The notes beneath the pieces are model-generated. The model was given only the letters and a program-made list of their open reading frames with translations, was not told where the DNA came from and did no database searches. Below are positions 1 through 47,443 of a stretch of 47,443 nt of DNA, piece after piece; position 1 is the stretch's first letter, and each line of letters opens with the position of its first letter. The stretch comes from Herpetosiphonaceae bacterium (GTDB taxonomy: Bacteria > Chloroflexota > Chloroflexia > Chloroflexales > Kallotenuaceae). Location of the stretch: positions 1-47,443 of the forward strand of contig JACDGP010000033.1 in NCBI GenBank assembly GCA_013821605.1, in the 5' to 3' direction. Both the position numbers and the translations under genes were made by a program.

Positions 1-736
1 ACCGCCCACTACATCTACGCCCGCTGTGCTGCCCGACGCCGACCTCCCACTTCCGAGTGGTCCGCAACCGCCACACGTGCCGCCTCCGCAACCACCGGTC
101 CCGGGTCTTCTCAATACCCACGGTGATCGGAGCCGGCCCCTGATTGCGTTGACCTTCGATGCCTGCGAAACACCGAACGTCCTGGCAGGCTACGATGAGC
201 ACCTCGTCCAGATCCTACTGGCTGCACATGCACCGGCGACGATGTTTCTCTGCGGCCATTGGGTCTCCACGCACAGCGACGTCACGCGAATGCTGGCTGC
301 CAATCCGCTCTTCGAGCTCGGCAATCATTCGTGGGGCCACCCAGATTTCTCGCGGATCAGGCCTGCCACGATGGATCTCGAAATCAGCCGCACGCAGGCA
401 GCCATATACCACTTGACCGGTCGCCAGCCAACACTCTTTCGTATGCCGTATGGTAACTGGAGCCGTGCTGCTTTGGCCGAGGTGAGTCATGCAGGGTTAC
501 GCACGATTCAATGGGACGTGGTGACCGGTGATCCTGATCCCAACGTAAGCGCGAAAATGATCATCCGGACTGTGCAACAGAAGGCGCGCAATGGCTCAAT
601 TATCGTGATGCACATGAACGGGCGGGGCGTGCACACGCACGAAGCACTGCCAACTCTGATTCAGAACCTGCGTGCGCAGGGCTACATTCTGGCAACCGTG
701 TCGCAGGTGTTGGGTCTCGTGCCATTAACGATCTAG
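1..736 (+). CDS. Polysaccharide deacetylase (NodB domain), 5' end outside window
   Basis: This is a carbohydrate esterase family 4 type enzyme, expected to remove N- or O-acetyl groups from a cell-wall or capsular polysaccharide outside the cell. The reading frame is open to the window edge (codons from base 2), so the N-terminus, probably a signal peptide, is missing. The visible N-terminus is a Pro-rich linker. The NodB motifs follow in order: a TFDACE variant of the usual TFDD motif, GNHSWGH (the metal-binding H-x3-H), RMPYGNW, WDVVTGDP, and IIVMHMNG near the C-terminus. The second Asp of the classical TFDD motif is replaced by Ala-Cys, a variant I associate with some bacterial members of the family. 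A GTG at 26 could serve as a start, but the open frame upstream makes a longer protein more likely. The family is clear; the substrate is not. Confidence 0.85.
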   Translation, partial: PPTTSTPAVLPDADLPLPSGPQPPHVPPPQPPVPGLLNTHGDRSRPLIALTFDACETPNVLAGYDEHLVQILLAAHAPATMFLCGHWVSTHSDVTRMLAANPLFELGNHSWGHPDFSRIRPATMDLEISRTQAAIYHLTGRQPTLFRMPYGNWSRAALAEVSHAGLRTIQWDVVTGDPDPNVSAKMIIRTVQQKARNGSIIVMHMNGRGVHTHEALPTLIQNLRAQGYILATVSQVLGLVPLTI

Positions 737-795
737 CGATAGACTCTTTTGCACATCATCCTGCTTTGCTGTATAACTTCCACGAGGATTATGCT

Positions 796-999
796 ATGCT
801 CAACACACTATGGGCGGTTGTCCGTGAAGGACGCATTGAAGTGCTGGAACACGTTGACCTGCCTGAAGGTGCCACCTTACTCGTGACCCTGCTACCGGAT
901 GAAGATACACACTTTTGGCTAGGCGCAAGTCAAGCTTCTCTCGACTCCTTATGGGCGAACGACGAGGACGATGTGTATGCCGAACTTCTCCAAGACTGA
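796..999 (+). CDS. Small antitoxin-like protein paired with PemK/MazF toxin
   Basis: A 67-residue acidic protein directly upstream of, and overlapping, a PemK/MazF-type toxin gene. The ATG at 796 is chosen over the TTG at 766 because GAGGA lies 7 bases upstream of it. The N-terminal half (LNTLWAVVREGRIEVLE) looks like a short beta-rich dimerisation or DNA-binding segment. The C-terminal half is acidic (many Asp and Glu), as expected of a tail that wraps around and neutralises a MazF-fold toxin. I do not recognise a named family. The antitoxin role rests on position, size, charge and the 23-base overlap with the toxin gene, which suggests translational coupling. Confidence 0.6.
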   Translation: MLNTLWAVVREGRIEVLEHVDLPEGATLLVTLLPDEDTHFWLGASQASLDSLWANDEDDVYAELLQD

Positions 1000-1309
1000 C
1001 GTTATCCTCGTTCGCTACCCATTCTCAGACTTATCTGGAGCAAAAGTGAGACCAGCAGTCGTTGTCAATGCTCCACATGCATCGCGTGACCTTTTCGTTA
1101 TACCACTGACAAGTAAAATTATCTCGCTGCTTGCAGGGGAATTCGTACTCACAAACTGGGCGACTGCCGGTCTTAATGTCGCGACAGCTGTGAAGCGTGG
1201 CCTTTATACTGTCCATGGAACACTCGTCGTTAAACACGTTGGTCAGCTAGCGCAGACCGATGCTCTGCGACTGGATCAAGCTCTTCGTGAATGGCTTGGC
1301 CTACCCTAA
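977..1309 (+). CDS. PemK/MazF-family toxin (endoribonuclease)
   Basis: A 110-residue protein with the PemK/MazF beginning: a hydrophobic strand and loop reading VILVRYPFSDLSGAKVRPAVVV, given here only to identify the Lys-x-Arg-Pro-hydrophobic signature (KVRPAVVV). A second conserved strand reads FVIPLTSK. Family members cleave mRNA in the cytoplasm when the partner antitoxin is degraded. The ATG at 977 has GAGGA eight bases upstream; the ATG at 971 is a less well-spaced alternative. The gene overlaps the upstream antitoxin gene. Length is normal for the family and the frame is intact, so the module may be active. It stands next to the Tad locus, away from the later cluster of decayed toxin genes. 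Confidence 0.88.
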   Translation: MPNFSKTDVILVRYPFSDLSGAKVRPAVVVNAPHASRDLFVIPLTSKIISLLAGEFVLTNWATAGLNVATAVKRGLYTVHGTLVVKHVGQLAQTDALRLDQALREWLGLP

Positions 1310-1357
1310 GGTCGATGGTTCGCCAAGCATAATGCTCTGCTCAACGAACCATCACTC

Positions 1358-1765
1358 TTATAACTTCGCCGACGCCTGCTCATTCGCGCTATCCTCGTGC
1401 TCGATGCGGATGCTATGCGGCAGGGCATGTGTCTTGTCCACCGCGTCTACACGCTCAACCTCGATAATCTGCGGTTGGTGTTGCGGGACAGGCGGATCGG
1501 TGCGTACGATCTGAATCGTACACTCGGTCAGGACCGCCCCGATACCGGCGATCACGATCAACTCGGGCGCGATTAGAGTGCCCAGGATGCCCCACTCCAG
1601 CGGAATATTCAGCAACGTGTGTCCGTTCTGCTGAATAATGAGCCGCCGAATGTTCCCTTCCTTAAGGAGCGCACGCACGCGCTCGACCAGTTCACCACCG
1701 GCGACCGTGATCTCTTCTAAAATAGACGGGCCTGTATTGCCCGATGGTCCACTTGCTTGTGTCAT
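1358..1765 (-). CDS. DUF4342-family protein
   Basis: A 135-residue protein with a DUF4342-like core at about residues 15-90. This consists of an amphipathic helix (ELVERVRALLKEGNIRRLI), then an extended segment (TLLNIPLEWGILGTLIAPEL) and a hydrophobic Gly/Ala stretch ending in TECTIQIV. The hydrophobic part may be membrane-associated. Residues 95-135 form a charged, probably flexible tail. A strong GGGAGGT ribosome-binding site precedes the ATG. The gene points the same way as the Tad genes upstream of it on the minus strand, but a 128-base gap separates it from tadC, so co-transcription is uncertain. The biochemical function of the family is unknown to me. Confidence 0.75.
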   Translation of the reverse strand: MTQASGPSGNTGPSILEEITVAGGELVERVRALLKEGNIRRLIIQQNGHTLLNIPLEWGILGTLIAPELIVIAGIGAVLTECTIQIVRTDPPVPQHQPQIIEVERVDAVDKTHALPHSIRIEHEDSANEQASAKL

Positions 1766-1893
1766 AGCTCTTGACCTCCCACCTGTTTATACGATTACCT
1801 ATGGGGATTGTTGCATGCTGCGATGCTAGAGCCTGAGTATGGAGCAGTAATGAAGAACTGTGGGAGGTATATCCCGCTTGCTGACCTACCGCG

Positions 1894-2805
1894 CTAATGG
1901 CTGCTGAATAAAACGTTGTTGCCATAAAAGATATTGAGGCCGATCGTCGCGATGATCACGCCGGTCAGGGCAAACAGGAGCAGGGTCGCCAGTACTAGGG
2001 AGATTTTGGTGCTGGCTTTGGCACCTTTGCGACGCGCTTCCTGGATCCGGCGGTGACGCATCGTTTGGGCCTGCCATTCCAAAATATCTGCCACGGGCGT
2101 ACCCAGTTCGTCAGCCTGCATCATAGCGCTGAAAAAGCTGCGGAGCTGCTGCGAATCGTTGCGCCAGATCATTTTGCGGTAGGCCAAGCGCCGTGGGTTG
2201 CCCAGCCGTAGTTCGCGCATCATGCGCTCTAATTCGTCTGCAAGCGCGCCCTTCATGCGCTCCACTACGTTATTGAGTGCCAGGTCGAACCCTACACCGG
2301 CGGTGATCGAAATGGCCAGCAGATCCATGAAGTCAGGCAAGCTGGTAGTAATTTCTTCCTGTCGCTTTTCAGCCATCTCACCCAGCACAATATCGGGCAA
2401 GAAGAAGAGCGGAATCATCGCTGCCAGGGTCATGATGATGATGCTGTTCCAGCCTAAGTGATACGTGCGGCCAAAGTACAGAGCACCCGGAATACTCAGC
2501 AACAGGCTAGCCACCTTCAGTTGCACGACATCCCGCATCGTCAGCCCATACGGGTCGCCCGCCGACGCGAGCCGTTGGCGGATTTTGCGACGGTCGGTGA
2601 ACGGCATAGCAAAGTCATACGTCGGCACAAAGCGGCGGACCAACGGCAGGATAATGCGCTCGAAAAAGGGTTTTTTGGGTGGTGGCGCAACCCGCGCTTG
2701 TTCGGCCAGAATCGCCCCGACACCGGGCGTAGCATACAAGCGGATCGCCCATAGCAGCAGTCCCATCGCTAGCGCCGTGAGGACCGGAAAAACCAAGCTG
2801 TTCAT
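1894..2805 (-). CDS. tadC: TadC-like pilus platform protein (T2SS GspF family)
   Basis: A 303-residue inner-membrane protein of the GspF/TadC family, expected to form the platform on which the CpaF motor assembles Flp pili. N-terminal and central hydrophobic segments and a strong C-terminal membrane segment (about residues 275-300) bracket a cytoplasmic helical domain. That domain contains the typical LPDFMDLLAISITAGVGFD motif (about 155-175) and LGTPVADIL (about 240). It is the last gene of the leftward operon, 10 bases after tadB, and the pairing of TadB and TadC is the usual arrangement. The ATG at 2805 gives a normal family length. No oddity seen. Confidence 0.9.
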   Translation of the reverse strand: MNSLVFPVLTALAMGLLLWAIRLYATPGVGAILAEQARVAPPPKKPFFERIILPLVRRFVPTYDFAMPFTDRRKIRQRLASAGDPYGLTMRDVVQLKVASLLLSIPGALYFGRTYHLGWNSIIIMTLAAMIPLFFLPDIVLGEMAEKRQEEITTSLPDFMDLLAISITAGVGFDLALNNVVERMKGALADELERMMRELRLGNPRRLAYRKMIWRNDSQQLRSFFSAMMQADELGTPVADILEWQAQTMRHRRIQEARRKGAKASTKISLVLATLLLFALTGVIIATIGLNIFYGNNVLFSSH

Positions 2806-2815
2806 ACCGCAATCC

Positions 2816-3808
2816 CTAGACGTTGATGCGCGAGAAGCGCTGGATCAGCATAAAGGCCAACACTTGCATACCAACAAAGAAGGCGAGCACAATCCAACCC
2901 GGCACGGTGTGGAATAACACATCCAGAAAATGTGGCACGGCACGATTAAGCGTCGCCAGCGCCAGAATCGACAACACCGGCATCAGGTAGCTCGTGAACT
3001 TTGGCTCGGCCATCATGGTCTTGATCTCTTCGGTGGTACGTTGACGCTCGATCAAGGTTTGTGAAAGCGCGCCCATACTCTTGATCAAGTTGCCACCTGC
3101 CACCCGTTGCACCAAGAGCGCCGTAACCATCACTTCCAGGTCGGTGCTCGGCATCCGCTGTTCAAGCGCCTCAAGCGTATCGGTCAGACTACCACCGAGC
3201 CGCACCTCGCGCACGACCAAGCCAAACTCTTCGCGTGCCGGATCGCCGATCTCACGGGCGACTAGCTCAATCGCCCCTTGTAATGATAATCCGGCCCGTA
3301 AAGCGTTCGACATGAGCTCAGCCGCGATGGGCAGTTGGCTCGTAAAGTTCTGCAAGCGCCGGTCACGACGCGAGCGGAGCAGCAGCCACGGTACCACCAC
3401 CGCACTTACGAGTGCAATGATGGCGCTGATAACCGGTCCCTGGGTAAACAGCAGTTCGGCCAGAATATAGCTGACGAGGCCGGTAATAACGATCAAGGCT
3501 AACGCTTCGGAGGGTTTGAGAAACAGGTCGGCATTCTTGAGGCGGGCACGCAAGACCAGCCCCGAGGGCGAGGCATCATAGATGTCACCAATGACCAGTA
3601 CCATCGAACGGCGCTCGGGAACCTCAATGGTTGGGTCGAGCAGCAGTTCTTCGTCCTCGATATCAAAGGCGTCATCCCAGCGCCCTTTGACACCCATCCG
3701 CTTTTTAATATGCCGCGACTGCTGGCGTGCTTCATTAGCGTGGCGCATCCATGAGGTTGCCGCTAACGCCGTTGCAGCCACCGATGCATACAGCCAGGTA
3801 TCGGCCAT
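2816..3808 (-). CDS. tadB: TadB-like pilus platform protein (T2SS GspF family)
   Basis: A 330-residue GspF-family membrane protein, the partner of TadC in the Flp pilus platform. There is a short hydrophobic N-terminus and a pair of membrane segments near residues 110-150 (LALIVITGLVSYILAEL and SAIIALVSAVVVPWLLL). A cytoplasmic helical domain follows with QLPIAAELMSNALRAGLSL and GGNLIKSMGALSQTLIERQR, and two more hydrophobic segments lie at the C-terminus. Its ATG shares one base with the TGA of the upstream VWA gene (TGATG), so the two are probably translationally coupled. Family assignment is secure by motif and neighbours. Confidence 0.9.
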   Translation of the reverse strand: MADTWLYASVAATALAATSWMRHANEARQQSRHIKKRMGVKGRWDDAFDIEDEELLLDPTIEVPERRSMVLVIGDIYDASPSGLVLRARLKNADLFLKPSEALALIVITGLVSYILAELLFTQGPVISAIIALVSAVVVPWLLLRSRRDRRLQNFTSQLPIAAELMSNALRAGLSLQGAIELVAREIGDPAREEFGLVVREVRLGGSLTDTLEALEQRMPSTDLEVMVTALLVQRVAGGNLIKSMGALSQTLIERQRTTEEIKTMMAEPKFTSYLMPVLSILALATLNRAVPHFLDVLFHTVPGWIVLAFFVGMQVLAFMLIQRFSRINV

Positions 3809-5919
3809 CAGCGTCTCCCGTAGCGCAGTAATTCGACGTTGCGGCTAACGAAGTCACCCATGGCTTCGCGTACGCGCCGCAAGGTCAAAATCAAGGCGAG
3901 TATCACCAGCAAGAACACCCAGCGGTTGCGTGTCAGCCAGCCGTTGATGCTGAAGCTAATCGGCAAATCGGTCGCGTTCAGGTGTACTTGCGCGTCACCG
4001 TTGATCGTTAGGTGCGCTTTCCACGCTCCACTATGCAGCGCTGCCGGCGAGATAACCGTCACGGTGCGGTTGCCAGTCTCATGTGGCCCAACCTCGAGCG
4101 TGGATGGAAAGACCGTCGCCCCCGGTATCCCGGCGACGGACACGTGCAGCTGGACCGGCTGGTCACTATACGAGCGGAAGGCGACCGTACGCTGAATGCC
4201 GTTATTCAACGTGTTAACGCGGTCATCGGTATCATTCACCGAGACTTCAACCAACGGCTGCTTGTGCGCATCATAGTTAACTTCGAGATAATCGGTATAG
4301 TGCCGCGGCCCACGATCAGTCGCTTGCCAATCAGCGTGCGCCGTGAGAGCAAACTGGTATTGCGCCGACTCCGGGGGCGTATACTCACCGGTCCACGTGC
4401 CCTCACTATCGGGATGCAGCGGAATCGTCGTGATCACCCTGTCGTCGCGCTTGACTGCCATCAAGATGTCAGCCTGTGGCATCGTTACCGGCTTACCGTC
4501 GAGCGCCCATTGCACATGCACCTTGATCGGCTCGTTCACCTGGAGTTGGCCTGCCGGCTCGGTCTGTACCTGCATTGTGGGCAGTGCTTCGACCACAATA
4601 TCATAAGCTTTATGGAGCTGGACATGGCTATCACTGGGCGAAATATTGAGTTGGAGCTGGTAGTTGCCCGGCTGCATTGGACGGTCGTACTCGGTTGCGT
4701 CTTCACCATCATCTGGGCTTAAGTCCGCTCCGCTCCCACCATCAGCCGGACTTAAGCTATCCCAGAGCTGCGGCTGTTGCATGGTGATCCGTAACGGCAC
4801 ACGTTTAGCAAAGCGATTGCTCGGATCGAGGACGCCGGCGCGCAGCAGCAGCGGTCGTCCAGCTGGGTAATAGCGTACAGTCTGATCGTCGCTCGGCAAA
4901 CTTGCGACCGGCTCAACAAGGCGTGCGCGCAAATCAGACTTGAGGACCGCAATCATCGGGTTTTGTTGTGAATTGCTCTCCAGCGTCATACGCCATTCGC
5001 CGTTGAGCTTGGGTACATACTCGGGTCTGACTACCCACATCGACCAATTCGGATCCTCCGGATGCAGCAGTTTGTCCATCGCTGAGGTCGGCGAGTCGGG
5101 GAGCAACAGATTTTTGAGCGTGGGCACCGTGCCATTGTATCCTGGAAAAACAAAGTTAACTTGCTGAATTTTTTGTTCGGGCGTGACATTAGCCAGAAAA
5201 GCGTCAGTATTGTCGATCACCGGGTAGCTATCGACATAACGCCCATCTTGCAGGCGAGCCAGGATCTGAATATACACGTTTAGCAACTGGTCGGCATTCT
5301 CGGCCGGATACAGCAGACCATGGGTTGGCCGCGCAAAAGTTTGATCAAGAAAGTTACGGTCGGCACCCGCTCCAAGCGCAATGGGAAAGATCTTAACACC
5401 CGCTTGCTTAAGGCGATCCAGTCCGCTCCGCATCTTGTCTTCCTGAACGGCCCGATCTTCATCACGATATGTCGGCAGCCCATCGGTCAAGAAGATCACC
5501 GCGCGCTGCTGATTATGATGGGCCGCACTATCCATCACCGTCGCTGAAAGATCAATCGCACCGCCCATATAGGTCCACTCGGACAGATCCTTAGGGCGTG
5601 CAATCACCCCCATCTGGTCCCACATTTGTTGGGCGAAACCGGTAACCTGTGTGAGGGTCATGATGGTTTTGGTCGAGTCACGGTCGCCCAACGAAACAAG
5701 GCCAACTTGGTCGTTCGTGGCCAGCAAGTCCGTGAAAAGCTTGGCCGCTGAAAAGCGATTATCGTGCGAGTCGCTTTGCTTCATTGACCCCGAGTTGTCG
5801 ATCACCAGCACCACATCAATGCGCGTATCCGCAGTTGTTTGGGCGGTCACCGCTGGCACCCGTACGCTGATCGTCCCGAGCAGGAGGATCAAAATCAAGC
5901 CCATGAAGGGGCGTCGCAT
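3808..5919 (-). CDS. VWA-domain membrane protein in the Tad operon
   Basis: A 703-residue exported protein. Residues 1-26 form a signal peptide ending near VTAQ. A von Willebrand factor A domain at about 33-240 has a full MIDAS set: DNSGS with Asp41, Ser43 and Ser45, Thr116, and Asp146 in LTDG. A long beta-rich region (about 250-650) follows, and then one C-terminal membrane segment (WVFLLVILALILTL) with a basic cytoplasmic tail. The start at 5919 is chosen because GGTGAGG precedes it and a signal peptide follows at once; the frame extends further upstream but only inside cpaF. The upstream gene's TGA lies within this ribosome-binding site, so the genes are coupled. By analogy with VWA proteins of other Tad loci it may act in surface adhesion or pilus anchoring, which is inference. 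It is topologically like a sortase-independent surface receptor. Confidence 0.82.
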   Translation of the reverse strand: MRRPFMGLILILLLGTISVRVPAVTAQTTADTRIDVVLVIDNSGSMKQSDSHDNRFSAAKLFTDLLATNDQVGLVSLGDRDSTKTIMTLTQVTGFAQQMWDQMGVIARPKDLSEWTYMGGAIDLSATVMDSAAHHNQQRAVIFLTDGLPTYRDEDRAVQEDKMRSGLDRLKQAGVKIFPIALGAGADRNFLDQTFARPTHGLLYPAENADQLLNVYIQILARLQDGRYVDSYPVIDNTDAFLANVTPEQKIQQVNFVFPGYNGTVPTLKNLLLPDSPTSAMDKLLHPEDPNWSMWVVRPEYVPKLNGEWRMTLESNSQQNPMIAVLKSDLRARLVEPVASLPSDDQTVRYYPAGRPLLLRAGVLDPSNRFAKRVPLRITMQQPQLWDSLSPADGGSGADLSPDDGEDATEYDRPMQPGNYQLQLNISPSDSHVQLHKAYDIVVEALPTMQVQTEPAGQLQVNEPIKVHVQWALDGKPVTMPQADILMAVKRDDRVITTIPLHPDSEGTWTGEYTPPESAQYQFALTAHADWQATDRGPRHYTDYLEVNYDAHKQPLVEVSVNDTDDRVNTLNNGIQRTVAFRSYSDQPVQLHVSVAGIPGATVFPSTLEVGPHETGNRTVTVISPAALHSGAWKAHLTINGDAQVHLNATDLPISFSINGWLTRNRWVFLLVILALILTLRRVREAMGDFVSRNVELLRYGRR

Positions 5920-5926
5920 AGCTACC

Positions 5927-7003
5927 TCACCAATGACTACGGCGCTCCCAGCCGCCGGTTGGTTCACGGAAAATCTTTGCCAGATCGTGACCACGCTCTT
6001 TGAGGCGCGTCTCGATCTGCGGTCGGATCCCGGTCCAGGCCAGTTCAGCATTACGTTGCACCCAGAGCTCTTGTCCACTGATCACGCCGCCCTGAACGCC
6101 CGTCACTTCAAAGATCGTATCAATGACGCGCTGATCGCCGTCACGCTCGCGCTTACAAAAGATTACCAACTGGATCGCGCGAGCAATCATGTCATGCAAG
6201 GCCGCACTAGGCACGCCTTCGCCGGTCATGAGTGCAAAGGTATGGAGCTTAAAGAGGGCTTCACGCGCACTATCGGCATGGAGCGTACACATCGAACCCT
6301 CATGCCCGCTGGTCATCGCCATCAGCATATCCAGCGCTTCGGGCCCGCGCACTTCGCCAACGATGATGCGATGCGGCCGCATACGCAAGGCGTTTTTGAC
6401 CAGATCACGCACCGTAATCTGGTTGGCGATCATTGGTCGGCTCTCCAGTGAGCAGACATCTTCGAGCGTATGATCAAGATACAGTTCACGCGTTTCTTCG
6501 ATCGTAACAACACGCTCGGTCGGCGCGATACAGCTACACAGCGAGCCGAGCAAGGTGGTCTTGCCGGTGCTGGTGCCACCACAGATCAAAATGTTGATGC
6601 CGGAACGCACAGCCGCTTCCAGGAACGTCCCCGGTCCGGCAGCCAGCACGCCACGCGCTACCATATCTTGAAGGGTCAATTCACGTAATACAAAGCGCCG
6701 GATCGTAACCGTTGTGGCCGGAGCCAGTGGCGCGATCACGGCATTCAACCGCGAGCCGTCGGGCAAACGCGCGTCAACGAGCGGCGATGCTTCATCAAGC
6801 ACCCGACCGGCCGTGCTCACCATCCGAGCAATCACCGCCCGCAACTCTTCATCACTAGCGAAGCCAAGCTGGTGCGCCACTTTGCGCCCATTGGCGATCA
6901 CAAACGCCTTGTGAGGTCCGTTGATCATGACTTCTTCGACCTGTGGATCGGCCAGCAACTGGTTGAGCGCCTGCTCGCCCACTGAGTTCATAGCTTCAAT
7001 CAT
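5927..7003 (-). CDS. cpaF: CpaF/TadA-type pilus ATPase, single-domain copy
   Basis: A secretion ATPase of the GspE/VirB11/CpaF family, about 358 residues, expected to work as a cytoplasmic hexamer that powers pilin polymerisation. It has the N-terminal CpaF signature (EVMINGP), [16 protein letters not shown], a Walker A box GGTSTGKTT with Lys148, the Asp/Glu-box VVTIEETRELYL, Walker [10 protein letters not shown] (about 212-220) and the His box SMCTLHAD. The P-loop has Ser-Thr where relatives, including the tandem protein upstream, have Gly-Ser. Catalytic residues are all present. The ATG at 7003 is preferred; a TTG at 7009 and an ATG at 6988 are alternatives with equally weak ribosome-binding sites. 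It lies 21 bases after the tandem ATPase gene and overlaps the control region of the VWA gene. Confidence 0.9.
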   Translation of the reverse strand: MIEAMNSVGEQALNQLLADPQVEEVMINGPHKAFVIANGRKVAHQLGFASDEELRAVIARMVSTAGRVLDEASPLVDARLPDGSRLNAVIAPLAPATTVTIRRFVLRELTLQDMVARGVLAAGPGTFLEAAVRSGINILICGGTSTGKTTLLGSLCSCIAPTERVVTIEETRELYLDHTLEDVCSLESRPMIANQITVRDLVKNALRMRPHRIIVGEVRGPEALDMLMAMTSGHEGSMCTLHADSAREALFKLHTFALMTGEGVPSAALHDMIARAIQLVIFCKRERDGDQRVIDTIFEVTGVQGGVISGQELWVQRNAELAWTGIRPQIETRLKERGHDLAKIFREPTGGWERRSHW

Positions 7004-7024
7004 GCCCAAACCCCATTGCGTTGT

Positions 7025-9370
7025 TTATTGCTTGAGATCGACGCTAACACCGTAGCTTTCCAAACGCGTCATGCATTGCGGCACATAGCCGGTCGGCACG
7101 AAGCGTCCACGTACCATCTCATCCTGCACACCAGTCTGTTCCCAGCGCCAGATCGGTCGCACCTGCACCGCACCATTTTCGATCCCCAGGACTTCCGAAA
7201 TGTCGAGACAGCGGCGCTGCCCGTCAACTAGCCTGCCAATTTGGACCACAACGTTGAGCGTGCTCGTCATTTGCTCGCGCACGGCAGAGTTCGTGAGCCC
7301 CGACTCGGCAAAGAGAGCCATCGTTTCAAGCCGTGAAAAAGCATCGCGAGGTGAGTTGGCATGCACCGTAGTCATCGAGCCTTCATGGCCGGTGTTCATA
7401 GCTTGCAGCATATCCAATGCTTCGGCACCGCGTACCTCACCGACGATGATGCGATCAGGCCGCATACGCAGCGCATTCCGTACCAACTGCCGGATCGTTA
7501 CCTCGCCATCACCATATTGATCGGGCTGACGCGCTTCAAGCCGCACCACGTGTGATTTGGTCAGGCGCAGCTCGGCCGCGTCTTCGATCGTCACCAGCCG
7601 CTCGTGATCGGGAATAAAGGCCGACAGGGCATTCAGAAAGGTCGTTTTGCCCGACCCGGTACCACCGGAGATCAAAAGATTCAGCTTGCTGACCACACAA
7701 CCCCGCAAGAAGTCGAGCATGGTCTGGGTCAAGGCACCGCGCTCAATCAGCTCATAGCCCGTAAAAGCGGCCGGTCGGAAGCGCCGAATGGTCACAACCG
7801 GCCCTTGCAAGGAAAGCGGATCGATCACGACATTAACGCGCGAACCGTCCGGCAGGCGTGCATCAACCATCGGCGAGGCTTCATCAATACGTCGGCCAAG
7901 CGGTGCGACGATCGTGTTGATGACGTTGAGCAGATGTTGTTCGTCGCGGAACTTGATATGCTCCAACAACTGCATGCGCCCTCCGGACTCGATATACACC
8001 GTATCCGGGCCGTTAATCATGATTTCGGTAATATCCGGGTTTTTGAACAGCTCTACGCCCAGCTCACTTTCGATATAGTGCGGCGTAAACTGCGCGCGCT
8101 CGATACCAACATTATAGCGGCGTAGGCGCGGCAAATCTTTGGGGACCACGCCGGTAGGCGTAAAGTCGCCAAAAACCCGCCCCGTATCACTGACCCCTTT
8201 GTGCTCGTAGACGTAAATATCCTTGAGGATAATATCGCCATGCTTGATGCCTTGAACCTCCGAAATCGAGGTGATCCTACGCTCGCCTCCCGGCAGACGG
8301 CTTTCCTGAATCACAATGTCAATGGCGCTAACCAGCTGTTCACGGATCGCTTGTAAGGGCAACTGGGACGCACCCTCGGCCCACAACACCATCGTTTCGA
8401 GCCGCGAAAAAGCATCAATGGGCGAGTTGGCATGCACGGTAGTCATCGAGCCTTCATGGCCGGTGTTCATGGCCTGCAGCATATCCAGTGCTTCCGCACC
8501 GCGCACCTCACCAACCACGATGCGGTTCGGGCGCATACGCAGCGCATTCCGCACCAACTGCCGGATCGTGATCTCGCCTTTGCCTTCGAGATTGGCCGGA
8601 CGGGCTTCCATGCGCAGCACGTGCGGGTGCACCCGATAGAATTGTAGTTCGGCGGCGTCTTCGACCGTAATAATGCGCTCATCGCTGGGAATAAAGCCGG
8701 AAAGCACGTTGAGCAAGGTTGTTTTCCCCGACCCCGTACCCCCCGAGACCAGAACACTTAACCTAGCCGTAACACAAGCCCGCAGAAAGGCAGCCATATC
8801 TTCGGTCAAGGTCCCATTGCGGATCATATCGTCGACGGTAAAGGGCGTTTTACGAAACCGCCGGATCGTCATCGTCGGGCCGTTAAGCGACAACGGCGGC
8901 ACAATCGCGTTCACGCGCGAGCCATCGGGCAAGCGTGCATCGACCATCGGCGACGACTCATCAATACGTCGTCCCAGCGGCGCGACCACGCGGTCGATAA
9001 TGTGGCGCACATGATCTTCGCTCATGAAGGCTACGTTTGGCTCGCTTTGCAGGACGCCGTTGCGCTCGACAAAAATTGCCTGCGGGCCGTTGACCATGAT
9101 CTCGGTAATGAAAGGGTCGCCGAGCAACTGCTCGAGCGGGCCGAAACCAATCGTTTCGTCCAGGATCGCTTTGGTGATCGCGGTGCGCTCGTTCTGGGTG
9201 ATCAACCGGCCTTCGTCGTTGATCATCTGACCGACCAAAGCTTCTACCCGCGTGCGTAATTGATCGGGCGGCAAGGTCAGGAGGCTTGCCAGGTTCGCTT
9301 CGCGCAGCAACCGATCATGATAGTGTCGAACTAGCTGGTTTTGAACGTGAGTTCGTTCATACGACGCCAT
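7025..9370 (-). CDS. Tandem (two-domain) CpaF/TadA-type pilus ATPase
   Basis: A 781-residue protein containing two complete CpaF ATPase modules in one chain. Module 1 (about 1-400) has the N-terminal helical region, EIMVNGP at 90-96, Walker [10 protein letters not shown] with Lys216, TVEDAAEL, Walker [10 protein letters not shown] (283-291) and TTVHANSP (310-317). Module 2 (about 425-781) lacks the leading helical region but repeats every motif: EIMINGP, Walker A with Lys575, TIEDAAEL, Walker [10 protein letters not shown] (640-648) and TTVHANSP (667-674). The middle regions are nearly identical ([15 protein letters not shown], then [18 protein letters not shown]). Neither module has lost a catalytic residue. 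AGAGGAAG lies eight bases upstream of the ATG. It is the first gene of the leftward Tad operon. Three such chains could in principle form a six-site ring. A sequencing-caused fusion is unlikely because the linker is in frame and carries no stop. Confidence 0.9.
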
Positions 9371-9637
9371 GTTCTGCTTCCTCTTCTTACGGGGAGCGTG
9401 CCCCGCAGGTCAGTTTCTGATGATCCGAACCGCCTGTTAAATGTAGCACAGGTAACGCCATAGCGGAAGAAGGTTGATGCTCATCTTTAACTATTCTTTA
9501 GAAAATGCTGCTGCAAAGTCTAGAGTTGCCATTATAATGGAGAACTGTTGGTATAGCTCCTGCTTAAAATATGGATACCGGTTAGTCCTAATATGTGAAG
9601 CAGAAAGTTAACAGTCGTTGCAGATGGGAATCTATAA
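9371..9637. promoter_or_regulatory. Divergent control region between the two Tad operons
   Basis: This is a 267-base spacer with no gene between the leftward ATPase operon and the rightward DegV-cpaB operon. Near its middle, 9531-9538 reads ATTATAAT, a palindrome that gives a perfect TATAAT -10 hexamer on both strands. No convincing -35 hexamer stands at 17 bases in either direction. The 20-base element of the pilin promoters is not present. It is A/T-rich around 9480-9600 compared with the flanks. The promoter call is weak; that the spacer must drive two operons follows from gene orientation. Confidence 0.4.
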
Positions 9638-10555
9638 ATGGCTGGATACGTCGGAACAGTTGTAACAGACCGGCGCGTGCTCTTGGGAAGCGATATTCAA
9701 GAACAGGTCAACCTTGCCGTACTCCCCCGTAACGTGCGGATCGATGGCCAGTTGGTCGCCAACGACGAGCGCCTTAACGTCGTGCGAGCAATGGCACATA
9801 ATGCGATTGGCCGGGGACGACCACCGGAGGTACTACCTCCCGATCGTGAGCAATTCCTTGGAACGTATCAAGCGCTAGCAGAGCAGCACCCCCACCTCGT
9901 TTCTATTCATTATCTTGCCACCTTAGACGGAGCGGCCCGCGAAGCACGGGTCTGCCACCAGTTAATGCAGCCGGACCAGCAAATCGAAGTCTACGAGGCT
10001 AAAACACTCGAAGGTGGCCTTGATTTTTTACTGAAAAGTACACTTGCGATGCTGGTCGAAGGCGCGACGACCACCCAAGTGCTGGCCCTGCTACGCTACC
10101 TCGAAACACACATGCTCACCTTTCTGCTGACGCCCGGTGCGGTCCAAGCCCAGCCCTGGGCGACGGTCAGCGGTACACATCGTGCACGGAGTATGGTGCC
10201 GGCTACCGAAACGCTCTGGCATTTCGATTCACAGCTACGGCGGCTCGTCCCGGTGCGTCAAAGTGGACAGTTGCATGCCAAGCTTGGCCCACTGCTCCAA
10301 TCACGTTGGAGCATGACGCGCTATGCCATGGTGGTACGCTACCGCGGTTACACACAGAACCAAATTGCCGAGTTAACCGGCAGCTTGCAACGCGCCGGAC
10401 TGGAAGCAGCCCCCCACCTCGAGCCGATTGCGGCAACGTTTTTACCCTGTATGCCCCCCCGCTTCATCGAATTGCTCTTGCTGCCAACCGAAGCAGATAT
10501 GTCACGGCTGCAAGGGCTGATACAAAATCCAATCTGGTGGAAGGGAGCAGCCTAG
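9638..10555 (+). CDS. DegV-like protein at the head of the rightward Tad operon
   Basis: A 305-residue protein whose first ~190 residues follow the DegV fold pattern. There is a short N-terminal strand, then NVRIDGQLVANDE (the strand and loop after the first helix) and PPEVLPPDREQFLGTYQAL (the S/T-Q-P-S-P-x-x-F region of DegV, here with Pro-Pro-Asp). The conserved Ser loop position reads HYLATLDG, and EAKTLEGGLDFLL matches the D-S-x-x-x-S-x-G-x-G segment. Residues 190-305 are a divergent second lobe. DegV proteins bind long-chain fatty acids and, in Firmicutes, act with fatty acid kinase. Several ligand-contacting serines appear replaced here, so fatty-acid binding cannot be assumed. The stop codon abuts the cpaB start (TAGATG), so this is the first gene of the operon. 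Its role in pilus biology is unknown. Confidence 0.6.
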   Translation: MAGYVGTVVTDRRVLLGSDIQEQVNLAVLPRNVRIDGQLVANDERLNVVRAMAHNAIGRGRPPEVLPPDREQFLGTYQALAEQHPHLVSIHYLATLDGAAREARVCHQLMQPDQQIEVYEAKTLEGGLDFLLKSTLAMLVEGATTTQVLALLRYLETHMLTFLLTPGAVQAQPWATVSGTHRARSMVPATETLWHFDSQLRRLVPVRQSGQLHAKLGPLLQSRWSMTRYAMVVRYRGYTQNQIAELTGSLQRAGLEAAPHLEPIAATFLPCMPPRFIELLLLPTEADMSRLQGLIQNPIWWKGAA

Positions 10556-11392
10556 ATGCGCAAGCAGAAACGACGCGGACTGATTTATGGGCTCATGGCC
10601 CTGGTCCTGGCGATCCTTACCGGGTTTCTTTTTACCTCGCGGATCGATGCCCTCCAGCGGCAGATCGGCGATATGCAGCAAGTGGTAGTGGTGAAAACTG
10701 CGATCGCCCCCCGCACGCTGATCACCGCCGATATGTTAGAGACACGCTCTATTCCGCGTGCCTATGCCCATCCTTCGTATATTCAAAGCATGAGCGATGT
10801 CGTCAATCAGCGGGTCGCTGTCGTCTCGCTTACGCCCGACATGATCCTGCGCCAAAACGATGTGGCACCGACCAGCGGGCTGAACGATGGCACACGCGCG
10901 ATCTCGATCGGCGTCAACCCGGTCTCTGTATCGGTTGATAAAGTGGTCGGTGGCAGTCGCGTCGATGTCATCGTCTCCTACGAAACCAGCGAACAAACTC
11001 TGGATCATCAAGAAACCAAGACGAAGCGCACACGCACACTGCTCAGCGATGTTGAGGTGCTTGAAGTCGCCGGTGCACCCATCACTCGGCCTAAGGCGAA
11101 GATCGATACGGGCTCCTCGGGTAACACGACCAATCAGTCGTCCAGCACTGGCCTTGGCATCTTTGGCTCGAATAGTGATACCAGTGGCACCGGCAATAGT
11201 GACACAAGCCTCAATACACCATACGGCCTCCGCGACAAAGTTGTGATTGTGACGCTCAAAGTCAAGCCCGAAGATGCTCAATTGCTGGCGTACCAGGACA
11301 CCTTTGCCACCGATATTCGGCTCTCCTTACGGCGTTCGGATGACCGTGAGATCAAGCCCCTCTCACCGACCAACGAGGAGGACTTTCGATAA
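10556..11392 (+). CDS. cpaB: CpaB/RcpC-like Flp pilus assembly protein
   Basis: A 278-residue protein with one N-terminal membrane anchor (LIYGLMALVLAILTGFLF) and a SAF-type domain (about 40-105). The SAF domain contains VVVKTAIAPRTLITADMLE, SIPRAYAHP and QRVAVVSLTPDMIL, which are typical of CpaB/RcpC. The C-terminal half (about 115-270) carries a Ser/Thr/Gly/Asn-rich insert at about 185-225 before the last strands (DKVVIVTLKVKPEDAQLLAY). In diderm bacteria CpaB contacts the secretin. No secretin gene is present here, so the protein probably acts at the cell envelope in another way, perhaps with the cell wall. It starts directly after the DegV-like stop and its TAA overlaps the next ATG (TAATG). 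Confidence 0.87.
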   Translation: MRKQKRRGLIYGLMALVLAILTGFLFTSRIDALQRQIGDMQQVVVVKTAIAPRTLITADMLETRSIPRAYAHPSYIQSMSDVVNQRVAVVSLTPDMILRQNDVAPTSGLNDGTRAISIGVNPVSVSVDKVVGGSRVDVIVSYETSEQTLDHQETKTKRTRTLLSDVEVLEVAGAPITRPKAKIDTGSSGNTTNQSSSTGLGIFGSNSDTSGTGNSDTSLNTPYGLRDKVVIVTLKVKPEDAQLLAYQDTFATDIRLSLRRSDDREIKPLSPTNEEDFR

Positions 11393-12633
11393 TGAGCGAG
11401 CAGGAAATCCTCGATATCAAGGTGCTGATCGGCTCGAATCAGCCCGACTTGGTCCGCGAGCTTGAGCTTCTGCTAGCGGAAAGTTTTCCTATTCAGGTGA
11501 TTGGCACCGTCGCGGATGGTCGCGCCTGCCTTGATCGTACAGTGGCGTACCGGCCTGATATTTTGCTGATCGATGAGGTGATCGGGGTCGTCCCGGCGCT
11601 GGACGTGGCACGCCAAGTAGCGCTGTCGGCACCCGGCACAGCAGTGATCATCGTCGCAGGGCGCTCGGATGCCGCCTTGCTGCAGCGGGCGATTGTTGCA
11701 GGCGCCCGCGATGTCCTGATGCGACCGATCATGCTGGATGCCTTACGCAGCAGTATTCTACGCGCTTATGAGCTCGAAGAAGCGCGTACGCGGCAGCTCG
11801 TTAACTTCCAGGCCGAGTCGCTACTTACAGCCCGCTCAAGTGTCGTCGCCGTGTATAGCCCACGCGGTGGGGCGGGCACGACAACGATTGCGACAAATCT
11901 AGCTGTAACCTTAGCGCGTGAGCTCCCGCAAAACCGGACCGTCCTGGTCGATTTCAATACGCAATTTGGAGCGACGGCAGCCCTGCTTGGCATGAAGCCC
12001 GAGCGCACGCTGCTGGACCTGGTACCGTTTATGGATGATCTCAATACCTCCTCGGCGATCATCAGCAACGTGCTCACCCCCCATAGCTCGGGGCTGCGTT
12101 TGCTGGCTGCCCCACCTATGCATCTTGGGCCAAGTATGTCGGGCGACGCTGCTGCTGGCATCTTGCTGGCCCTGCGCCGCGCCTTTAGCTTTGTGATCGT
12201 TGATCTACCATCCGAGATCAATGATGCGACACTGGCGACACTGGAACGGGCCGATCAAATATTGCATGTCATCACACCCGATGTGCTAGCGGTCCAGGCT
12301 GCCCGCGCCGCCTTTAATATCTTTGAACAACGTGGCATTCCGCAAGATGTGATTGGACTGGTGGTTAATCGAGCGAATAAACGGCTTGAGATCCAGCCGC
12401 GCGAAATACGAATGCTCTTCCCGTATCCTATCAAGGGCGAGATTCCGGCGGATTTTTATGGCATCGAGGGTCCCCTGAGTCTGGGGCAACCGCTGGCCGA
12501 AGCAGAAGATAGTTGTCAGGCCTACAAAGCAATTCGTACCTTGGCGTTGTTGATCGCTAACGCGCGTCCGCGACCGGAGCCAAGTGGTGGTGACCAACCG
12601 GTCGCGATGAAGACCGCGCTCTCGTCCCGCTAA
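11392..12633 (+). CDS. cpaE: CpaE/TadZ-like localisation ATPase with receiver domain
   Basis: A 413-residue protein. An atypical receiver domain lies at about 8-125 (Asp61 in DILLIDEVIG is the candidate phosphoacceptor; GARDVLMRP follows the usual Lys region). A ParA/MinD-like domain lies at about 148-385. The P-loop reads PRGGAGTTTIA: Arg158 stands where deviant Walker A boxes have the signature Lys, and Thr163 replaces the P-loop Lys. Loss of the second Lys is known in TadZ/CpaE proteins; loss of both is more extreme. VLVDFNTQFG (Walker A') and FVIVDLPSEINDATLATLERAD match the family. TadZ proteins place the pilus machine at a cell site. The gene overlaps cpaB by one base. Confidence 0.85.
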   Translation: MSEQEILDIKVLIGSNQPDLVRELELLLAESFPIQVIGTVADGRACLDRTVAYRPDILLIDEVIGVVPALDVARQVALSAPGTAVIIVAGRSDAALLQRAIVAGARDVLMRPIMLDALRSSILRAYELEEARTRQLVNFQAESLLTARSSVVAVYSPRGGAGTTTIATNLAVTLARELPQNRTVLVDFNTQFGATAALLGMKPERTLLDLVPFMDDLNTSSAIISNVLTPHSSGLRLLAAPPMHLGPSMSGDAAAGILLALRRAFSFVIVDLPSEINDATLATLERADQILHVITPDVLAVQAARAAFNIFEQRGIPQDVIGLVVNRANKRLEIQPREIRMLFPYPIKGEIPADFYGIEGPLSLGQPLAEAEDSCQAYKAIRTLALLIANARPRPEPSGGDQPVAMKTALSSR

Positions 12634-12665
12634 GGGGGAATGCAAACAATTGAGGAGTTCATCCC

Positions 12666-14177
12666 ATGCATGTCCTTGTATCTAACAATGATGCCGAAAT
12701 CAGTGCCTTCCGCCGGGCAATTGGGACACTAGCCGATGAGTTGCGAGTCGTCGAAAATAATTTGGGAGCGTTGTCACTGGTCGGCAGTGGTAGTGCGGAG
12801 ATTGAAGCACTCGTCATCACCGGTCACCAGGACGAAGGTGTCAACATTCCCACACCAACCTTTGTACGTAACATGGCGGATACGGTGCCGATTGTCGTGG
12901 TTGGTGCCTTTATGAGCGATCAGCAGAGCGACAGCGTCGAAGTCGTCGATACGATCGAGGAGGCAGCCGACCTGCTACGTGTGCACGCGCAGCCACCAGT
13001 ACCTGTGGCAGGCCATGGAGCGGATGAAGCTGAGGCCTCCGCTAATGGTCATGGGTTGACCGACTTATCTGATACAGCAGTGGTCAATGACCATCGACTG
13101 TCCCTGCCGGCGCGTGAAGCGCATATCTATGGGAGTGACAACCAGTCTGAGACACCTCCAGCGTCGGCCCAAAGTGCTAGAGGCGACCGGACAGGTGCGA
13201 GCATGGCATCGGGACCCGGTACCGAAACGCCCGAGGCAGTACCCGAATCGGCTCATTCGCTGGCCGATGATATTCGCGATTGGACTGAGCGCAACGAGCA
13301 ACAGCGTGGCCAGACGCATGGCCCGGCGACCGGACGTTCCATTTGGCAGCGCATTAACGATCTGATGCCGGCAAACCGCAGCGCGCGCGAGGAGGAAGCT
13401 GAACTGGATAAAGCCATCCGCGCGCCGCGCATCACGCATTGCCATAACATCGCGGTCATTAGCCCTAAAGGTGGTGTCGGTAAAAGCTTCCTGACCTATA
13501 TTGCCGGTAATTTCCTGGCCGAGGTGCGAGGCGATAAGGTAGTCGCGATCGATACCAATCCCGACTTTGGTACCCTGGCCGATCAGGTGCGGGGCCGCGA
13601 GCAACAAACTGTCGGCACGCTGCTGGAGCATCTGCAAACTATTCGGCATTACAGCGACCTGCGCCGCTTTACCAGCAAAGTCGAAAGTCGGCTCGAAGTG
13701 CTGGCCGCGCCAGCCGATCCTGATGCCATGGCTACGATCACCGCTGCCGATTATGGTATGGTGCACAAGCAGCTCAATCACTACTATGACACGGTCTTGT
13801 TTGATTGTGGCACCGGCTTCCGTGACGATATCACACGCTTCGCTTTACAGCAAAGCGACCAAATCCTGTTAGTCTCAGCACCCTTGTTTATCACCACCGG
13901 CATTGTGATTCGGGCGCTGGGCTATCTCAACCAGATCGGCTGTGATCTGAGCCGTGTGACGCTCGCCATCAACCAAGTCCGCAAGGAAAAACCATTAGAT
14001 ATCGACTATATGCGCGCGCGCTTTGGCTCACGGTTGAACGCGATCGTAGAGATTCCCTTCGACATCCAGCTCTACCACAGCCTTGACCGTGGTGAGTTTA
14101 ATATCGACCAGCTTGATACGTCCACCCGTGTAGCAGTCAAGCGGCTGGTCGCTGAACTCGTTCAGCACTTTGAGTAA
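12666..14177 (+). CDS. MinD/ParA-type ATPase with degenerate receiver and long linker
   Basis: A 503-residue second TadZ-like protein. Residues 1-108 look like a degenerate receiver fold (MHVLVSNND, then IEALVITGHQ, then VPIVVVG). Residues 110-225 are low-complexity and probably disordered. Residues 255-503 form a MinD/ParA ATPase with a complete deviant Walker A box KGGVGKS (Lys268, Lys273), VVAIDTNPDFGTLADQ, and YDTVLFDCGTG as Walker B. Unlike its neighbour, this ATPase keeps both lysines, so one operon makes a probably active and a probably inactive paralogue, which may pair. It begins 32 bases after cpaE, with GAGGAG upstream of the ATG. A role in placing or switching the pilus machine is inferred from context. 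Confidence 0.82.
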   Translation: MHVLVSNNDAEISAFRRAIGTLADELRVVENNLGALSLVGSGSAEIEALVITGHQDEGVNIPTPTFVRNMADTVPIVVVGAFMSDQQSDSVEVVDTIEEAADLLRVHAQPPVPVAGHGADEAEASANGHGLTDLSDTAVVNDHRLSLPAREAHIYGSDNQSETPPASAQSARGDRTGASMASGPGTETPEAVPESAHSLADDIRDWTERNEQQRGQTHGPATGRSIWQRINDLMPANRSAREEEAELDKAIRAPRITHCHNIAVISPKGGVGKSFLTYIAGNFLAEVRGDKVVAIDTNPDFGTLADQVRGREQQTVGTLLEHLQTIRHYSDLRRFTSKVESRLEVLAAPADPDAMATITAADYGMVHKQLNHYYDTVLFDCGTGFRDDITRFALQQSDQILLVSAPLFITTGIVIRALGYLNQIGCDLSRVTLAINQVRKEKPLDIDYMRARFGSRLNAIVEIPFDIQLYHSLDRGEFNIDQLDTSTRVAVKRLVAELVQHFE

Positions 14178-14229
14178 CAGCAAGTCGAGCGCGAGAGCAA
14201 GGACACCATCAGGGTAAGGAGATCAGGTC

Positions 14230-14946
14230 ATGACCGGATCAACTGGGACACGACAGACTATTTTGGTTGTCGAAGACACCGACCTTATTGCGGAGTTCGT
14301 CGTAAGCCATCTCGAAGCGGCGGGCTACCAAACCGCCGTCGCAATCTCGGGCGAAGAAGCGATCGACATGCTTAAGACACTGCGACCGGCGCTGATTGTG
14401 TTGGATGTGGTGCTCGACGGTATCGACGGCTTCGAGGTATGTCGCCGTATTCGTCAAAACGCATTTAATGGCCTAGCAACGGTCGCTAACGTGCCCGTAC
14501 TGATGCTCTCGGCGCGTGCTGCCGAGGCTGATCGGCTAGACGGCTTCAACGCTGGCGTAGATGACTATCTGAGCAAGCCCTTTAGCCCAGATGAGTTGCT
14601 GGCACGCATCCAAGCGATTTTGCGCCGGGCAAATGGCATCGGTCAACTTACGCTGCAAGTCGGCGATCTAACGATCGACCCTTTCCAGCGTGTCGTGCGC
14701 GCCGGTGATACCGTGCTTGATCTCACACCTAAAGAGTTTGATCTGCTCCATTTGCTCGCCAGCCATCCCGGTCAAGTGATGCCTCGTGCCTTGCTCCTAG
14801 AACGTGTGTGGGGCTACACGCAGGACTGCAACACGCGCACGGTTGATGTCCATATTCAGCGCTTACGCGAGAAGCTCGATGCACAACCGACCTCGGCCGG
14901 AGCGATCCAAACCGAATGGGGTGTTGGTTACAAAATGGTGGTGTAA
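14230..14946 (+). CDS. OmpR/PhoB-family response regulator
   Basis: A 238-residue response regulator. The receiver domain (about 10-130) has the acidic pair in VVEDTD, phosphoacceptor Asp59 in LIVLDVVLDG, a Ser in LMLSARA and the Lys of LSKPFSPDELLARI. A winged-helix DNA-binding domain (about 140-236) contains LTPKEFDLLHLLASHPGQVM, LLERVWG and TRTVDVHIQRLREKL. A GTAAGGAG ribosome-binding site precedes the ATG. The histidine kinase gene overlaps its stop (TAATG). Because the pair is embedded in the Tad operon and this family binds direct repeats spaced by about 11 bases, the repeats in the two pilin promoters at 18786-18805 and 19208-19227 are natural target candidates. That link is inference. 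Confidence 0.9.
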   Translation: MTGSTGTRQTILVVEDTDLIAEFVVSHLEAAGYQTAVAISGEEAIDMLKTLRPALIVLDVVLDGIDGFEVCRRIRQNAFNGLATVANVPVLMLSARAAEADRLDGFNAGVDDYLSKPFSPDELLARIQAILRRANGIGQLTLQVGDLTIDPFQRVVRAGDTVLDLTPKEFDLLHLLASHPGQVMPRALLLERVWGYTQDCNTRTVDVHIQRLREKLDAQPTSAGAIQTEWGVGYKMVV

Positions 14947-16427
14947 TGCGACCGTTTCCATGGTGGTCACAGCTCCGCTACCGCTTGCTGGCGATCTTTG
15001 TGCTGGTCGTCCTGGTAAATGGCTTGTACTCAGAGTACGCGGTTGGTCGTACTCTGAATACGGAGCTCCCGCAGGTTGCGCTCCAAACCTTGGCATTGCA
15101 CGGAGCACGGCTAGCAGCACAACTTGAGCAGGCCTATACGGTGCATGGCCAGCTTTCGACCAAAGTGCTGGACCAGCCACCACAGGTAGCGATGCGGCTC
15201 TATGATGCACAAGGGCAGCGTCTGGAAGCCAGTAGCCCGCTATCGCCCCAAGCAACGACCGTGACGCAAGCCCTACACGGTACATCTAGAGCACCAACGA
15301 TAGTGCTGAACGGCAGCCAGCGCTATGGTTATGAGGCTTTGCCATTAATAGCCCGAGGTAAGCTCATCGGCGTGCTTGAAGTTGCCGAAGAACTTCCGGC
15401 TCTGGATCGTTTCCAGACGGCGATGCAGGCCCAGATTGCTACCACCGCGATCGTTTCATTATGCTCGCTGCTGGCGGTCGCCGTCTACCTCGGCAACCGC
15501 CTGAGCCAGTCGCTGCATCACATTCGTCAACAAACGCGCGCCATCGTCAACGGTGACTTCGACCACCGATTATCGATCAAGTCACATGACGAAATCGCCC
15601 AGATCGGTCTTGACCTGAACCAGATGGCCGAGGAGCTCCAGCAACTGGCTAAAACGCGCAACGAGTTTTTGAGCAAGGTGTCACACGAGCTACGAACGCC
15701 CCTCACGATTGCGAAGGGCTTTTCTTCATTGCTCCAGCGTCAGATCACGGAACCGGCTCAGATGCGCCAGGTTACGATTATTGATGGGCAAATCGATGAC
15801 TTAACACGGCTCGTCAATGACTTGCTGGATCTGTCGCGGCGTCAGGATGGCGCCCTTAATCTTCACGCTGAGGAGCTTGATTGCCGCACGCTGCTGGCTG
15901 ACGTGGCCGAGCGCCAGCGGCAGGTTCTACGTGGCCAAAAGGTGACGCTTGAGACTCGGTTTCGGGTGCAACATGCCTTGATTAAAGGCGATGCACAGCG
16001 GCTCCATCAAGTGTTAGGTAATCTAATTGGCAATGCCAGCCGCTATAGTCGTGGTCATATCTGGCTTGAACTGGATACGGACGCCGAGCATGCGATCATC
16101 CGCGTATCTGATGATGGGCTGGGGATCGCGCCGGAAGATCAAGCGCGCATTTTTGAGCCTTTTTTCCAGGCGAGCCGTGGCCCACGTGGCAAAGCTGGCC
16201 TTGGCCTTGCCGTCGCCCGCGAACTTGTGCTGGCTCATGAAGGGACAATCTCAGTCGAAAGCGTAGTCGGCAGCGGTACAACCTTTAAGCTCGCGCTGCC
16301 GCTCATCCCAGAGCAGAATCAAACCAAGCGCCGCTCACGCCGCTTTTTATCGTCGGCTCGTATCGTCCGCAAACGCTCCAACACGGCGATCTATGAGGCG
16401 ACTCCCACGCCTTCCGAGCAGTCTTGA
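14946..16427 (+). CDS. Membrane sensor histidine kinase with HAMP domain
   Basis: A 493-residue sensor kinase. Its ATG overlaps the stop of the response regulator by one base. Membrane segment 1 is at about 12-28, followed by an extracytoplasmic sensor of about 130 residues. Membrane segment 2 is at about 163-183, HAMP at about 184-237, and a HisKA domain has SHELRTPL with His247. A GHKL ATPase domain carries N-box NLIGNASRYS, G1 DDGLGIAPED, F-box FEPFFQ and G2 GLGLAV. A basic C-terminal tail of about 35 residues (KRRSRRFLSSARIVRKR) follows the catalytic domain. It presumably phosphorylates the adjacent regulator in response to an envelope or surface-contact signal; the signal is unknown. Confidence 0.9.
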   Translation: MRPFPWWSQLRYRLLAIFVLVVLVNGLYSEYAVGRTLNTELPQVALQTLALHGARLAAQLEQAYTVHGQLSTKVLDQPPQVAMRLYDAQGQRLEASSPLSPQATTVTQALHGTSRAPTIVLNGSQRYGYEALPLIARGKLIGVLEVAEELPALDRFQTAMQAQIATTAIVSLCSLLAVAVYLGNRLSQSLHHIRQQTRAIVNGDFDHRLSIKSHDEIAQIGLDLNQMAEELQQLAKTRNEFLSKVSHELRTPLTIAKGFSSLLQRQITEPAQMRQVTIIDGQIDDLTRLVNDLLDLSRRQDGALNLHAEELDCRTLLADVAERQRQVLRGQKVTLETRFRVQHALIKGDAQRLHQVLGNLIGNASRYSRGHIWLELDTDAEHAIIRVSDDGLGIAPEDQARIFEPFFQASRGPRGKAGLGLAVARELVLAHEGTISVESVVGSGTTFKLALPLIPEQNQTKRRSRRFLSSARIVRKRSNTAIYEATPTPSEQS

Positions 16428-16456
16428 ACGCCTAAAGTTTTAACACAGAGTACCTT

Positions 16457-16906
16457 ATGCCGAAAGCCATCATTATTACCCTCTATATTGTATATACCGC
16501 CGTGCTGCTCTATGTCTCTTGGACCGACATCCAGACCCGTCGCATCCCTAATCATGCCGTCATTCCGGCCATTCTGCTCGCAATGTTCGCGATGCGTTGG
16601 ACAATTGGACTACCCTCTGCACTGCTCGGTGGCGTGATTGCTCCGCTCCCTTTGATCGCTGCTCGGTTTCTAACCGGTGCCAATAAAATGGGCATGGGCG
16701 ATATCAAGCTGGCAATTTTTGTCGGTTTAATTCTAGGCTATCAACTCGCGCTCTGGGGCGTAGCGCTTGGCCTAGTGCTATCGCTCCTGTTTGGCTTCCT
16801 GGGCGTCGCACGCGGCAAGTATACGTTGCAATCAAAGCTACCGTTCGGCCCCTTTCTGGCGGCCGGCACGCTGCCCCTCTTGCTGTTCTTACACCTCCCG
16901 CTCTAA
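16457..16906 (+). CDS. cpaA: Prepilin peptidase, TadV/CpaA type (A24)
   Basis: A 149-residue, highly hydrophobic aspartic protease expected to cleave the leader from Flp-type prepilins at the inner face of the membrane. The two catalytic aspartates are visible: Asp24 in SWTDIQTRRIPN and Asp82 in the GMGD motif (KMGMGDIKL). About five membrane segments surround them. It has the short TadV form without the N-terminal methylase domain of PilD. It lies 29 bases after the histidine kinase gene in the rightward Tad operon. Its likely substrates are the two small pilins encoded at 18488-18700 and 18909-19121. Confidence 0.92.
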   Translation: MPKAIIITLYIVYTAVLLYVSWTDIQTRRIPNHAVIPAILLAMFAMRWTIGLPSALLGGVIAPLPLIAARFLTGANKMGMGDIKLAIFVGLILGYQLALWGVALGLVLSLLFGFLGVARGKYTLQSKLPFGPFLAAGTLPLLLFLHLPL

Positions 16907-16995
16907 GCAGCCTCGCGTTGAGGACCATGCTCACCATGGCAGTCCATTGATGCGGATCGGCAAGAGCTTGGCCACATATCAGAAAGGTAGGCACA

Positions 16996-18417
16996 ATGCA
17001 GATACGTTCCAGCCTCTATCCACTACGGATCGTGGTTTTGATGACGATCACAGCTATCAGTATTGCGGCTTGCGGCAATCCTCTCGCCACAGCTCCGGTC
17101 CCAACCATCCCACCAACTGCCCTTGCACAAGTGACTGGCGCCTCACCGACGAGTATGCCAACCGGTACACCCCAGCCGACCCTAACGCCATCTTCAACCC
17201 CTACGTCGGCACCCACGGCAACGCTGCCACCGACTACCACGCCGACGCTGCTACCTTCGCCGCTAGCAACGACGACGGTTGGTGCGCAAGCGACGGCTGT
17301 GCTATCCAGTACAGCCTTCCTCACGACTACTAGTGATGTATCGCATCTGTTAGCTCCACAGTGGTACGTCGACAGCAATGGTAATGGTATTCCCGATTTT
17401 ATTGAAACCAAGTATGGCTACGACCCGACGAAAGAAAACTGTCCGATGCAGTCCTGCGGCGATGGTGGGCAGGGCACGACCTACAATGCCAAGGGCCACA
17501 ACGTGCTCTTGATCCTCGACTCCTCCGGCTCAATGGTAGCCAAGCTTGACGGTGTCCAAACCAAGCTCGCAGTAGCCAAAGCAGCGTTGCTGCGTTTCGT
17601 GGGGGTGATCAATACCGCATATAAGCTCGGCTTCATGGTATACGGCCACAAAGGCAACAACACCGAGGCGGGCAAAGCCGAAAGCTGTGCTGGCATTGAC
17701 GTACTTGCGCCCCTAGGCCAAGTCCAACGGTCTACGTTCCCCCAACTGCTTGAACAGTTCCAGCCCACGGGCTGGACGCCCATAGCTGCCTCGCTGAGGA
17801 AAGCACAGCAGGTCTTTGCCGGGCAGGAAGGTGCCGACAATCGGATTATCCTCGTCTCGGACGGTATCGAGACGTGTGGTGGTGATCCGGTTGCAGTTGC
17901 TACCCAGCTTCATGCGCAGGGCCTTAAGGTACAGGTCGATATTGTCGGCTTCGGTGTCGAGAACAGCAGTGAAGCGGCAGCGTTACTCCAAGTTGCCCAA
18001 ACCACCGGCGGCAGCTACTTCGACGCCAAGACCTATAACGACTTCCAAAACTATTGGAAACAGCAGGTGGCGGCAGAGATCAAAACCGAACAAGCTGCAC
18101 AATGCGAACTCCATAATACCTTCTTCGCAGAGCTGTGCCAGCAGACGCTGGTTAATCATGCCAAGGATGATATCTATGCCGAGGTATCGAAGGTTGATTC
18201 AGCAATCACCAGCGCTAAGCTCAAGGACGATCAAGCCACCGTGCAGCAACTTGAGCCCCAAGAACAAGCTTACAAAGTGATCCTCACGCGTATCCAGGGA
18301 GTGTTCGACGCACGAGAAAAGCGTGCCCAGGAAGCAAGCGACCGGTACAACCAGCTACAACAACAGCTCTACACGATGCAGCAGCAGTTCCAACAGGCCT
18401 ATGGGAGCAATCCATAA
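16996..18417 (+). CDS. VWA-domain lipoprotein of the Tad locus
   Basis: A 473-residue exported lipoprotein. The signal peptide ends in the lipobox SIAAC with Cys26 as the lipidation site. Residues 33-95 are a Thr/Pro/Ser-rich stalk. A short DSNGNGIPD motif (126-134) resembles a calcium-binding thrombospondin type 3 or EF-hand-like loop. A VWA domain (about 168-360) has MIDAS residues in LDSSGS (Asp175, Ser177, Ser179) and Asp in LVSDG. The C-terminal 100 residues are Gln-rich helices that may form a coiled coil. It is the last gene of the rightward Tad operon, 89 bases after the peptidase, and faces the pilin genes. It is a plausible surface adhesin or a partner of the other VWA protein of the locus. 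Confidence 0.82.
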   Translation: MQIRSSLYPLRIVVLMTITAISIAACGNPLATAPVPTIPPTALAQVTGASPTSMPTGTPQPTLTPSSTPTSAPTATLPPTTTPTLLPSPLATTTVGAQATAVLSSTAFLTTTSDVSHLLAPQWYVDSNGNGIPDFIETKYGYDPTKENCPMQSCGDGGQGTTYNAKGHNVLLILDSSGSMVAKLDGVQTKLAVAKAALLRFVGVINTAYKLGFMVYGHKGNNTEAGKAESCAGIDVLAPLGQVQRSTFPQLLEQFQPTGWTPIAASLRKAQQVFAGQEGADNRIILVSDGIETCGGDPVAVATQLHAQGLKVQVDIVGFGVENSSEAAALLQVAQTTGGSYFDAKTYNDFQNYWKQQVAAEIKTEQAAQCELHNTFFAELCQQTLVNHAKDDIYAEVSKVDSAITSAKLKDDQATVQQLEPQEQAYKVILTRIQGVFDAREKRAQEASDRYNQLQQQLYTMQQQFQQAYGSNP

Positions 18418-18443
18418 GGGGTGAGGTAAGGCAAAGACCATAA

Positions 18444-18478
18444 CGAGGACATCCTATCAGAATGGTAGGATGTCCTCG
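18444..18478. terminator. 13-bp perfect inverted repeat between convergent genes
   Basis: Bases 18444-18456 (CGAGGACATCCTA) pair perfectly with 18466-18478 around a 9-base loop. The hairpin lies exactly between the stop of the VWA lipoprotein (18417, rightward) and the stop of the first pilin (18488, leftward). No clear T-run follows on either strand, so it may act as a bidirectional terminator, an mRNA 3' end stabiliser, or both. Confidence 0.65.
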
Positions 18479-18487
18479 CCTCAGTTG

Positions 18488-18700
18488 CTAGCGCAGCTTG
18501 CTGATCAGCTGGTTAAAGGCCGACAAGATCGCCCCGGAGAAAGAGCTACTGAGACCCAATATTGCTCCTACGACCACCGCACTCAATATCGCCACGCCGG
18601 CAGCCTGCGCGACTTCAGAACCTTCTTCATTCTGGAGGCGGATGATCAAGGTCTGTATGCGCTTCATCCCAGCGCTTGCCAGGTTGTTCAAGGCGTTCAC
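18488..18700 (-). CDS. Flp-like pilin 1
   Basis: A 70-residue small pilin candidate. The GTG at 18700 is chosen because AAAAGG precedes it at a good distance and because it makes the protein the same length as, and alignable throughout to, the second pilin. A leader of about 26 residues ends in NEEG, followed by SEVAQAAGVAILSAVVVGAILGL, a single hydrophobic helix, given here to about residue 50 of the protein. Cleavage after NEEG by the locus prepilin peptidase is expected. The usual Glu at +5 of Flp pilins is Gln here (SEVAQ). The gene has its own promoter with the shared upstream element. Pilin identity is inferred from length, leader, helix and locus. Confidence 0.75.
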   Translation of the reverse strand: MNALNNLASAGMKRIQTLIIRLQNEEGSEVAQAAGVAILSAVVVGAILGLSSSFSGAILSAFNQLISKLR

Positions 18701-18750
18701 GGGTCTACCTTTTGCCCATTCTGAGATGCAATTGTCATAAGAATGGATGC

Positions 18751-18805
18751 AGAGTACAGTGCTTCCACCTCGAATACAACACCTGTTTGTAACAGTTGTG
18801 TAAAC
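18751..18805 (-). promoter_or_regulatory. Promoter of pilin 1 with 20-base upstream element
   Basis: Reading leftward, the element at 18805-18786 (GTTTACACAACTGTTACAAA) is followed after 6 bases by -35 TTGTAT (18779-18774), a 17-base spacer and -10 TACTCT (18756-18751). About 50 bases then separate the -10 from the GTG start. The element consists of two near-repeats (GTTTACA and TGTTACA) 11 bases apart, the spacing used by OmpR/PhoB-family regulators. The same element at the same spacing precedes pilin 2. The -35 and -10 matches are moderate, which fits an activator-dependent promoter. Confidence 0.65.
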
Positions 18806-18847
18806 ATTCTGCAACAACATTATTCATTTTTATCAGGTATATCAACT

Positions 18848-18871
18848 GAGCCGTACCCTAGGGCACGGCTC
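18848..18871 (-). terminator. Hairpin between the two pilin genes
   Basis: GAGCCGT (18848-18854) pairs with ACGGCTC (18865-18871). The ten bases between them hold a second self-complementary stretch, CCCTAGGG. It lies 37 bases past the stop of pilin 2 in its direction of transcription, where a terminator or processing signal would be expected. No strong T-run follows. It separates pilin 2 from the independent promoter of pilin 1. Confidence 0.5.
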
Positions 18872-18908
18872 GCTCTCCGATTGTTAGTGCTAAACCGGTG
18901 CTCAGGTT

Positions 18909-19121
18909 TTAGTTCAAGCTGCCGATGAGCTTATTGAAGGCACCAGTCACGGCACTCGAAAAGTTGCCACGTAAGCCCAACATTGCGCCAATGATCGCGG
19001 CACTCAACAGGGCTACACCGGCGGCCTGGGCGACTTCCGAGCCCTCTTCGTTCTGGGCGACGGTGATGAAGGCTTGCGTGCGGGCCGCCACGTAAATCGT
19101 CAGGTCGTTCAACTTGTTCAT
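18909..19121 (-). CDS. Flp-like pilin 2
   Basis: A 70-residue paralogue of pilin 1. Two in-frame ATG codons exist. The one at 19121 is chosen because AAGAGG lies nine bases upstream, whereas it directly abuts the ATG at 19130. The leader (MNKLNDL to NEEG) is followed by SEVAQAAGVALLSAAIIGAML and an amphipathic tail ending GAFNKLIGSLN; pilin 1 ends SAFNQLISKLR. The NEEGSEVAQAAGVA core is identical in both. Sequence around the helix differs enough that the two are old duplicates rather than a recent copy. Two pilin genes may provide major and minor subunits, or subunits used under different conditions. Confidence 0.77.
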   Translation of the reverse strand: MNKLNDLTIYVAARTQAFITVAQNEEGSEVAQAAGVALLSAAIIGAMLGLRGNFSSAVTGAFNKLIGSLN

Positions 19122-19172
19122 GGTTGTCATCCTCTTGCGTTACGGTTTACACCGTGCGATTACGATGGATGT

Positions 19173-19227
19173 AGCATACAGTCAAGAGATGCCTAGTTCA
19201 AGAGGTCTTTGTAACAGTTGTGTAAAC
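19173..19227 (-). promoter_or_regulatory. Promoter of pilin 2 with the same upstream element
   Basis: Reading leftward, the 20-base element at 19227-19208, identical to that of pilin 1, is followed after 6 bases by -35 TTGAAC (19201-19196), a 17-base spacer and -10 TATGCT (19178-19173). About 50 bases then lead to the ATG. A further upstream half-site (GTTTACC at about 19239-19233) extends the direct repeat to three copies at steps of about 11-12 bases. The leaders of both pilin transcripts also share CATCCAT just after the -10. Confidence 0.7.
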
Positions 19228-19242
19228 CTTTTGGTAAACATT

Positions 19243-19585
19243 CCGTTACAAATGGCCTAATGTTATGGAAGTGAGTAGTGCCCAGATGACGTAAGCAGAA
19301 ATATTGGGATGGGTTTTACAGCTTCTAGGCTAATGCTGGTGTGCAGTAAATAATGATGCCTGCTTGAGCATCGCCAATCAGAGTGTGGCATACTTCTTGG
19401 CATAGACTACGCTGCACTGCCGTATCCGGCAACAGTTCGAGCGAACGAGATAGGCGAAGCTGCATGTTCCGAGCGACAATCGGCGAGTGTTTGGTGGGCA
19501 TGCGTCCACACATTAAATGCCCACCCGCTACCCGAAACTTTTGGCTTGTCCGGCCGTTAATACTAGTATCTAGTGCTCACGCCAG
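19243..19585. other. Spacer without a recognisable gene
   Basis: This 343-base stretch between the pilin 2 promoter and the sigma factor gene holds only short open frames on both strands (62 and 68 codons). They have no ribosome-binding site worth noting and no recognisable product. It must contain the promoter of the rightward sigma factor operon; a possible weak pair is TTGTCC near 19548 and TATCTA near 19567, with spacing that is too short to trust. Confidence 0.4.
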
Positions 19586-20161
19586 GTGAAGGTCGTGGCC
19601 GACGAAGGACTCGATCTCACGCACACCATTACGCAAGCGCAGACCGGTGACCGCCAGGCTTTCGCTGCCCTGTATCAGCATTTCGCCGATCGCCTTTTTC
19701 GCTATTTGTATGCACGTTGCGCCGACGCCGCGCTAGCGGAGGATCTGGCTGCCGAGACGTGGGTACATGTTGCGAAGAGTTTGCCCAGATTTCGCTTTGC
19801 GAAGGCACCGGCAGAGACAGCCTTCAATGCTTGGCTCTACACGATCGCGCGCAATCTATTAATCGACACGTATCGTCACCGGAGCTGGAGCAACCTGTCG
19901 CTGAGCCCAACAGTGGTGTCACGTGAGCCGCCACTGGACGAGCAGGTACTCGTACAAGAAGAGCAGCAAGAACTCCATCGGGCACTGGAGCAGTTGCCGG
20001 AAGACCAGCGCGAGGTGCTGCTCCTGCGCTTTTTCGGGGAGCATACGACGACCGAAATTATGGGGATCATGGGACGTGGGGAGAGTGCAGTGAAATCACT
20101 GCAGTTTCGGGCACTTGGCGCGCTCGCCCGCCTGCTCGGTGAGCAGCGGAGACGGCACTAA
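19586..20161 (+). CDS. ECF-type RNA polymerase sigma factor
   Basis: A 191-residue group 4 (ECF) sigma factor. Sigma region 2 lies at about 25-95 (FAALYQHFADRLFRYLYA, then LAEDLAAETWVHV, then WLYTIARNLLIDTYR), followed by a linker and region 4 at about 125-185 (LEQLPEDQREVLLLRFF, then TTTEIMGIMGRGESAVKSLQFRALGAL). Regions 1 and 3 are absent, as normal for ECF factors. The GTG at 19586 is used; a GTG nine bases later is an alternative. Its stop overlaps the start of the DUF5667 gene (TAATG), a pairing I know as common in Chloroflexota and Actinobacteria. The membrane protein may hold or regulate this sigma factor. Confidence 0.9.
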   Translation: MKVVADEGLDLTHTITQAQTGDRQAFAALYQHFADRLFRYLYARCADAALAEDLAAETWVHVAKSLPRFRFAKAPAETAFNAWLYTIARNLLIDTYRHRSWSNLSLSPTVVSREPPLDEQVLVQEEQQELHRALEQLPEDQREVLLLRFFGEHTTTEIMGIMGRGESAVKSLQFRALGALARLLGEQRRRH

Positions 20162-21636
20162 TGCCCGATCAAAACATAGAAACGATCATGCAGGAGTGCC
20201 TGCGGCGGTTGGAAGCGGGCGAAACCGTCGACACGATCCTACACGATTTTCCACAGCAAGCCGCCGAGATCGGCCCATTGCTGGCTGTCGCCGTTGGTCT
20301 ACGGCGCTGGCAAGCACCATCGCTCGGGGAAACCGCGCGCAACGTGGCGTTGTCGCGTGCACTTGCGGCGCTGCCCGTAGCAGTCCCGACCAATCCAACG
20401 CGACGCGGCCTGCTGGGTCGCATGCGTCTGCAACCAGTGCTGCTCCTAGCGCTCCTGCTCATGTTCGTGCTAGGTGGCTTTGGCGGTAGTGTTGCCATAG
20501 CTCAAGCAAGTCTGCCTGGCGATGTCTTGTACGGCCTTAAACGCACCAGCGAGCAAGCACGTCTTCAGATCGCTACAAGCCATGAGCAGCGCGCCACCCT
20601 CTACCTTACCTTCGCCAGCCGACGCGTTAATGAACTGGTGCAACTGGAGGCGGCGCAACGCGTGCCACCCTCGAATATTGTTGACGATCTCCAACAGGAC
20701 TACGATCAGTGCCGGGCTGAGATCAGCCAAGCCGGCCCATCTGTCCAGCACCCCCTCATCGTACAGTATCAGGCTGACGTGCAGACACAAAGCCAAGCCC
20801 TGACTGCCGCCCTGCCGGTTGCCAGCAGCGCTGCTCGCGCGATCATGACACAAGCGCAAACCGTGAACAATGGAGCAGCAACGCGTCTGCAGCTTACGCC
20901 ATCACCCACTCTTCCCGCTACCGCTACTTCCGCTGTTGCTACACCGGCCGCTTCCCTTGACACGTCACTACCGGCAGAAATGACCGCTTCACCCACGACA
21001 ACTCATGCTGACGCTACATCAATTCCAACGCTCACACCAACGTTGCGGTCAACGAGCACCCCGACCGGCCCATCGGCGACAACTCGTGCTGATGCCACCT
21101 CAACCTTGACGCTCACACCAACGTTGCGGTCAACGAGCACCCCGACCGGCCCACAGGCCCGGCACTCGACGGCTACCCCATCAACCTCGACGCTTACACC
21201 AACAGCACAGTTAACGAGCACTCTGACCCCGACCGGCCCACCGACCCAGCACTCGACGGCTACCCCATCAACCTCGACGCTTACACCAACCCTGCGGCCA
21301 ACGCTCAGGCCGACCCCGACCGGTTTGCCCCCCCGGCGCTTGACGGCTACCCCATCAACCTTGACGCTTACACCAACCCTGCAACCAACGCTCAGGCCAA
21401 CCCCGACCGACCGTCCGGCTCGGCGCTCGACGGCTACCCCAACCTCGGCCCGACGCTCGACGGCTACCCCAACCTCAACCTCACCACCGCCGGCCCGCTC
21501 CAAGCTTCCCACCACCGGCACGACTGCCACTCCTGGGAAACTGCTGCCCACATTGGAACCCAAAAGGGTCCATCGTTTGTTGCTCATCCTGCGCGCAGAT
21601 AGGCTCTCACAACTCATCTCCAGCGACGTCTGGTGA
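20161..21636 (+). CDS. DUF5667 membrane protein with Thr/Pro-repeat tail, putative sigma partner
   Basis: A 491-residue protein translationally coupled to the sigma factor. Residues 1-80 are cytoplasmic and begin with a helical segment (IETIMQECLRRLEAGE) that could bind the sigma factor. One membrane segment spans about 92-115 (LLALLLMFVLGGFGGSVAIA). A DUF5667 domain at about 118-225 starts with the family signature LPGDVLYGLKRTSEQA and is outside the membrane. From about 240 to 465 the protein is a Thr/Ser/Pro repeat stalk, expected to cross the cell wall. The tail ends in a basic, more ordinary stretch. An anti-sigma or sensor role is inferred from the pairing; no zinc-binding anti-sigma motif (HxxxCxxC) is present. 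Confidence 0.75.
   Translation: MPDQNIETIMQECLRRLEAGETVDTILHDFPQQAAEIGPLLAVAVGLRRWQAPSLGETARNVALSRALAALPVAVPTNPTRRGLLGRMRLQPVLLLALLLMFVLGGFGGSVAIAQASLPGDVLYGLKRTSEQARLQIATSHEQRATLYLTFASRRVNELVQLEAAQRVPPSNIVDDLQQDYDQCRAEISQAGPSVQHPLIVQYQADVQTQSQALTAALPVASSAARAIMTQAQTVNNGAATRLQLTPSPTLPATATSAVATPAASLDTSLPAEMTASPTTTHADATSIPTLTPTLRSTSTPTGPSATTRADATSTLTLTPTLRSTSTPTGPQARHSTATPSTSTLTPTAQLTSTLTPTGPPTQHSTATPSTSTLTPTLRPTLRPTPTGLPPRRLTATPSTLTLTPTLQPTLRPTPTDRPARRSTATPTSARRSTATPTSTSPPPARSKLPTTGTTATPGKLLPTLEPKRVHRLLLILRADRLSQLISSDVW
21003..21500 (+). repeat. In-frame tandem repeats coding for the Thr/Pro stalk
   Basis: Imperfect tandem repeats inside the DUF5667 gene. A unit reading ACGCTCACACCAACG is followed by a GCGGTCAACGAGCACCCCGAC block, both found at about 21028 and again near 21111. 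Later units begin CCATCAACCTCGACGCTTAC (near 21178, 21267 and, with one change, 21353). All unit changes keep the frame, and every unit codes for Ser/Thr/Pro-rich sequence. Such repeats can expand and contract by slippage, changing stalk length. Confidence 0.75.
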
Positions 21637-21734
21637 GATTTGCAGCGCCGTCCTAACCTGTCTATACTGCCAGTTGCCATCAATACTACACGATGATAAT
21701 GTGCAATCCTTCAAAGGAAAGAAGTAGCTTACCT

Positions 21735-22583
21735 ATGCCAGAAACGATAGGGGTACTTGGGGCCGGGCAGATGGGCAACGGGATCGCGCAAGTCTGTGCT
21801 CAGGCCGGTTATCCGGTGGTCATGCTAGACATTGACACAGCAGCGGTGGAACTCGGCCTCGCAACGATTGGATCGTCGCTTGATCGCCTGATCAAAAAGG
21901 GCAGGCTGCCTGCCGATGAGCGACAAGCCGTGTTGGGACGCATTGCAACGACGACCGATCTCCACGCGCTGCAACCTGTCGCTATCGTGATCGAAGCAGC
22001 GACGGAGCGGCGCGAACTGAAGTTCGACCTGTTTCGGCAACTTGATGGCTTGTGCGATCCTACGACGATTCTGGCATCGAACACCTCGTCGATTTCGATC
22101 ACCGAGATCGCAGCCCAAACCAAACGGCCTGTGCAGGTTGTTGGGATGCACTTTTTTAACCCGGTGCCCGTCATGGGATTGGTCGAGATCATTCGGGGTC
22201 TGGCAACAGATGATGCGACCTATCAAGCAGTCGAGGCGCTGGCACGAGCGGTAGGCAAAACGCCGGTTGAGGTCAACGACTTTCCCGGCTTTGTTTCGAA
22301 TCGCATTCTGATGCCGATGATCAACGAGGCGATTTTCGCGGTCATGGAAGGCGTTGCCACGCCCGAAGCAATCGACACCGTAATGAAGCTGGGTATGGCG
22401 CATCCCATGGGACCGCTCCAATTGGCCGATTTTATCGGCCTCGACACCTGCCTAGCGATCATGGAAGTGTTACACAGCGGCTTAGGCGATGGGAAGTACC
22501 GTCCTTGCCCGCTTCTGCGCAAAATGGTCGCGGCCGGTCGGCTCGGCAAAAAAAGCGGGCAAGGCTTTTATAGCTATCGTTAG
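21735..22583 (+). CDS. hbd: 3-hydroxybutyryl-CoA dehydrogenase
   Basis: A 282-residue short-form L-3-hydroxyacyl-CoA dehydrogenase. It interconverts acetoacetyl-CoA and 3-hydroxybutyryl-CoA with NAD(P) in fatty-acid, butyrate or polyhydroxyalkanoate metabolism. The Rossmann motif GAGQMGNG is at about 9-16, followed by the acidic end of strand 2 (MLDID). The catalytic motif [15 protein letters not shown] contains His and Glu, and [19 protein letters not shown] is the start of the dimerisation domain. The C-terminus ends [11 protein letters not shown], as in the family. An ATG at 21693 is in frame, but only the ATG at 21735 gives the family N-terminus. The ribosome-binding site (AAGGAAAG) is somewhat far from it. 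Neighbours give no pathway context. Confidence 0.92.
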
Positions 22584-22701
22584 GGGGGAATAGCATTGGG
22601 CGGTAGCCAGCCTGCCATCCTCAAGGATAAGTACGACAATATGATCTAGCATTTGCTCCACTGTTCGACCTATACTACTCTATAAGATACCGCAGGTGAC
22701 T

Positions 22702-24456
22702 ATGAAGGCACAGGCCGGTCAGTATCGGGCGCTGCTCATCGCCTATCTCCGTCCCCAGTGGCGGAGCGTGGTATGCCTAGCAGTCGTGCTGCTGAGCAGC
22801 ATTGCCCTGCAACTGGTCAATCCTCAACTCCTGCGACACTTCATCGACACTGTGCGCGCCGGTGGCTCCCTCGACACCCTCAACCGGACGGCGCTCCTGT
22901 TCATCGCCGTCGTTGTCCTCAGCCAACTCGTCGCTATCACCACAACCTATTTGAGTGAACGTGTCGCCTGGAATGCAACCAACCGGCTCCGCGAAGATCT
23001 AACACTGCATTGCCTGCGCCTCCCACTCTCATTCCATAACGTGCATACGCCGGGCGAGCTTATTCAGCGGGTCGATGGCGATGTCGATGCGCTCACCAAC
23101 CTCTTCTCCCAGTTCGTCGTACGTATCCTTGGCAATGGGCTCTTGCTCGTGGGCGTACTCCTGATTGTGTTGCGGGAAGAGTGGCATATTGGCCTGCTGC
23201 TGAGCGCCTTCGCAACGCTTGCTGTTGTGGTACTGCTCCGCATGAAGCGTGTCGCCGTGCCCTTCTTCAAAGCACATCGCCAGGCTTTTGCCGAGCTAAC
23301 TGGCTTCTGGGAGGAGCGCATCACCGGGACCGAGGATCTACGTGCCAATGGCGCGATCCCATATACCATGCGCCGTCATTACGCGCTGCTCGACGCCCAT
23401 GTACATAAGGCACGCATCGGCAACGTCATGGGTCGTGTGATGCAAAGCACCGCTGAGATGCTCCTCGCCCTCGGGACCGCCGGAGCCGTCGCAGTCGGCG
23501 CATATGTCCTCAAAGGTGGTGCGATCACCCTCGGCACACTCTATCTGGTTCTGGCCTATACCAACCTGATCGCCTGGAACCTGCTGGAAATCACCATGCA
23601 ACTCGATGACCTCCAAAAAGCTGTGGGTGCGACCGAGCGCATCATCGAACTCTACCATACGCCTAACCTGCTCCAGTCAGCGGCAAGCATTGACGTCCCA
23701 GTTGGTCCACCATCGGTCGTCTTCGATCATGTTTCCTTCGGCTACACCGCAGACGTGCCCGTGCTGAACGATATCTCCTTCTGCCTTAAACCAGGCACCG
23801 TGTTAGGGTTACTGGGGCGCACCGGCAGCGGCAAGACGACCCTCACACGGCTCCTCTTTCGCTTCTATGATGTCGCGCAAGGCACGCTCCGCTTCAACGA
23901 CATCGACATCCGCGACCTACCACCGGAGGAGCTACGACGACGCATGGGCGTCGTTACCCAGGACGTGCAGCTTTTCCACGCGACGGTGCGCGACAACCTG
24001 ACCCTCTTCGACGACTCTATCACCGATGAGCGCATCTATGCGGCGATCCACCAACTCGATCTCGACAGCTGGCTGGCTTCGCTCCCCCAACGTCTTGATA
24101 CAGAACTGGCCGGTGATGGTGGACTATCGGCGGGCGAGGCCCAATTACTCGCTTGCACGCGCGTCTTTCTCCAGAATCCCGATCTAGTGATCCTGGACGA
24201 GGCGTCGTCACGCCTTGACCCGGCAACCGAGCGTCGTATCAGCCGTGCCGTTGAGCGCCTGCTTGGCTCCGGCAGTACCCGTCGCACTGCCATTATCATC
24301 GCCCATCGTCTCCAGACGGTGCAGCATGTCGATGAGATCTTGATCCTTGATCATGGTCGTATCCAAGAGTATGGCGCACCCAGCGAATTGCTCAACAACC
24401 CAGCCTCGCGTTTCTCACAGTTGCTTCGCACGGGCCTGGAGCTAGAGCTGGCATGA
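22702..24456 (+). CDS. ABC exporter half-transporter A (catalytic Glu, degenerate signature)
   Basis: A 584-residue fused membrane/ATPase half-transporter. Six membrane segments occupy about 15-300 and the nucleotide-binding domain about 335-575. Walker A is GRTGSGKTT (Lys378) and the Q-loop is VVTQDVQLF. The signature is LSAGE instead of LSGGQ. Walker B with catalytic Glu is LVILDEAS (Asp499, Glu500), and the switch His is in IIAHRLQTV. The ATG at 22702 has AGGTGA five bases upstream and is preferred to the GTG at 22696. It overlaps the second half-transporter gene by four bases (ATGA). The two form a heterodimer in which this chain supplies the working Walker B site but the weak signature. 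Substrate is unknown; relatives export lipids, peptides or drugs. Confidence 0.92.
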
Positions 24457-26207
24457 AGGTCCTCGACGTTAACCGGCGGCTCCTCCGCTTCAGCCCCCGG
24501 ATCTATGCGATCAGCCTACTCCTACAAATCTTCCGGCTCGGCCTCATGTTGGCGCCCGGTTTGGTGCTGCGCGTCATCTTTGACCGTCTCGCCGGCACCT
24601 TTCAACTCGGCTGGGTCTTCTGGGGCTTGATCGCCTTGATCGTAGTGATCGCAGTTGCCCGACTAGTTGCGCTCATGGGCGGCGTGGCACTCGAACGCAC
24701 CGGCTATTTTATTGCGAGCGGCTTGCTACGCACCAACCTGTTCGAGCACCTGCTGCTGCGCCCCGATGCTCGTGCGCTACTCTACCCCGCAGGCGATCTT
24801 ATTAACCGGTTGGATAAGGATGCAAGTACCATCGCCGATTTGCTCACCATGGAGATACTGATCATTGGTGGCTCCGTTGGCAGCTTGATCGCGGTCGGTC
24901 TCATGGTGAGTATTGATCCTCTGATCACCGTCATCGTGCTGGTGCCCATCGTGTTGGCCGGGTTGGCTTCAAGTATGCTTGGCACACACATGATGGACTA
25001 TCGCCGCTGCGCTCGGCAGGCCGACGGCAAAGTCAGTGCCTTCCTTGGTGAAATCTTCAGCGCGGTCCAAGCGATCCAGGTGGCTACAGCCGAAGAACAT
25101 GCGACCAAACGGCTGCGTGCATTGAATACAACCCGGCGCAACACCGCCATCGCTGAGCGCCTGTTCGCATACATCATCTTCGACCGCTTCGTTTTGGGCA
25201 TTGCCCAACTCGGCGTCGGCCTCGTCATACTCCTCGCCGGACGCTCAATGCGTACCGGCACATTTACGATTGGCGACTTCGCGCTCTTTACCTATGCATT
25301 ACAGCAGGTTGCGGACTTCGCCTGGTATCTTGGGGGTGTGCTGCTCTACCTCAAACAGACGCGTGTTTCGCTTGACCGCCTTGCCCCACTGCTCCAAGGC
25401 GCTGAAGCGACAACCATGGTGCAGTCGCGCCCGGTGCCATTCCACAGCCCACTACCCGACGAGCCATCTGTACCAAGTTCCATCCACCAACCGCTTGACC
25501 GCCTCACCGTCCGGGGCTTGAGCTATCGCTACCCCGGCACTACCCAGGGAATCGAGGCGATCAACCTCGACCTACCAGCCGGTTCGTTTACGGTGATCAC
25601 CGGTCGCATCGGCTCTGGCAAGACGACACTCCTCCGCACGCTGCTTGGACTACTGCCAATGGACACGGGTGAGATTCGCTGGAACGACCAACTCGTCGCG
25701 CATCCCGCCACCTTTTTCGTTCCCCCGCACAGCGCCTACACGGCCCAAGTCCCACGTCTGTTCAGCGACACGCTCCGTGAGAACGTGCTCCTAGGTCGCC
25801 ACGCCAATGCGGCTGAGATGGACAGCGCCGTCCACCTCGCCGTGATGGAGCAGGATGTCGCTGCACTCAGCGACGGTCTTGATACACTGGTTGGCCGTCG
25901 TGGTGTCAAGCTATCGGGCGGTCAGGTGCAACGGGCAGCAGCGGCACGTATGTTCGTGCGCAACACGGATCTACTGGTCTTTGATGATCTATCAAGCGCC
26001 TTGGACGTCGAGACCGAGCACACTTTGTGGGATAACCTATTCAGGGCACGCCACGCAACCTACCTCGTAGTATCGCATCGCCGTGCAGCCTTGCAGCGTG
26101 CCGATCACATCATCGTCCTCAAGGACGGCCGGATCGTCGCCGAAGGGCAGCTCGCCTGGCTGCTCGAAAACTCGGATGAGATGCAGGAGCTTTGGCGACA
26201 GAGTTAA
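24453..26207 (+). CDS. ABC exporter half-transporter B (canonical signature, Glu-to-Asp site)
   Basis: A 584-residue partner of the preceding gene. Six membrane segments lie in about 15-305, and a 35-residue linker precedes the ATPase domain (about 350-584). Walker A is GRIGSGKTT (Lys390), the signature is canonical LSGGQ (487-491), and Walker B reads [12 protein letters not shown], with Asp512 where the catalytic Glu should be. The switch His is present in VVSHRRAAL. Thus its own Walker site is degenerate, while its signature completes the partner's good site. This is the classic asymmetric heterodimeric exporter arrangement (as in TM287/288). The start overlaps the previous stop. Downstream lies the accessory region. 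Confidence 0.92.
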
Positions 26208-26224
26208 GGAAGGGAGATTGTAGC

Positions 26225-26335
26225 ATGACCACCGTAGCCACGTATGACGAGATTGTCGAGCGTGTGCCACATCGACGGCGTATTCCTGGCGTGCTAGTTG
26301 TGCTGTGTCGTCTACGGCTCGTGCCCAATGGGTGA
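26225..26335 (+). other. Short open frame after the ABC genes, doubtful gene
   Basis: A 36-codon frame begins with ATG at 26225, with GGGAG ten bases upstream, and ends at 26335. The product (MTTVATYDEIVERVPHRR and on) is basic and matches nothing I know. It begins 17 bases after the ABC operon and ends near where the transposon debris starts. It may be the N-terminal stump of a gene cut by the TnpB-type insertion, or not a gene. Confidence 0.25.
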
Positions 26336-26427
26336 GCGAGTTGACTGCGATGTCAGCGGGACGATCACCAACTGCAATGGTGGCAATGACAGCGCGACCT
26401 CCTTTGGATAGTCATAGACCGCACGCT

Positions 26428-26592
26428 CTAAAGAGCGGCGGCTTGTTTCTGAGGGGATGACACTGGCTGCGTCCTCGAAACCATAGGCGGTATGACCGCC
26501 GCCCAATCGCGAATATTGCACGCGGCGTTGTAGTCCGCATTGGCAGCATAGGAGCACGCTACACAGTGGAAGCTCGCCTGATTTGGACGGTT
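26428..26592 (-). pseudogene. C-terminal remnant of a TnpB (IS200/IS605-type) gene
   Basis: About 55 codons resemble the end of TnpB/OrfB. NRPNQASFHCVACSYAANAD is followed by YNAACNI, matching the zinc-ribbon end of the family (CxxC, then ADxNAAxNI). The first Cys pair of the ribbon and the whole RuvC-like nuclease domain are missing. Upstream on this strand the frame runs into DNA that, on the other strand, codes for an HsdM remnant. It is a dead fragment of an insertion sequence. Confidence 0.7.
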
Positions 26593-26889
26593 CCGTGACC
26601 GATCTGCCTTCGAGCGTGAGATCGATACGGCGACGAAAAGTGCACGCATCAGCCTCCCGACGCCGCTTCGCAAACTGATCCTAGCCGCGTTGAGCGAGCG
26701 CGAAGTGTTGCCCCATGTGCCTGAGGCGTGGATCAACAGGGCAGTCCGTGACCACAAAGACGGCGGCGTGGGCAGGATCGGCTATGAGATCAACTTCAAC
26801 CGTTACTTCTACCAGTACCAACCGCCGCGCCCGCTTGAGGAGATCGACCGCGAGATCAAGGGGTTGGAAGCGGAGATTCTTGAGCTACT
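26582..26889 (+). pseudogene. HsdM C-terminal remnant (type I DNA methyltransferase), main piece
   Basis: The plus-strand frame from 26582 reads like the C-terminal region of a type I restriction N-6 adenine methyltransferase subunit. FRDRSAFEREIDTATK and LPTPLRKLILAALSER match the helical part, then EREVLPHVPEAWI and GYEINFNRYFYQYQPPRPLE match the C-terminal signature. Between ALSER and EREVL about 40 residues of the usual protein are absent, so there is an internal deletion. There is no start and no methylase motif. After LEAEILELL (26889) the similarity stops abruptly; the missing last residues appear at 27953-28003. The sequence was interrupted by about 1.07 kb carrying toxin-antitoxin genes. 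Confidence 0.72.
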
Positions 26890-27068
26890 ACATCACTGCG
26901 GGCGGCGCGCTCCTTGAAATAATCGATGGTTCGTAAAACAGCAAGCTTTTCGGCTACTGCCACATTGATAAACTGGTTGATGGACGTTCCTTCCTCCTCA
27001 GTTACTTTCTTCAATTCCTCCATGATTGAGGACTGCAGCCGAAGGGCATAATTCGCTTGTGTTTTCAT
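26856..27068 (-). pseudogene. Ribbon-helix-helix antitoxin, truncated at an insertion boundary
   Basis: A 70-codon frame begins with an intact ribbon-helix-helix (HicB/Arc-like) antitoxin: YALRLQSSIMEELKKVTEEE, then GTSINQFINVAVAEKLAVLR. A very strong ribosome-binding site (two AGGAGG-like runs) precedes the ATG. From about residue 59 (base 26892) the protein reads into the antisense of the HsdM remnant, so the normal C-terminus, and any toxin gene that followed, is lost. The DNA-binding part could still be made and repress its promoter. It lies 21 bases after the broken DUF3368 toxin gene. Confidence 0.65.
26864..26889 (+). repeat. 26-base direct repeat, left copy (hsdM end)
   Basis: TTGGAA-G-CGGAGATTCTTGAGCT-A-CT matches 27959-27984 with two mismatches (at the separated letters). 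Both copies code for L-E-x-E-I-L-E-L-L of the HsdM C-terminus. The similarity to the antitoxin C-terminus stops right beside this copy, marking the left boundary of a 1.07 kb insert. Confidence 0.8.
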
Positions 27069-27089
27069 GGACTTATCCTCCTTTCCTCC

Positions 27090-27574
27090 TTATGCTTCAC
27101 CTGCTAACGCCAAAATACGGTGCCGAATATCGTTTGATAGCCACATCCCAGCCGTGCTTAGTCGTTCGATGAATGGCTCGATCGTTTCAGTCAATCCGTG
27201 GGCTTTCGCTTCGAGTAAGACCTTCAGCGTTCCCATACGGTAAGGCCAGCTGCTTGTGCGGTACGCCGAGCTAATTGGTCACCAAGCAGGATGATTCGTG
27301 TCGGATTTTCAAGTGTTAGGGCGATTGCCGCTCGCTCACCGGCACCTAGATCTAAAGACAACCATTCTGATGGTGTTACCTGTGGGTCAATCACACTTAA
27401 CCACGAGTATGTTCTTAGTTGAGGAACCTCATAGCCGCGTCGCTGCCCCTCATCCAGCTCGTGTACAACGGCCGTCGGGACCCAAATCTCATCAAATAAG
27501 CGGGGTAACCAGTCGATAGCTTGGATGCGGTACAAGTACAGTAATGGCGACGTATTGCTAATGGCGTACGGCAT
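27090..27574 (-). pseudogene. DUF3368 PIN-domain toxin with a one-base frameshift
   Basis: A DUF3368 PIN-like toxin of about 160 residues. The ATG at 27574 begins MPYAISNTSPLLYLYRI, with the PIN acidic first position replaced by the family's SNTSP motif, then LFDEIWVPTAVVHEL, LDLGAGERAAIAL and IILLGDQLARRTAQAAGLTVW. There the frame meets a stop after WER. Reading one base over restores the expected TLKVLLEAKAHGLTETIEP and the family C-terminus GMWLSNDIRHRILALAGEA, ending at 27090. The missing base is most simply one G of a run near 27239. The upstream UPF0175 antitoxin is intact. A sequencing or assembly error in the G run is the alternative explanation. Confidence 0.82.
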
Positions 27575-27575
27575 G

Positions 27576-27821
27576 CTACTGTTCCAAATCCCGTAGCTCT
27601 GCCTCAAGCGGAAACACCTGGTAGCGACCAAGTGTGAGCAAAAACTCGACACGCGGCATGCCAGCAAGGTCCGCAGCGCGTCCCGATGACAGGCGACCCA
27701 ATTCGTAGAGTTTCACTGCCGCTAAGACGCGTACTTCGCGTGCAAACGCGACCTCATCAGTCTTTTCGGCCAGGAGTACCTTTTCAGGAATATCGAGTAC
27801 AACTTGTCGTGTTGCCATCAT
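27576..27821 (-). CDS. UPF0175-family antitoxin
   Basis: An 81-residue UPF0175 protein (RQVVLDIPEKVLL, then FAREVRVLAAVKLYELGRLS and GRAADLAGMPRVEFLLTLG), the usual partner of DUF3368 PIN toxins. The helix-turn-helix-like segment SGRAADLAGM suggests DNA binding and autoregulation. The ATG at 27821 has AGAGGTG just upstream; a GTG at 27827 and an ATG at 27818 are alternatives. Its stop lies one base before the toxin ATG, so the pair is a tight operon. As the toxin gene is frameshifted, this may now be an orphan antitoxin. Confidence 0.82.
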   Translation of the reverse strand: MMATRQVVLDIPEKVLLAEKTDEVAFAREVRVLAAVKLYELGRLSSGRAADLAGMPRVEFLLTLGRYQVFPLEAELRDLEQ

Positions 27822-27952
27822 GCTCACCTCTTAGCATGATTCTACACCACTCGACCCCGGAATTGTCACATACCAGGTCGTCATCCGTATGAGTTGTAAC
27901 CTATGCAATACTCGTGCTATGAAGAAGACTGCTGACGAAGCCTACAGGCGCC

Positions 27953-28003
27953 ATCGCTTTGGAAACGGAGATTCTTGAGCTGCTGCGGGAGGTGGCGGGG
28001 TAA
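27953..28003 (+). pseudogene. HsdM last-16-codon remnant
   Basis: The frame IALETEILELLREVAG followed by TAA at 28001-28003 is the natural end of the HsdM protein whose main remnant is at 26582-26889. It repeats the LExEILELL codons already present there (direct repeat at 27959-27984), then adds the missing REVAG end. Together the two pieces show that about 1.07 kb now sits inside an old hsdM end. Confidence 0.6.
27959..27984 (+). repeat. 26-base direct repeat, right copy (hsdM end)
   Basis: This is the right-hand copy of the repeat at 26864-26889, with two mismatches. It marks the right edge of the insert that carries the UPF0175/DUF3368 pair and the truncated antitoxin. Confidence 0.8.
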
Positions 28004-28016
28004 GATGGGTAAGCGA

Positions 28017-28638
28017 CTATGGCAGTCGAGCTAGCAAGGCAGTAGGGGTGAGGATAGGAATAGGGGCGTGTGCAAAATCATCTGGATTACGAGTTACGAT
28101 CCCATCAAATCCCCCTTGCATCGCAACTGCGATCTGTACATTATCCTCAAAATCATCGCCTGGAAGGAGTAAGGCTTGCTCAAGCACAGCACGATCAACA
28201 GGGGCAAATAGCAAAGGTAGGAAGACATAGCTCTACGGCTTGTAGGGCAGCGGCGCGGCCTATACTTCGGCGGGCAATGTAAAAAATATCGGTGAGGGTT
28301 GAGGCCACAAGGGAACCTACAACACGCACCAGCACGCTCGACAGTTTTTCTTTATCCTCAGCGGCACGGCAAGTTTCCAACTCGGTGAGCAGATCGTTAC
28401 GCTCATGGCGCAGCAAGGCATTGAAGTGCCGCCTGAAATTGTGCATCAGATACGAAACAGCTCTAGTGATCCAATTGAGTTTCTCGTGATTTCCCAGCCA
28501 CCCACGCAAGGTGATCGAGTGACGGCTGACGACAAGGGAGAGGATGTATTTCAGCCATGATCGAGCAACAAGACAATGTTCTTGCAACTGCTGCTCACGC
28601 GTGGCAACCGTACCTGCGTAGTTAGTTTTCGACTGCAT
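28017..28638 (-). pseudogene. PIN-domain toxin remnant joined to an unknown N-terminus, frameshifted
   Basis: From the ATG at 28638 (GGAGGT four bases upstream) about 105 residues match nothing I know (MQSKTNYAGTVATREQQ and on; Arg/His/Leu-rich, helical). The protein then becomes a PIN-toxin middle part, VASTLTDIFYIARRSIG, and stops after FAICPC at 28195. One base over, the next frame continues as the PIN C-terminus: PVDRAVLEQALLLPGDDFED, then NVQIAVAMQGGFDGIVTRNP and PIPILTPTALLARLP, ending at 28017. An extra C in a CCCC run near 28200 explains the shift. The first catalytic Asp region of the PIN domain is missing, so this is dead even without the shift. The N-terminal part may belong to a different, truncated gene. 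Confidence 0.65.
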
Positions 28639-28765
28639 TGCTACCTCCAAATCGTGTGCATCATGCTATACTCGCACCTGCATGATTCAATCCCCACCCT
28701 GAACACCGTGTCGCACAGTATCAGTGGCGTAAAATGTTGACGAATAAGAACTTTACGGGAGACGT

Positions 28766-31700
28766 ATGAGCACGATCGGTGGATACCAGATTATCCGACC
28801 TTTGGGACAGGGCGGCATGGGCAAAACCTTTTTAGTCCAAGATCCCCAGATCTCCCGACAAGTCGTGGTCAAGATCATTTCACTTCCTCCATCTACAGAT
28901 AAAGATGCACTACAAGGGATTTGGAACCGCTTCTTCCGTGAGGGTCAGGCCGGCGGGCAGTTGATGCATCCCAATATCGTCGTGGTGCATCGCCTTGATA
29001 CTGATGATGTATTTGGCCCATATATCGTCATGGAATATGTAGCAGGGACAACCCTCGGAGTATATGAGCCACCAAACTTGCTTAGTCTGCTTGATATTGC
29101 CAGCCAGATTACACAAGCATTGTATTTTATGCATGCCCGCCCTACGCCTATAGTTCACCGTGACTTGAAACCGGATAATGTTTTCCTCACTGAACAGGAA
29201 AGGCTTTCAACAAGCACTGGCAGTCCCACGACGCACATGGTTGCGAAAGTGGGCGACTTTGGATTAGCTCAATTCAGAACACTGCAGACAGCTGGAGAAA
29301 CCGAAAGTGGACACTTCATGGGGACGTGGCCCTATGCTTCGCCTGAGCAGATGGCGAGTGCCGCTGATGTTGATCAGCGTACAGATTTATATGCACTGGG
29401 GATGATGCTATATGAGAAGATCGCTTTATCCTATCCCTCAGCCTATCAACCATTTTTAGGACATCGCCTGACTGCATCCGACCGTGAGGCAGTACGTGTT
29501 GTCAAAAGTGTGCTTCCGCCACCGCCGAGTCTCATCCGTCAGCAGGTTGTATCTGATCCAAATGTTCAATGGAATATCCCGCCGCAGCTCGATGATCTTG
29601 TGCTGAAGCTGCTTCAGCCAAATCCTGATGATCGTTACCAGAGCGCACCTGACGTGTTTAAGGACCTGTCACGCATTCAGACAGGCCTCCAACAATCACC
29701 CGCACGTTCCCCATCAACGCTACCACCCGTTGCCTCTAAGCCAGTCGACAGTGCTCCACCCAGCACGTTCATCGGCACCCCTACGACTCCACCGCGTGGC
29801 TATCTTGAGCCAACTGACCTCATGCGGGCACGTGGTATCGATCAAGTACGCCGCATATTCTATGAACTTGGATATAACGTCGTTGATACACCGCTTAATA
29901 TTGCGACTAGTGACTGGCATACCGCATCACGTTCCAATGTTCGTCGGGCCTTCTGGATCGCAGAACACTTTACCGACATCACACCGTTTGGGATCGTTTT
30001 GTTTGAGGTTGATGACCTTTCGGCGTCTGCGCTCCAATCACTTGCGCGTGACCTACTCCGGGGTGGTGGTACATTTCTGTTTATCGCCGTTGCACCAACC
30101 AGTAGTCCGACAGGTGAGGAGATTTATGATCACCTCGTGCTAATCTGTCCCCAGCGTGACACCACTCCTGATAAAGTCAGGTTGCTACGCTTGGACATTG
30201 ACACTGCTCGGCCAACACGGCATGCTCTTGATGTATTGGGTGACATCGCATTACCGAGCCCAACGCCTGCACCAGACGAAATCTATAACCGTATCGTGTC
30301 GGCGTTCAACATCGAGGTCATCACTAAACGTTTCTATCGTGACTACGCGAAAATGTTTAACGACCTCGTGGAACAGGTGCGAATAACTAATCTAGCGGTT
30401 GCAGCATTCGATGATCCGCAAGAGGTCAAGGGCTTCGTGCAGCGTTTGCTTGGACGCCTCATGTTCCTCTACTTCTTACAAGAAAAAGGATGGCTAGGGG
30501 GCGATCAAGAGTTCCTGACAACGCAGTTTCGCTTAGTGGATGGGAAAGCTGCTAACTATTACCGCGATCTCCTCGTACCGCTGTTCTTCCAAGCACTCGC
30601 ACGTCCTGAACAGGAGCGCAATCATGATCCCGATGCAGGGCCAGTCTGGAGCCAAGAGGATATTCCATTCTTAAATGGTGGTCTGTTTGAGCTTGGGGTT
30701 GGTCAGGAATATGAGCCAACACTTTTCATCAACAACGTATTGTTTGCACCCGATGATCGTGGCCCGTTTGCCTTTAGCACAGGCGAACAAGGCGGCGTCC
30801 TCGCCTTTTTCAACCGCTTTGCCTTCACTGTCGAGGAAGACACACCAGAGGAAATTGCTGTCTCACTCGACCCAGAGATGCTCGGTAAAGTATTCGAAGA
30901 ACTGATCACTGGACGGCATGAAACAGGCAGCTACTATACTCCCCGTCCCGTTGTTGCCTTTATGGGCCGCGAAGCACTCAAAGGTCATCTGCGTACCCGT
31001 TTACCGAATACAGTATCAGACGAAGCGATTACGCAGTTTGTTGAGGAACGCGATCCGTCGGGACTAAAACGTTCAGCAGAAGATGCGTTGGAAGCTATAC
31101 GTAACATCGCTGTGTGCGATCCAGCATGTGGTAGTGGAGCTTACCTGCTTGGAATGATGCAGGAATTGTTTGCCCTGCGTATGGCTCTGCTACGTGCTGA
31201 CGAGCAAGATGCTGAAACAGCCTATCAACGCAAACTAGACATCATCCAGCGTAACCTATATGGCGTCGACAACGATCCGTTTGCAGTAAATATCGCCCGG
31301 CTGCGTCTCTGGCTTTCGCTTATCGTGGATTACCAGGGGAAGAACCCGCCCCCTTTGCCGAACTTGGACTACAAAATCATGGTCGGTGACTCGCTCGTAG
31401 AGACGATCAACGGAGAATCGCTGATTGCTGGGGTAGCAGCGACGAAAGAGATTGTTCAGCGCGAAGCCGTCGCTGGGGAGCGTGCGGAGTTACAAGCCGA
31501 GTTCGAGCGTGAGCGTGAGAAGTTATTTGACTTTGATGGAACGACCGAGGAGCGCCGCAAACTCAAAGAACGTCTGCTCGATCTTGAACAAGCGTTGATG
31601 CGGGTAGTGCTCGCCGGGCAGCGTGACAAGCTAGAGCAGCGCGAACAAGAAATTTTGAGCAAGACAGACTGGAGCATTCCAAGTCGTGCGACAAAATATC

Positions 31701-33226
31701 GGCGCGAACTCAAGGCCATTGAAGCGAAGCGCAATGTGATTGAAGAGATCGATCGCCAAGTCAAACGGGAGCATCGCCGTCCGATCTTCCCCTGGCATCT
31801 CTACTTTACTGAGGTCTTCGGCGGGAGAGAACGCAACCCTGGCTTCGATATTGTACTGGCTAATCCACCGTATGTACGGGCGGATGCCCAGTATCGTCAT
31901 TTGAGCGACAATGAGACCAACCGATTGGAGGCAGTTGGGCGCTGGCAGACCTACCGAGCGATGTTAGTCGAGAGTGGCCTCTATGAGACACTCTATGAAA
32001 AGTGGGATCTGTATATCCCATTCCTGGAACGTGCCCACCAACTCCTACGCCAGGGCGGGCAAATGATCTTTATTATCCCCGACGCGTATAATGCCGCGAA
32101 ATACACCCGCAAATCGCACGACTTCTTCCTGAGCGAAAGTCGCATTGCGCGCCTTGATTTCTGCTCGGAGATTCCCCTATTCGAAGGCGTAAGCGTTTGG
32201 AACACGATCCTGCACTTCGCCAAAACAACGCCGTCTTCACCTGATGTACCGCTACGTATCCGGCGCTGGGGGAAATCTTCCCGTGAATTTACCGCTAACA
32301 GTGAGACACTTCCTACTGGGCCGCAAAAGGATCTTGGCCAAGCTACCTTCCGCTATGATCGTGAGCAAGCGCAAAAAATGGCGGTTGACACAATACCTTT
32401 AAGGAAAATTTGCTACATGAGTAAAGGCATGGTTATTCATGCTGATGAACGGCGATATTTAGGAGCTTTCAAAACAGAAGATGTTATTTCTGCTGTGAAA
32501 GACAGTTTACATCCGAAACCATTTATACAAGGAAGAGACATTGCGAAGTGGGTAGCTGAGCGCATCCAGTATTTAGAATGGGGTACAGAACGTGCGCCAG
32601 GGATGTTTCGACGTCAAACTTTTCCTGAACTCTATTCGGTTCCTGAAAAGTTTATAACAATGGACATCGGAAGTGAAGAACTAAAGGTGGTGTATGACGA
32701 CGAACAACTACTACACAATCACTCAGCCTCGTCTGTGGTACTTTGGCATTACCTTAGCGGCGTGAGAAATAAATCAATACGTAAATCTGCTAAATACCAT
32801 GATGAATTCAAACCCTCTCAGAAGCCTGACTTCTTTCGCGAGGATCTTGAGGCTATATCAAAGGCTTTCATTCCCAAATACATAATAGCAATCATGAACT
32901 CCTCATTTGCACGAGTTTTTGTAAATCAGAGGAGGAAGAGTACACTCAACATCTACCCCGACGATTGGAAACCCTTACCTATCGCTGTAATTCCAAAGGA
33001 TGAACAACAAGGGTTTGTAGCACTTGTTGACGCCATCCTGGAAGAGTATGCAGTGTCTGGTTATCCATTGCCTACGGATGTAGCGGTACGCGTCGTAGCA
33101 CTTGAACAAGAACTTAATCGCAAGGTCTACGACGTTTATGGGGTGACGCCGGATCAAGTCTCAACGCTCGGTGTGGACCAAGCTGCAACGACTGACATCG
33201 ACGATGAGACAGAGGACGAGGAATAG
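28766..33226 (+). CDS. Ser/Thr kinase fused to Eco57I-type N6-adenine DNA methyltransferase
   Basis: A 1486-residue fusion. Residues 5-305 are a complete Hanks-type kinase: Gly loop GQGGMG (14-19), Lys36, Glu59, HRDLKPDN (131-138), DFG (164-166) and SPE (192-194). A Pro/Ser linker (310-348) follows, then an alpha/beta region of unknown function (350-500). The methyltransferase (about 505-1160) has SYYTPRPVV, motif I DPACGSG (785-791), a charged helical insert (895-1000) and the catalytic motif NPPY (1033-1036). A target-recognition region occupies about 1195-1420. Expected action: methylates a DNA site in the host genome, while the kinase phosphorylates a partner, possibly under phage attack. 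GGGAG precedes the ATG. The next gene begins on the base after the stop. No nuclease motif was seen here; cleavage would come from the partners. The kinase-methylase fusion is unusual in my knowledge. Confidence 0.9.
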   Translation: MSTIGGYQIIRPLGQGGMGKTFLVQDPQISRQVVVKIISLPPSTDKDALQGIWNRFFREGQAGGQLMHPNIVVVHRLDTDDVFGPYIVMEYVAGTTLGVYEPPNLLSLLDIASQITQALYFMHARPTPIVHRDLKPDNVFLTEQERLSTSTGSPTTHMVAKVGDFGLAQFRTLQTAGETESGHFMGTWPYASPEQMASAADVDQRTDLYALGMMLYEKIALSYPSAYQPFLGHRLTASDREAVRVVKSVLPPPPSLIRQQVVSDPNVQWNIPPQLDDLVLKLLQPNPDDRYQSAPDVFKDLSRIQTGLQQSPARSPSTLPPVASKPVDSAPPSTFIGTPTTPPRGYLEPTDLMRARGIDQVRRIFYELGYNVVDTPLNIATSDWHTASRSNVRRAFWIAEHFTDITPFGIVLFEVDDLSASALQSLARDLLRGGGTFLFIAVAPTSSPTGEEIYDHLVLICPQRDTTPDKVRLLRLDIDTARPTRHALDVLGDIALPSPTPAPDEIYNRIVSAFNIEVITKRFYRDYAKMFNDLVEQVRITNLAVAAFDDPQEVKGFVQRLLGRLMFLYFLQEKGWLGGDQEFLTTQFRLVDGKAANYYRDLLVPLFFQALARPEQERNHDPDAGPVWSQEDIPFLNGGLFELGVGQEYEPTLFINNVLFAPDDRGPFAFSTGEQGGVLAFFNRFAFTVEEDTPEEIAVSLDPEMLGKVFEELITGRHETGSYYTPRPVVAFMGREALKGHLRTRLPNTVSDEAITQFVEERDPSGLKRSAEDALEAIRNIAVCDPACGSGAYLLGMMQELFALRMALLRADEQDAETAYQRKLDIIQRNLYGVDNDPFAVNIARLRLWLSLIVDYQGKNPPPLPNLDYKIMVGDSLVETINGESLIAGVAATKEIVQREAVAGERAELQAEFEREREKLFDFDGTTEERRKLKERLLDLEQALMRVVLAGQRDKLEQREQEILSKTDWSIPSRATKYRRELKAIEAKRNVIEEIDRQVKREHRRPIFPWHLYFTEVFGGRERNPGFDIVLANPPYVRADAQYRHLSDNETNRLEAVGRWQTYRAMLVESGLYETLYEKWDLYIPFLERAHQLLRQGGQMIFIIPDAYNAAKYTRKSHDFFLSESRIARLDFCSEIPLFEGVSVWNTILHFAKTTPSSPDVPLRIRRWGKSSREFTANSETLPTGPQKDLGQATFRYDREQAQKMAVDTIPLRKICYMSKGMVIHADERRYLGAFKTEDVISAVKDSLHPKPFIQGRDIAKWVAERIQYLEWGTERAPGMFRRQTFPELYSVPEKFITMDIGSEELKVVYDDEQLLHNHSASSVVLWHYLSGVRNKSIRKSAKYHDEFKPSQKPDFFREDLEAISKAFIPKYIIAIMNSSFARVFVNQRRKSTLNIYPDDWKPLPIAVIPKDEQQGFVALVDAILEEYAVSGYPLPTDVAVRVVALEQELNRKVYDVYGVTPDQVSTLGVDQAATTDIDDETEDEE

Positions 33227-36200
33227 ATGCCGTTCATCCCGCCGGATTATATCGACAACAGCCAGATCTCATTGGGAACGGTGCTGAACCGACTGATCGT
33301 TGAGATGGAGCAACACGAGGCGGCCTTCGCTAGCGGCTATTTTGAGCCACGCGTATGGCGGATGATTGGTGCCGCACTACAACGACTTATGCGCTTCCGC
33401 TTGCTGTTAGGTCGCCAACCAGAGATCGATTTGCCGCACAATGATCTGATTAGTCTGCGCAGCTACTATCGTCATAAATTACAGGGTGATCTCGAAACAC
33501 TGCAATTCAATGCCATGCATGTCCAGCTTGTCGAAGAGCTTGTTGCCTTTCTCCAGCGGAGTGATGTCGAGGTGCGGCTGTTCAGTGGTCCCTTTCTGCA
33601 CGCCAAAGCCTATATCTTTCCCCATTATGCCATTGTGGGCTCATCGAACTTTACGCCCTCGGGCCTCAATAACAATGCTGAACTAAATCTGGTAACGAGC
33701 ACACAAGCTATCGCGCGCGACCTATTAGAGAATTGGTACGAACGTCAATGGCTGCAAGGTGCCAACTATAAGCCTGAACTGATTGGAGTCTTGGAGGCAT
33801 CGAAGTTTGGTAGCCGCGCCTGGACGCCCTATGAAGTGTTTATCAAGGCGCTGTATGAGTATTATCGCGGACGCTTAACCCCAGAGAGCGATGGAAGTGG
33901 AGTGCTTGATCTCGCCGTCTTTCAACACGAGGGGTTACAAGAAGCCATCCGCCTACTTGATCGTCACAACGGTGTACTCGTCGCCGATGCAGTTGGGCTT
34001 GGCAAGACTTTTATCGGGCTAGGACTGCTAGAGCACTATCTCATCAATCAACGTCAGCGTGGTCACATTCCTCAAGGGCTTGTGATCTGCCCAGCACAGC
34101 TGCGCAACACAGTGTGGGAACCAAGGCTACGCGAATACCAAATTGCGGTACCCATCGTGTCCATGGAAGAGTTAGGACGCACGGAATTTCCTTGGAAAGA
34201 ATATTACAACGTCGACTTTGTGCTCGTAGACGAAAGTCACAATTTCCGCAACCCAGCTACAACGCGCTACCGGAATCTTTTCCGGCTCGTTGCGGCAGGT
34301 AAGCGCGACAAGCGGGTGGCCTTATTAACAGCTACACCGATCAACAATACGATTTGGGACTTGTATCATCAAATGATGCTGTTAGCTAAGGGTGAGGAAA
34401 CCGCCTACCGTGAGATTGGCGTCGCTAATCTCCGTGGCTTTTTCGCACGGGTGGATAAAGGTGAAGCCGAACTCTTCGATTTGCTTGAATCGACCACCGT
34501 ACGTCGCAGTCGGCGTGACATTCAGCACCGCCAGGAAGCCGGCGAACAGGTGGTGATCAATGGCACGGAGATACGTTTTCCAGAGCGTCGGCTAAGCACA
34601 ATCACGTATGACCTCGATGGTTCCTACGCCGGATTCTATCGAGAAATCGCAAGGGACATTGATCGATTAACGCTGGTCTCGTACAACATTGAGCAATTTC
34701 ATACGGGAAAGCATGAGCAAACAACCATTGATCGCAACAATGCCATCATCGGTATCTTCAAAACCCTGCTGCTCAAACGCCTTGAAAGCAGTATTCTAGC
34801 CTTCGAGAACAGTGTTCGACGACAACAACACTTCCAACGCCGCTTTTATGATGTACTGACGCAACACAATCGGCTCCTCAGCAGTGGAGTTCACCGCCGT
34901 GAGTTGGCACTCCTGGCAGCCCTAGATGAGACAGCCGATAAAGAGACTGATGCTACACTCGAAAAAGCGCTGACTGGCCTCCCTAGTGCACACACGCAAG
35001 AGTATGATCTCCCAACGCTTAAGCAAAAGCTTGAGATTGACCTCGCAATCTTCGATGGCTTGCTTGCACGGCTTGACCACATTCGACAGAGCACACAAAA
35101 AGGGCATGTCCATGACGACAAATTGGAACAGGTCAAGCTTGCATTAGCGGCACCACCCCTGCACGGCAAAAAAACGCTGATCTTCAGCTACTACGAGCAG
35201 ACGGCCCGTTATCTCTACGAATCACTGCGTGACGATGCCCAATGGCAAGCAACGGTAGGTAGTCTACGACTGGCTTTGTTAACAGGGCGGAATAACGCAG
35301 CAGAACGCAAGTCAATCATTGAACGCTTTGCTCCCCGTGCGAACGGACAAGGTAACGTCAGCGATGAGATTGATATGCTGATATCTACTGATGTGCTTTC
35401 GGAGGGGCAAAATCTGCAAGATGCAGCGGTGCTGATCAACTACGATCTCCATTGGAATCCAGTGCGGATGATCCAGCGGGCCGGGCGAATTGATCGCGTC
35501 GGTTCGCCTCATGCCGAGCTCCTGATTGTCAACTGTTTTCCAGAGGAGGAACTGGAACGACTACTGGGCTTGATTGCCCGTCTTCAAGTACGAATTACTG
35601 CGATTGGGCGTAATCTCGGTAATGATGCCTCTATTTTAGGTGAAGTTGTTACCGAGAAGAGTTTGGATGAACTGAAGCGGTTGCGCGCTGCCGATCAAAG
35701 CGTGCTTGATGACCTCGCGGCAGAAGAAGAGGTTTGGCTGAGCAGCGATGATATGCGTTTACCGCTTGTCGCTTATATGCAAGCTCTAGGTGAGGATGTG
35801 GTGCGTGACATCCCTATGGGTATTCATAGTGGACGGAGCCATCAATCATTCAACGGCGTTTTCTTCGCATTTCGTACACGTGAACGTCAATTCTGGCGCT
35901 TATATGAGACTCACGGTGGCTTGCTCCAAGAGTCACCCATTACGGATAAACGTCGTATATTTCAGATGATTGCATGTGGCCCCCAAACGCCACGTGTTAT
36001 ACCTAAACATCTGATTTGGTCCTATCTTGAGCGTGCCACAAAAGATATTCTTACTGAGCTACAGCAACAACAGGGCACACAGCGACTTCCACCACCTATG
36101 AGTCGGGTGAATTATCGACTGTATAACGTCCTAGAAGCGACTCGCTCCAAAGCCATCAGGCATCATACTGTGTCTCTCAACGGTGCAAAGACAGATGTTA

Positions 36201-36481
36201 TGAATCGTCTCCTGGTGACCTTGCAGCGCGTATCACTTAAGCCATTTGAGCGCGATCCAGAGTTACGCAGCATCTTAGATGCTGAGCGCCGAGGGGTTGA
36301 TGTGGACGAATGGATGGTTGATCTTGATGCTTTCATTGTTGATCGCGGGCTAGCTGCCGAATTTGAGATGCGCCCCGCCACTTTTGCGGCAATTAAAGCC
36401 GAAGACCTTGAGTTAGTATGTTACGAACTTTTTTCGATGACAACTGAGGAGGAGCATGATGCCAGTCAAGGCATACGTTAG
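33227..36481 (+). CDS. PLD-nuclease / SNF2-like helicase, defence-operon protein
   Basis: A 1084-residue protein. The N-terminal phospholipase D-type nuclease domain (about 20-180) has one HKD motif: HAKAYIF (His125, Lys127) followed by GSSNFTPSG (138-146). Superfamily 2, SNF2-like helicase motifs follow: I DAVGLGKT (Lys260), II DESH (335-338), III TAT (368-370), IV LIFSYYEQTA, V TDVLSEGQNL, and VI QRAGRIDR (750-757). The final 300 residues are of unknown fold. A single HKD implies dimerisation to build a cleavage site. It starts directly after the methylase stop, so the genes are coupled, and overlaps the NERD-FHA gene by 26 bases. The likely role is DNA translocation and cleavage of unmodified invading DNA. 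Catalytic residues are intact. Confidence 0.9.
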   Translation: MPFIPPDYIDNSQISLGTVLNRLIVEMEQHEAAFASGYFEPRVWRMIGAALQRLMRFRLLLGRQPEIDLPHNDLISLRSYYRHKLQGDLETLQFNAMHVQLVEELVAFLQRSDVEVRLFSGPFLHAKAYIFPHYAIVGSSNFTPSGLNNNAELNLVTSTQAIARDLLENWYERQWLQGANYKPELIGVLEASKFGSRAWTPYEVFIKALYEYYRGRLTPESDGSGVLDLAVFQHEGLQEAIRLLDRHNGVLVADAVGLGKTFIGLGLLEHYLINQRQRGHIPQGLVICPAQLRNTVWEPRLREYQIAVPIVSMEELGRTEFPWKEYYNVDFVLVDESHNFRNPATTRYRNLFRLVAAGKRDKRVALLTATPINNTIWDLYHQMMLLAKGEETAYREIGVANLRGFFARVDKGEAELFDLLESTTVRRSRRDIQHRQEAGEQVVINGTEIRFPERRLSTITYDLDGSYAGFYREIARDIDRLTLVSYNIEQFHTGKHEQTTIDRNNAIIGIFKTLLLKRLESSILAFENSVRRQQHFQRRFYDVLTQHNRLLSSGVHRRELALLAALDETADKETDATLEKALTGLPSAHTQEYDLPTLKQKLEIDLAIFDGLLARLDHIRQSTQKGHVHDDKLEQVKLALAAPPLHGKKTLIFSYYEQTARYLYESLRDDAQWQATVGSLRLALLTGRNNAAERKSIIERFAPRANGQGNVSDEIDMLISTDVLSEGQNLQDAAVLINYDLHWNPVRMIQRAGRIDRVGSPHAELLIVNCFPEEELERLLGLIARLQVRITAIGRNLGNDASILGEVVTEKSLDELKRLRAADQSVLDDLAAEEEVWLSSDDMRLPLVAYMQALGEDVVRDIPMGIHSGRSHQSFNGVFFAFRTRERQFWRLYETHGGLLQESPITDKRRIFQMIACGPQTPRVIPKHLIWSYLERATKDILTELQQQQGTQRLPPPMSRVNYRLYNVLEATRSKAIRHHTVSLNGAKTDVMNRLLVTLQRVSLKPFERDPELRSILDAERRGVDVDEWMVDLDAFIVDRGLAAEFEMRPATFAAIKAEDLELVCYELFSMTTEEEHDASQGIR

Positions 36482-37529
36482 CCGTGATTCTGCAGGACGC
36501 CCCTGGCCCCCAGACCATAGTCACGAAACGACTGCTGCGATTGAGTTAGTGCGACAACTTTGGCTAGTTTTTAACCATCAGCCCGCTACCTATGCAATTC
36601 TCGCTAATCTTCATCAACCCAATGCGGACCTCGTTATCATTACTGAGCGAGGTATTGGTGTGGTTGAACTCAAGCATTACCCTGGACATATTGCTGGTGG
36701 GGCGAAGGACACTTGGTACGCCGATACAATACCAATTAAAGCAGGCTCTGCCTATACCAACCCGCACGACCAAGTTCAGTCATATGCCAACCAGCTACGT
36801 CAGCAAATGATGTCAAGCCTCTCAGCGTGGTGGCTGCTCAGTGACCGGCCACTATGGGGTAAGTTCAAAATCCATACCGCTGTTTGTTTTACACATCCCA
36901 ATGCTGTGATCGATGATGCAACCCGTTCCCTTGAACGGACACGCCAACGGTTTACCTATCAAAAGTCATGGGAACGTTTTCGCATTCTATCGCCCGACAA
37001 GTTTACTGATTGGGTTGTGGCGTTGCGATTTGAGGTGGATCAAGGACGAACAAGAAACTTCGAAGCGTACCATCTTACCGGAGGCCAGATCGTTGATGTA
37101 GCGACGCGCGTACTTAGGGGAACAGAATGGAGCGAGATCAACAGTCTTATGCCTACTGGTCAACCCTATGCATACCTATCAGTACGTGAGAATGGCATCC
37201 CAATCTTATCGCTAAGCCTTGACCGTGAGGAGAACATCCTCGGTCGCGATGCTCAGCAGTGTAATCTCGTCATCCCTGACAAATACAGCCGGGTAAGCCG
37301 TGCCAATGCTCGTATATCCCGTACGATTGAAGGCATCTTTATCGAAGACCTTGGGAGCCGACATGGAACATTTGTTAATGGTCGACGTATTACCGCTCGC
37401 CAAAGGCTAGTCGATGGACAACAGATTATGCTTGGTGGTATGGATCAAAGCGACAAAGTGTGTTTACTGGAATTCTCGCTTAAGCCGAAGACGACGGCAA
37501 AGACCTACACGAGTTCCGAGGAACGATAA
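36456..37529 (+). CDS. NERD nuclease-like / FHA phosphothreonine-binding protein
   Basis: A 357-residue protein. The N-terminal NERD domain (about 25-190) has the nuclease-like core DLVIITERGIGVVELKHY, with Asp58, Glu71 and Lys73 in the PD-(D/E)xK order. The C-terminal FHA domain (about 240-335) has LGRD, SRANARIS and GSRHGTFVNG. The usual His of the FHA SxxH motif is Asn284, but the Arg, Ser and Asn that contact phosphothreonine are in place. GAGGAGG precedes the ATG, which lies inside the helicase gene. With a kinase encoded two genes earlier, the FHA domain is the natural reader of its product. Pgl/BREX type 2 PglW combines NERD and kinase in one protein; here the parts are shuffled. Confidence 0.88.
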   Translation: MMPVKAYVSRDSAGRPWPPDHSHETTAAIELVRQLWLVFNHQPATYAILANLHQPNADLVIITERGIGVVELKHYPGHIAGGAKDTWYADTIPIKAGSAYTNPHDQVQSYANQLRQQMMSSLSAWWLLSDRPLWGKFKIHTAVCFTHPNAVIDDATRSLERTRQRFTYQKSWERFRILSPDKFTDWVVALRFEVDQGRTRNFEAYHLTGGQIVDVATRVLRGTEWSEINSLMPTGQPYAYLSVRENGIPILSLSLDREENILGRDAQQCNLVIPDKYSRVSRANARISRTIEGIFIEDLGSRHGTFVNGRRITARQRLVDGQQIMLGGMDQSDKVCLLEFSLKPKTTAKTYTSSEER

Positions 37530-37766
37530 AGCCAGTTGGTAGACCTGCCGCGCTTGTATCAGCGGGTGATGCACGATGTGGCACAGGAGCCGCTGCCGGA
37601 GCGACAGCTATGGAGCAATCCGTGCGTGGTGAAGCGCAAGATGTCGAACGTCAAGCTCAAGCGCGCCGAGTACACTACCCGCCGCACCTACCATCTAGTC
37701 GTTTCGGGACGCCGTGAAAGTCTAATGAGTTGCAGAGGACGAGCCGACCTGCTCCTTGACGTATAA
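37530..37766 (+). pseudogene. C-terminal remnant of a DDE transposase
   Basis: The frame reading LYQRVMHDVAQEPLPERQ, then NPCVVKRKMSNVKLKRAEY resembles the C-terminal end of IS4-type transposases, whose last 30 residues often contain NPRVVKRKMSNxxxKR. The normal end is replaced by unrelated codons. No catalytic region remains. It starts one base after the defence operon ends, so an insertion sequence once bordered the operon. Confidence 0.55.
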
Positions 37767-37906
37767 TCCCCCAGGATCAACTGGCGGCGCTGTCGCACAA
37801 ATATGATTATCATCAGCTATCCGGTTAGCTGAAGGCAGTTCCTCAAAGTCATATAGCCAAGAGCTTGGGTTGGTTGAGCATACGGATGTTGTGAGACGGT
37901 TAGTGC

Positions 37907-38382
37907 TTACCACGCCGCGTCGTGCTGCTCCATGACGCCGTAGGCTTCGCGAAGTGCGATATCACCGGGCAGGGTACCCGTGAAGGTGCCGAAGGGCTGG
38001 TGATATTGGGAGCGCACCAGCAGCAGATTATCGCGCCGCGTCCTCACCGCTTCCGCCTTGAAATGTACGGTTGCGTCTTCGCTGGAAGCGACGAATGACA
38101 AGTCTTCGGCAAAGGCAACTGGCCCGACCTCGTGCGGTACGCCGTCGATCCACACGCTGCGCTCGCTGTTGTGTGGGGCGTCGTTCAGGCCCACGATCAC
38201 GCTCCAGGCCACGGCTCGGTTCATCGTATCGTAGCCGGCACCCCCGCTCCAATACCAATGCGTATGGCGCCGGTGATAGCCGGCGTTGTCATGCGGAACA
38301 AGGGCATACGTTGGGGCGGGAGCGGGATGGTGCGGGGCCGGTCACTGCCGTCACCACGGTAGGGCTGGGTCAACGTTGGCAT
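37907..38382 (-). pseudogene. Decayed gene, DUF2804-like C-terminal part
   Basis: An ATG at 38382 with AGGAGG upstream opens a frame (MPTLTQPYRGDGSDRPRT) that ends within about 60 codons. In another frame, WYWSGGAGYDTMNRAVAWSV leads to VIVGLNDAPHNSERSVWIDG, then RRDNLLLVRSQYHQPFG and LREAYGVMEQHDAAW. This C-terminal part is like the end of DUF2804-type proteins, which are about three times longer. The N-terminal stub, a frameshift and a missing middle make it a pseudogene. The family label is my best guess. Confidence 0.45.
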
Positions 38383-38494
38383 CAACTCCTCCTTTCTGCT
38401 GACAACAGCATGATCTGGCCCTTAGTCCGTCCCTACGTGCGACAGTAGCTGTCACGCTTCCATGCTATAACTGGGCCAAGGCAAGGAGCGCGCA

Positions 38495-39484
38495 ATGTTG
38501 CATATAACGAATGGGGATGCGGCGGTCAGCCGGCTCCAAGCGACCGGATTAGGCGGCGAGTATTTGGCTTGGCGGGATGTGCTGCATGAAGGGCCGGTGC
38601 CTGCGGGTTTATCTCTTGAGCAACTACGACCGATTCGTGCCCGTTTCATCGCCGAGCAGGGCTGGGCAGATGATGAGCAGGTTGTGCTTGCCGATTTCGT
38701 CCAGCGCGACACAACCCTAGCAGGTTGCCAAAAATATGACGAAGTCGTGCTGTGGTTCGAGCACGACCTCTATGATCAGCTCCAGTTGATCCAGCTCCTT
38801 GACTGGTTTGCCCACCATGAGTGCGGTGTAACACGACTCAACATAGTCATCACTGATCGCTACCTAGGAACGCTGGGGCCAGCAGAGATGAACCAGCTGT
38901 TCCATGATCGCCAGCTTGTTACAGCCTCACAGTTGATGCTGGGGCAAACCGCCTGGGCGGCGTTTCGCTCACCGGACCCGCGCCAGATTGAAGACGTACT
39001 TCAATCTGATACGGCTGCATTGCCGTTTCTCGCTGCCGCTTTGCGCCGCCACCTGGAGCAGTTCCCATCAGTCGAGGATGGACTATCACGCTCGGAAGCG
39101 CAAGCACTTCAGGTTATTGCTCAGGGCACGCAGAGCGTGCGCGATGCGTATAGCGCGGCTCATACTGCGGTGGAAGACCCGATCTTTCTGGGTGATACGA
39201 CCTTCGCTTCCTATCTCGAAAGCCTGAGCCAGAGTGCGCAGCCCCTCGTGCTATTCGCTGATGGTCAGCCGATCCGAGTGCCACGCCAAGGTCTCGCTGC
39301 GCACGCCTTCTGGGACGCGATGGTCAAGATCACGCGAGCGGGAACTGCTGTCCTGGCGGGTCAAGCCGATCGCATTGTGCTCTCCGGCATCGACCGCTGG
39401 CTCGGTGGAGTGCATCTCCAGGCGACCGGACCCATATGGCGCTGGAATCGAGCGGTGCGCCGGCTGCAGTTGGAGCAGAAGTGA
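38495..39484 (+). CDS. DUF1835 domain protein
   Basis: A 329-residue cytoplasmic protein. The N-terminal DUF1835 domain starts MLHITNGDAAV and continues WRDVLHEGPVPAGLSLEQLR and YDEVVLWFEHDLYDQLQL. The C-terminal part (about 190-325) has the arrangement of the DUF3658-like or winged-helix region commonly attached to it (LSRSEAQALQVIAQGT). AAGGAG precedes the ATG. There are no signal or membrane segments and no recognised catalytic motif beyond the conserved His, Glu and Asp of the first domain. The function of the family is not known to me. The gene is intact and is the first ordinary gene right of the accessory region. Confidence 0.85.
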   Translation: MLHITNGDAAVSRLQATGLGGEYLAWRDVLHEGPVPAGLSLEQLRPIRARFIAEQGWADDEQVVLADFVQRDTTLAGCQKYDEVVLWFEHDLYDQLQLIQLLDWFAHHECGVTRLNIVITDRYLGTLGPAEMNQLFHDRQLVTASQLMLGQTAWAAFRSPDPRQIEDVLQSDTAALPFLAAALRRHLEQFPSVEDGLSRSEAQALQVIAQGTQSVRDAYSAAHTAVEDPIFLGDTTFASYLESLSQSAQPLVLFADGQPIRVPRQGLAAHAFWDAMVKITRAGTAVLAGQADRIVLSGIDRWLGGVHLQATGPIWRWNRAVRRLQLEQK

Positions 39485-39529
39485 GGGGCAAGCGGCCTGT
39501 AGCCACTTGCCCACGTAGGTAGCGGCGGA

Positions 39530-39767
39530 TTACTCCTTGCCCGACCCTGGTTCACTGAGCTGGCGATGCTGGGCCGCATTGACCGTCGCGGGCAAAGCCT
39601 TGCTCATGGTCCCCTGGAGCTTGGTCTTGAGCGAGCCCGCGATGATCTGATCCTTTTTGGCTTCGTAAGGCCTGCATCTTGCCAGCCGCGTTGCGAAACT
39701 TCGTACCCTCCGGTATACTTGCCCATAACCGAGCCAGTCTCATACCTTTGCCGTTAACGATCAACTC
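39530..39767 (-). pseudogene. Unidentified gene remnant, two frames
   Basis: The 368-base gap left of the kelch gene is not empty. On the minus strand, VTELIVNGKGMRLARLWASI and PEGTKFRNAAGKMQAL run in one frame. After a shift near 39660 (in a run of five A) the text continues in another frame as AKKDQIIAGSLKTKLQGTM and PATVNAAQHRQLSE, ending with TAA at 39530. No start is visible: stops lie just upstream. I do not recognise the family. The coherent amino-acid texture across a homopolymer shift is the evidence for a decayed gene. Confidence 0.35.
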
Positions 39768-39852
39768 GGTGACCTACCACACCTACCACTTCACGATTAA
39801 GACCACGCGCTCCGTTGCGTGGAACTCGTTTGATAAAAGGGGAATCTTGAAT

Positions 39853-42294
39853 ATGGCGTCGATCAGTCGGCCTATCCACCATCTGCCGGTCATGGGAGCA
39901 ACGTGGTCATCGCAAACGCGCCTGCAGCGTAGACCGCTGCTTTTGGTGCTCCTGACGCTGCTGCTCGCTTGGCCGCTGGCCATGGCCACTCACCCCCTCC
40001 TCGCCACCCATCCAGTCATGCCGCCTGCCGTACCCAGCTTACATGCAGCGCCAGCGACTGGTGCACGCTTGGTCGCCGGTCCGTCCTCCGTGTGGACGGC
40101 AACTGGATCCCTGGCGACTGCCCGCAACCAGCAGACGGCGACGCTGCTGCTGAACGGCAAGGTGCTTGTCGCCGGTGGTTATAACGCAGGACCCCTTGCG
40201 AGTGCGGAATTGTATGATCCTATCAGTGGCAGCTGGACGGCCACTGGCCCAATGACCACGGCACGGTATGGGCATACGGCGACGCTGCTGCAGAACGGCA
40301 AAGTGCTCGTCGCCGGTGGCTATGACGACAACGACTATCTCGCGAGCGCGGAACTGTACGACCCCGCGAGCGGCAGTTGGACGGCCACCGGGACGATGTC
40401 CACCGGACGCGAATTTCCAACGGCGACGCTGCTATCGAACGGCAAGGTGCTCGTCGCCGGCGGCCTTAACGTCGGGCCGCTCACGAGTGCCGAACTATAC
40501 GACCCCACGAGCGGCACTTGGACGACGACCGGGTCGCTGAGTGTCGCCCGCTACTACCACACCGCGACGCTGCTTACCAACGGCAAGGTGCTCGTCGCGG
40601 GCGGCTATAACGGTGTGTATCTGGCGAACGTGGAACTGTACGACCCCACGAGTGGCACTTGGACGACGACCGATGCCCTGGCCCTCGGCCGCTACTATCA
40701 CACCGCGACGCTGCTGCCGACCGGCCAGGTGCTCGTCGCCGGTGGCTTCAATGTCTTGGACCTTAGCGATGGCACCTCGACGGCTGAGGTGTATGACCCT
40801 GCAAGCGGCAAATGGAGCGGGACCGGGAACATGACGACGCCCCGTACCTATCAGACGGCGACGCTGCTGTCGACCGGTCAGGTGCTTGTCAGCGGTGGCT
40901 TTAACAAAACGGATGGCGTGCTGGCGAGTGCCGAGTTGTACGACCCGCCGAGCGGCAAATGGACGGCGACCGCGACGATGACCGCCGCCCGCTACCTGCA
41001 CACGGCGACGCTGCTGGCGAACGGCCTCGTGCTCGTCGCAGGTGGCTTCAACAACGCCATCTTTCTCGCGAGTGCCGAGCTGTATGGTTCGCCGACCGGC
41101 ACTATCACCACCCTGCAAGCGACGCCCAATCCGGCCAGCAGAGGCCAGGCAGTTACGCTCACCGTGGGGGTTACTGCGTCGTTCCCTGACTTGGGCATAC
41201 CAACCGGCACCGTCACGGTGTATGATGGCAGCGCTATTTTGGTAACCATTCCCTTAGCCAATGGTCAAGGGAGTGCCCAAACGACAGCCCTGACAACCGG
41301 CACACATACGCTCACGGCGCACTACGGCGGTGATGCCACCTTCGACGCGAGTATCTCACCTCCTGTGCAAGAAGTCATCGTCGGCCCGCAAACCACCATC
41401 ACGCTGCAGGTCACACCCAACCCGGCGAGCGCTGGCCAAGTGGTGACCTTAGCCGCACAGGTGAGCCCCGTGCCCCCGGCTCAGGGACTGCCGACCGGCA
41501 CCGTCACGGTCTATGATGGCGGCGTGTCGATAGCTACCTTTGTCTTAACGAATGGTCAAGGGAGTGCCCAAACGACGGCGCTAACACCCGGTACCCATAC
41601 GCTCACGGCACAGTACAACGGCGATACCACCTTCGGGGGCAGTACCTCGGCTCCCGTGCAAGAAGTTATCACCTTCCTGCAAACCACCACCACGCTGCAG
41701 GTCACACCCAACCCGGCGAACACGGGCCAAGCGGTTACTTTAGCTGCGACGGTTAGCCCCGTGCCCCCGGCTCAAGGAACGCCGACCGGTACCGTGACGG
41801 TGTATGATGGCAGCACGCCGCTGGCAACCATTAACTTAGCACGCGGCCATGGTACCGTCCCGACAACAGCACTGCTGGCCGGCACGCACACCCTCACCGC
41901 ACAGTACAACGGTGATGTCAGCTTCGCGGGCAGTACCTCGACCGCTGTGCAAGAAGTCATTGTCGGTCCGACGCTGCGCAGCATCACGATCACACCGACT
42001 ACGCCAAGCATTGCAACGGGCACAACCGTGCAGTTTGTGGCAACCGGCACCTTTACCGATGGGAGCACCCAGGATCTGACCAACAGTGCGACCTGGACAA
42101 CCGCTGATGCCACGATCGCATCGATCTCGAATGCTGACGGCAGCAAGGGTCTGGCGACGGGTCACGCGGTGGGTACGACCACGATCACCGCCAGCATAGG
42201 CACGATCACTGGTGGTACCAACCTCACCGTAACGGCAGTGCCTTCGCAGTACAAGCTGTATCTGCCCTTCGTCATCGTCAGCGCCACGCCGTAA
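39853..42294 (+). CDS. Secreted kelch-repeat / Ig-like surface protein with YLPFV tail
   Basis: An 813-residue exported protein. A signal peptide (RRPLLLVLLTLLLAWPLAMA) is followed by seven kelch-type repeats (about 80-415). Each contains TATLL, GKVLVAGG or a variant, then AELYDP and WTATG. These form a beta-propeller. Three Ig-like repeats (about 417-705) share the pattern PNPASxGQxVTL, GTPTGTVTVYDG, GTHTLTAQYNGD. A BIg2-like domain (about 710-800) has LRSITITPTTPSIATGTTVQ. The protein ends in YKLYLPFVIVSATP. Short YLPLV-like tails are frequent at the ends of secreted Chloroflexota proteins in my recollection. The ATG at 39853 has GGGGA nine bases upstream. It is likely cell-surface or extracellular; ligand unknown. 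Confidence 0.85.
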   Translation: MASISRPIHHLPVMGATWSSQTRLQRRPLLLVLLTLLLAWPLAMATHPLLATHPVMPPAVPSLHAAPATGARLVAGPSSVWTATGSLATARNQQTATLLLNGKVLVAGGYNAGPLASAELYDPISGSWTATGPMTTARYGHTATLLQNGKVLVAGGYDDNDYLASAELYDPASGSWTATGTMSTGREFPTATLLSNGKVLVAGGLNVGPLTSAELYDPTSGTWTTTGSLSVARYYHTATLLTNGKVLVAGGYNGVYLANVELYDPTSGTWTTTDALALGRYYHTATLLPTGQVLVAGGFNVLDLSDGTSTAEVYDPASGKWSGTGNMTTPRTYQTATLLSTGQVLVSGGFNKTDGVLASAELYDPPSGKWTATATMTAARYLHTATLLANGLVLVAGGFNNAIFLASAELYGSPTGTITTLQATPNPASRGQAVTLTVGVTASFPDLGIPTGTVTVYDGSAILVTIPLANGQGSAQTTALTTGTHTLTAHYGGDATFDASISPPVQEVIVGPQTTITLQVTPNPASAGQVVTLAAQVSPVPPAQGLPTGTVTVYDGGVSIATFVLTNGQGSAQTTALTPGTHTLTAQYNGDTTFGGSTSAPVQEVITFLQTTTTLQVTPNPANTGQAVTLAATVSPVPPAQGTPTGTVTVYDGSTPLATINLARGHGTVPTTALLAGTHTLTAQYNGDVSFAGSTSTAVQEVIVGPTLRSITITPTTPSIATGTTVQFVATGTFTDGSTQDLTNSATWTTADATIASISNADGSKGLATGHAVGTTTITASIGTITGGTNLTVTAVPSQYKLYLPFVIVSATP
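40105..41090 (+). repeat. Seven kelch coding repeats of about 145 bases
   Basis: Seven imperfect tandem units share ACGGCGACGCTGCT and CAAGGTGCTCGTCGCCGG-type cores, with the second at about 40160, 40310, 40445, 40585, 40730, 40880 and 41030. DNA identity between neighbours is high enough for recombination between units. All units are in frame and each codes for one kelch blade. Confidence 0.75.
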
Positions 42295-42403
42295 CCTTCG
42301 GCTACTTGCGCCACATCGCACTCGCACCGGGATAAACTCGCGCAGCACGCAAGAGGTGCCGAAGGTTCTTCGGCTCCTCTTGCACATGCACCTGCTCCTC
42401 CTG

Positions 42404-43318
42404 CTAGAGCTTGGTGGAGAGGACGACATCAATCGTCATCTCATGGCCGGCGAAGACTTTGCCGACGAGCTTAAGATAGATGCGAAAGTTACGGTAGTGC
42501 TCCTCACCCACCAGGAACTCCAGGCGATCTTTATGCGCATGCATGTTGGCCTGCCAACGCTGGACCTGCTGCTGGTACTGCCAGCCCGGCAACGTCCGGA
42601 TCTCGTTAAGTTCGAAGCGATTGGCGTCCAGGAGTTTTAGCTCGTCCCACAGCAGCCGGTAGTTGCCGGTCAGTCCGTAGATTTCGTTAAGGAAAACGGT
42701 ACTACGGGTTAACTGCTCCGTATGCTGGCTACTACTGAAATGCAACTCCTTGTTCAAGAACTTACCGCCGGGTTTGAGCAACGCGTGCGCTTTGGCAAAG
42801 AAGCCACCGAGATCGCCGAAGTGGACGATCACTTCATCGGTAAAGATCGCGTCGAAGGGCCGGTCATCCTCGTAATCGCGCCAGTGGCACTCGATCACCT
42901 TGACATTCGCCGCTTCGTTGGCGATACGCTGCTCAGCGAAGTGCTTCTGGGTCGGCGACAGGGTGAGACCAACGCCCTCTACGCCATACGTCTTGCTTAG
43001 ATACACCAGGGGTCCTGCCCAGCCACAGCCGACATCGAGAATGCGCTGGCCGGCTTGCAACCCCAGCAGCTGCGCGAACATATCCAGCTTAGCTTCCTGA
43101 GCGGCGGTATCGCTCGTTGCCGTATCCCACAGGTTACAGGAGTATACGTTCCATCGTCCACCGGTGATCGTCGTAAAGAACTCCGGCGGCTGCTCATAGT
43201 GCACATTGGTGTGCTGCTTGTCTTGCTCGCTTGTGTACCGTTGGTAAAACTGCTGTTCAGGCGCCGGCCCGGTCCACTGGGCGGACGGGGGCAACTGGCT
43301 CGTGCGGGGGCCGCTCAT
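42404..43318 (-). CDS. Cyclopropane-fatty-acid-synthase-like SAM methyltransferase
   Basis: A 304-residue class I methyltransferase. The N-terminal HYEQPPEFFTTITGG segment and the AKLDMFAQLLGLQAGQRIL helix precede motif I LDVGCGWAG (94-102), arranged as in the mycolic acid/cyclopropane synthase family. GVGLTLSPTQKHFAEQRI, DAIFTDEVIVHFGDLGGFF and LLKPGGKFLNKEL are further family motifs. The usual N-terminal lipid-binding part of Cfa is short. The substrate may be a membrane lipid or a small molecule. AAGGAG lies nine bases before the ATG. It stands alone, pointing left, between the kelch gene and a histidine kinase gene. Confidence 0.85.
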   Translation of the reverse strand: MSGPRTSQLPPSAQWTGPAPEQQFYQRYTSEQDKQHTNVHYEQPPEFFTTITGGRWNVYSCNLWDTATSDTAAQEAKLDMFAQLLGLQAGQRILDVGCGWAGPLVYLSKTYGVEGVGLTLSPTQKHFAEQRIANEAANVKVIECHWRDYEDDRPFDAIFTDEVIVHFGDLGGFFAKAHALLKPGGKFLNKELHFSSSQHTEQLTRSTVFLNEIYGLTGNYRLLWDELKLLDANRFELNEIRTLPGWQYQQQVQRWQANMHAHKDRLEFLVGEEHYRNFRIYLKLVGKVFAGHEMTIDVVLSTKL

Positions 43319-43447
43319 GGCTCGTGCTCCTTGAGTTGTCTACGGGTGTTGATAGTCGATTGCCCTGCGGATGTGTGACCCGAGGTAGAAACTACGACCA
43401 ATGTTAAGTTTAGCTTAAGTCGCCCTAATACTCAAGCGGCAAAAAAC

Positions 43448-44782
43448 CTAAAACCCGAGTGCTGAGGATGATGGTGGGACTGGCCCTGACGAGATGGGTA
43501 GCCGCAGCGTGAAGGTACTACCCTGCCCTTCCATACTTTGGACCTCGACGGTTCCGCCATGCCGGTCCACAATTTCTTTGACGATATAGAGACCCAGCCC
43601 CAGCCCGCTGATCCGCCTACTATCCATGTTGCTGGCACGGAAGAAACGCGTGAAGAGCTGCGCAGCTGCCTCAGCGGGGATGCCGATCCCTTGATCGCTG
43701 ACCGCAATGGCTACCGCCGCTCCCGTGTGCTCAACTCGCAGTGTGATTTGCCCGCCATGGGGACTGTACTTGACCGCATTCTGCAGGACGTTTTGCAGTA
43801 CCTGTTCGAGTCGCAGCTCATCACCCATGATCATGATCGCAGTGTCTGGTAGCTCTGTGACGAGCGTGTGCCGCTCCAGCACCGGATCGATCTCTGCCAC
43901 GACGCGCCGTACGAGGGCACCTACGTCCATGGTGCGGCAGTCGAGCATGAAGTGCCCGACCTGGAGTCGTGATGCATCAAGGAGCAAGGTAATAAGTTGC
44001 CAGAGACGCGTGGTTTGCTCACCAATCACCTGGAGTGCCCGTTGCGTCCGTTCATTCGTCATCTCGCCACGTTGTATACGACTCGCGAGGAGTTGCGTAT
44101 ACCCCAGCATGGAGGTTACCGGCGTCTTGAGTTCATGGGCAGCGATGGAGATGAACTCATCCCGCAACACGAGTGCTGCCTCCGCCTCTGCCCGCGCGGC
44201 TTGCTCGCTGAGCAAAAGCTGGGCCCGTTCCTGCTCAGCAGCCCGGAGCGCCTCTTCCACCTGCAAGCGTTCGGCCAGTTCTTGTTGTAACCGCAGATTG
44301 GTGCTCCGCAACTCCGCCGTCGCTTCCGCCACCCGAACTTCGAGTTCATCCTTGGCTTGGCGCAGCGCAACCGCAGTCTCCATCAGCTCCGTAATATCGC
44401 GCGAAATCCCGACGATTCCCAGCACCTGCCCACGCGCATCCCAGGCCGGCACCTTGGTCGTCGAGACCCAGACCGGTTTACCATCGTTGTCAACATAGTG
44501 TTCAAGGCGATCAAGCAGGGGCTGGCCACTCGCCACGATCTGTTGCTCGTCACGCCGCGAAGCCTCGGCATGCTCAGCATCGAAGAAGTCAAAATCGCTC
44601 TTGCCCAGCGCCTCGGCCTCCTGTGTGATACCCAGGTTACGCGCTTGGCCTTGGTTGATCTTAAGGAAATGGCCGGCGGTATCCTTGAAATAGATGCCAT
44701 CAGGAATGCTGTCCATGAGCGTATTCAACAGACCGCGCTCACGTTCCGCTGCTGCCTTCGGGCTCAAATCTTCAAGCTGCAT
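43448..44782 (-). CDS. Cytoplasmic PAS-domain histidine kinase
   Basis: A 444-residue kinase without membrane segments. A PAS domain with PAC motif lies at about 18-135 (LMDSIPDGIYFKDTAGHFLK to GIVGISRDIT). A coiled coil spans about 136-207. HisKA follows with AAHELKTP and His216. The GHKL domain has VLQNVLQNAVKYS, DQGIGIP, FTRFFRAS and GLGLGLYIV. The PAS type reads like the fourth PAS group (YFKD), often a ligand or redox sensor. GGAGGTAAGCC precedes the ATG. No response regulator gene is adjacent, so it is an orphan and its partner is elsewhere. It diverges from the methionine sulfoxide reductase operon across about 200 bases. Confidence 0.92.
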   Translation of the reverse strand: MQLEDLSPKAAAERERGLLNTLMDSIPDGIYFKDTAGHFLKINQGQARNLGITQEAEALGKSDFDFFDAEHAEASRRDEQQIVASGQPLLDRLEHYVDNDGKPVWVSTTKVPAWDARGQVLGIVGISRDITELMETAVALRQAKDELEVRVAEATAELRSTNLRLQQELAERLQVEEALRAAEQERAQLLLSEQAARAEAEAALVLRDEFISIAAHELKTPVTSMLGYTQLLASRIQRGEMTNERTQRALQVIGEQTTRLWQLITLLLDASRLQVGHFMLDCRTMDVGALVRRVVAEIDPVLERHTLVTELPDTAIMIMGDELRLEQVLQNVLQNAVKYSPHGGQITLRVEHTGAAVAIAVSDQGIGIPAEAAAQLFTRFFRASNMDSRRISGLGLGLYIVKEIVDRHGGTVEVQSMEGQGSTFTLRLPISSGPVPPSSSALGF

Positions 44783-44986
44783 GGCTTACCTCCAGACCTC
44801 TACGCGGCAACGCTGCCTATAACTAATGATAGTCCGTGTTCCCCCAATGTGCTAGCCCAAGATGGTCATTATGTGGCCCCGTACCATCCGCTTCCTTGAC
44901 TTGCTGTACACGGGGCATCAATCTAGAATCGGGGAATGAGCGTATGTCGAAATAATGGTGGTGCATGCCACGAAGGATACCGAGCA

Positions 44987-45934
44987 TTGAGCAAACTACG
45001 TTCATCCGAGATCACCCCCGAGGAGTTGTACCGGTCACGCCGCGCATTTATGCGCCAGACCGGTGCGCTGGCCGCCGGTGCCTTGATCTTGAGCGCCTGT
45101 GGCGGAACAACCGCTGACACGACCACCGCTTCAGCGACCACGACCGCCGTCGTCGATCCACCCAAGCCCGGCACGCCCGCCGAGCCATCAACGCCCTATG
45201 AGGCGATTACGAACTACAACAACTACTACGAATTTTCGACCGACAAAGAGCCGGTCGCCGCTCTGGCGCGGAACTTTACGACGAAGCCCTGGACGGTGGC
45301 GGTCGGCGGTTTCGTCGCCAAGCCCAAAACATATGCAACCGAGGAGCTGTTGCAGCGTTTTCCCGTCGAGGAGCGTATCTACCGCCATCGTTGTGTCGAG
45401 GGCTGGTCGATGGTCATTCCCTGGCAGGGCTTTCCACTCCGTAAGCTACTGGCCGAGGTCGAGCCCACCGCGCAGGCCAAATATGTGCGGTTTACCACCA
45501 TCAGCCGGCCGCAGGAGATGCCAGGCCAGCATGATAGCTATTACTCGTGGCCGTATGTCGATGGCCTGCGCCTGGATGAAGCCATGAATGATCTGGCCCT
45601 CATGGTCACCGGTCTCTATGGCAAGCCGCTCCCGCCGCAGAATGGAGCACCACTCCGCTTGGCGGTGCCATGGAAGTACGGCTTCAAGAGCGTCAAGGCC
45701 ATCGTCAAGATCGATCTCGTCGCCGAGCAGCCGACCTCGCTGTGGATGACGGCCTCGCCCGATGAGTATGGTTTCTATGCCAACGTTAATCCCAACGTAC
45801 CGCATCCCCGCTGGTCACAGTCGAGCGAGCGCCGCATCGGTGAGACGAGCCGCCGCAAAACGTTGTTGTTCAACGGCTATGCGGAAGAAGTTGCTCAGTT
45901 ATACACCGGTATGAATCTGCGGACGAGCTTTTGA
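44987..45934 (+). CDS. msrP: MsrP-like molybdenum methionine sulfoxide reductase
   Basis: A 315-residue catalytic subunit of the envelope MsrPQ system, which repairs oxidised methionine in exported proteins. It has the family N-terminus [19 protein letters not shown] with a twin-arginine motif, then a hydrophobic stretch ending in LSACGG, then the molybdopterin domain. Its molybdenum ligand is the Cys in [15 protein letters not shown]. The C-terminus carries the [20 protein letters not shown] segment and the [11 protein letters not shown] end. LSAC resembles a lipobox, so the protein may be a Tat-exported lipoprotein. I chose the TTG at 44987 because GAAGGA lies nine bases upstream; an ATG at 44936 is in frame but has poorly spaced signals. 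The next gene, msrQ, overlaps by one base. Confidence 0.92.
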
Positions 45935-46596
45935 TGCCGGTGCTTAGGAAAAACTGGCTCCGCCTTGCAGTCCATCTCGGTGCTCTGGTGCCGTTGGTCG
46001 TGCTGGTCCGTGATTATTTCTTGCACCATCTGACCTTCAACCCGATCCAGGAGGCCACGCAGCGCACGGGTAAAACGGCCCTAATCCTGCTGATCCTGTC
46101 GCTCGTCTGCTCACCGGCGAACCGGATCTTCGGCTTCAAGCAGTCCGTGTCGGCGCGCCGTCCGCTTGGCCTGTATGCCTTTTTCTATGCCAGCATCCAC
46201 GTCTTCATCTTCTTCGTTCTGGATTACGGTCTGGTTTACGACGATATCATACAGGCGGTCACCGAGAAGCCCTATGTCATCGCCGGCTTGAGTGCCTTCC
46301 TGTTGCTCGCGCCGCTGGCCCTAACCTCAACGCGCGGCTGGATGCGACGGTTAGGCAAACGCTGGAAGAAGCTCCACCAGCTGGTCTATCTCGCGGCACC
46401 GGTGGTCATCCTCCATTTCGTCTGGTCGGTGAAGGCCGACATCCGCCAGCCGCTGCTCTACGGCGTCGCTGTCGCCCTGCTGCTCGTGCTGCGCCTGCCG
46501 CGTGTGCGCGCCGCTCTGCCCAAGCTCCGGTCTCGACGGGCTCTTGAGCGCTCCGAGACAGTCTCCCGTTCCGCTCCGCCTGTCGCTGACTCGTAG
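45934..46596 (+). CDS. msrQ: MsrQ-like haem-binding membrane subunit
   Basis: A 220-residue integral membrane protein of the ferric-reductase-like (YedZ) family that passes electrons to MsrP. About six membrane segments are seen, with the family haem ligands in FYASIHVFIFF, WKKLHQLVYL and VVILHFVWSVKADIRQPLLY. TGKTALILLILSLVCSPANR is the conserved first segment. The ATG at 45934 overlaps the msrP stop (TGATG), so the two are co-translated. The C-terminal 35 residues are basic and probably cytoplasmic. Confidence 0.92.
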   Translation: MPVLRKNWLRLAVHLGALVPLVVLVRDYFLHHLTFNPIQEATQRTGKTALILLILSLVCSPANRIFGFKQSVSARRPLGLYAFFYASIHVFIFFVLDYGLVYDDIIQAVTEKPYVIAGLSAFLLLAPLALTSTRGWMRRLGKRWKKLHQLVYLAAPVVILHFVWSVKADIRQPLLYGVAVALLLVLRLPRVRAALPKLRSRRALERSETVSRSAPPVADS

Positions 46597-46614
46597 CGAC
46601 CCATGCTGGTGACA

Positions 46615-47292
46615 TCAGCCCCGTGGAAATGGTACAACCCAGATCCAGATCACGATCACAAAGGCCGCGCCGCCGGCAATCGTAAACAAATGGAAGATTT
46701 CGTGAAAGCCGAAGATGTACGGTAGTGGATTGGGCCGTCGCAGTGCGTAGATCACAGCTCCAATGCTATATAGCGCGCCGCCTGCTCCCAGCAGCAGCAA
46801 GGCCGGCCACGGCAGCAGATGAAGCAGCCACGGAAGTGTCCCCAACGCAATCCAGCCCATGATGATATACAGCCCGGTCGAGACCCAGCGCGGCAGGCGC
46901 AGTGTTAGCACGGCACAGAGTACACCAGCCAGCGCGAGCGTCCAGATCAAAAGGAGCACAGTGATCCGCAGCCGGCCTGCAAACAGGTTGACGCAAATGG
47001 GTGTATACGTCCCGGCGATCAACACGAAAATATTGGCATGATCGACGGCGCGTAGCACCCGCTGGCGACCAGGCTGCCAGTTACCAATGTGGTAGACGGC
47101 ACTCAGGCCATACAGCTCGATCATGCTGAGGCCGAAGACCAGCAGCGAGAAACAGCGCACCGGGTCGCTACGCGTGCGTGCAACCAGCGTGATCGTAACG
47201 AGGAGCGATCCTAGTGCCGCTGCTCCATGAAACCACCCTCGCAATCGTGGTTTAGGAGTCTCTACCACAGGCCGTCGAGCCTCAGTCGTCAT
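46615..47292 (-). CDS. Hemolysin III / PAQR-family membrane protein
   Basis: A 225-residue protein with seven predicted membrane segments and the family's metal-site residues: a His in SAVYHIG, Asp-His in RAVDHANIF with GTYTPI after it, and two His in FGFHEIFHLFT near the C-terminus. Relatives are bacterial hemolysin III proteins and eukaryotic adiponectin or progestin receptors; some have ceramidase-like activity. Its own reaction is unknown. The gene points left, converging on msrQ, and starts nine bases after the stop of the partial gene at the window end, so the two may be co-transcribed. Confidence 0.9.
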   Translation of the reverse strand: MTTEARRPVVETPKPRLRGWFHGAAALGSLLVTITLVARTRSDPVRCFSLLVFGLSMIELYGLSAVYHIGNWQPGRQRVLRAVDHANIFVLIAGTYTPICVNLFAGRLRITVLLLIWTLALAGVLCAVLTLRLPRWVSTGLYIIMGWIALGTLPWLLHLLPWPALLLLGAGGALYSIGAVIYALRRPNPLPYIFGFHEIFHLFTIAGGAAFVIVIWIWVVPFPRG

Positions 47293-47301
47293 GAGTACGA
47301 C

Positions 47302-47443
47302 CTACATCGGTGGGCGCGCGGCCCTGCGGCGCAGGCCAAAGACGCACAGCACAACACCAACGATCAGCACAATCACGCCGACCGTTGCCCAGAAGGACTG
47401 TCCAGTCATTGGCGAACCGGTCATAAGACCCACACCCTGGAAC
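47302..47443 (-). CDS. C-terminal end of a small membrane protein, 5' part outside window
   Basis: The minus-strand frame that ends with TAG at 47302-47304 is open to the window edge (47 codons). It holds TGSPMTGQSFWATVGV and a membrane segment VIVLIVGVVLCVFGL, followed by a basic RRRAARP tail, so the C-terminus is probably cytoplasmic. Too little is visible to name it. Its close spacing to the hemolysin III-type gene suggests one transcript. Confidence 0.5.
   Translation of the reverse strand, partial: FQGVGLMTGSPMTGQSFWATVGVIVLIVGVVLCVFGLRRRAARPPM

Follow-up and report, generated by a model that had tools for sequence, protein, structure and literature searches.

The stretch of DNA analyzed here, 47,443 nucleotides from a contig of a Herpetosiphonaceae bacterium, is referred to below as the window. 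It contains three adjacent intact open reading frames (ORFs) that run head to tail on the forward strand and together span positions 28766 to 37529 (Table 1). The original prediction had described three intact, closely packed genes encoding a Ser/Thr kinase fused to an N6-adenine methylase, a PLD nuclease fused to an SNF2 helicase, and a NERD-FHA protein. The ORFs are indeed intact, adjacent, and on the same strand, Pfam searches return all of these domains, and the residues singled out at the time (Lys36 and NPPY of ORF 1, His125 and Lys260 of ORF 2) are present in the sequence.

Table 1. Features of the three-gene block and its borders (positions are those of the window)
Feature	Positions	Strand	Description or basis
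ORF 1, kinase-methylase	28766-33226	+	1486 aa, intact
Ser/Thr protein kinase domain, PknB-like (ORF 1 residues 1-310)	28766..29695	+	Pfam Pkinase, PknB-family structures, catalytic motifs
Pro/Ser/Thr-rich linker (about ORF 1 residues 311-344)	29696..29797	+	Sequence inspection
N-terminal alpha/beta domain of methylase (about ORF 1 residues 345-600)	29798..30565	+	Normal for the methylase family; present in relatives without kinase
Eco57I/MmeI-type N6-adenine methylase core and C-terminal target-recognition region	30566..33226	+	Pfam Eco57I, motifs
Shine-Dalgarno-like GAGGACGAGG	33214..33223	+	Extreme end of ORF 1, a few bases 5' of the ORF 2 start; codes for the acidic ORF 1 tail
ORF 2, PLD (HKD) nuclease domain fused to SNF2/RapA-like helicase	33227-36481	+	1084 aa, intact
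Shine-Dalgarno-like GAGGAGGAGC for ORF 3	36446..36455	+	Within the last ORF 2 codons
ORF 3, NERD-FHA protein	36456-37529	+	357 aa, intact
Left debris	26428..28650		TnpB C-terminal fragment, probable hsdM C-terminal fragment, UPF0175 antitoxin with probable PIN toxin, PIN_3 fragment, cupin
Truncated DUF2804 gene	37907..38341	-	Only the C-terminal part is left; lies where the low-GC block ends on the right; Pfam

The kinase domain of ORF 1 (Pfam Pkinase, residues 7 to 292, 3e-30) contains all the catalytic motifs, namely GQGGMG at position 14, Lys36, HRD at 131 (HRDLKPDN), and DFG at 164. It is an ordinary Chloroflexota PknB-type domain, 32 to 42% identical to many others. In an alignment with 14 relatives, the normal N terminus of the methylase family starts at about residue 345 of ORF 1, indicating that the kinase sits on a complete methylase. 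The N-terminal domain of the methylase has an AF2 model with a pLDDT of 83. The domain was considered as an active PD-(D/E)XK nuclease fused to the methylase, as in type IIG enzymes. Comparison with PDB folds gives no significant match, only weak restriction-endonuclease-like ones with Z scores under 5, and no invariant catalytic D/E/K set is seen among the 14 aligned relatives. The catalytic part matches the Pfam Eco57I methylase (residues 830 to 1131, 8e-26), has intact DPACGSG (785) and NPPY (1033) motifs, and finds its best PADLOC match in the type IIG REase_MTase profile (1.2e-59).

ORF 2 consists of a PLDc_2 domain (residues 30 to 175), which includes His125, and the SNF2 and Helicase_C domains, with Lys260 in the GLGKT motif at 257. 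Its best PADLOC match is C3a139, "HKD+Snf2" (7.5e-70); the HmaA profile matches as well (1.9e-23). ORF 3 combines a NERD domain (residues 41 to 146, 1e-11) with an FHA domain (residues 261 to 327, 7e-15). The NERD motif NADLVI...VVELK at positions 56 to 73 includes Asp58, Glu71, and Lys73, and the FHA domain has the motifs LGRD (262) and RVSR (279). The AF2 model of ORF 3, built from two sequences, has a pLDDT of 39.

As the original prediction stated, ORF 1 and ORF 2 are separated by 0 bases, and ORF 2 and ORF 3 overlap by 26 bases as called. The aligned relatives of ORF 3 begin with MPV, so translation probably starts at 36459, which reduces the overlap to 23 bases. Shine-Dalgarno-like sites for ORF 2 and ORF 3 are embedded in the respective preceding genes and point to coupled translation. 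Both ORF 1 and ORF 2 end in an acidic tail that contains Thr. These tails were considered as docking sites for the FHA domain and dropped as evidence, because in each case the tail is the translation of the Shine-Dalgarno-like sequence for the following gene; moreover, a Thr-acid motif is frequent at the C termini of the relatives.

In the stretch from 27 to 38 kb, the GC content drops to some 0.51, from values of 0.57-0.62. GC3 is similarly low in all parts of the block (0.48 in the kinase, 0.51 and 0.47 in the two halves of the methylase, 0.51 in the helicase, and 0.46 in NERD-FHA, versus 0.62 to 0.74 in the flanking genes), suggesting a single origin or a long residence together. Judged from its sequence, the three-gene block is a horizontal acquisition. 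The DUF2804 remnant at its right edge was possibly severed when the block arrived or was rearranged. On the left, the toxin and transposon debris noted in the original prediction is recognized by Pfam, together with the cupin, in the form of the antitoxin, a PIN fragment, and a partial TnpB, the TNB match of the latter being slightly short of the cut-off, whereas the hsdM fragment (26582 to 26917) was recognized by eye and has no Pfam match. The larger ORFs tested outside the block are of the housekeeping type (secretion, ABC transport, two-component, and redox proteins). A search for an empty insertion site found no relative of the flanking DUF1835-like protein in the other 59 sampled genomes of the order.

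The methylase and the PLD-SNF2 helicase form a pair that is found far beyond this genome. Scanning of the genome collection with ORF 2 retrieved 548 related stretches, and at about half of the best 80 of these loci a methylase matching that of ORF 1 adjoins the helicase. Dozens of contigs from many phyla carry the pair, among them archaeal, plasmid, and viral as well as bacterial ones. In Nostoc, Calothrix, and Deinococcus plasmids, the methylase comes first, then variable small genes, then the helicase, and in the cyanobacterial plasmids a small HTH regulator precedes the methylase. Neighbors of the plasmid cassettes include a viperin gene in one case, VapC toxin-antitoxin pairs in another, and also DUF262. 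The original prediction suggested a search of PADLOC, which recognizes the helicase as C3a139 and the methylase as type IIG, and thus models the core in part; relatives receive the same names. As a widespread restriction-modification-like pair, the core is not new, and both ABC-ATPase- and DUF499-centered systems have been described with an HKD nuclease, an SF2 helicase, and a methylase (PMC10853773, PMC12839542, PMC7641849).

Several other loci show variants of these genes. The same host genome encodes two more pairs of a PLD-helicase-like protein and an Eco57I-type methylase (L139, positions 4798 to 11278, on contig C128, and L140, positions 290 to 6966, on contig C211), with the helicase first and no kinase domain detected. 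Three cyanobacterial loci (L012, L013, and L014) have a PLD-SNF2 helicase with no methylase of the ORF 1 family beside it and with a sigma-70 factor gene directly 5' of it. Ktedonospora formicarum carries two methylase/PLD-helicase cassettes on one contig (L021 and L081); in one, the helicase is split into several frames, and the intact one is followed by a NACHT protein and an integrase. NERD genes are found in 40 of 50 genomes of the helicase relatives, a genome-wide count that is not tied to the loci, and the NERD domain of ORF 3 as query finds none in the 80 helicase loci. On the Nostoc plasmid pANSO36A, a protein combining NERD, phosphonate-binding, and staphylococcal-nuclease domains (L161, positions 7040 to 9487, reverse strand) is encoded four genes 3' of a methylase/PLD-helicase cassette.

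Among the known systems, the closest likeness is to the cassettes of an HKD/PLD-SNF2 helicase and an N6-methylase (PADLOC C3a139), which share the helicase-nuclease architecture, the adjacent adenine methylase, and the mobile and defense-rich contexts. ORF 2 has the PLDc_2, SNF2, and Helicase_C domains of such helicase-nucleases, and the N6-adenine methylase next to it, in ORF 1, belongs to the family found in the relatives' cassettes. By its genes, the locus fits this class, with restriction as the predicted function; it differs in adding a kinase fused to the methylase and a NERD-FHA gene. The CxC systems, centered on an ABC-ATPase, are comparable in their HKD plus SF2 helicase and methylase components (PMC10853773), but neither an ABC-ATPase nor a DndE partner is encoded among the three genes of the window.

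DUF499 is the defining gene of the BREX-related (Hma) systems, and PglZ is the defining gene of BREX. The host genome, which is 99.6% complete, has no match to DUF499 (PF04465) or PglZ (PF08665), whereas a positive control genome for the former and control genomes for the latter were matched. The pairing of an HKD-SNF2 helicase with an N6 methylase, both found in the window, is also characteristic of the DUF499-centered Type-2 BREX-related, or Hma-like, systems (PMC12839542), and together with the HmaA match of ORF 2 (1.9e-23) it could mean that the locus is a degenerate or reduced descendant of such a system that lost its ATPase. This origin appears very improbable, as DUF499 is found nowhere in the genome, the best match of the helicase is C3a139 and not HmaA, that of the methylase is type IIG, and no DUF499 protein is annotated with the pair in plasmid relatives. 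DUF3780, another part of the Hma-like comparison, did not turn up in the island.

BREX type 2, or Pgl (PglX, PglW), resembles the locus in combining an adenine methylase with NERD and Ser/Thr kinase domains. However, PglW has NERD and kinase in one protein, whereas in the window the kinase is attached to the methylase and NERD to the FHA protein, and the NCBIfam PglW model, whose cut-off is 990 bits, gives the ORF 1 kinase a score of 36 bits. Class 1 DISARM shares a methylase, an SNF2 helicase (ORF 2 matches DrmD at 1.5e-34), and a PLD domain, which is fused to the helicase here but is a separate protein, DrmC, in DISARM. No DrmA or DrmB could be assigned among the larger ORFs of the window, the only DrmA match being a helicase-level one of ORF 2 (1.4e-15), and BrxC is absent from the window. 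The earlier statement that PglZ, BrxC, DrmA, and DrmB are missing thus holds for the window and, in the case of PglZ, for the whole genome. In comparison with MADS (MAD6 kinase, MAD2 methylase), the kinase part of ORF 1 (5e-30) and the NERD part of ORF 3 (3.7e-9) both match MAD6, but they lie on two different proteins, and the scores of 104.6 and 35.6 bits are far short of the cut-off of 460. The only other MAD matches in the window are generic, ATPase-type mad3 and mad8 matches on transporter and secretion ATPases. KKP (kinase-kinase-phosphatase, with FHA on PfkB), a phage-defense system in which an FHA-bearing kinase is involved (PMC11341870), shares with the locus an FHA domain and a Ser/Thr kinase. 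However, it consists of two kinases and a phosphatase, with no nuclease or methylase in the system as described.

All relatives of the pair seen so far lack both the kinase fusion and NERD-FHA. In 400 Chloroflexota genomes, a query spanning the kinase and the N-terminal domain of the methylase found no fused protein among the matches listed, save the window itself. In methylase searches of 400 Chloroflexota genomes, of 158 genomes from the class, and of 292 cyanobacterial genomes, the frames are no longer than 1298 aa except for one of 1456 aa, an indirect indication by frame length. That exception (in genome G023) was examined as a second kinase fusion and ruled out, as it has no kinase domain; kinases close to the PLD-helicase in L038 and L044 are separate genes. 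Within the sets named, which were capped and hold one genome per species, the trio is known from the window alone. The kinase on the methylase and the NERD-FHA gene beside such a pair each appear to be unique among the genomes sampled, which agrees with the earlier remark that their association is unusual. The claim of a distinct, recurring three-gene system has fared worse: within this sampling the gene order is seen only in the window, an outcome that the original prediction itself had named as a refutation, and selection on the three genes as a unit thus finds no support. The core pair is widespread.

The methylase and the helicase also differ in their closest relatives. In local alignments, from which all identities were taken, the closest methylase is 45% identical over 1027 aa, and the C-terminal half of the ORF 1 methylase is about 53% identical to the methylases of genomes G130 and G162 and 50% identical to that of G112. 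In the genomes with the closest methylase, the PLD-helicase is only 28% identical (G130) or was not seen. Conversely, the closest helicases are 47 to 51% identical, and the methylases paired with them, where available, 30 to 34%. Hence, the operon was probably built from parts with different histories. Such a mosaic history weakens the case for a long-standing three-gene unit and is compatible with a recent functional one.

Another Chloroflexota order has full-length relatives of ORF 3 (32 to 42% identity), present in 7 of the 111 genomes searched. There, the family (L196 to L201 and L133) is encoded near cell wall and metabolic genes: the adjoining genes are LysM/M23, L,D-transpeptidase-like, phosphoesterase, or sulfatase-maturation-like, with the transpeptidase-like and sulfatase-maturation-like assignments made by eye. 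No kinase, methylase, or PLD-helicase is present near these genes in the available stretches, three of which are contigs of only 4 to 5 kb. No ORF 3 relatives were found on plasmids or phages, and scans of viral contigs gave no matches to ORF 1 or ORF 3.

The locus might be an ordinary two-gene restriction-modification-like cassette, in which the kinase was fused by chance and NERD-FHA is a passenger with a role of its own. This possibility is a substantial one, even if we do not favor it. It is in line with the absence of kinase fusions and NERD-FHA from all relatives of the pair seen, with the existence of NERD-FHA as a stand-alone family elsewhere, and with the abundance in Chloroflexota of kinases of the ORF 1 type, an ordinary domain that need not signal to ORF 3. 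However, the kinase is fused in frame and its catalytic residues are intact in a protein of 1486 aa, and the NERD-FHA gene overlaps its neighbor and shares the composition of the block. In our judgment, which we do not quantify, an operon is unlikely to combine a phospho-writer with a phosphothreonine reader by accident.

The reading that we prefer, and hold with about even confidence, is that of a horizontally acquired, mosaic, restriction-modification-like defense cassette, to whose core a phosphorylation branch has been added. It draws on the integrity of the genes, their motifs, the coupled gene order, the common composition, and the recurrence of the core pair; every biochemical step is an extrapolation from these. 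Homology makes the role of the core likely: the Eco57I-family methylase would mark a host sequence by N6-adenine methylation, and the PLD-SNF2 protein would load on or move along unmarked DNA and then cut it. We infer the branch, from kinase to FHA-bound NERD, as follows. The N-terminal kinase, being tied to the methylase, would also be tied to its DNA-recognition state and would act on meeting unmarked or invading DNA; its target could be the kinase itself, the linker, the helicase, or some further protein. Docking on the resulting phosphothreonine, the FHA domain of ORF 3 would bring or release the NERD nuclease, which would serve as a second, possibly suicidal, DNase. With a kinase to write phosphothreonine, an FHA domain to read it, and the NERD active-site residues present, this is the simplest use of the parts.

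Such an arrangement would be a split version of the single-chain combination of NERD and Ser/Thr kinase that occurs in PglW and in some DndF proteins, where it has been interpreted as a back-up or suicidal effector (PMC12839542, PMC10853773). By analogy, the PglW, DndF, and KKP precedents lend support to the phosphorylation branch as an idea. It is a rather doubtful proposition, although one worth entertaining, that the locus is a restriction-modification-like system actually gated by protein phosphorylation, i.e., a methylase with its own kinase and an FHA-NERD reader that together make a split-chain counterpart of PglW without the BREX core.

A kinase carried by a methylase could also modulate methylation, in which case ORF 1 would be a regulatory methylase, a phosphorylation-controlled epigenetic switch, and the operon would not serve defense. 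We consider this very unlikely, given that its partner, the PLD-SNF2 protein, is an effector of the restriction type and that the relatives are found in mobile and defense-rich regions.

Kinases accompany methylase-based defense in Pgl/BREX type 2, MADS, and some DndF systems. The window keeps the parts separate: the kinase is joined to the methylase, and NERD to the FHA reader. If the proposed branch is real, each of its steps could be mutated alone, so that one could test directly what phosphorylation contributes to restriction; if it is not, the locus illustrates how such cassettes collect domains. Going by the encoded domains, this locus may represent a widespread type of anti-invader cassette in a form that phosphorylation controls.

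Follow-up and report, generated by a model that had tools for sequence, protein, structure and literature searches.

A NERD-FHA protein encoded with a kinase-methylase fusion and a PLD-Snf2 helicase, and its homologue in a BREX locus

The operon and its three proteins

The window, i.e., the whole stretch of 47,443 nucleotides analysed here from a Herpetosiphonaceae bacterium, contains a three-gene operon on the forward strand. It comprises a gene for a kinase-methylase fusion (28766..33226), followed by one for a PLD nuclease-Snf2 helicase (33227..36481) and, in last position, by one for a NERD-FHA protein (36456..37529), which begins about 23–26 nt before the helicase gene ends. The GC content of the operon stretch (approximately 0.46–0.53) is lower than that upstream (mostly 0.53–0.61) and downstream (0.58–0.65), a compositional difference suggesting that the stretch may have been acquired by transfer. 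A degenerate-looking stretch just upstream of the operon carries, on the reverse strand, a TnpB/Cas12f-like C-terminal remnant (26428–26757) and a segment matching PDC-S70, a candidate defence family (27224–27667). Downstream, also on the reverse strand, lies a C-terminal fragment of a DUF2804 protein (37907–38224), suggestive of a disrupted gene at the edge of an island.

The first gene, identified from its ORF and Pfam matches, encodes a protein of 1486 amino acids. Its N-terminus is a PknB-like Hanks Ser/Thr kinase (residues 7–292, 28784..29641; Pfam Pkinase, E 3e-30) that exhibits the Gly-rich loop, K36, the HRD and DFG motifs and several Thr residues in the activation segment, and whose closest solved relatives are PknB-like kinases. 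It is followed in the same ORF by an N-terminal domain common to the methylases of its relatives, delimited by alignment and a structural model (residues 346–505, 29801..30280), and by an Eco57I/MmeI-like N6-adenine methylase domain recognized by Pfam, motifs and the model (residues 830–1131, 31253..32158), so that the kinase sits on the methylase, as a preliminary description of this DNA had stated. Methylase motif I (DPACGSG) begins at residue 785, just ahead of the Pfam domain, NPPY begins at residue 1033, and the match to TaqI-C is weak. The protein ends in an acidic tail with TTD (33179..33223), located by motif count.

The aligned methylase core begins at residue 505 in the window protein and after approximately 155–210 residues in 23 of 23 listed relatives, a list of matches starting at the core from which more divergent ones were left out; therefore, none of the 23 has the 345-residue kinase extension of the window protein. 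Compared with these relatives, the kinase is, judging from the alignment, an addition to the methylase. Under an overly strict limit of 1e-42, a genome search with the kinase returned the window as the sole match. The region after the kinase was modelled from 24 sequences with a pLDDT of 84.8, and the helical part of this model matches MmeI (Z 10.7, rmsd 3.8, 168 aligned residues). A Foldseek search with the N-terminal region of the methylase gave no match at E 0.001 or better; a second examination of the fold gave the MmeI match of the helical part and only weak matches for the N-terminal domain, for which no fold is therefore claimed. Distant relatives at L055, L057 and L060–L065 have methylases of approximately 1490–1860 residues, compared with about 1100 elsewhere.

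The second protein (1084 amino acids; ORF, Pfam and PADLOC) contains a Walker A motif and the PLD residues H125, K127, N141 and E152, which are invariant in eight aligned helicases. Its residues 9–819 match the PADLOC model C3a139 (HKD+Snf2) with E 7.5e-70, and its C-terminal tail (36437..36478) carries TTE by motif count.

The third gene was called as an ORF of 357 codons with Pfam support. Met2, at 36459, is probably the true start, since the homologues begin with M-x-V at this place in the alignment. The preliminary description had seen a NERD domain joined to an FHA domain in this one protein, and both Pfam matches lie well above their cut-offs: NERD at residues 41–146 (36576..36893; E 9.9e-12, 45.8 bits, cut-off 22.1) and FHA at residues 261–327 (37236..37436; E 7.3e-15, 55.6 bits, cut-off 20.7). 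The five NERD-FHA sequences found here, the window protein included, can be aligned from end to end. Within this alignment, E24 (just ahead of the Pfam domain), D58, E71 and K73 (E71-x-K73) are invariant in all five proteins, and we take these residues to be a PD-(D/E)XK-type site. A single-sequence fold of the protein reached a pLDDT of only 40.4, too poor for use. A literature search by listings found no paper describing NERD joined to FHA.

FHA pockets are defined by five residues and strictly require phosphothreonine, according to the available part of PMC8786283. The window FHA domain retains two of the residues that characterize a phosphothreonine reader, Arg264 of the GR motif and Ser281 of SxxH, both invariant in the five NERD-FHA proteins, and has exchanged two others, the SxxH His and the loop Asn. 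The first exchange, to Asn284, had been noticed before and is borne out by an alignment of 18 FHA sequences, none of the other 17 of which has Asn at this place. The second had been overlooked: His303 stands where 14 of the 18 sequences have Asn, and His is otherwise found there only in the homologue from genome G412 (see below). The exchanged His and Asn might, to judge from these substitutions, weaken phosphothreonine binding. The FHA domain of NIPP1, which has His at the second of these places, is reportedly still able to bind phosphothreonine.

A widespread core and a rare NERD-FHA family

The PLD-Snf2 helicase and the Eco57I-type methylase beside it in the window belong to a family that extends well beyond this genome. 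Helicase relatives were detected at E 1e-40 or better in 66 of 400 genomes of the phylum (the window's genome included), and 80 of 203 confirmed genomic loci were kept for comparison; the helicase is also encoded on cyanobacterial and Deinococcus plasmids, where a methylase gene precedes it by a few genes. Under a strict rule that requires a single gene run, and with many contigs cut, the methylase lies upstream in 38 of 94 loci with distinct helicases. Between the two genes or after them, the loci carry swappable cargo, including SMODS/SLATT, GmrSD, AAA/UvrD Gabija-like, Schlafen, DUF5131, sigma-70 region 2 and other genes. This cargo was scanned in 55 proteins hand-picked from the neighbourhoods, with the best 25 of 52 Pfam and the best 25 of 260 PADLOC families, so that rare domains may be missed. 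The methylase and PLD-Snf2 helicase (loci L041–L066 and L067–L146) are thus a widespread core with exchangeable defence cargo, CBASS-like cargo included.

When every ORF in the retrieved helicase loci was searched with profiles, the kinase profile found one kinase (L085), distant and on the opposite strand, and the FHA profile found none; the NERD profile found three genes in these loci (L043, L074 and L095), all of other NERD kinds. Since neither the methylase list nor these scans show another case, the combination of kinase fusion and FHA is unique to the window among the approximately 94 distinct relatives.

Full-length NERD-FHA homologues were found in four genomes besides that of the window (G232, G412, G504 and G505). 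A scan of 400 genomes from the phylum gave matches in four, namely that of the window, G232 and two in which FHA alone was matched; among 158 genomes from the class there were five with a match, which covered the full length in two (the window's and G412); within the family of G232, three of five genomes (G232, G504 and G505) carry the gene. No NERD-FHA was detected in samples, each without a positive control, comprising 246 genomes of the phylum to which the genome of L110 belongs, 47 and 199 genomes from two further classes within the phylum of the window, and 10 genomes that carry helicase relatives. A tblastn search of plasmids found none either, and exact 8-residue seeds returned nothing from genome contigs or viral contigs, an empty answer that carries little weight. 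Among the genomes searched here, the family is rare.

The three genes from the family of G232, which are the more distant ones, lie outside defence loci (L010:9017–10201, L157:8328–9518 and L158:8358–9554), with no kinase within the fetched 19 kb. The gene of G232, the only one of the three whose neighbourhood was scanned, is preceded by genes for LysM and M23 peptidase proteins.

The closest homologue found (44% identity) is encoded in G412, a genome of the same order as that of the window. Three bases after this NERD-FHA gene begins a gene for a 1164-aa kinase-PglZ fusion (L156:8110–11604, reverse strand), followed by BrxL. The fusion comprises a PknB-like kinase (residues 16–275; PF00069, E 1.6e-34) and a PglZ domain (residues 794–965; PF08665, E 6.1e-12) that scores 88.7 bits with the PglZ type B model, under its cut-off of 400; BrxL scores 406.6 bits with TIGR02688, above the cut-off. 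Upstream of NERD-FHA lie a DUF2887-like gene and, at the contig end, the C-terminal part of PglX (59.9 bits with the BREX-1 model, under its cut-off of 500). A literature search by listings found no description of PglZ with kinase and FHA.

NERD-FHA is thus found twice either adjacent to a core enzyme with an N-terminally fused Hanks kinase or separated from it by one gene; the enzyme is a methylase in the window and PglZ in G412, and these two genomes supply all the NERD-FHA genes found in defence loci. The functional pairing of an FHA reader with the kinase, advanced by the preliminary description on the basis of the window, gains support from this second locus. The kinases of the window and G412 are not sisters in a weak tree, which fits separate recruitment without proving it. 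The association also bears on a rival explanation, namely that NERD-FHA is one more interchangeable gene on the core, acting alone and unconnected with the kinase. The SMODS/SLATT, GmrSD, Gabija-like, Schlafen and other genes of the relatives favour such an explanation, as do the three NERD-FHA genes without a nearby kinase; the position of both defence-locus genes beside, or one gene from, a kinase-fused core enzyme argues against it, and we consider it unlikely.

Relation to PglW and other systems

PglW, of Pgl or BREX type 2, is a single chain with NERD, pseudokinase, kinase and C-terminal DNA-binding and sensing domains (PMC12839542). According to the available part of PMC4365076, it phosphorylates itself, and phage resistance depends on the lysine of its kinase; therefore, the kinase can be essential in such systems. 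The window resembles PglW in having NERD and a Ser/Thr kinase in a methylation-based setting, but differs from it in its separate chains, PknB-like kinase, FHA domain and lack of any PglW-level score. The preliminary description had derived the operon from a split and reshuffled PglW, whose NERD and kinase would have been separated, the NERD gaining an FHA domain and the kinase moving to the methylase. In favour of this origin, PglW and its relatives likewise join NERD and kinase (PMC12839542), and the window NERD has a weak match (22.3 bits) to a PglW NERD model. Nevertheless, PknB matches the window kinase with 179 bits, against 36.1 bits for PglW (NCBIfam cut-off 990), and the NERD domain scores higher with Pfam NERD (45.8 bits) and MAD6 (35.6 bits) than with the two PglW models (22.3 and 15.9 bits). 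NERD and kinase are encoded by two ORFs with the helicase gene between them, no pseudokinase was matched, and the coverage of the PglW model was limited to short matches.

In a tree of 31 NERD sequences (141 columns), the NERD-FHA proteins grouped in a single clade (97/89) whose neighbour was a Chloroflexia NERD family (87/89), apart from PglW and the NERD-kinases, on a weak backbone (55/85). Approximately unbiased (AU) tests rejected the placement of the window and G412 NERD domains with the PglW/NERD-kinase group (p 0.007), but rejected neither that of all five NERD-FHA sequences with this group (p 0.105) nor that of the window kinase with PglW-type kinases (p 0.39). The phylogenetic comparison with PglW that the preliminary description had proposed therefore came out mixed: the observed grouping with Chloroflexia NERD proteins goes against PglW ancestry, whereas the joint placement of all five sequences with PglW survives. 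Overall, with a PknB-like kinase and a NERD domain leaning to the Chloroflexia family, the proposed origin is not supported, less decisively so for the kinase, and we regard it as highly improbable.

Two further observations concern NERD genes of this class. The window's own genome contains a second NERD gene (L181), like the N-terminus of a NERD-kinase, whose ORF ends after 247 residues. The Chloroflexia NERD proteins at L190–L192, L194, L196, L198 and L199 have approximately 420–470 residues and a membrane-like segment; in two that were scanned, the C-terminal region had no Pfam match.

The operon was also compared with other defence systems. None of the three operon proteins reaches an NCBIfam BREX cut-off, a PADLOC scan of 17 further window ORFs gave no BREX model among the matches listed, and the DISARM helicase model DrmD scores 141.7 bits against a cut-off of 610. 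MADS (MAD6) and Dnd variants with DndF (the latter in the available part of PMC10853773) also combine NERD and kinase in DNA-modification defence, but join them in one chain; with the MAD6 model (cut-off 460), the window kinase and NERD score 104.6 and 35.6 bits. The operon does belong with the HKD+Snf2 helicases of this family that have an Eco57I-type methylase beside them, but PADLOC C3a139, which the window helicase matches, lacks the kinase fusion and FHA. An HKD nuclease and SF2 helicase with a DNA methylase are discussed in the available part of PMC10853773, where the published HKD-DNase-SF2 helicase modules are centred on an ABC ATPase and DndE and carry neither kinase fusion nor FHA. 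In KKP (PfkA-PfkB-PfpC), kinase and FHA cooperate in phage defence (PMC11341870, available part), but the FHA domain is on a kinase, a phosphatase is present and that part of the text describes no NERD, methylase or helicase. The window operon has one kinase, rather than two in a row with a phosphatase, and no phosphatase match in its three proteins. MmeI-type IIL enzymes resemble the methylase part of the fusion, which differs from them in its N-terminal domain without a conserved ExK in the alignment, in the added kinase and in the separate helicase. A further parallel is the PknB-GarA/OdhI phospho-switch, which has a Hanks kinase, an FHA reader and a Thr-Thr motif as the switch; it serves metabolic regulation and has no nuclease, unlike the window operon. 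The operon can be described as a methylase-PLD helicase module with a putative kinase-FHA-NERD signalling layer, the parts of which recur in BREX.

A putative phospho-signalling layer and its candidate docking sites

The domain content, the operon structure, the fusion of kinase to methylase and the reappearance of a kinase fusion with NERD-FHA in a BREX locus lead us to infer a restriction-modification-like defence module with a phospho-signalling addition, in which the kinase would write, the FHA domain would read and the NERD domain would act. Resting on two genomes and on knowledge of the protein families, this proposal has, in our judgement, slightly less than an even chance of being right. 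Judging by their families, the MmeI-like methylase would place a mark on self DNA, and DNA lacking that mark would be attacked by the PLD-Snf2 helicase. On sensing foreign DNA or attack, the kinase fused to the methylase would phosphorylate itself or the core proteins, perhaps on the acidic tails in which both methylase and helicase carry TT[DE]. Through its FHA domain, the NERD-FHA protein would then dock on the phosphothreonine and bring or release the NERD nuclease as a second effector.

A broader version appears to us doubtful, though worth serious consideration: a Hanks kinase on a core enzyme and a separate NERD-FHA protein may constitute a portable phospho-relay that has been added to two or more different defence systems based on DNA modification (methylase-PLD helicase and BREX), with FHA recruiting the NERD nuclease to phosphorylated core tails. 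If true, there would be a kinase-to-reader-to-nuclease cascade inside a restriction-like system, and the sharing of one kind of NERD-FHA partner by the kinase fusions to methylase and to PglZ would mark phospho-signalling as an exchangeable layer on top of DNA-modification defence. To our knowledge, there is no settled role for the kinases of BREX type 2, Dnd and MADS, and a reader protein paired with a kinase would offer a direct test of it.

The kinase and FHA domain could also be connected in other ways. The kinase might itself be the effector, as in KKP, with NERD-FHA as its target, anchor or brake; the KKP kinases are jointly toxic and need the FHA domain, according to the available part of PMC11341870. 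Given that the three operon proteins gave no match to a phosphatase antidote and that the key NERD residues are intact, we consider a toxic kinase quite unlikely. Alternatively, FHA might detect the phosphorylation with which phage kinases disarm host defences, and in response fire the NERD nuclease. The available part of PMC12904381 cites the inhibition of defence proteins by phage kinases that phosphorylate them, but this explanation leaves unaccounted for the dedicated kinase in the window operon and in the BREX case, and its probability is low.

Under the preferred reading, in which the kinase writes and FHA reads, the docking site was sought in the proteins of the operon. The preliminary description had proposed, besides the helicase, the linker at residues 310–348 of the fusion; residues 305–350 contain neither pTxx[ILV] nor pTxx[DE], which leaves this site without support. 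Matches to these patterns were found in the C-terminal tails. Within their last 25 residues, both core proteins have TT followed by an acidic residue (TTDIDDETEDEE in the methylase, TTEEEHD in the helicase). TT[DE], a motif picked post hoc after being seen in these tails, is absent from the last 25 residues in all 90 helicase and all 55 methylase relatives, with a density in relatives of 0.003 per 25 residues, and is present in the tails of five of 1156 mixed ORFs. The general pattern T..[DE] is common in the tails of relatives (24 of 90 helicases and 28 of 55 methylases); therefore, only TT[DE] separates the window from them. The five G412 proteins have no tail TT[DE], so the BREX case is without the motif. 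As a lead rather than a result, the acidic TT[DE] tails are a plausible phospho-docking site, and docking of FHA on the helicase is possible. Finally, the more distant NERD-FHA proteins of G232, G504 and G505, of one family, share DTTEDGTRP just behind the FHA domain in tails that otherwise differ, a motif reminiscent of the Thr-Thr switch in GarA/OdhI.
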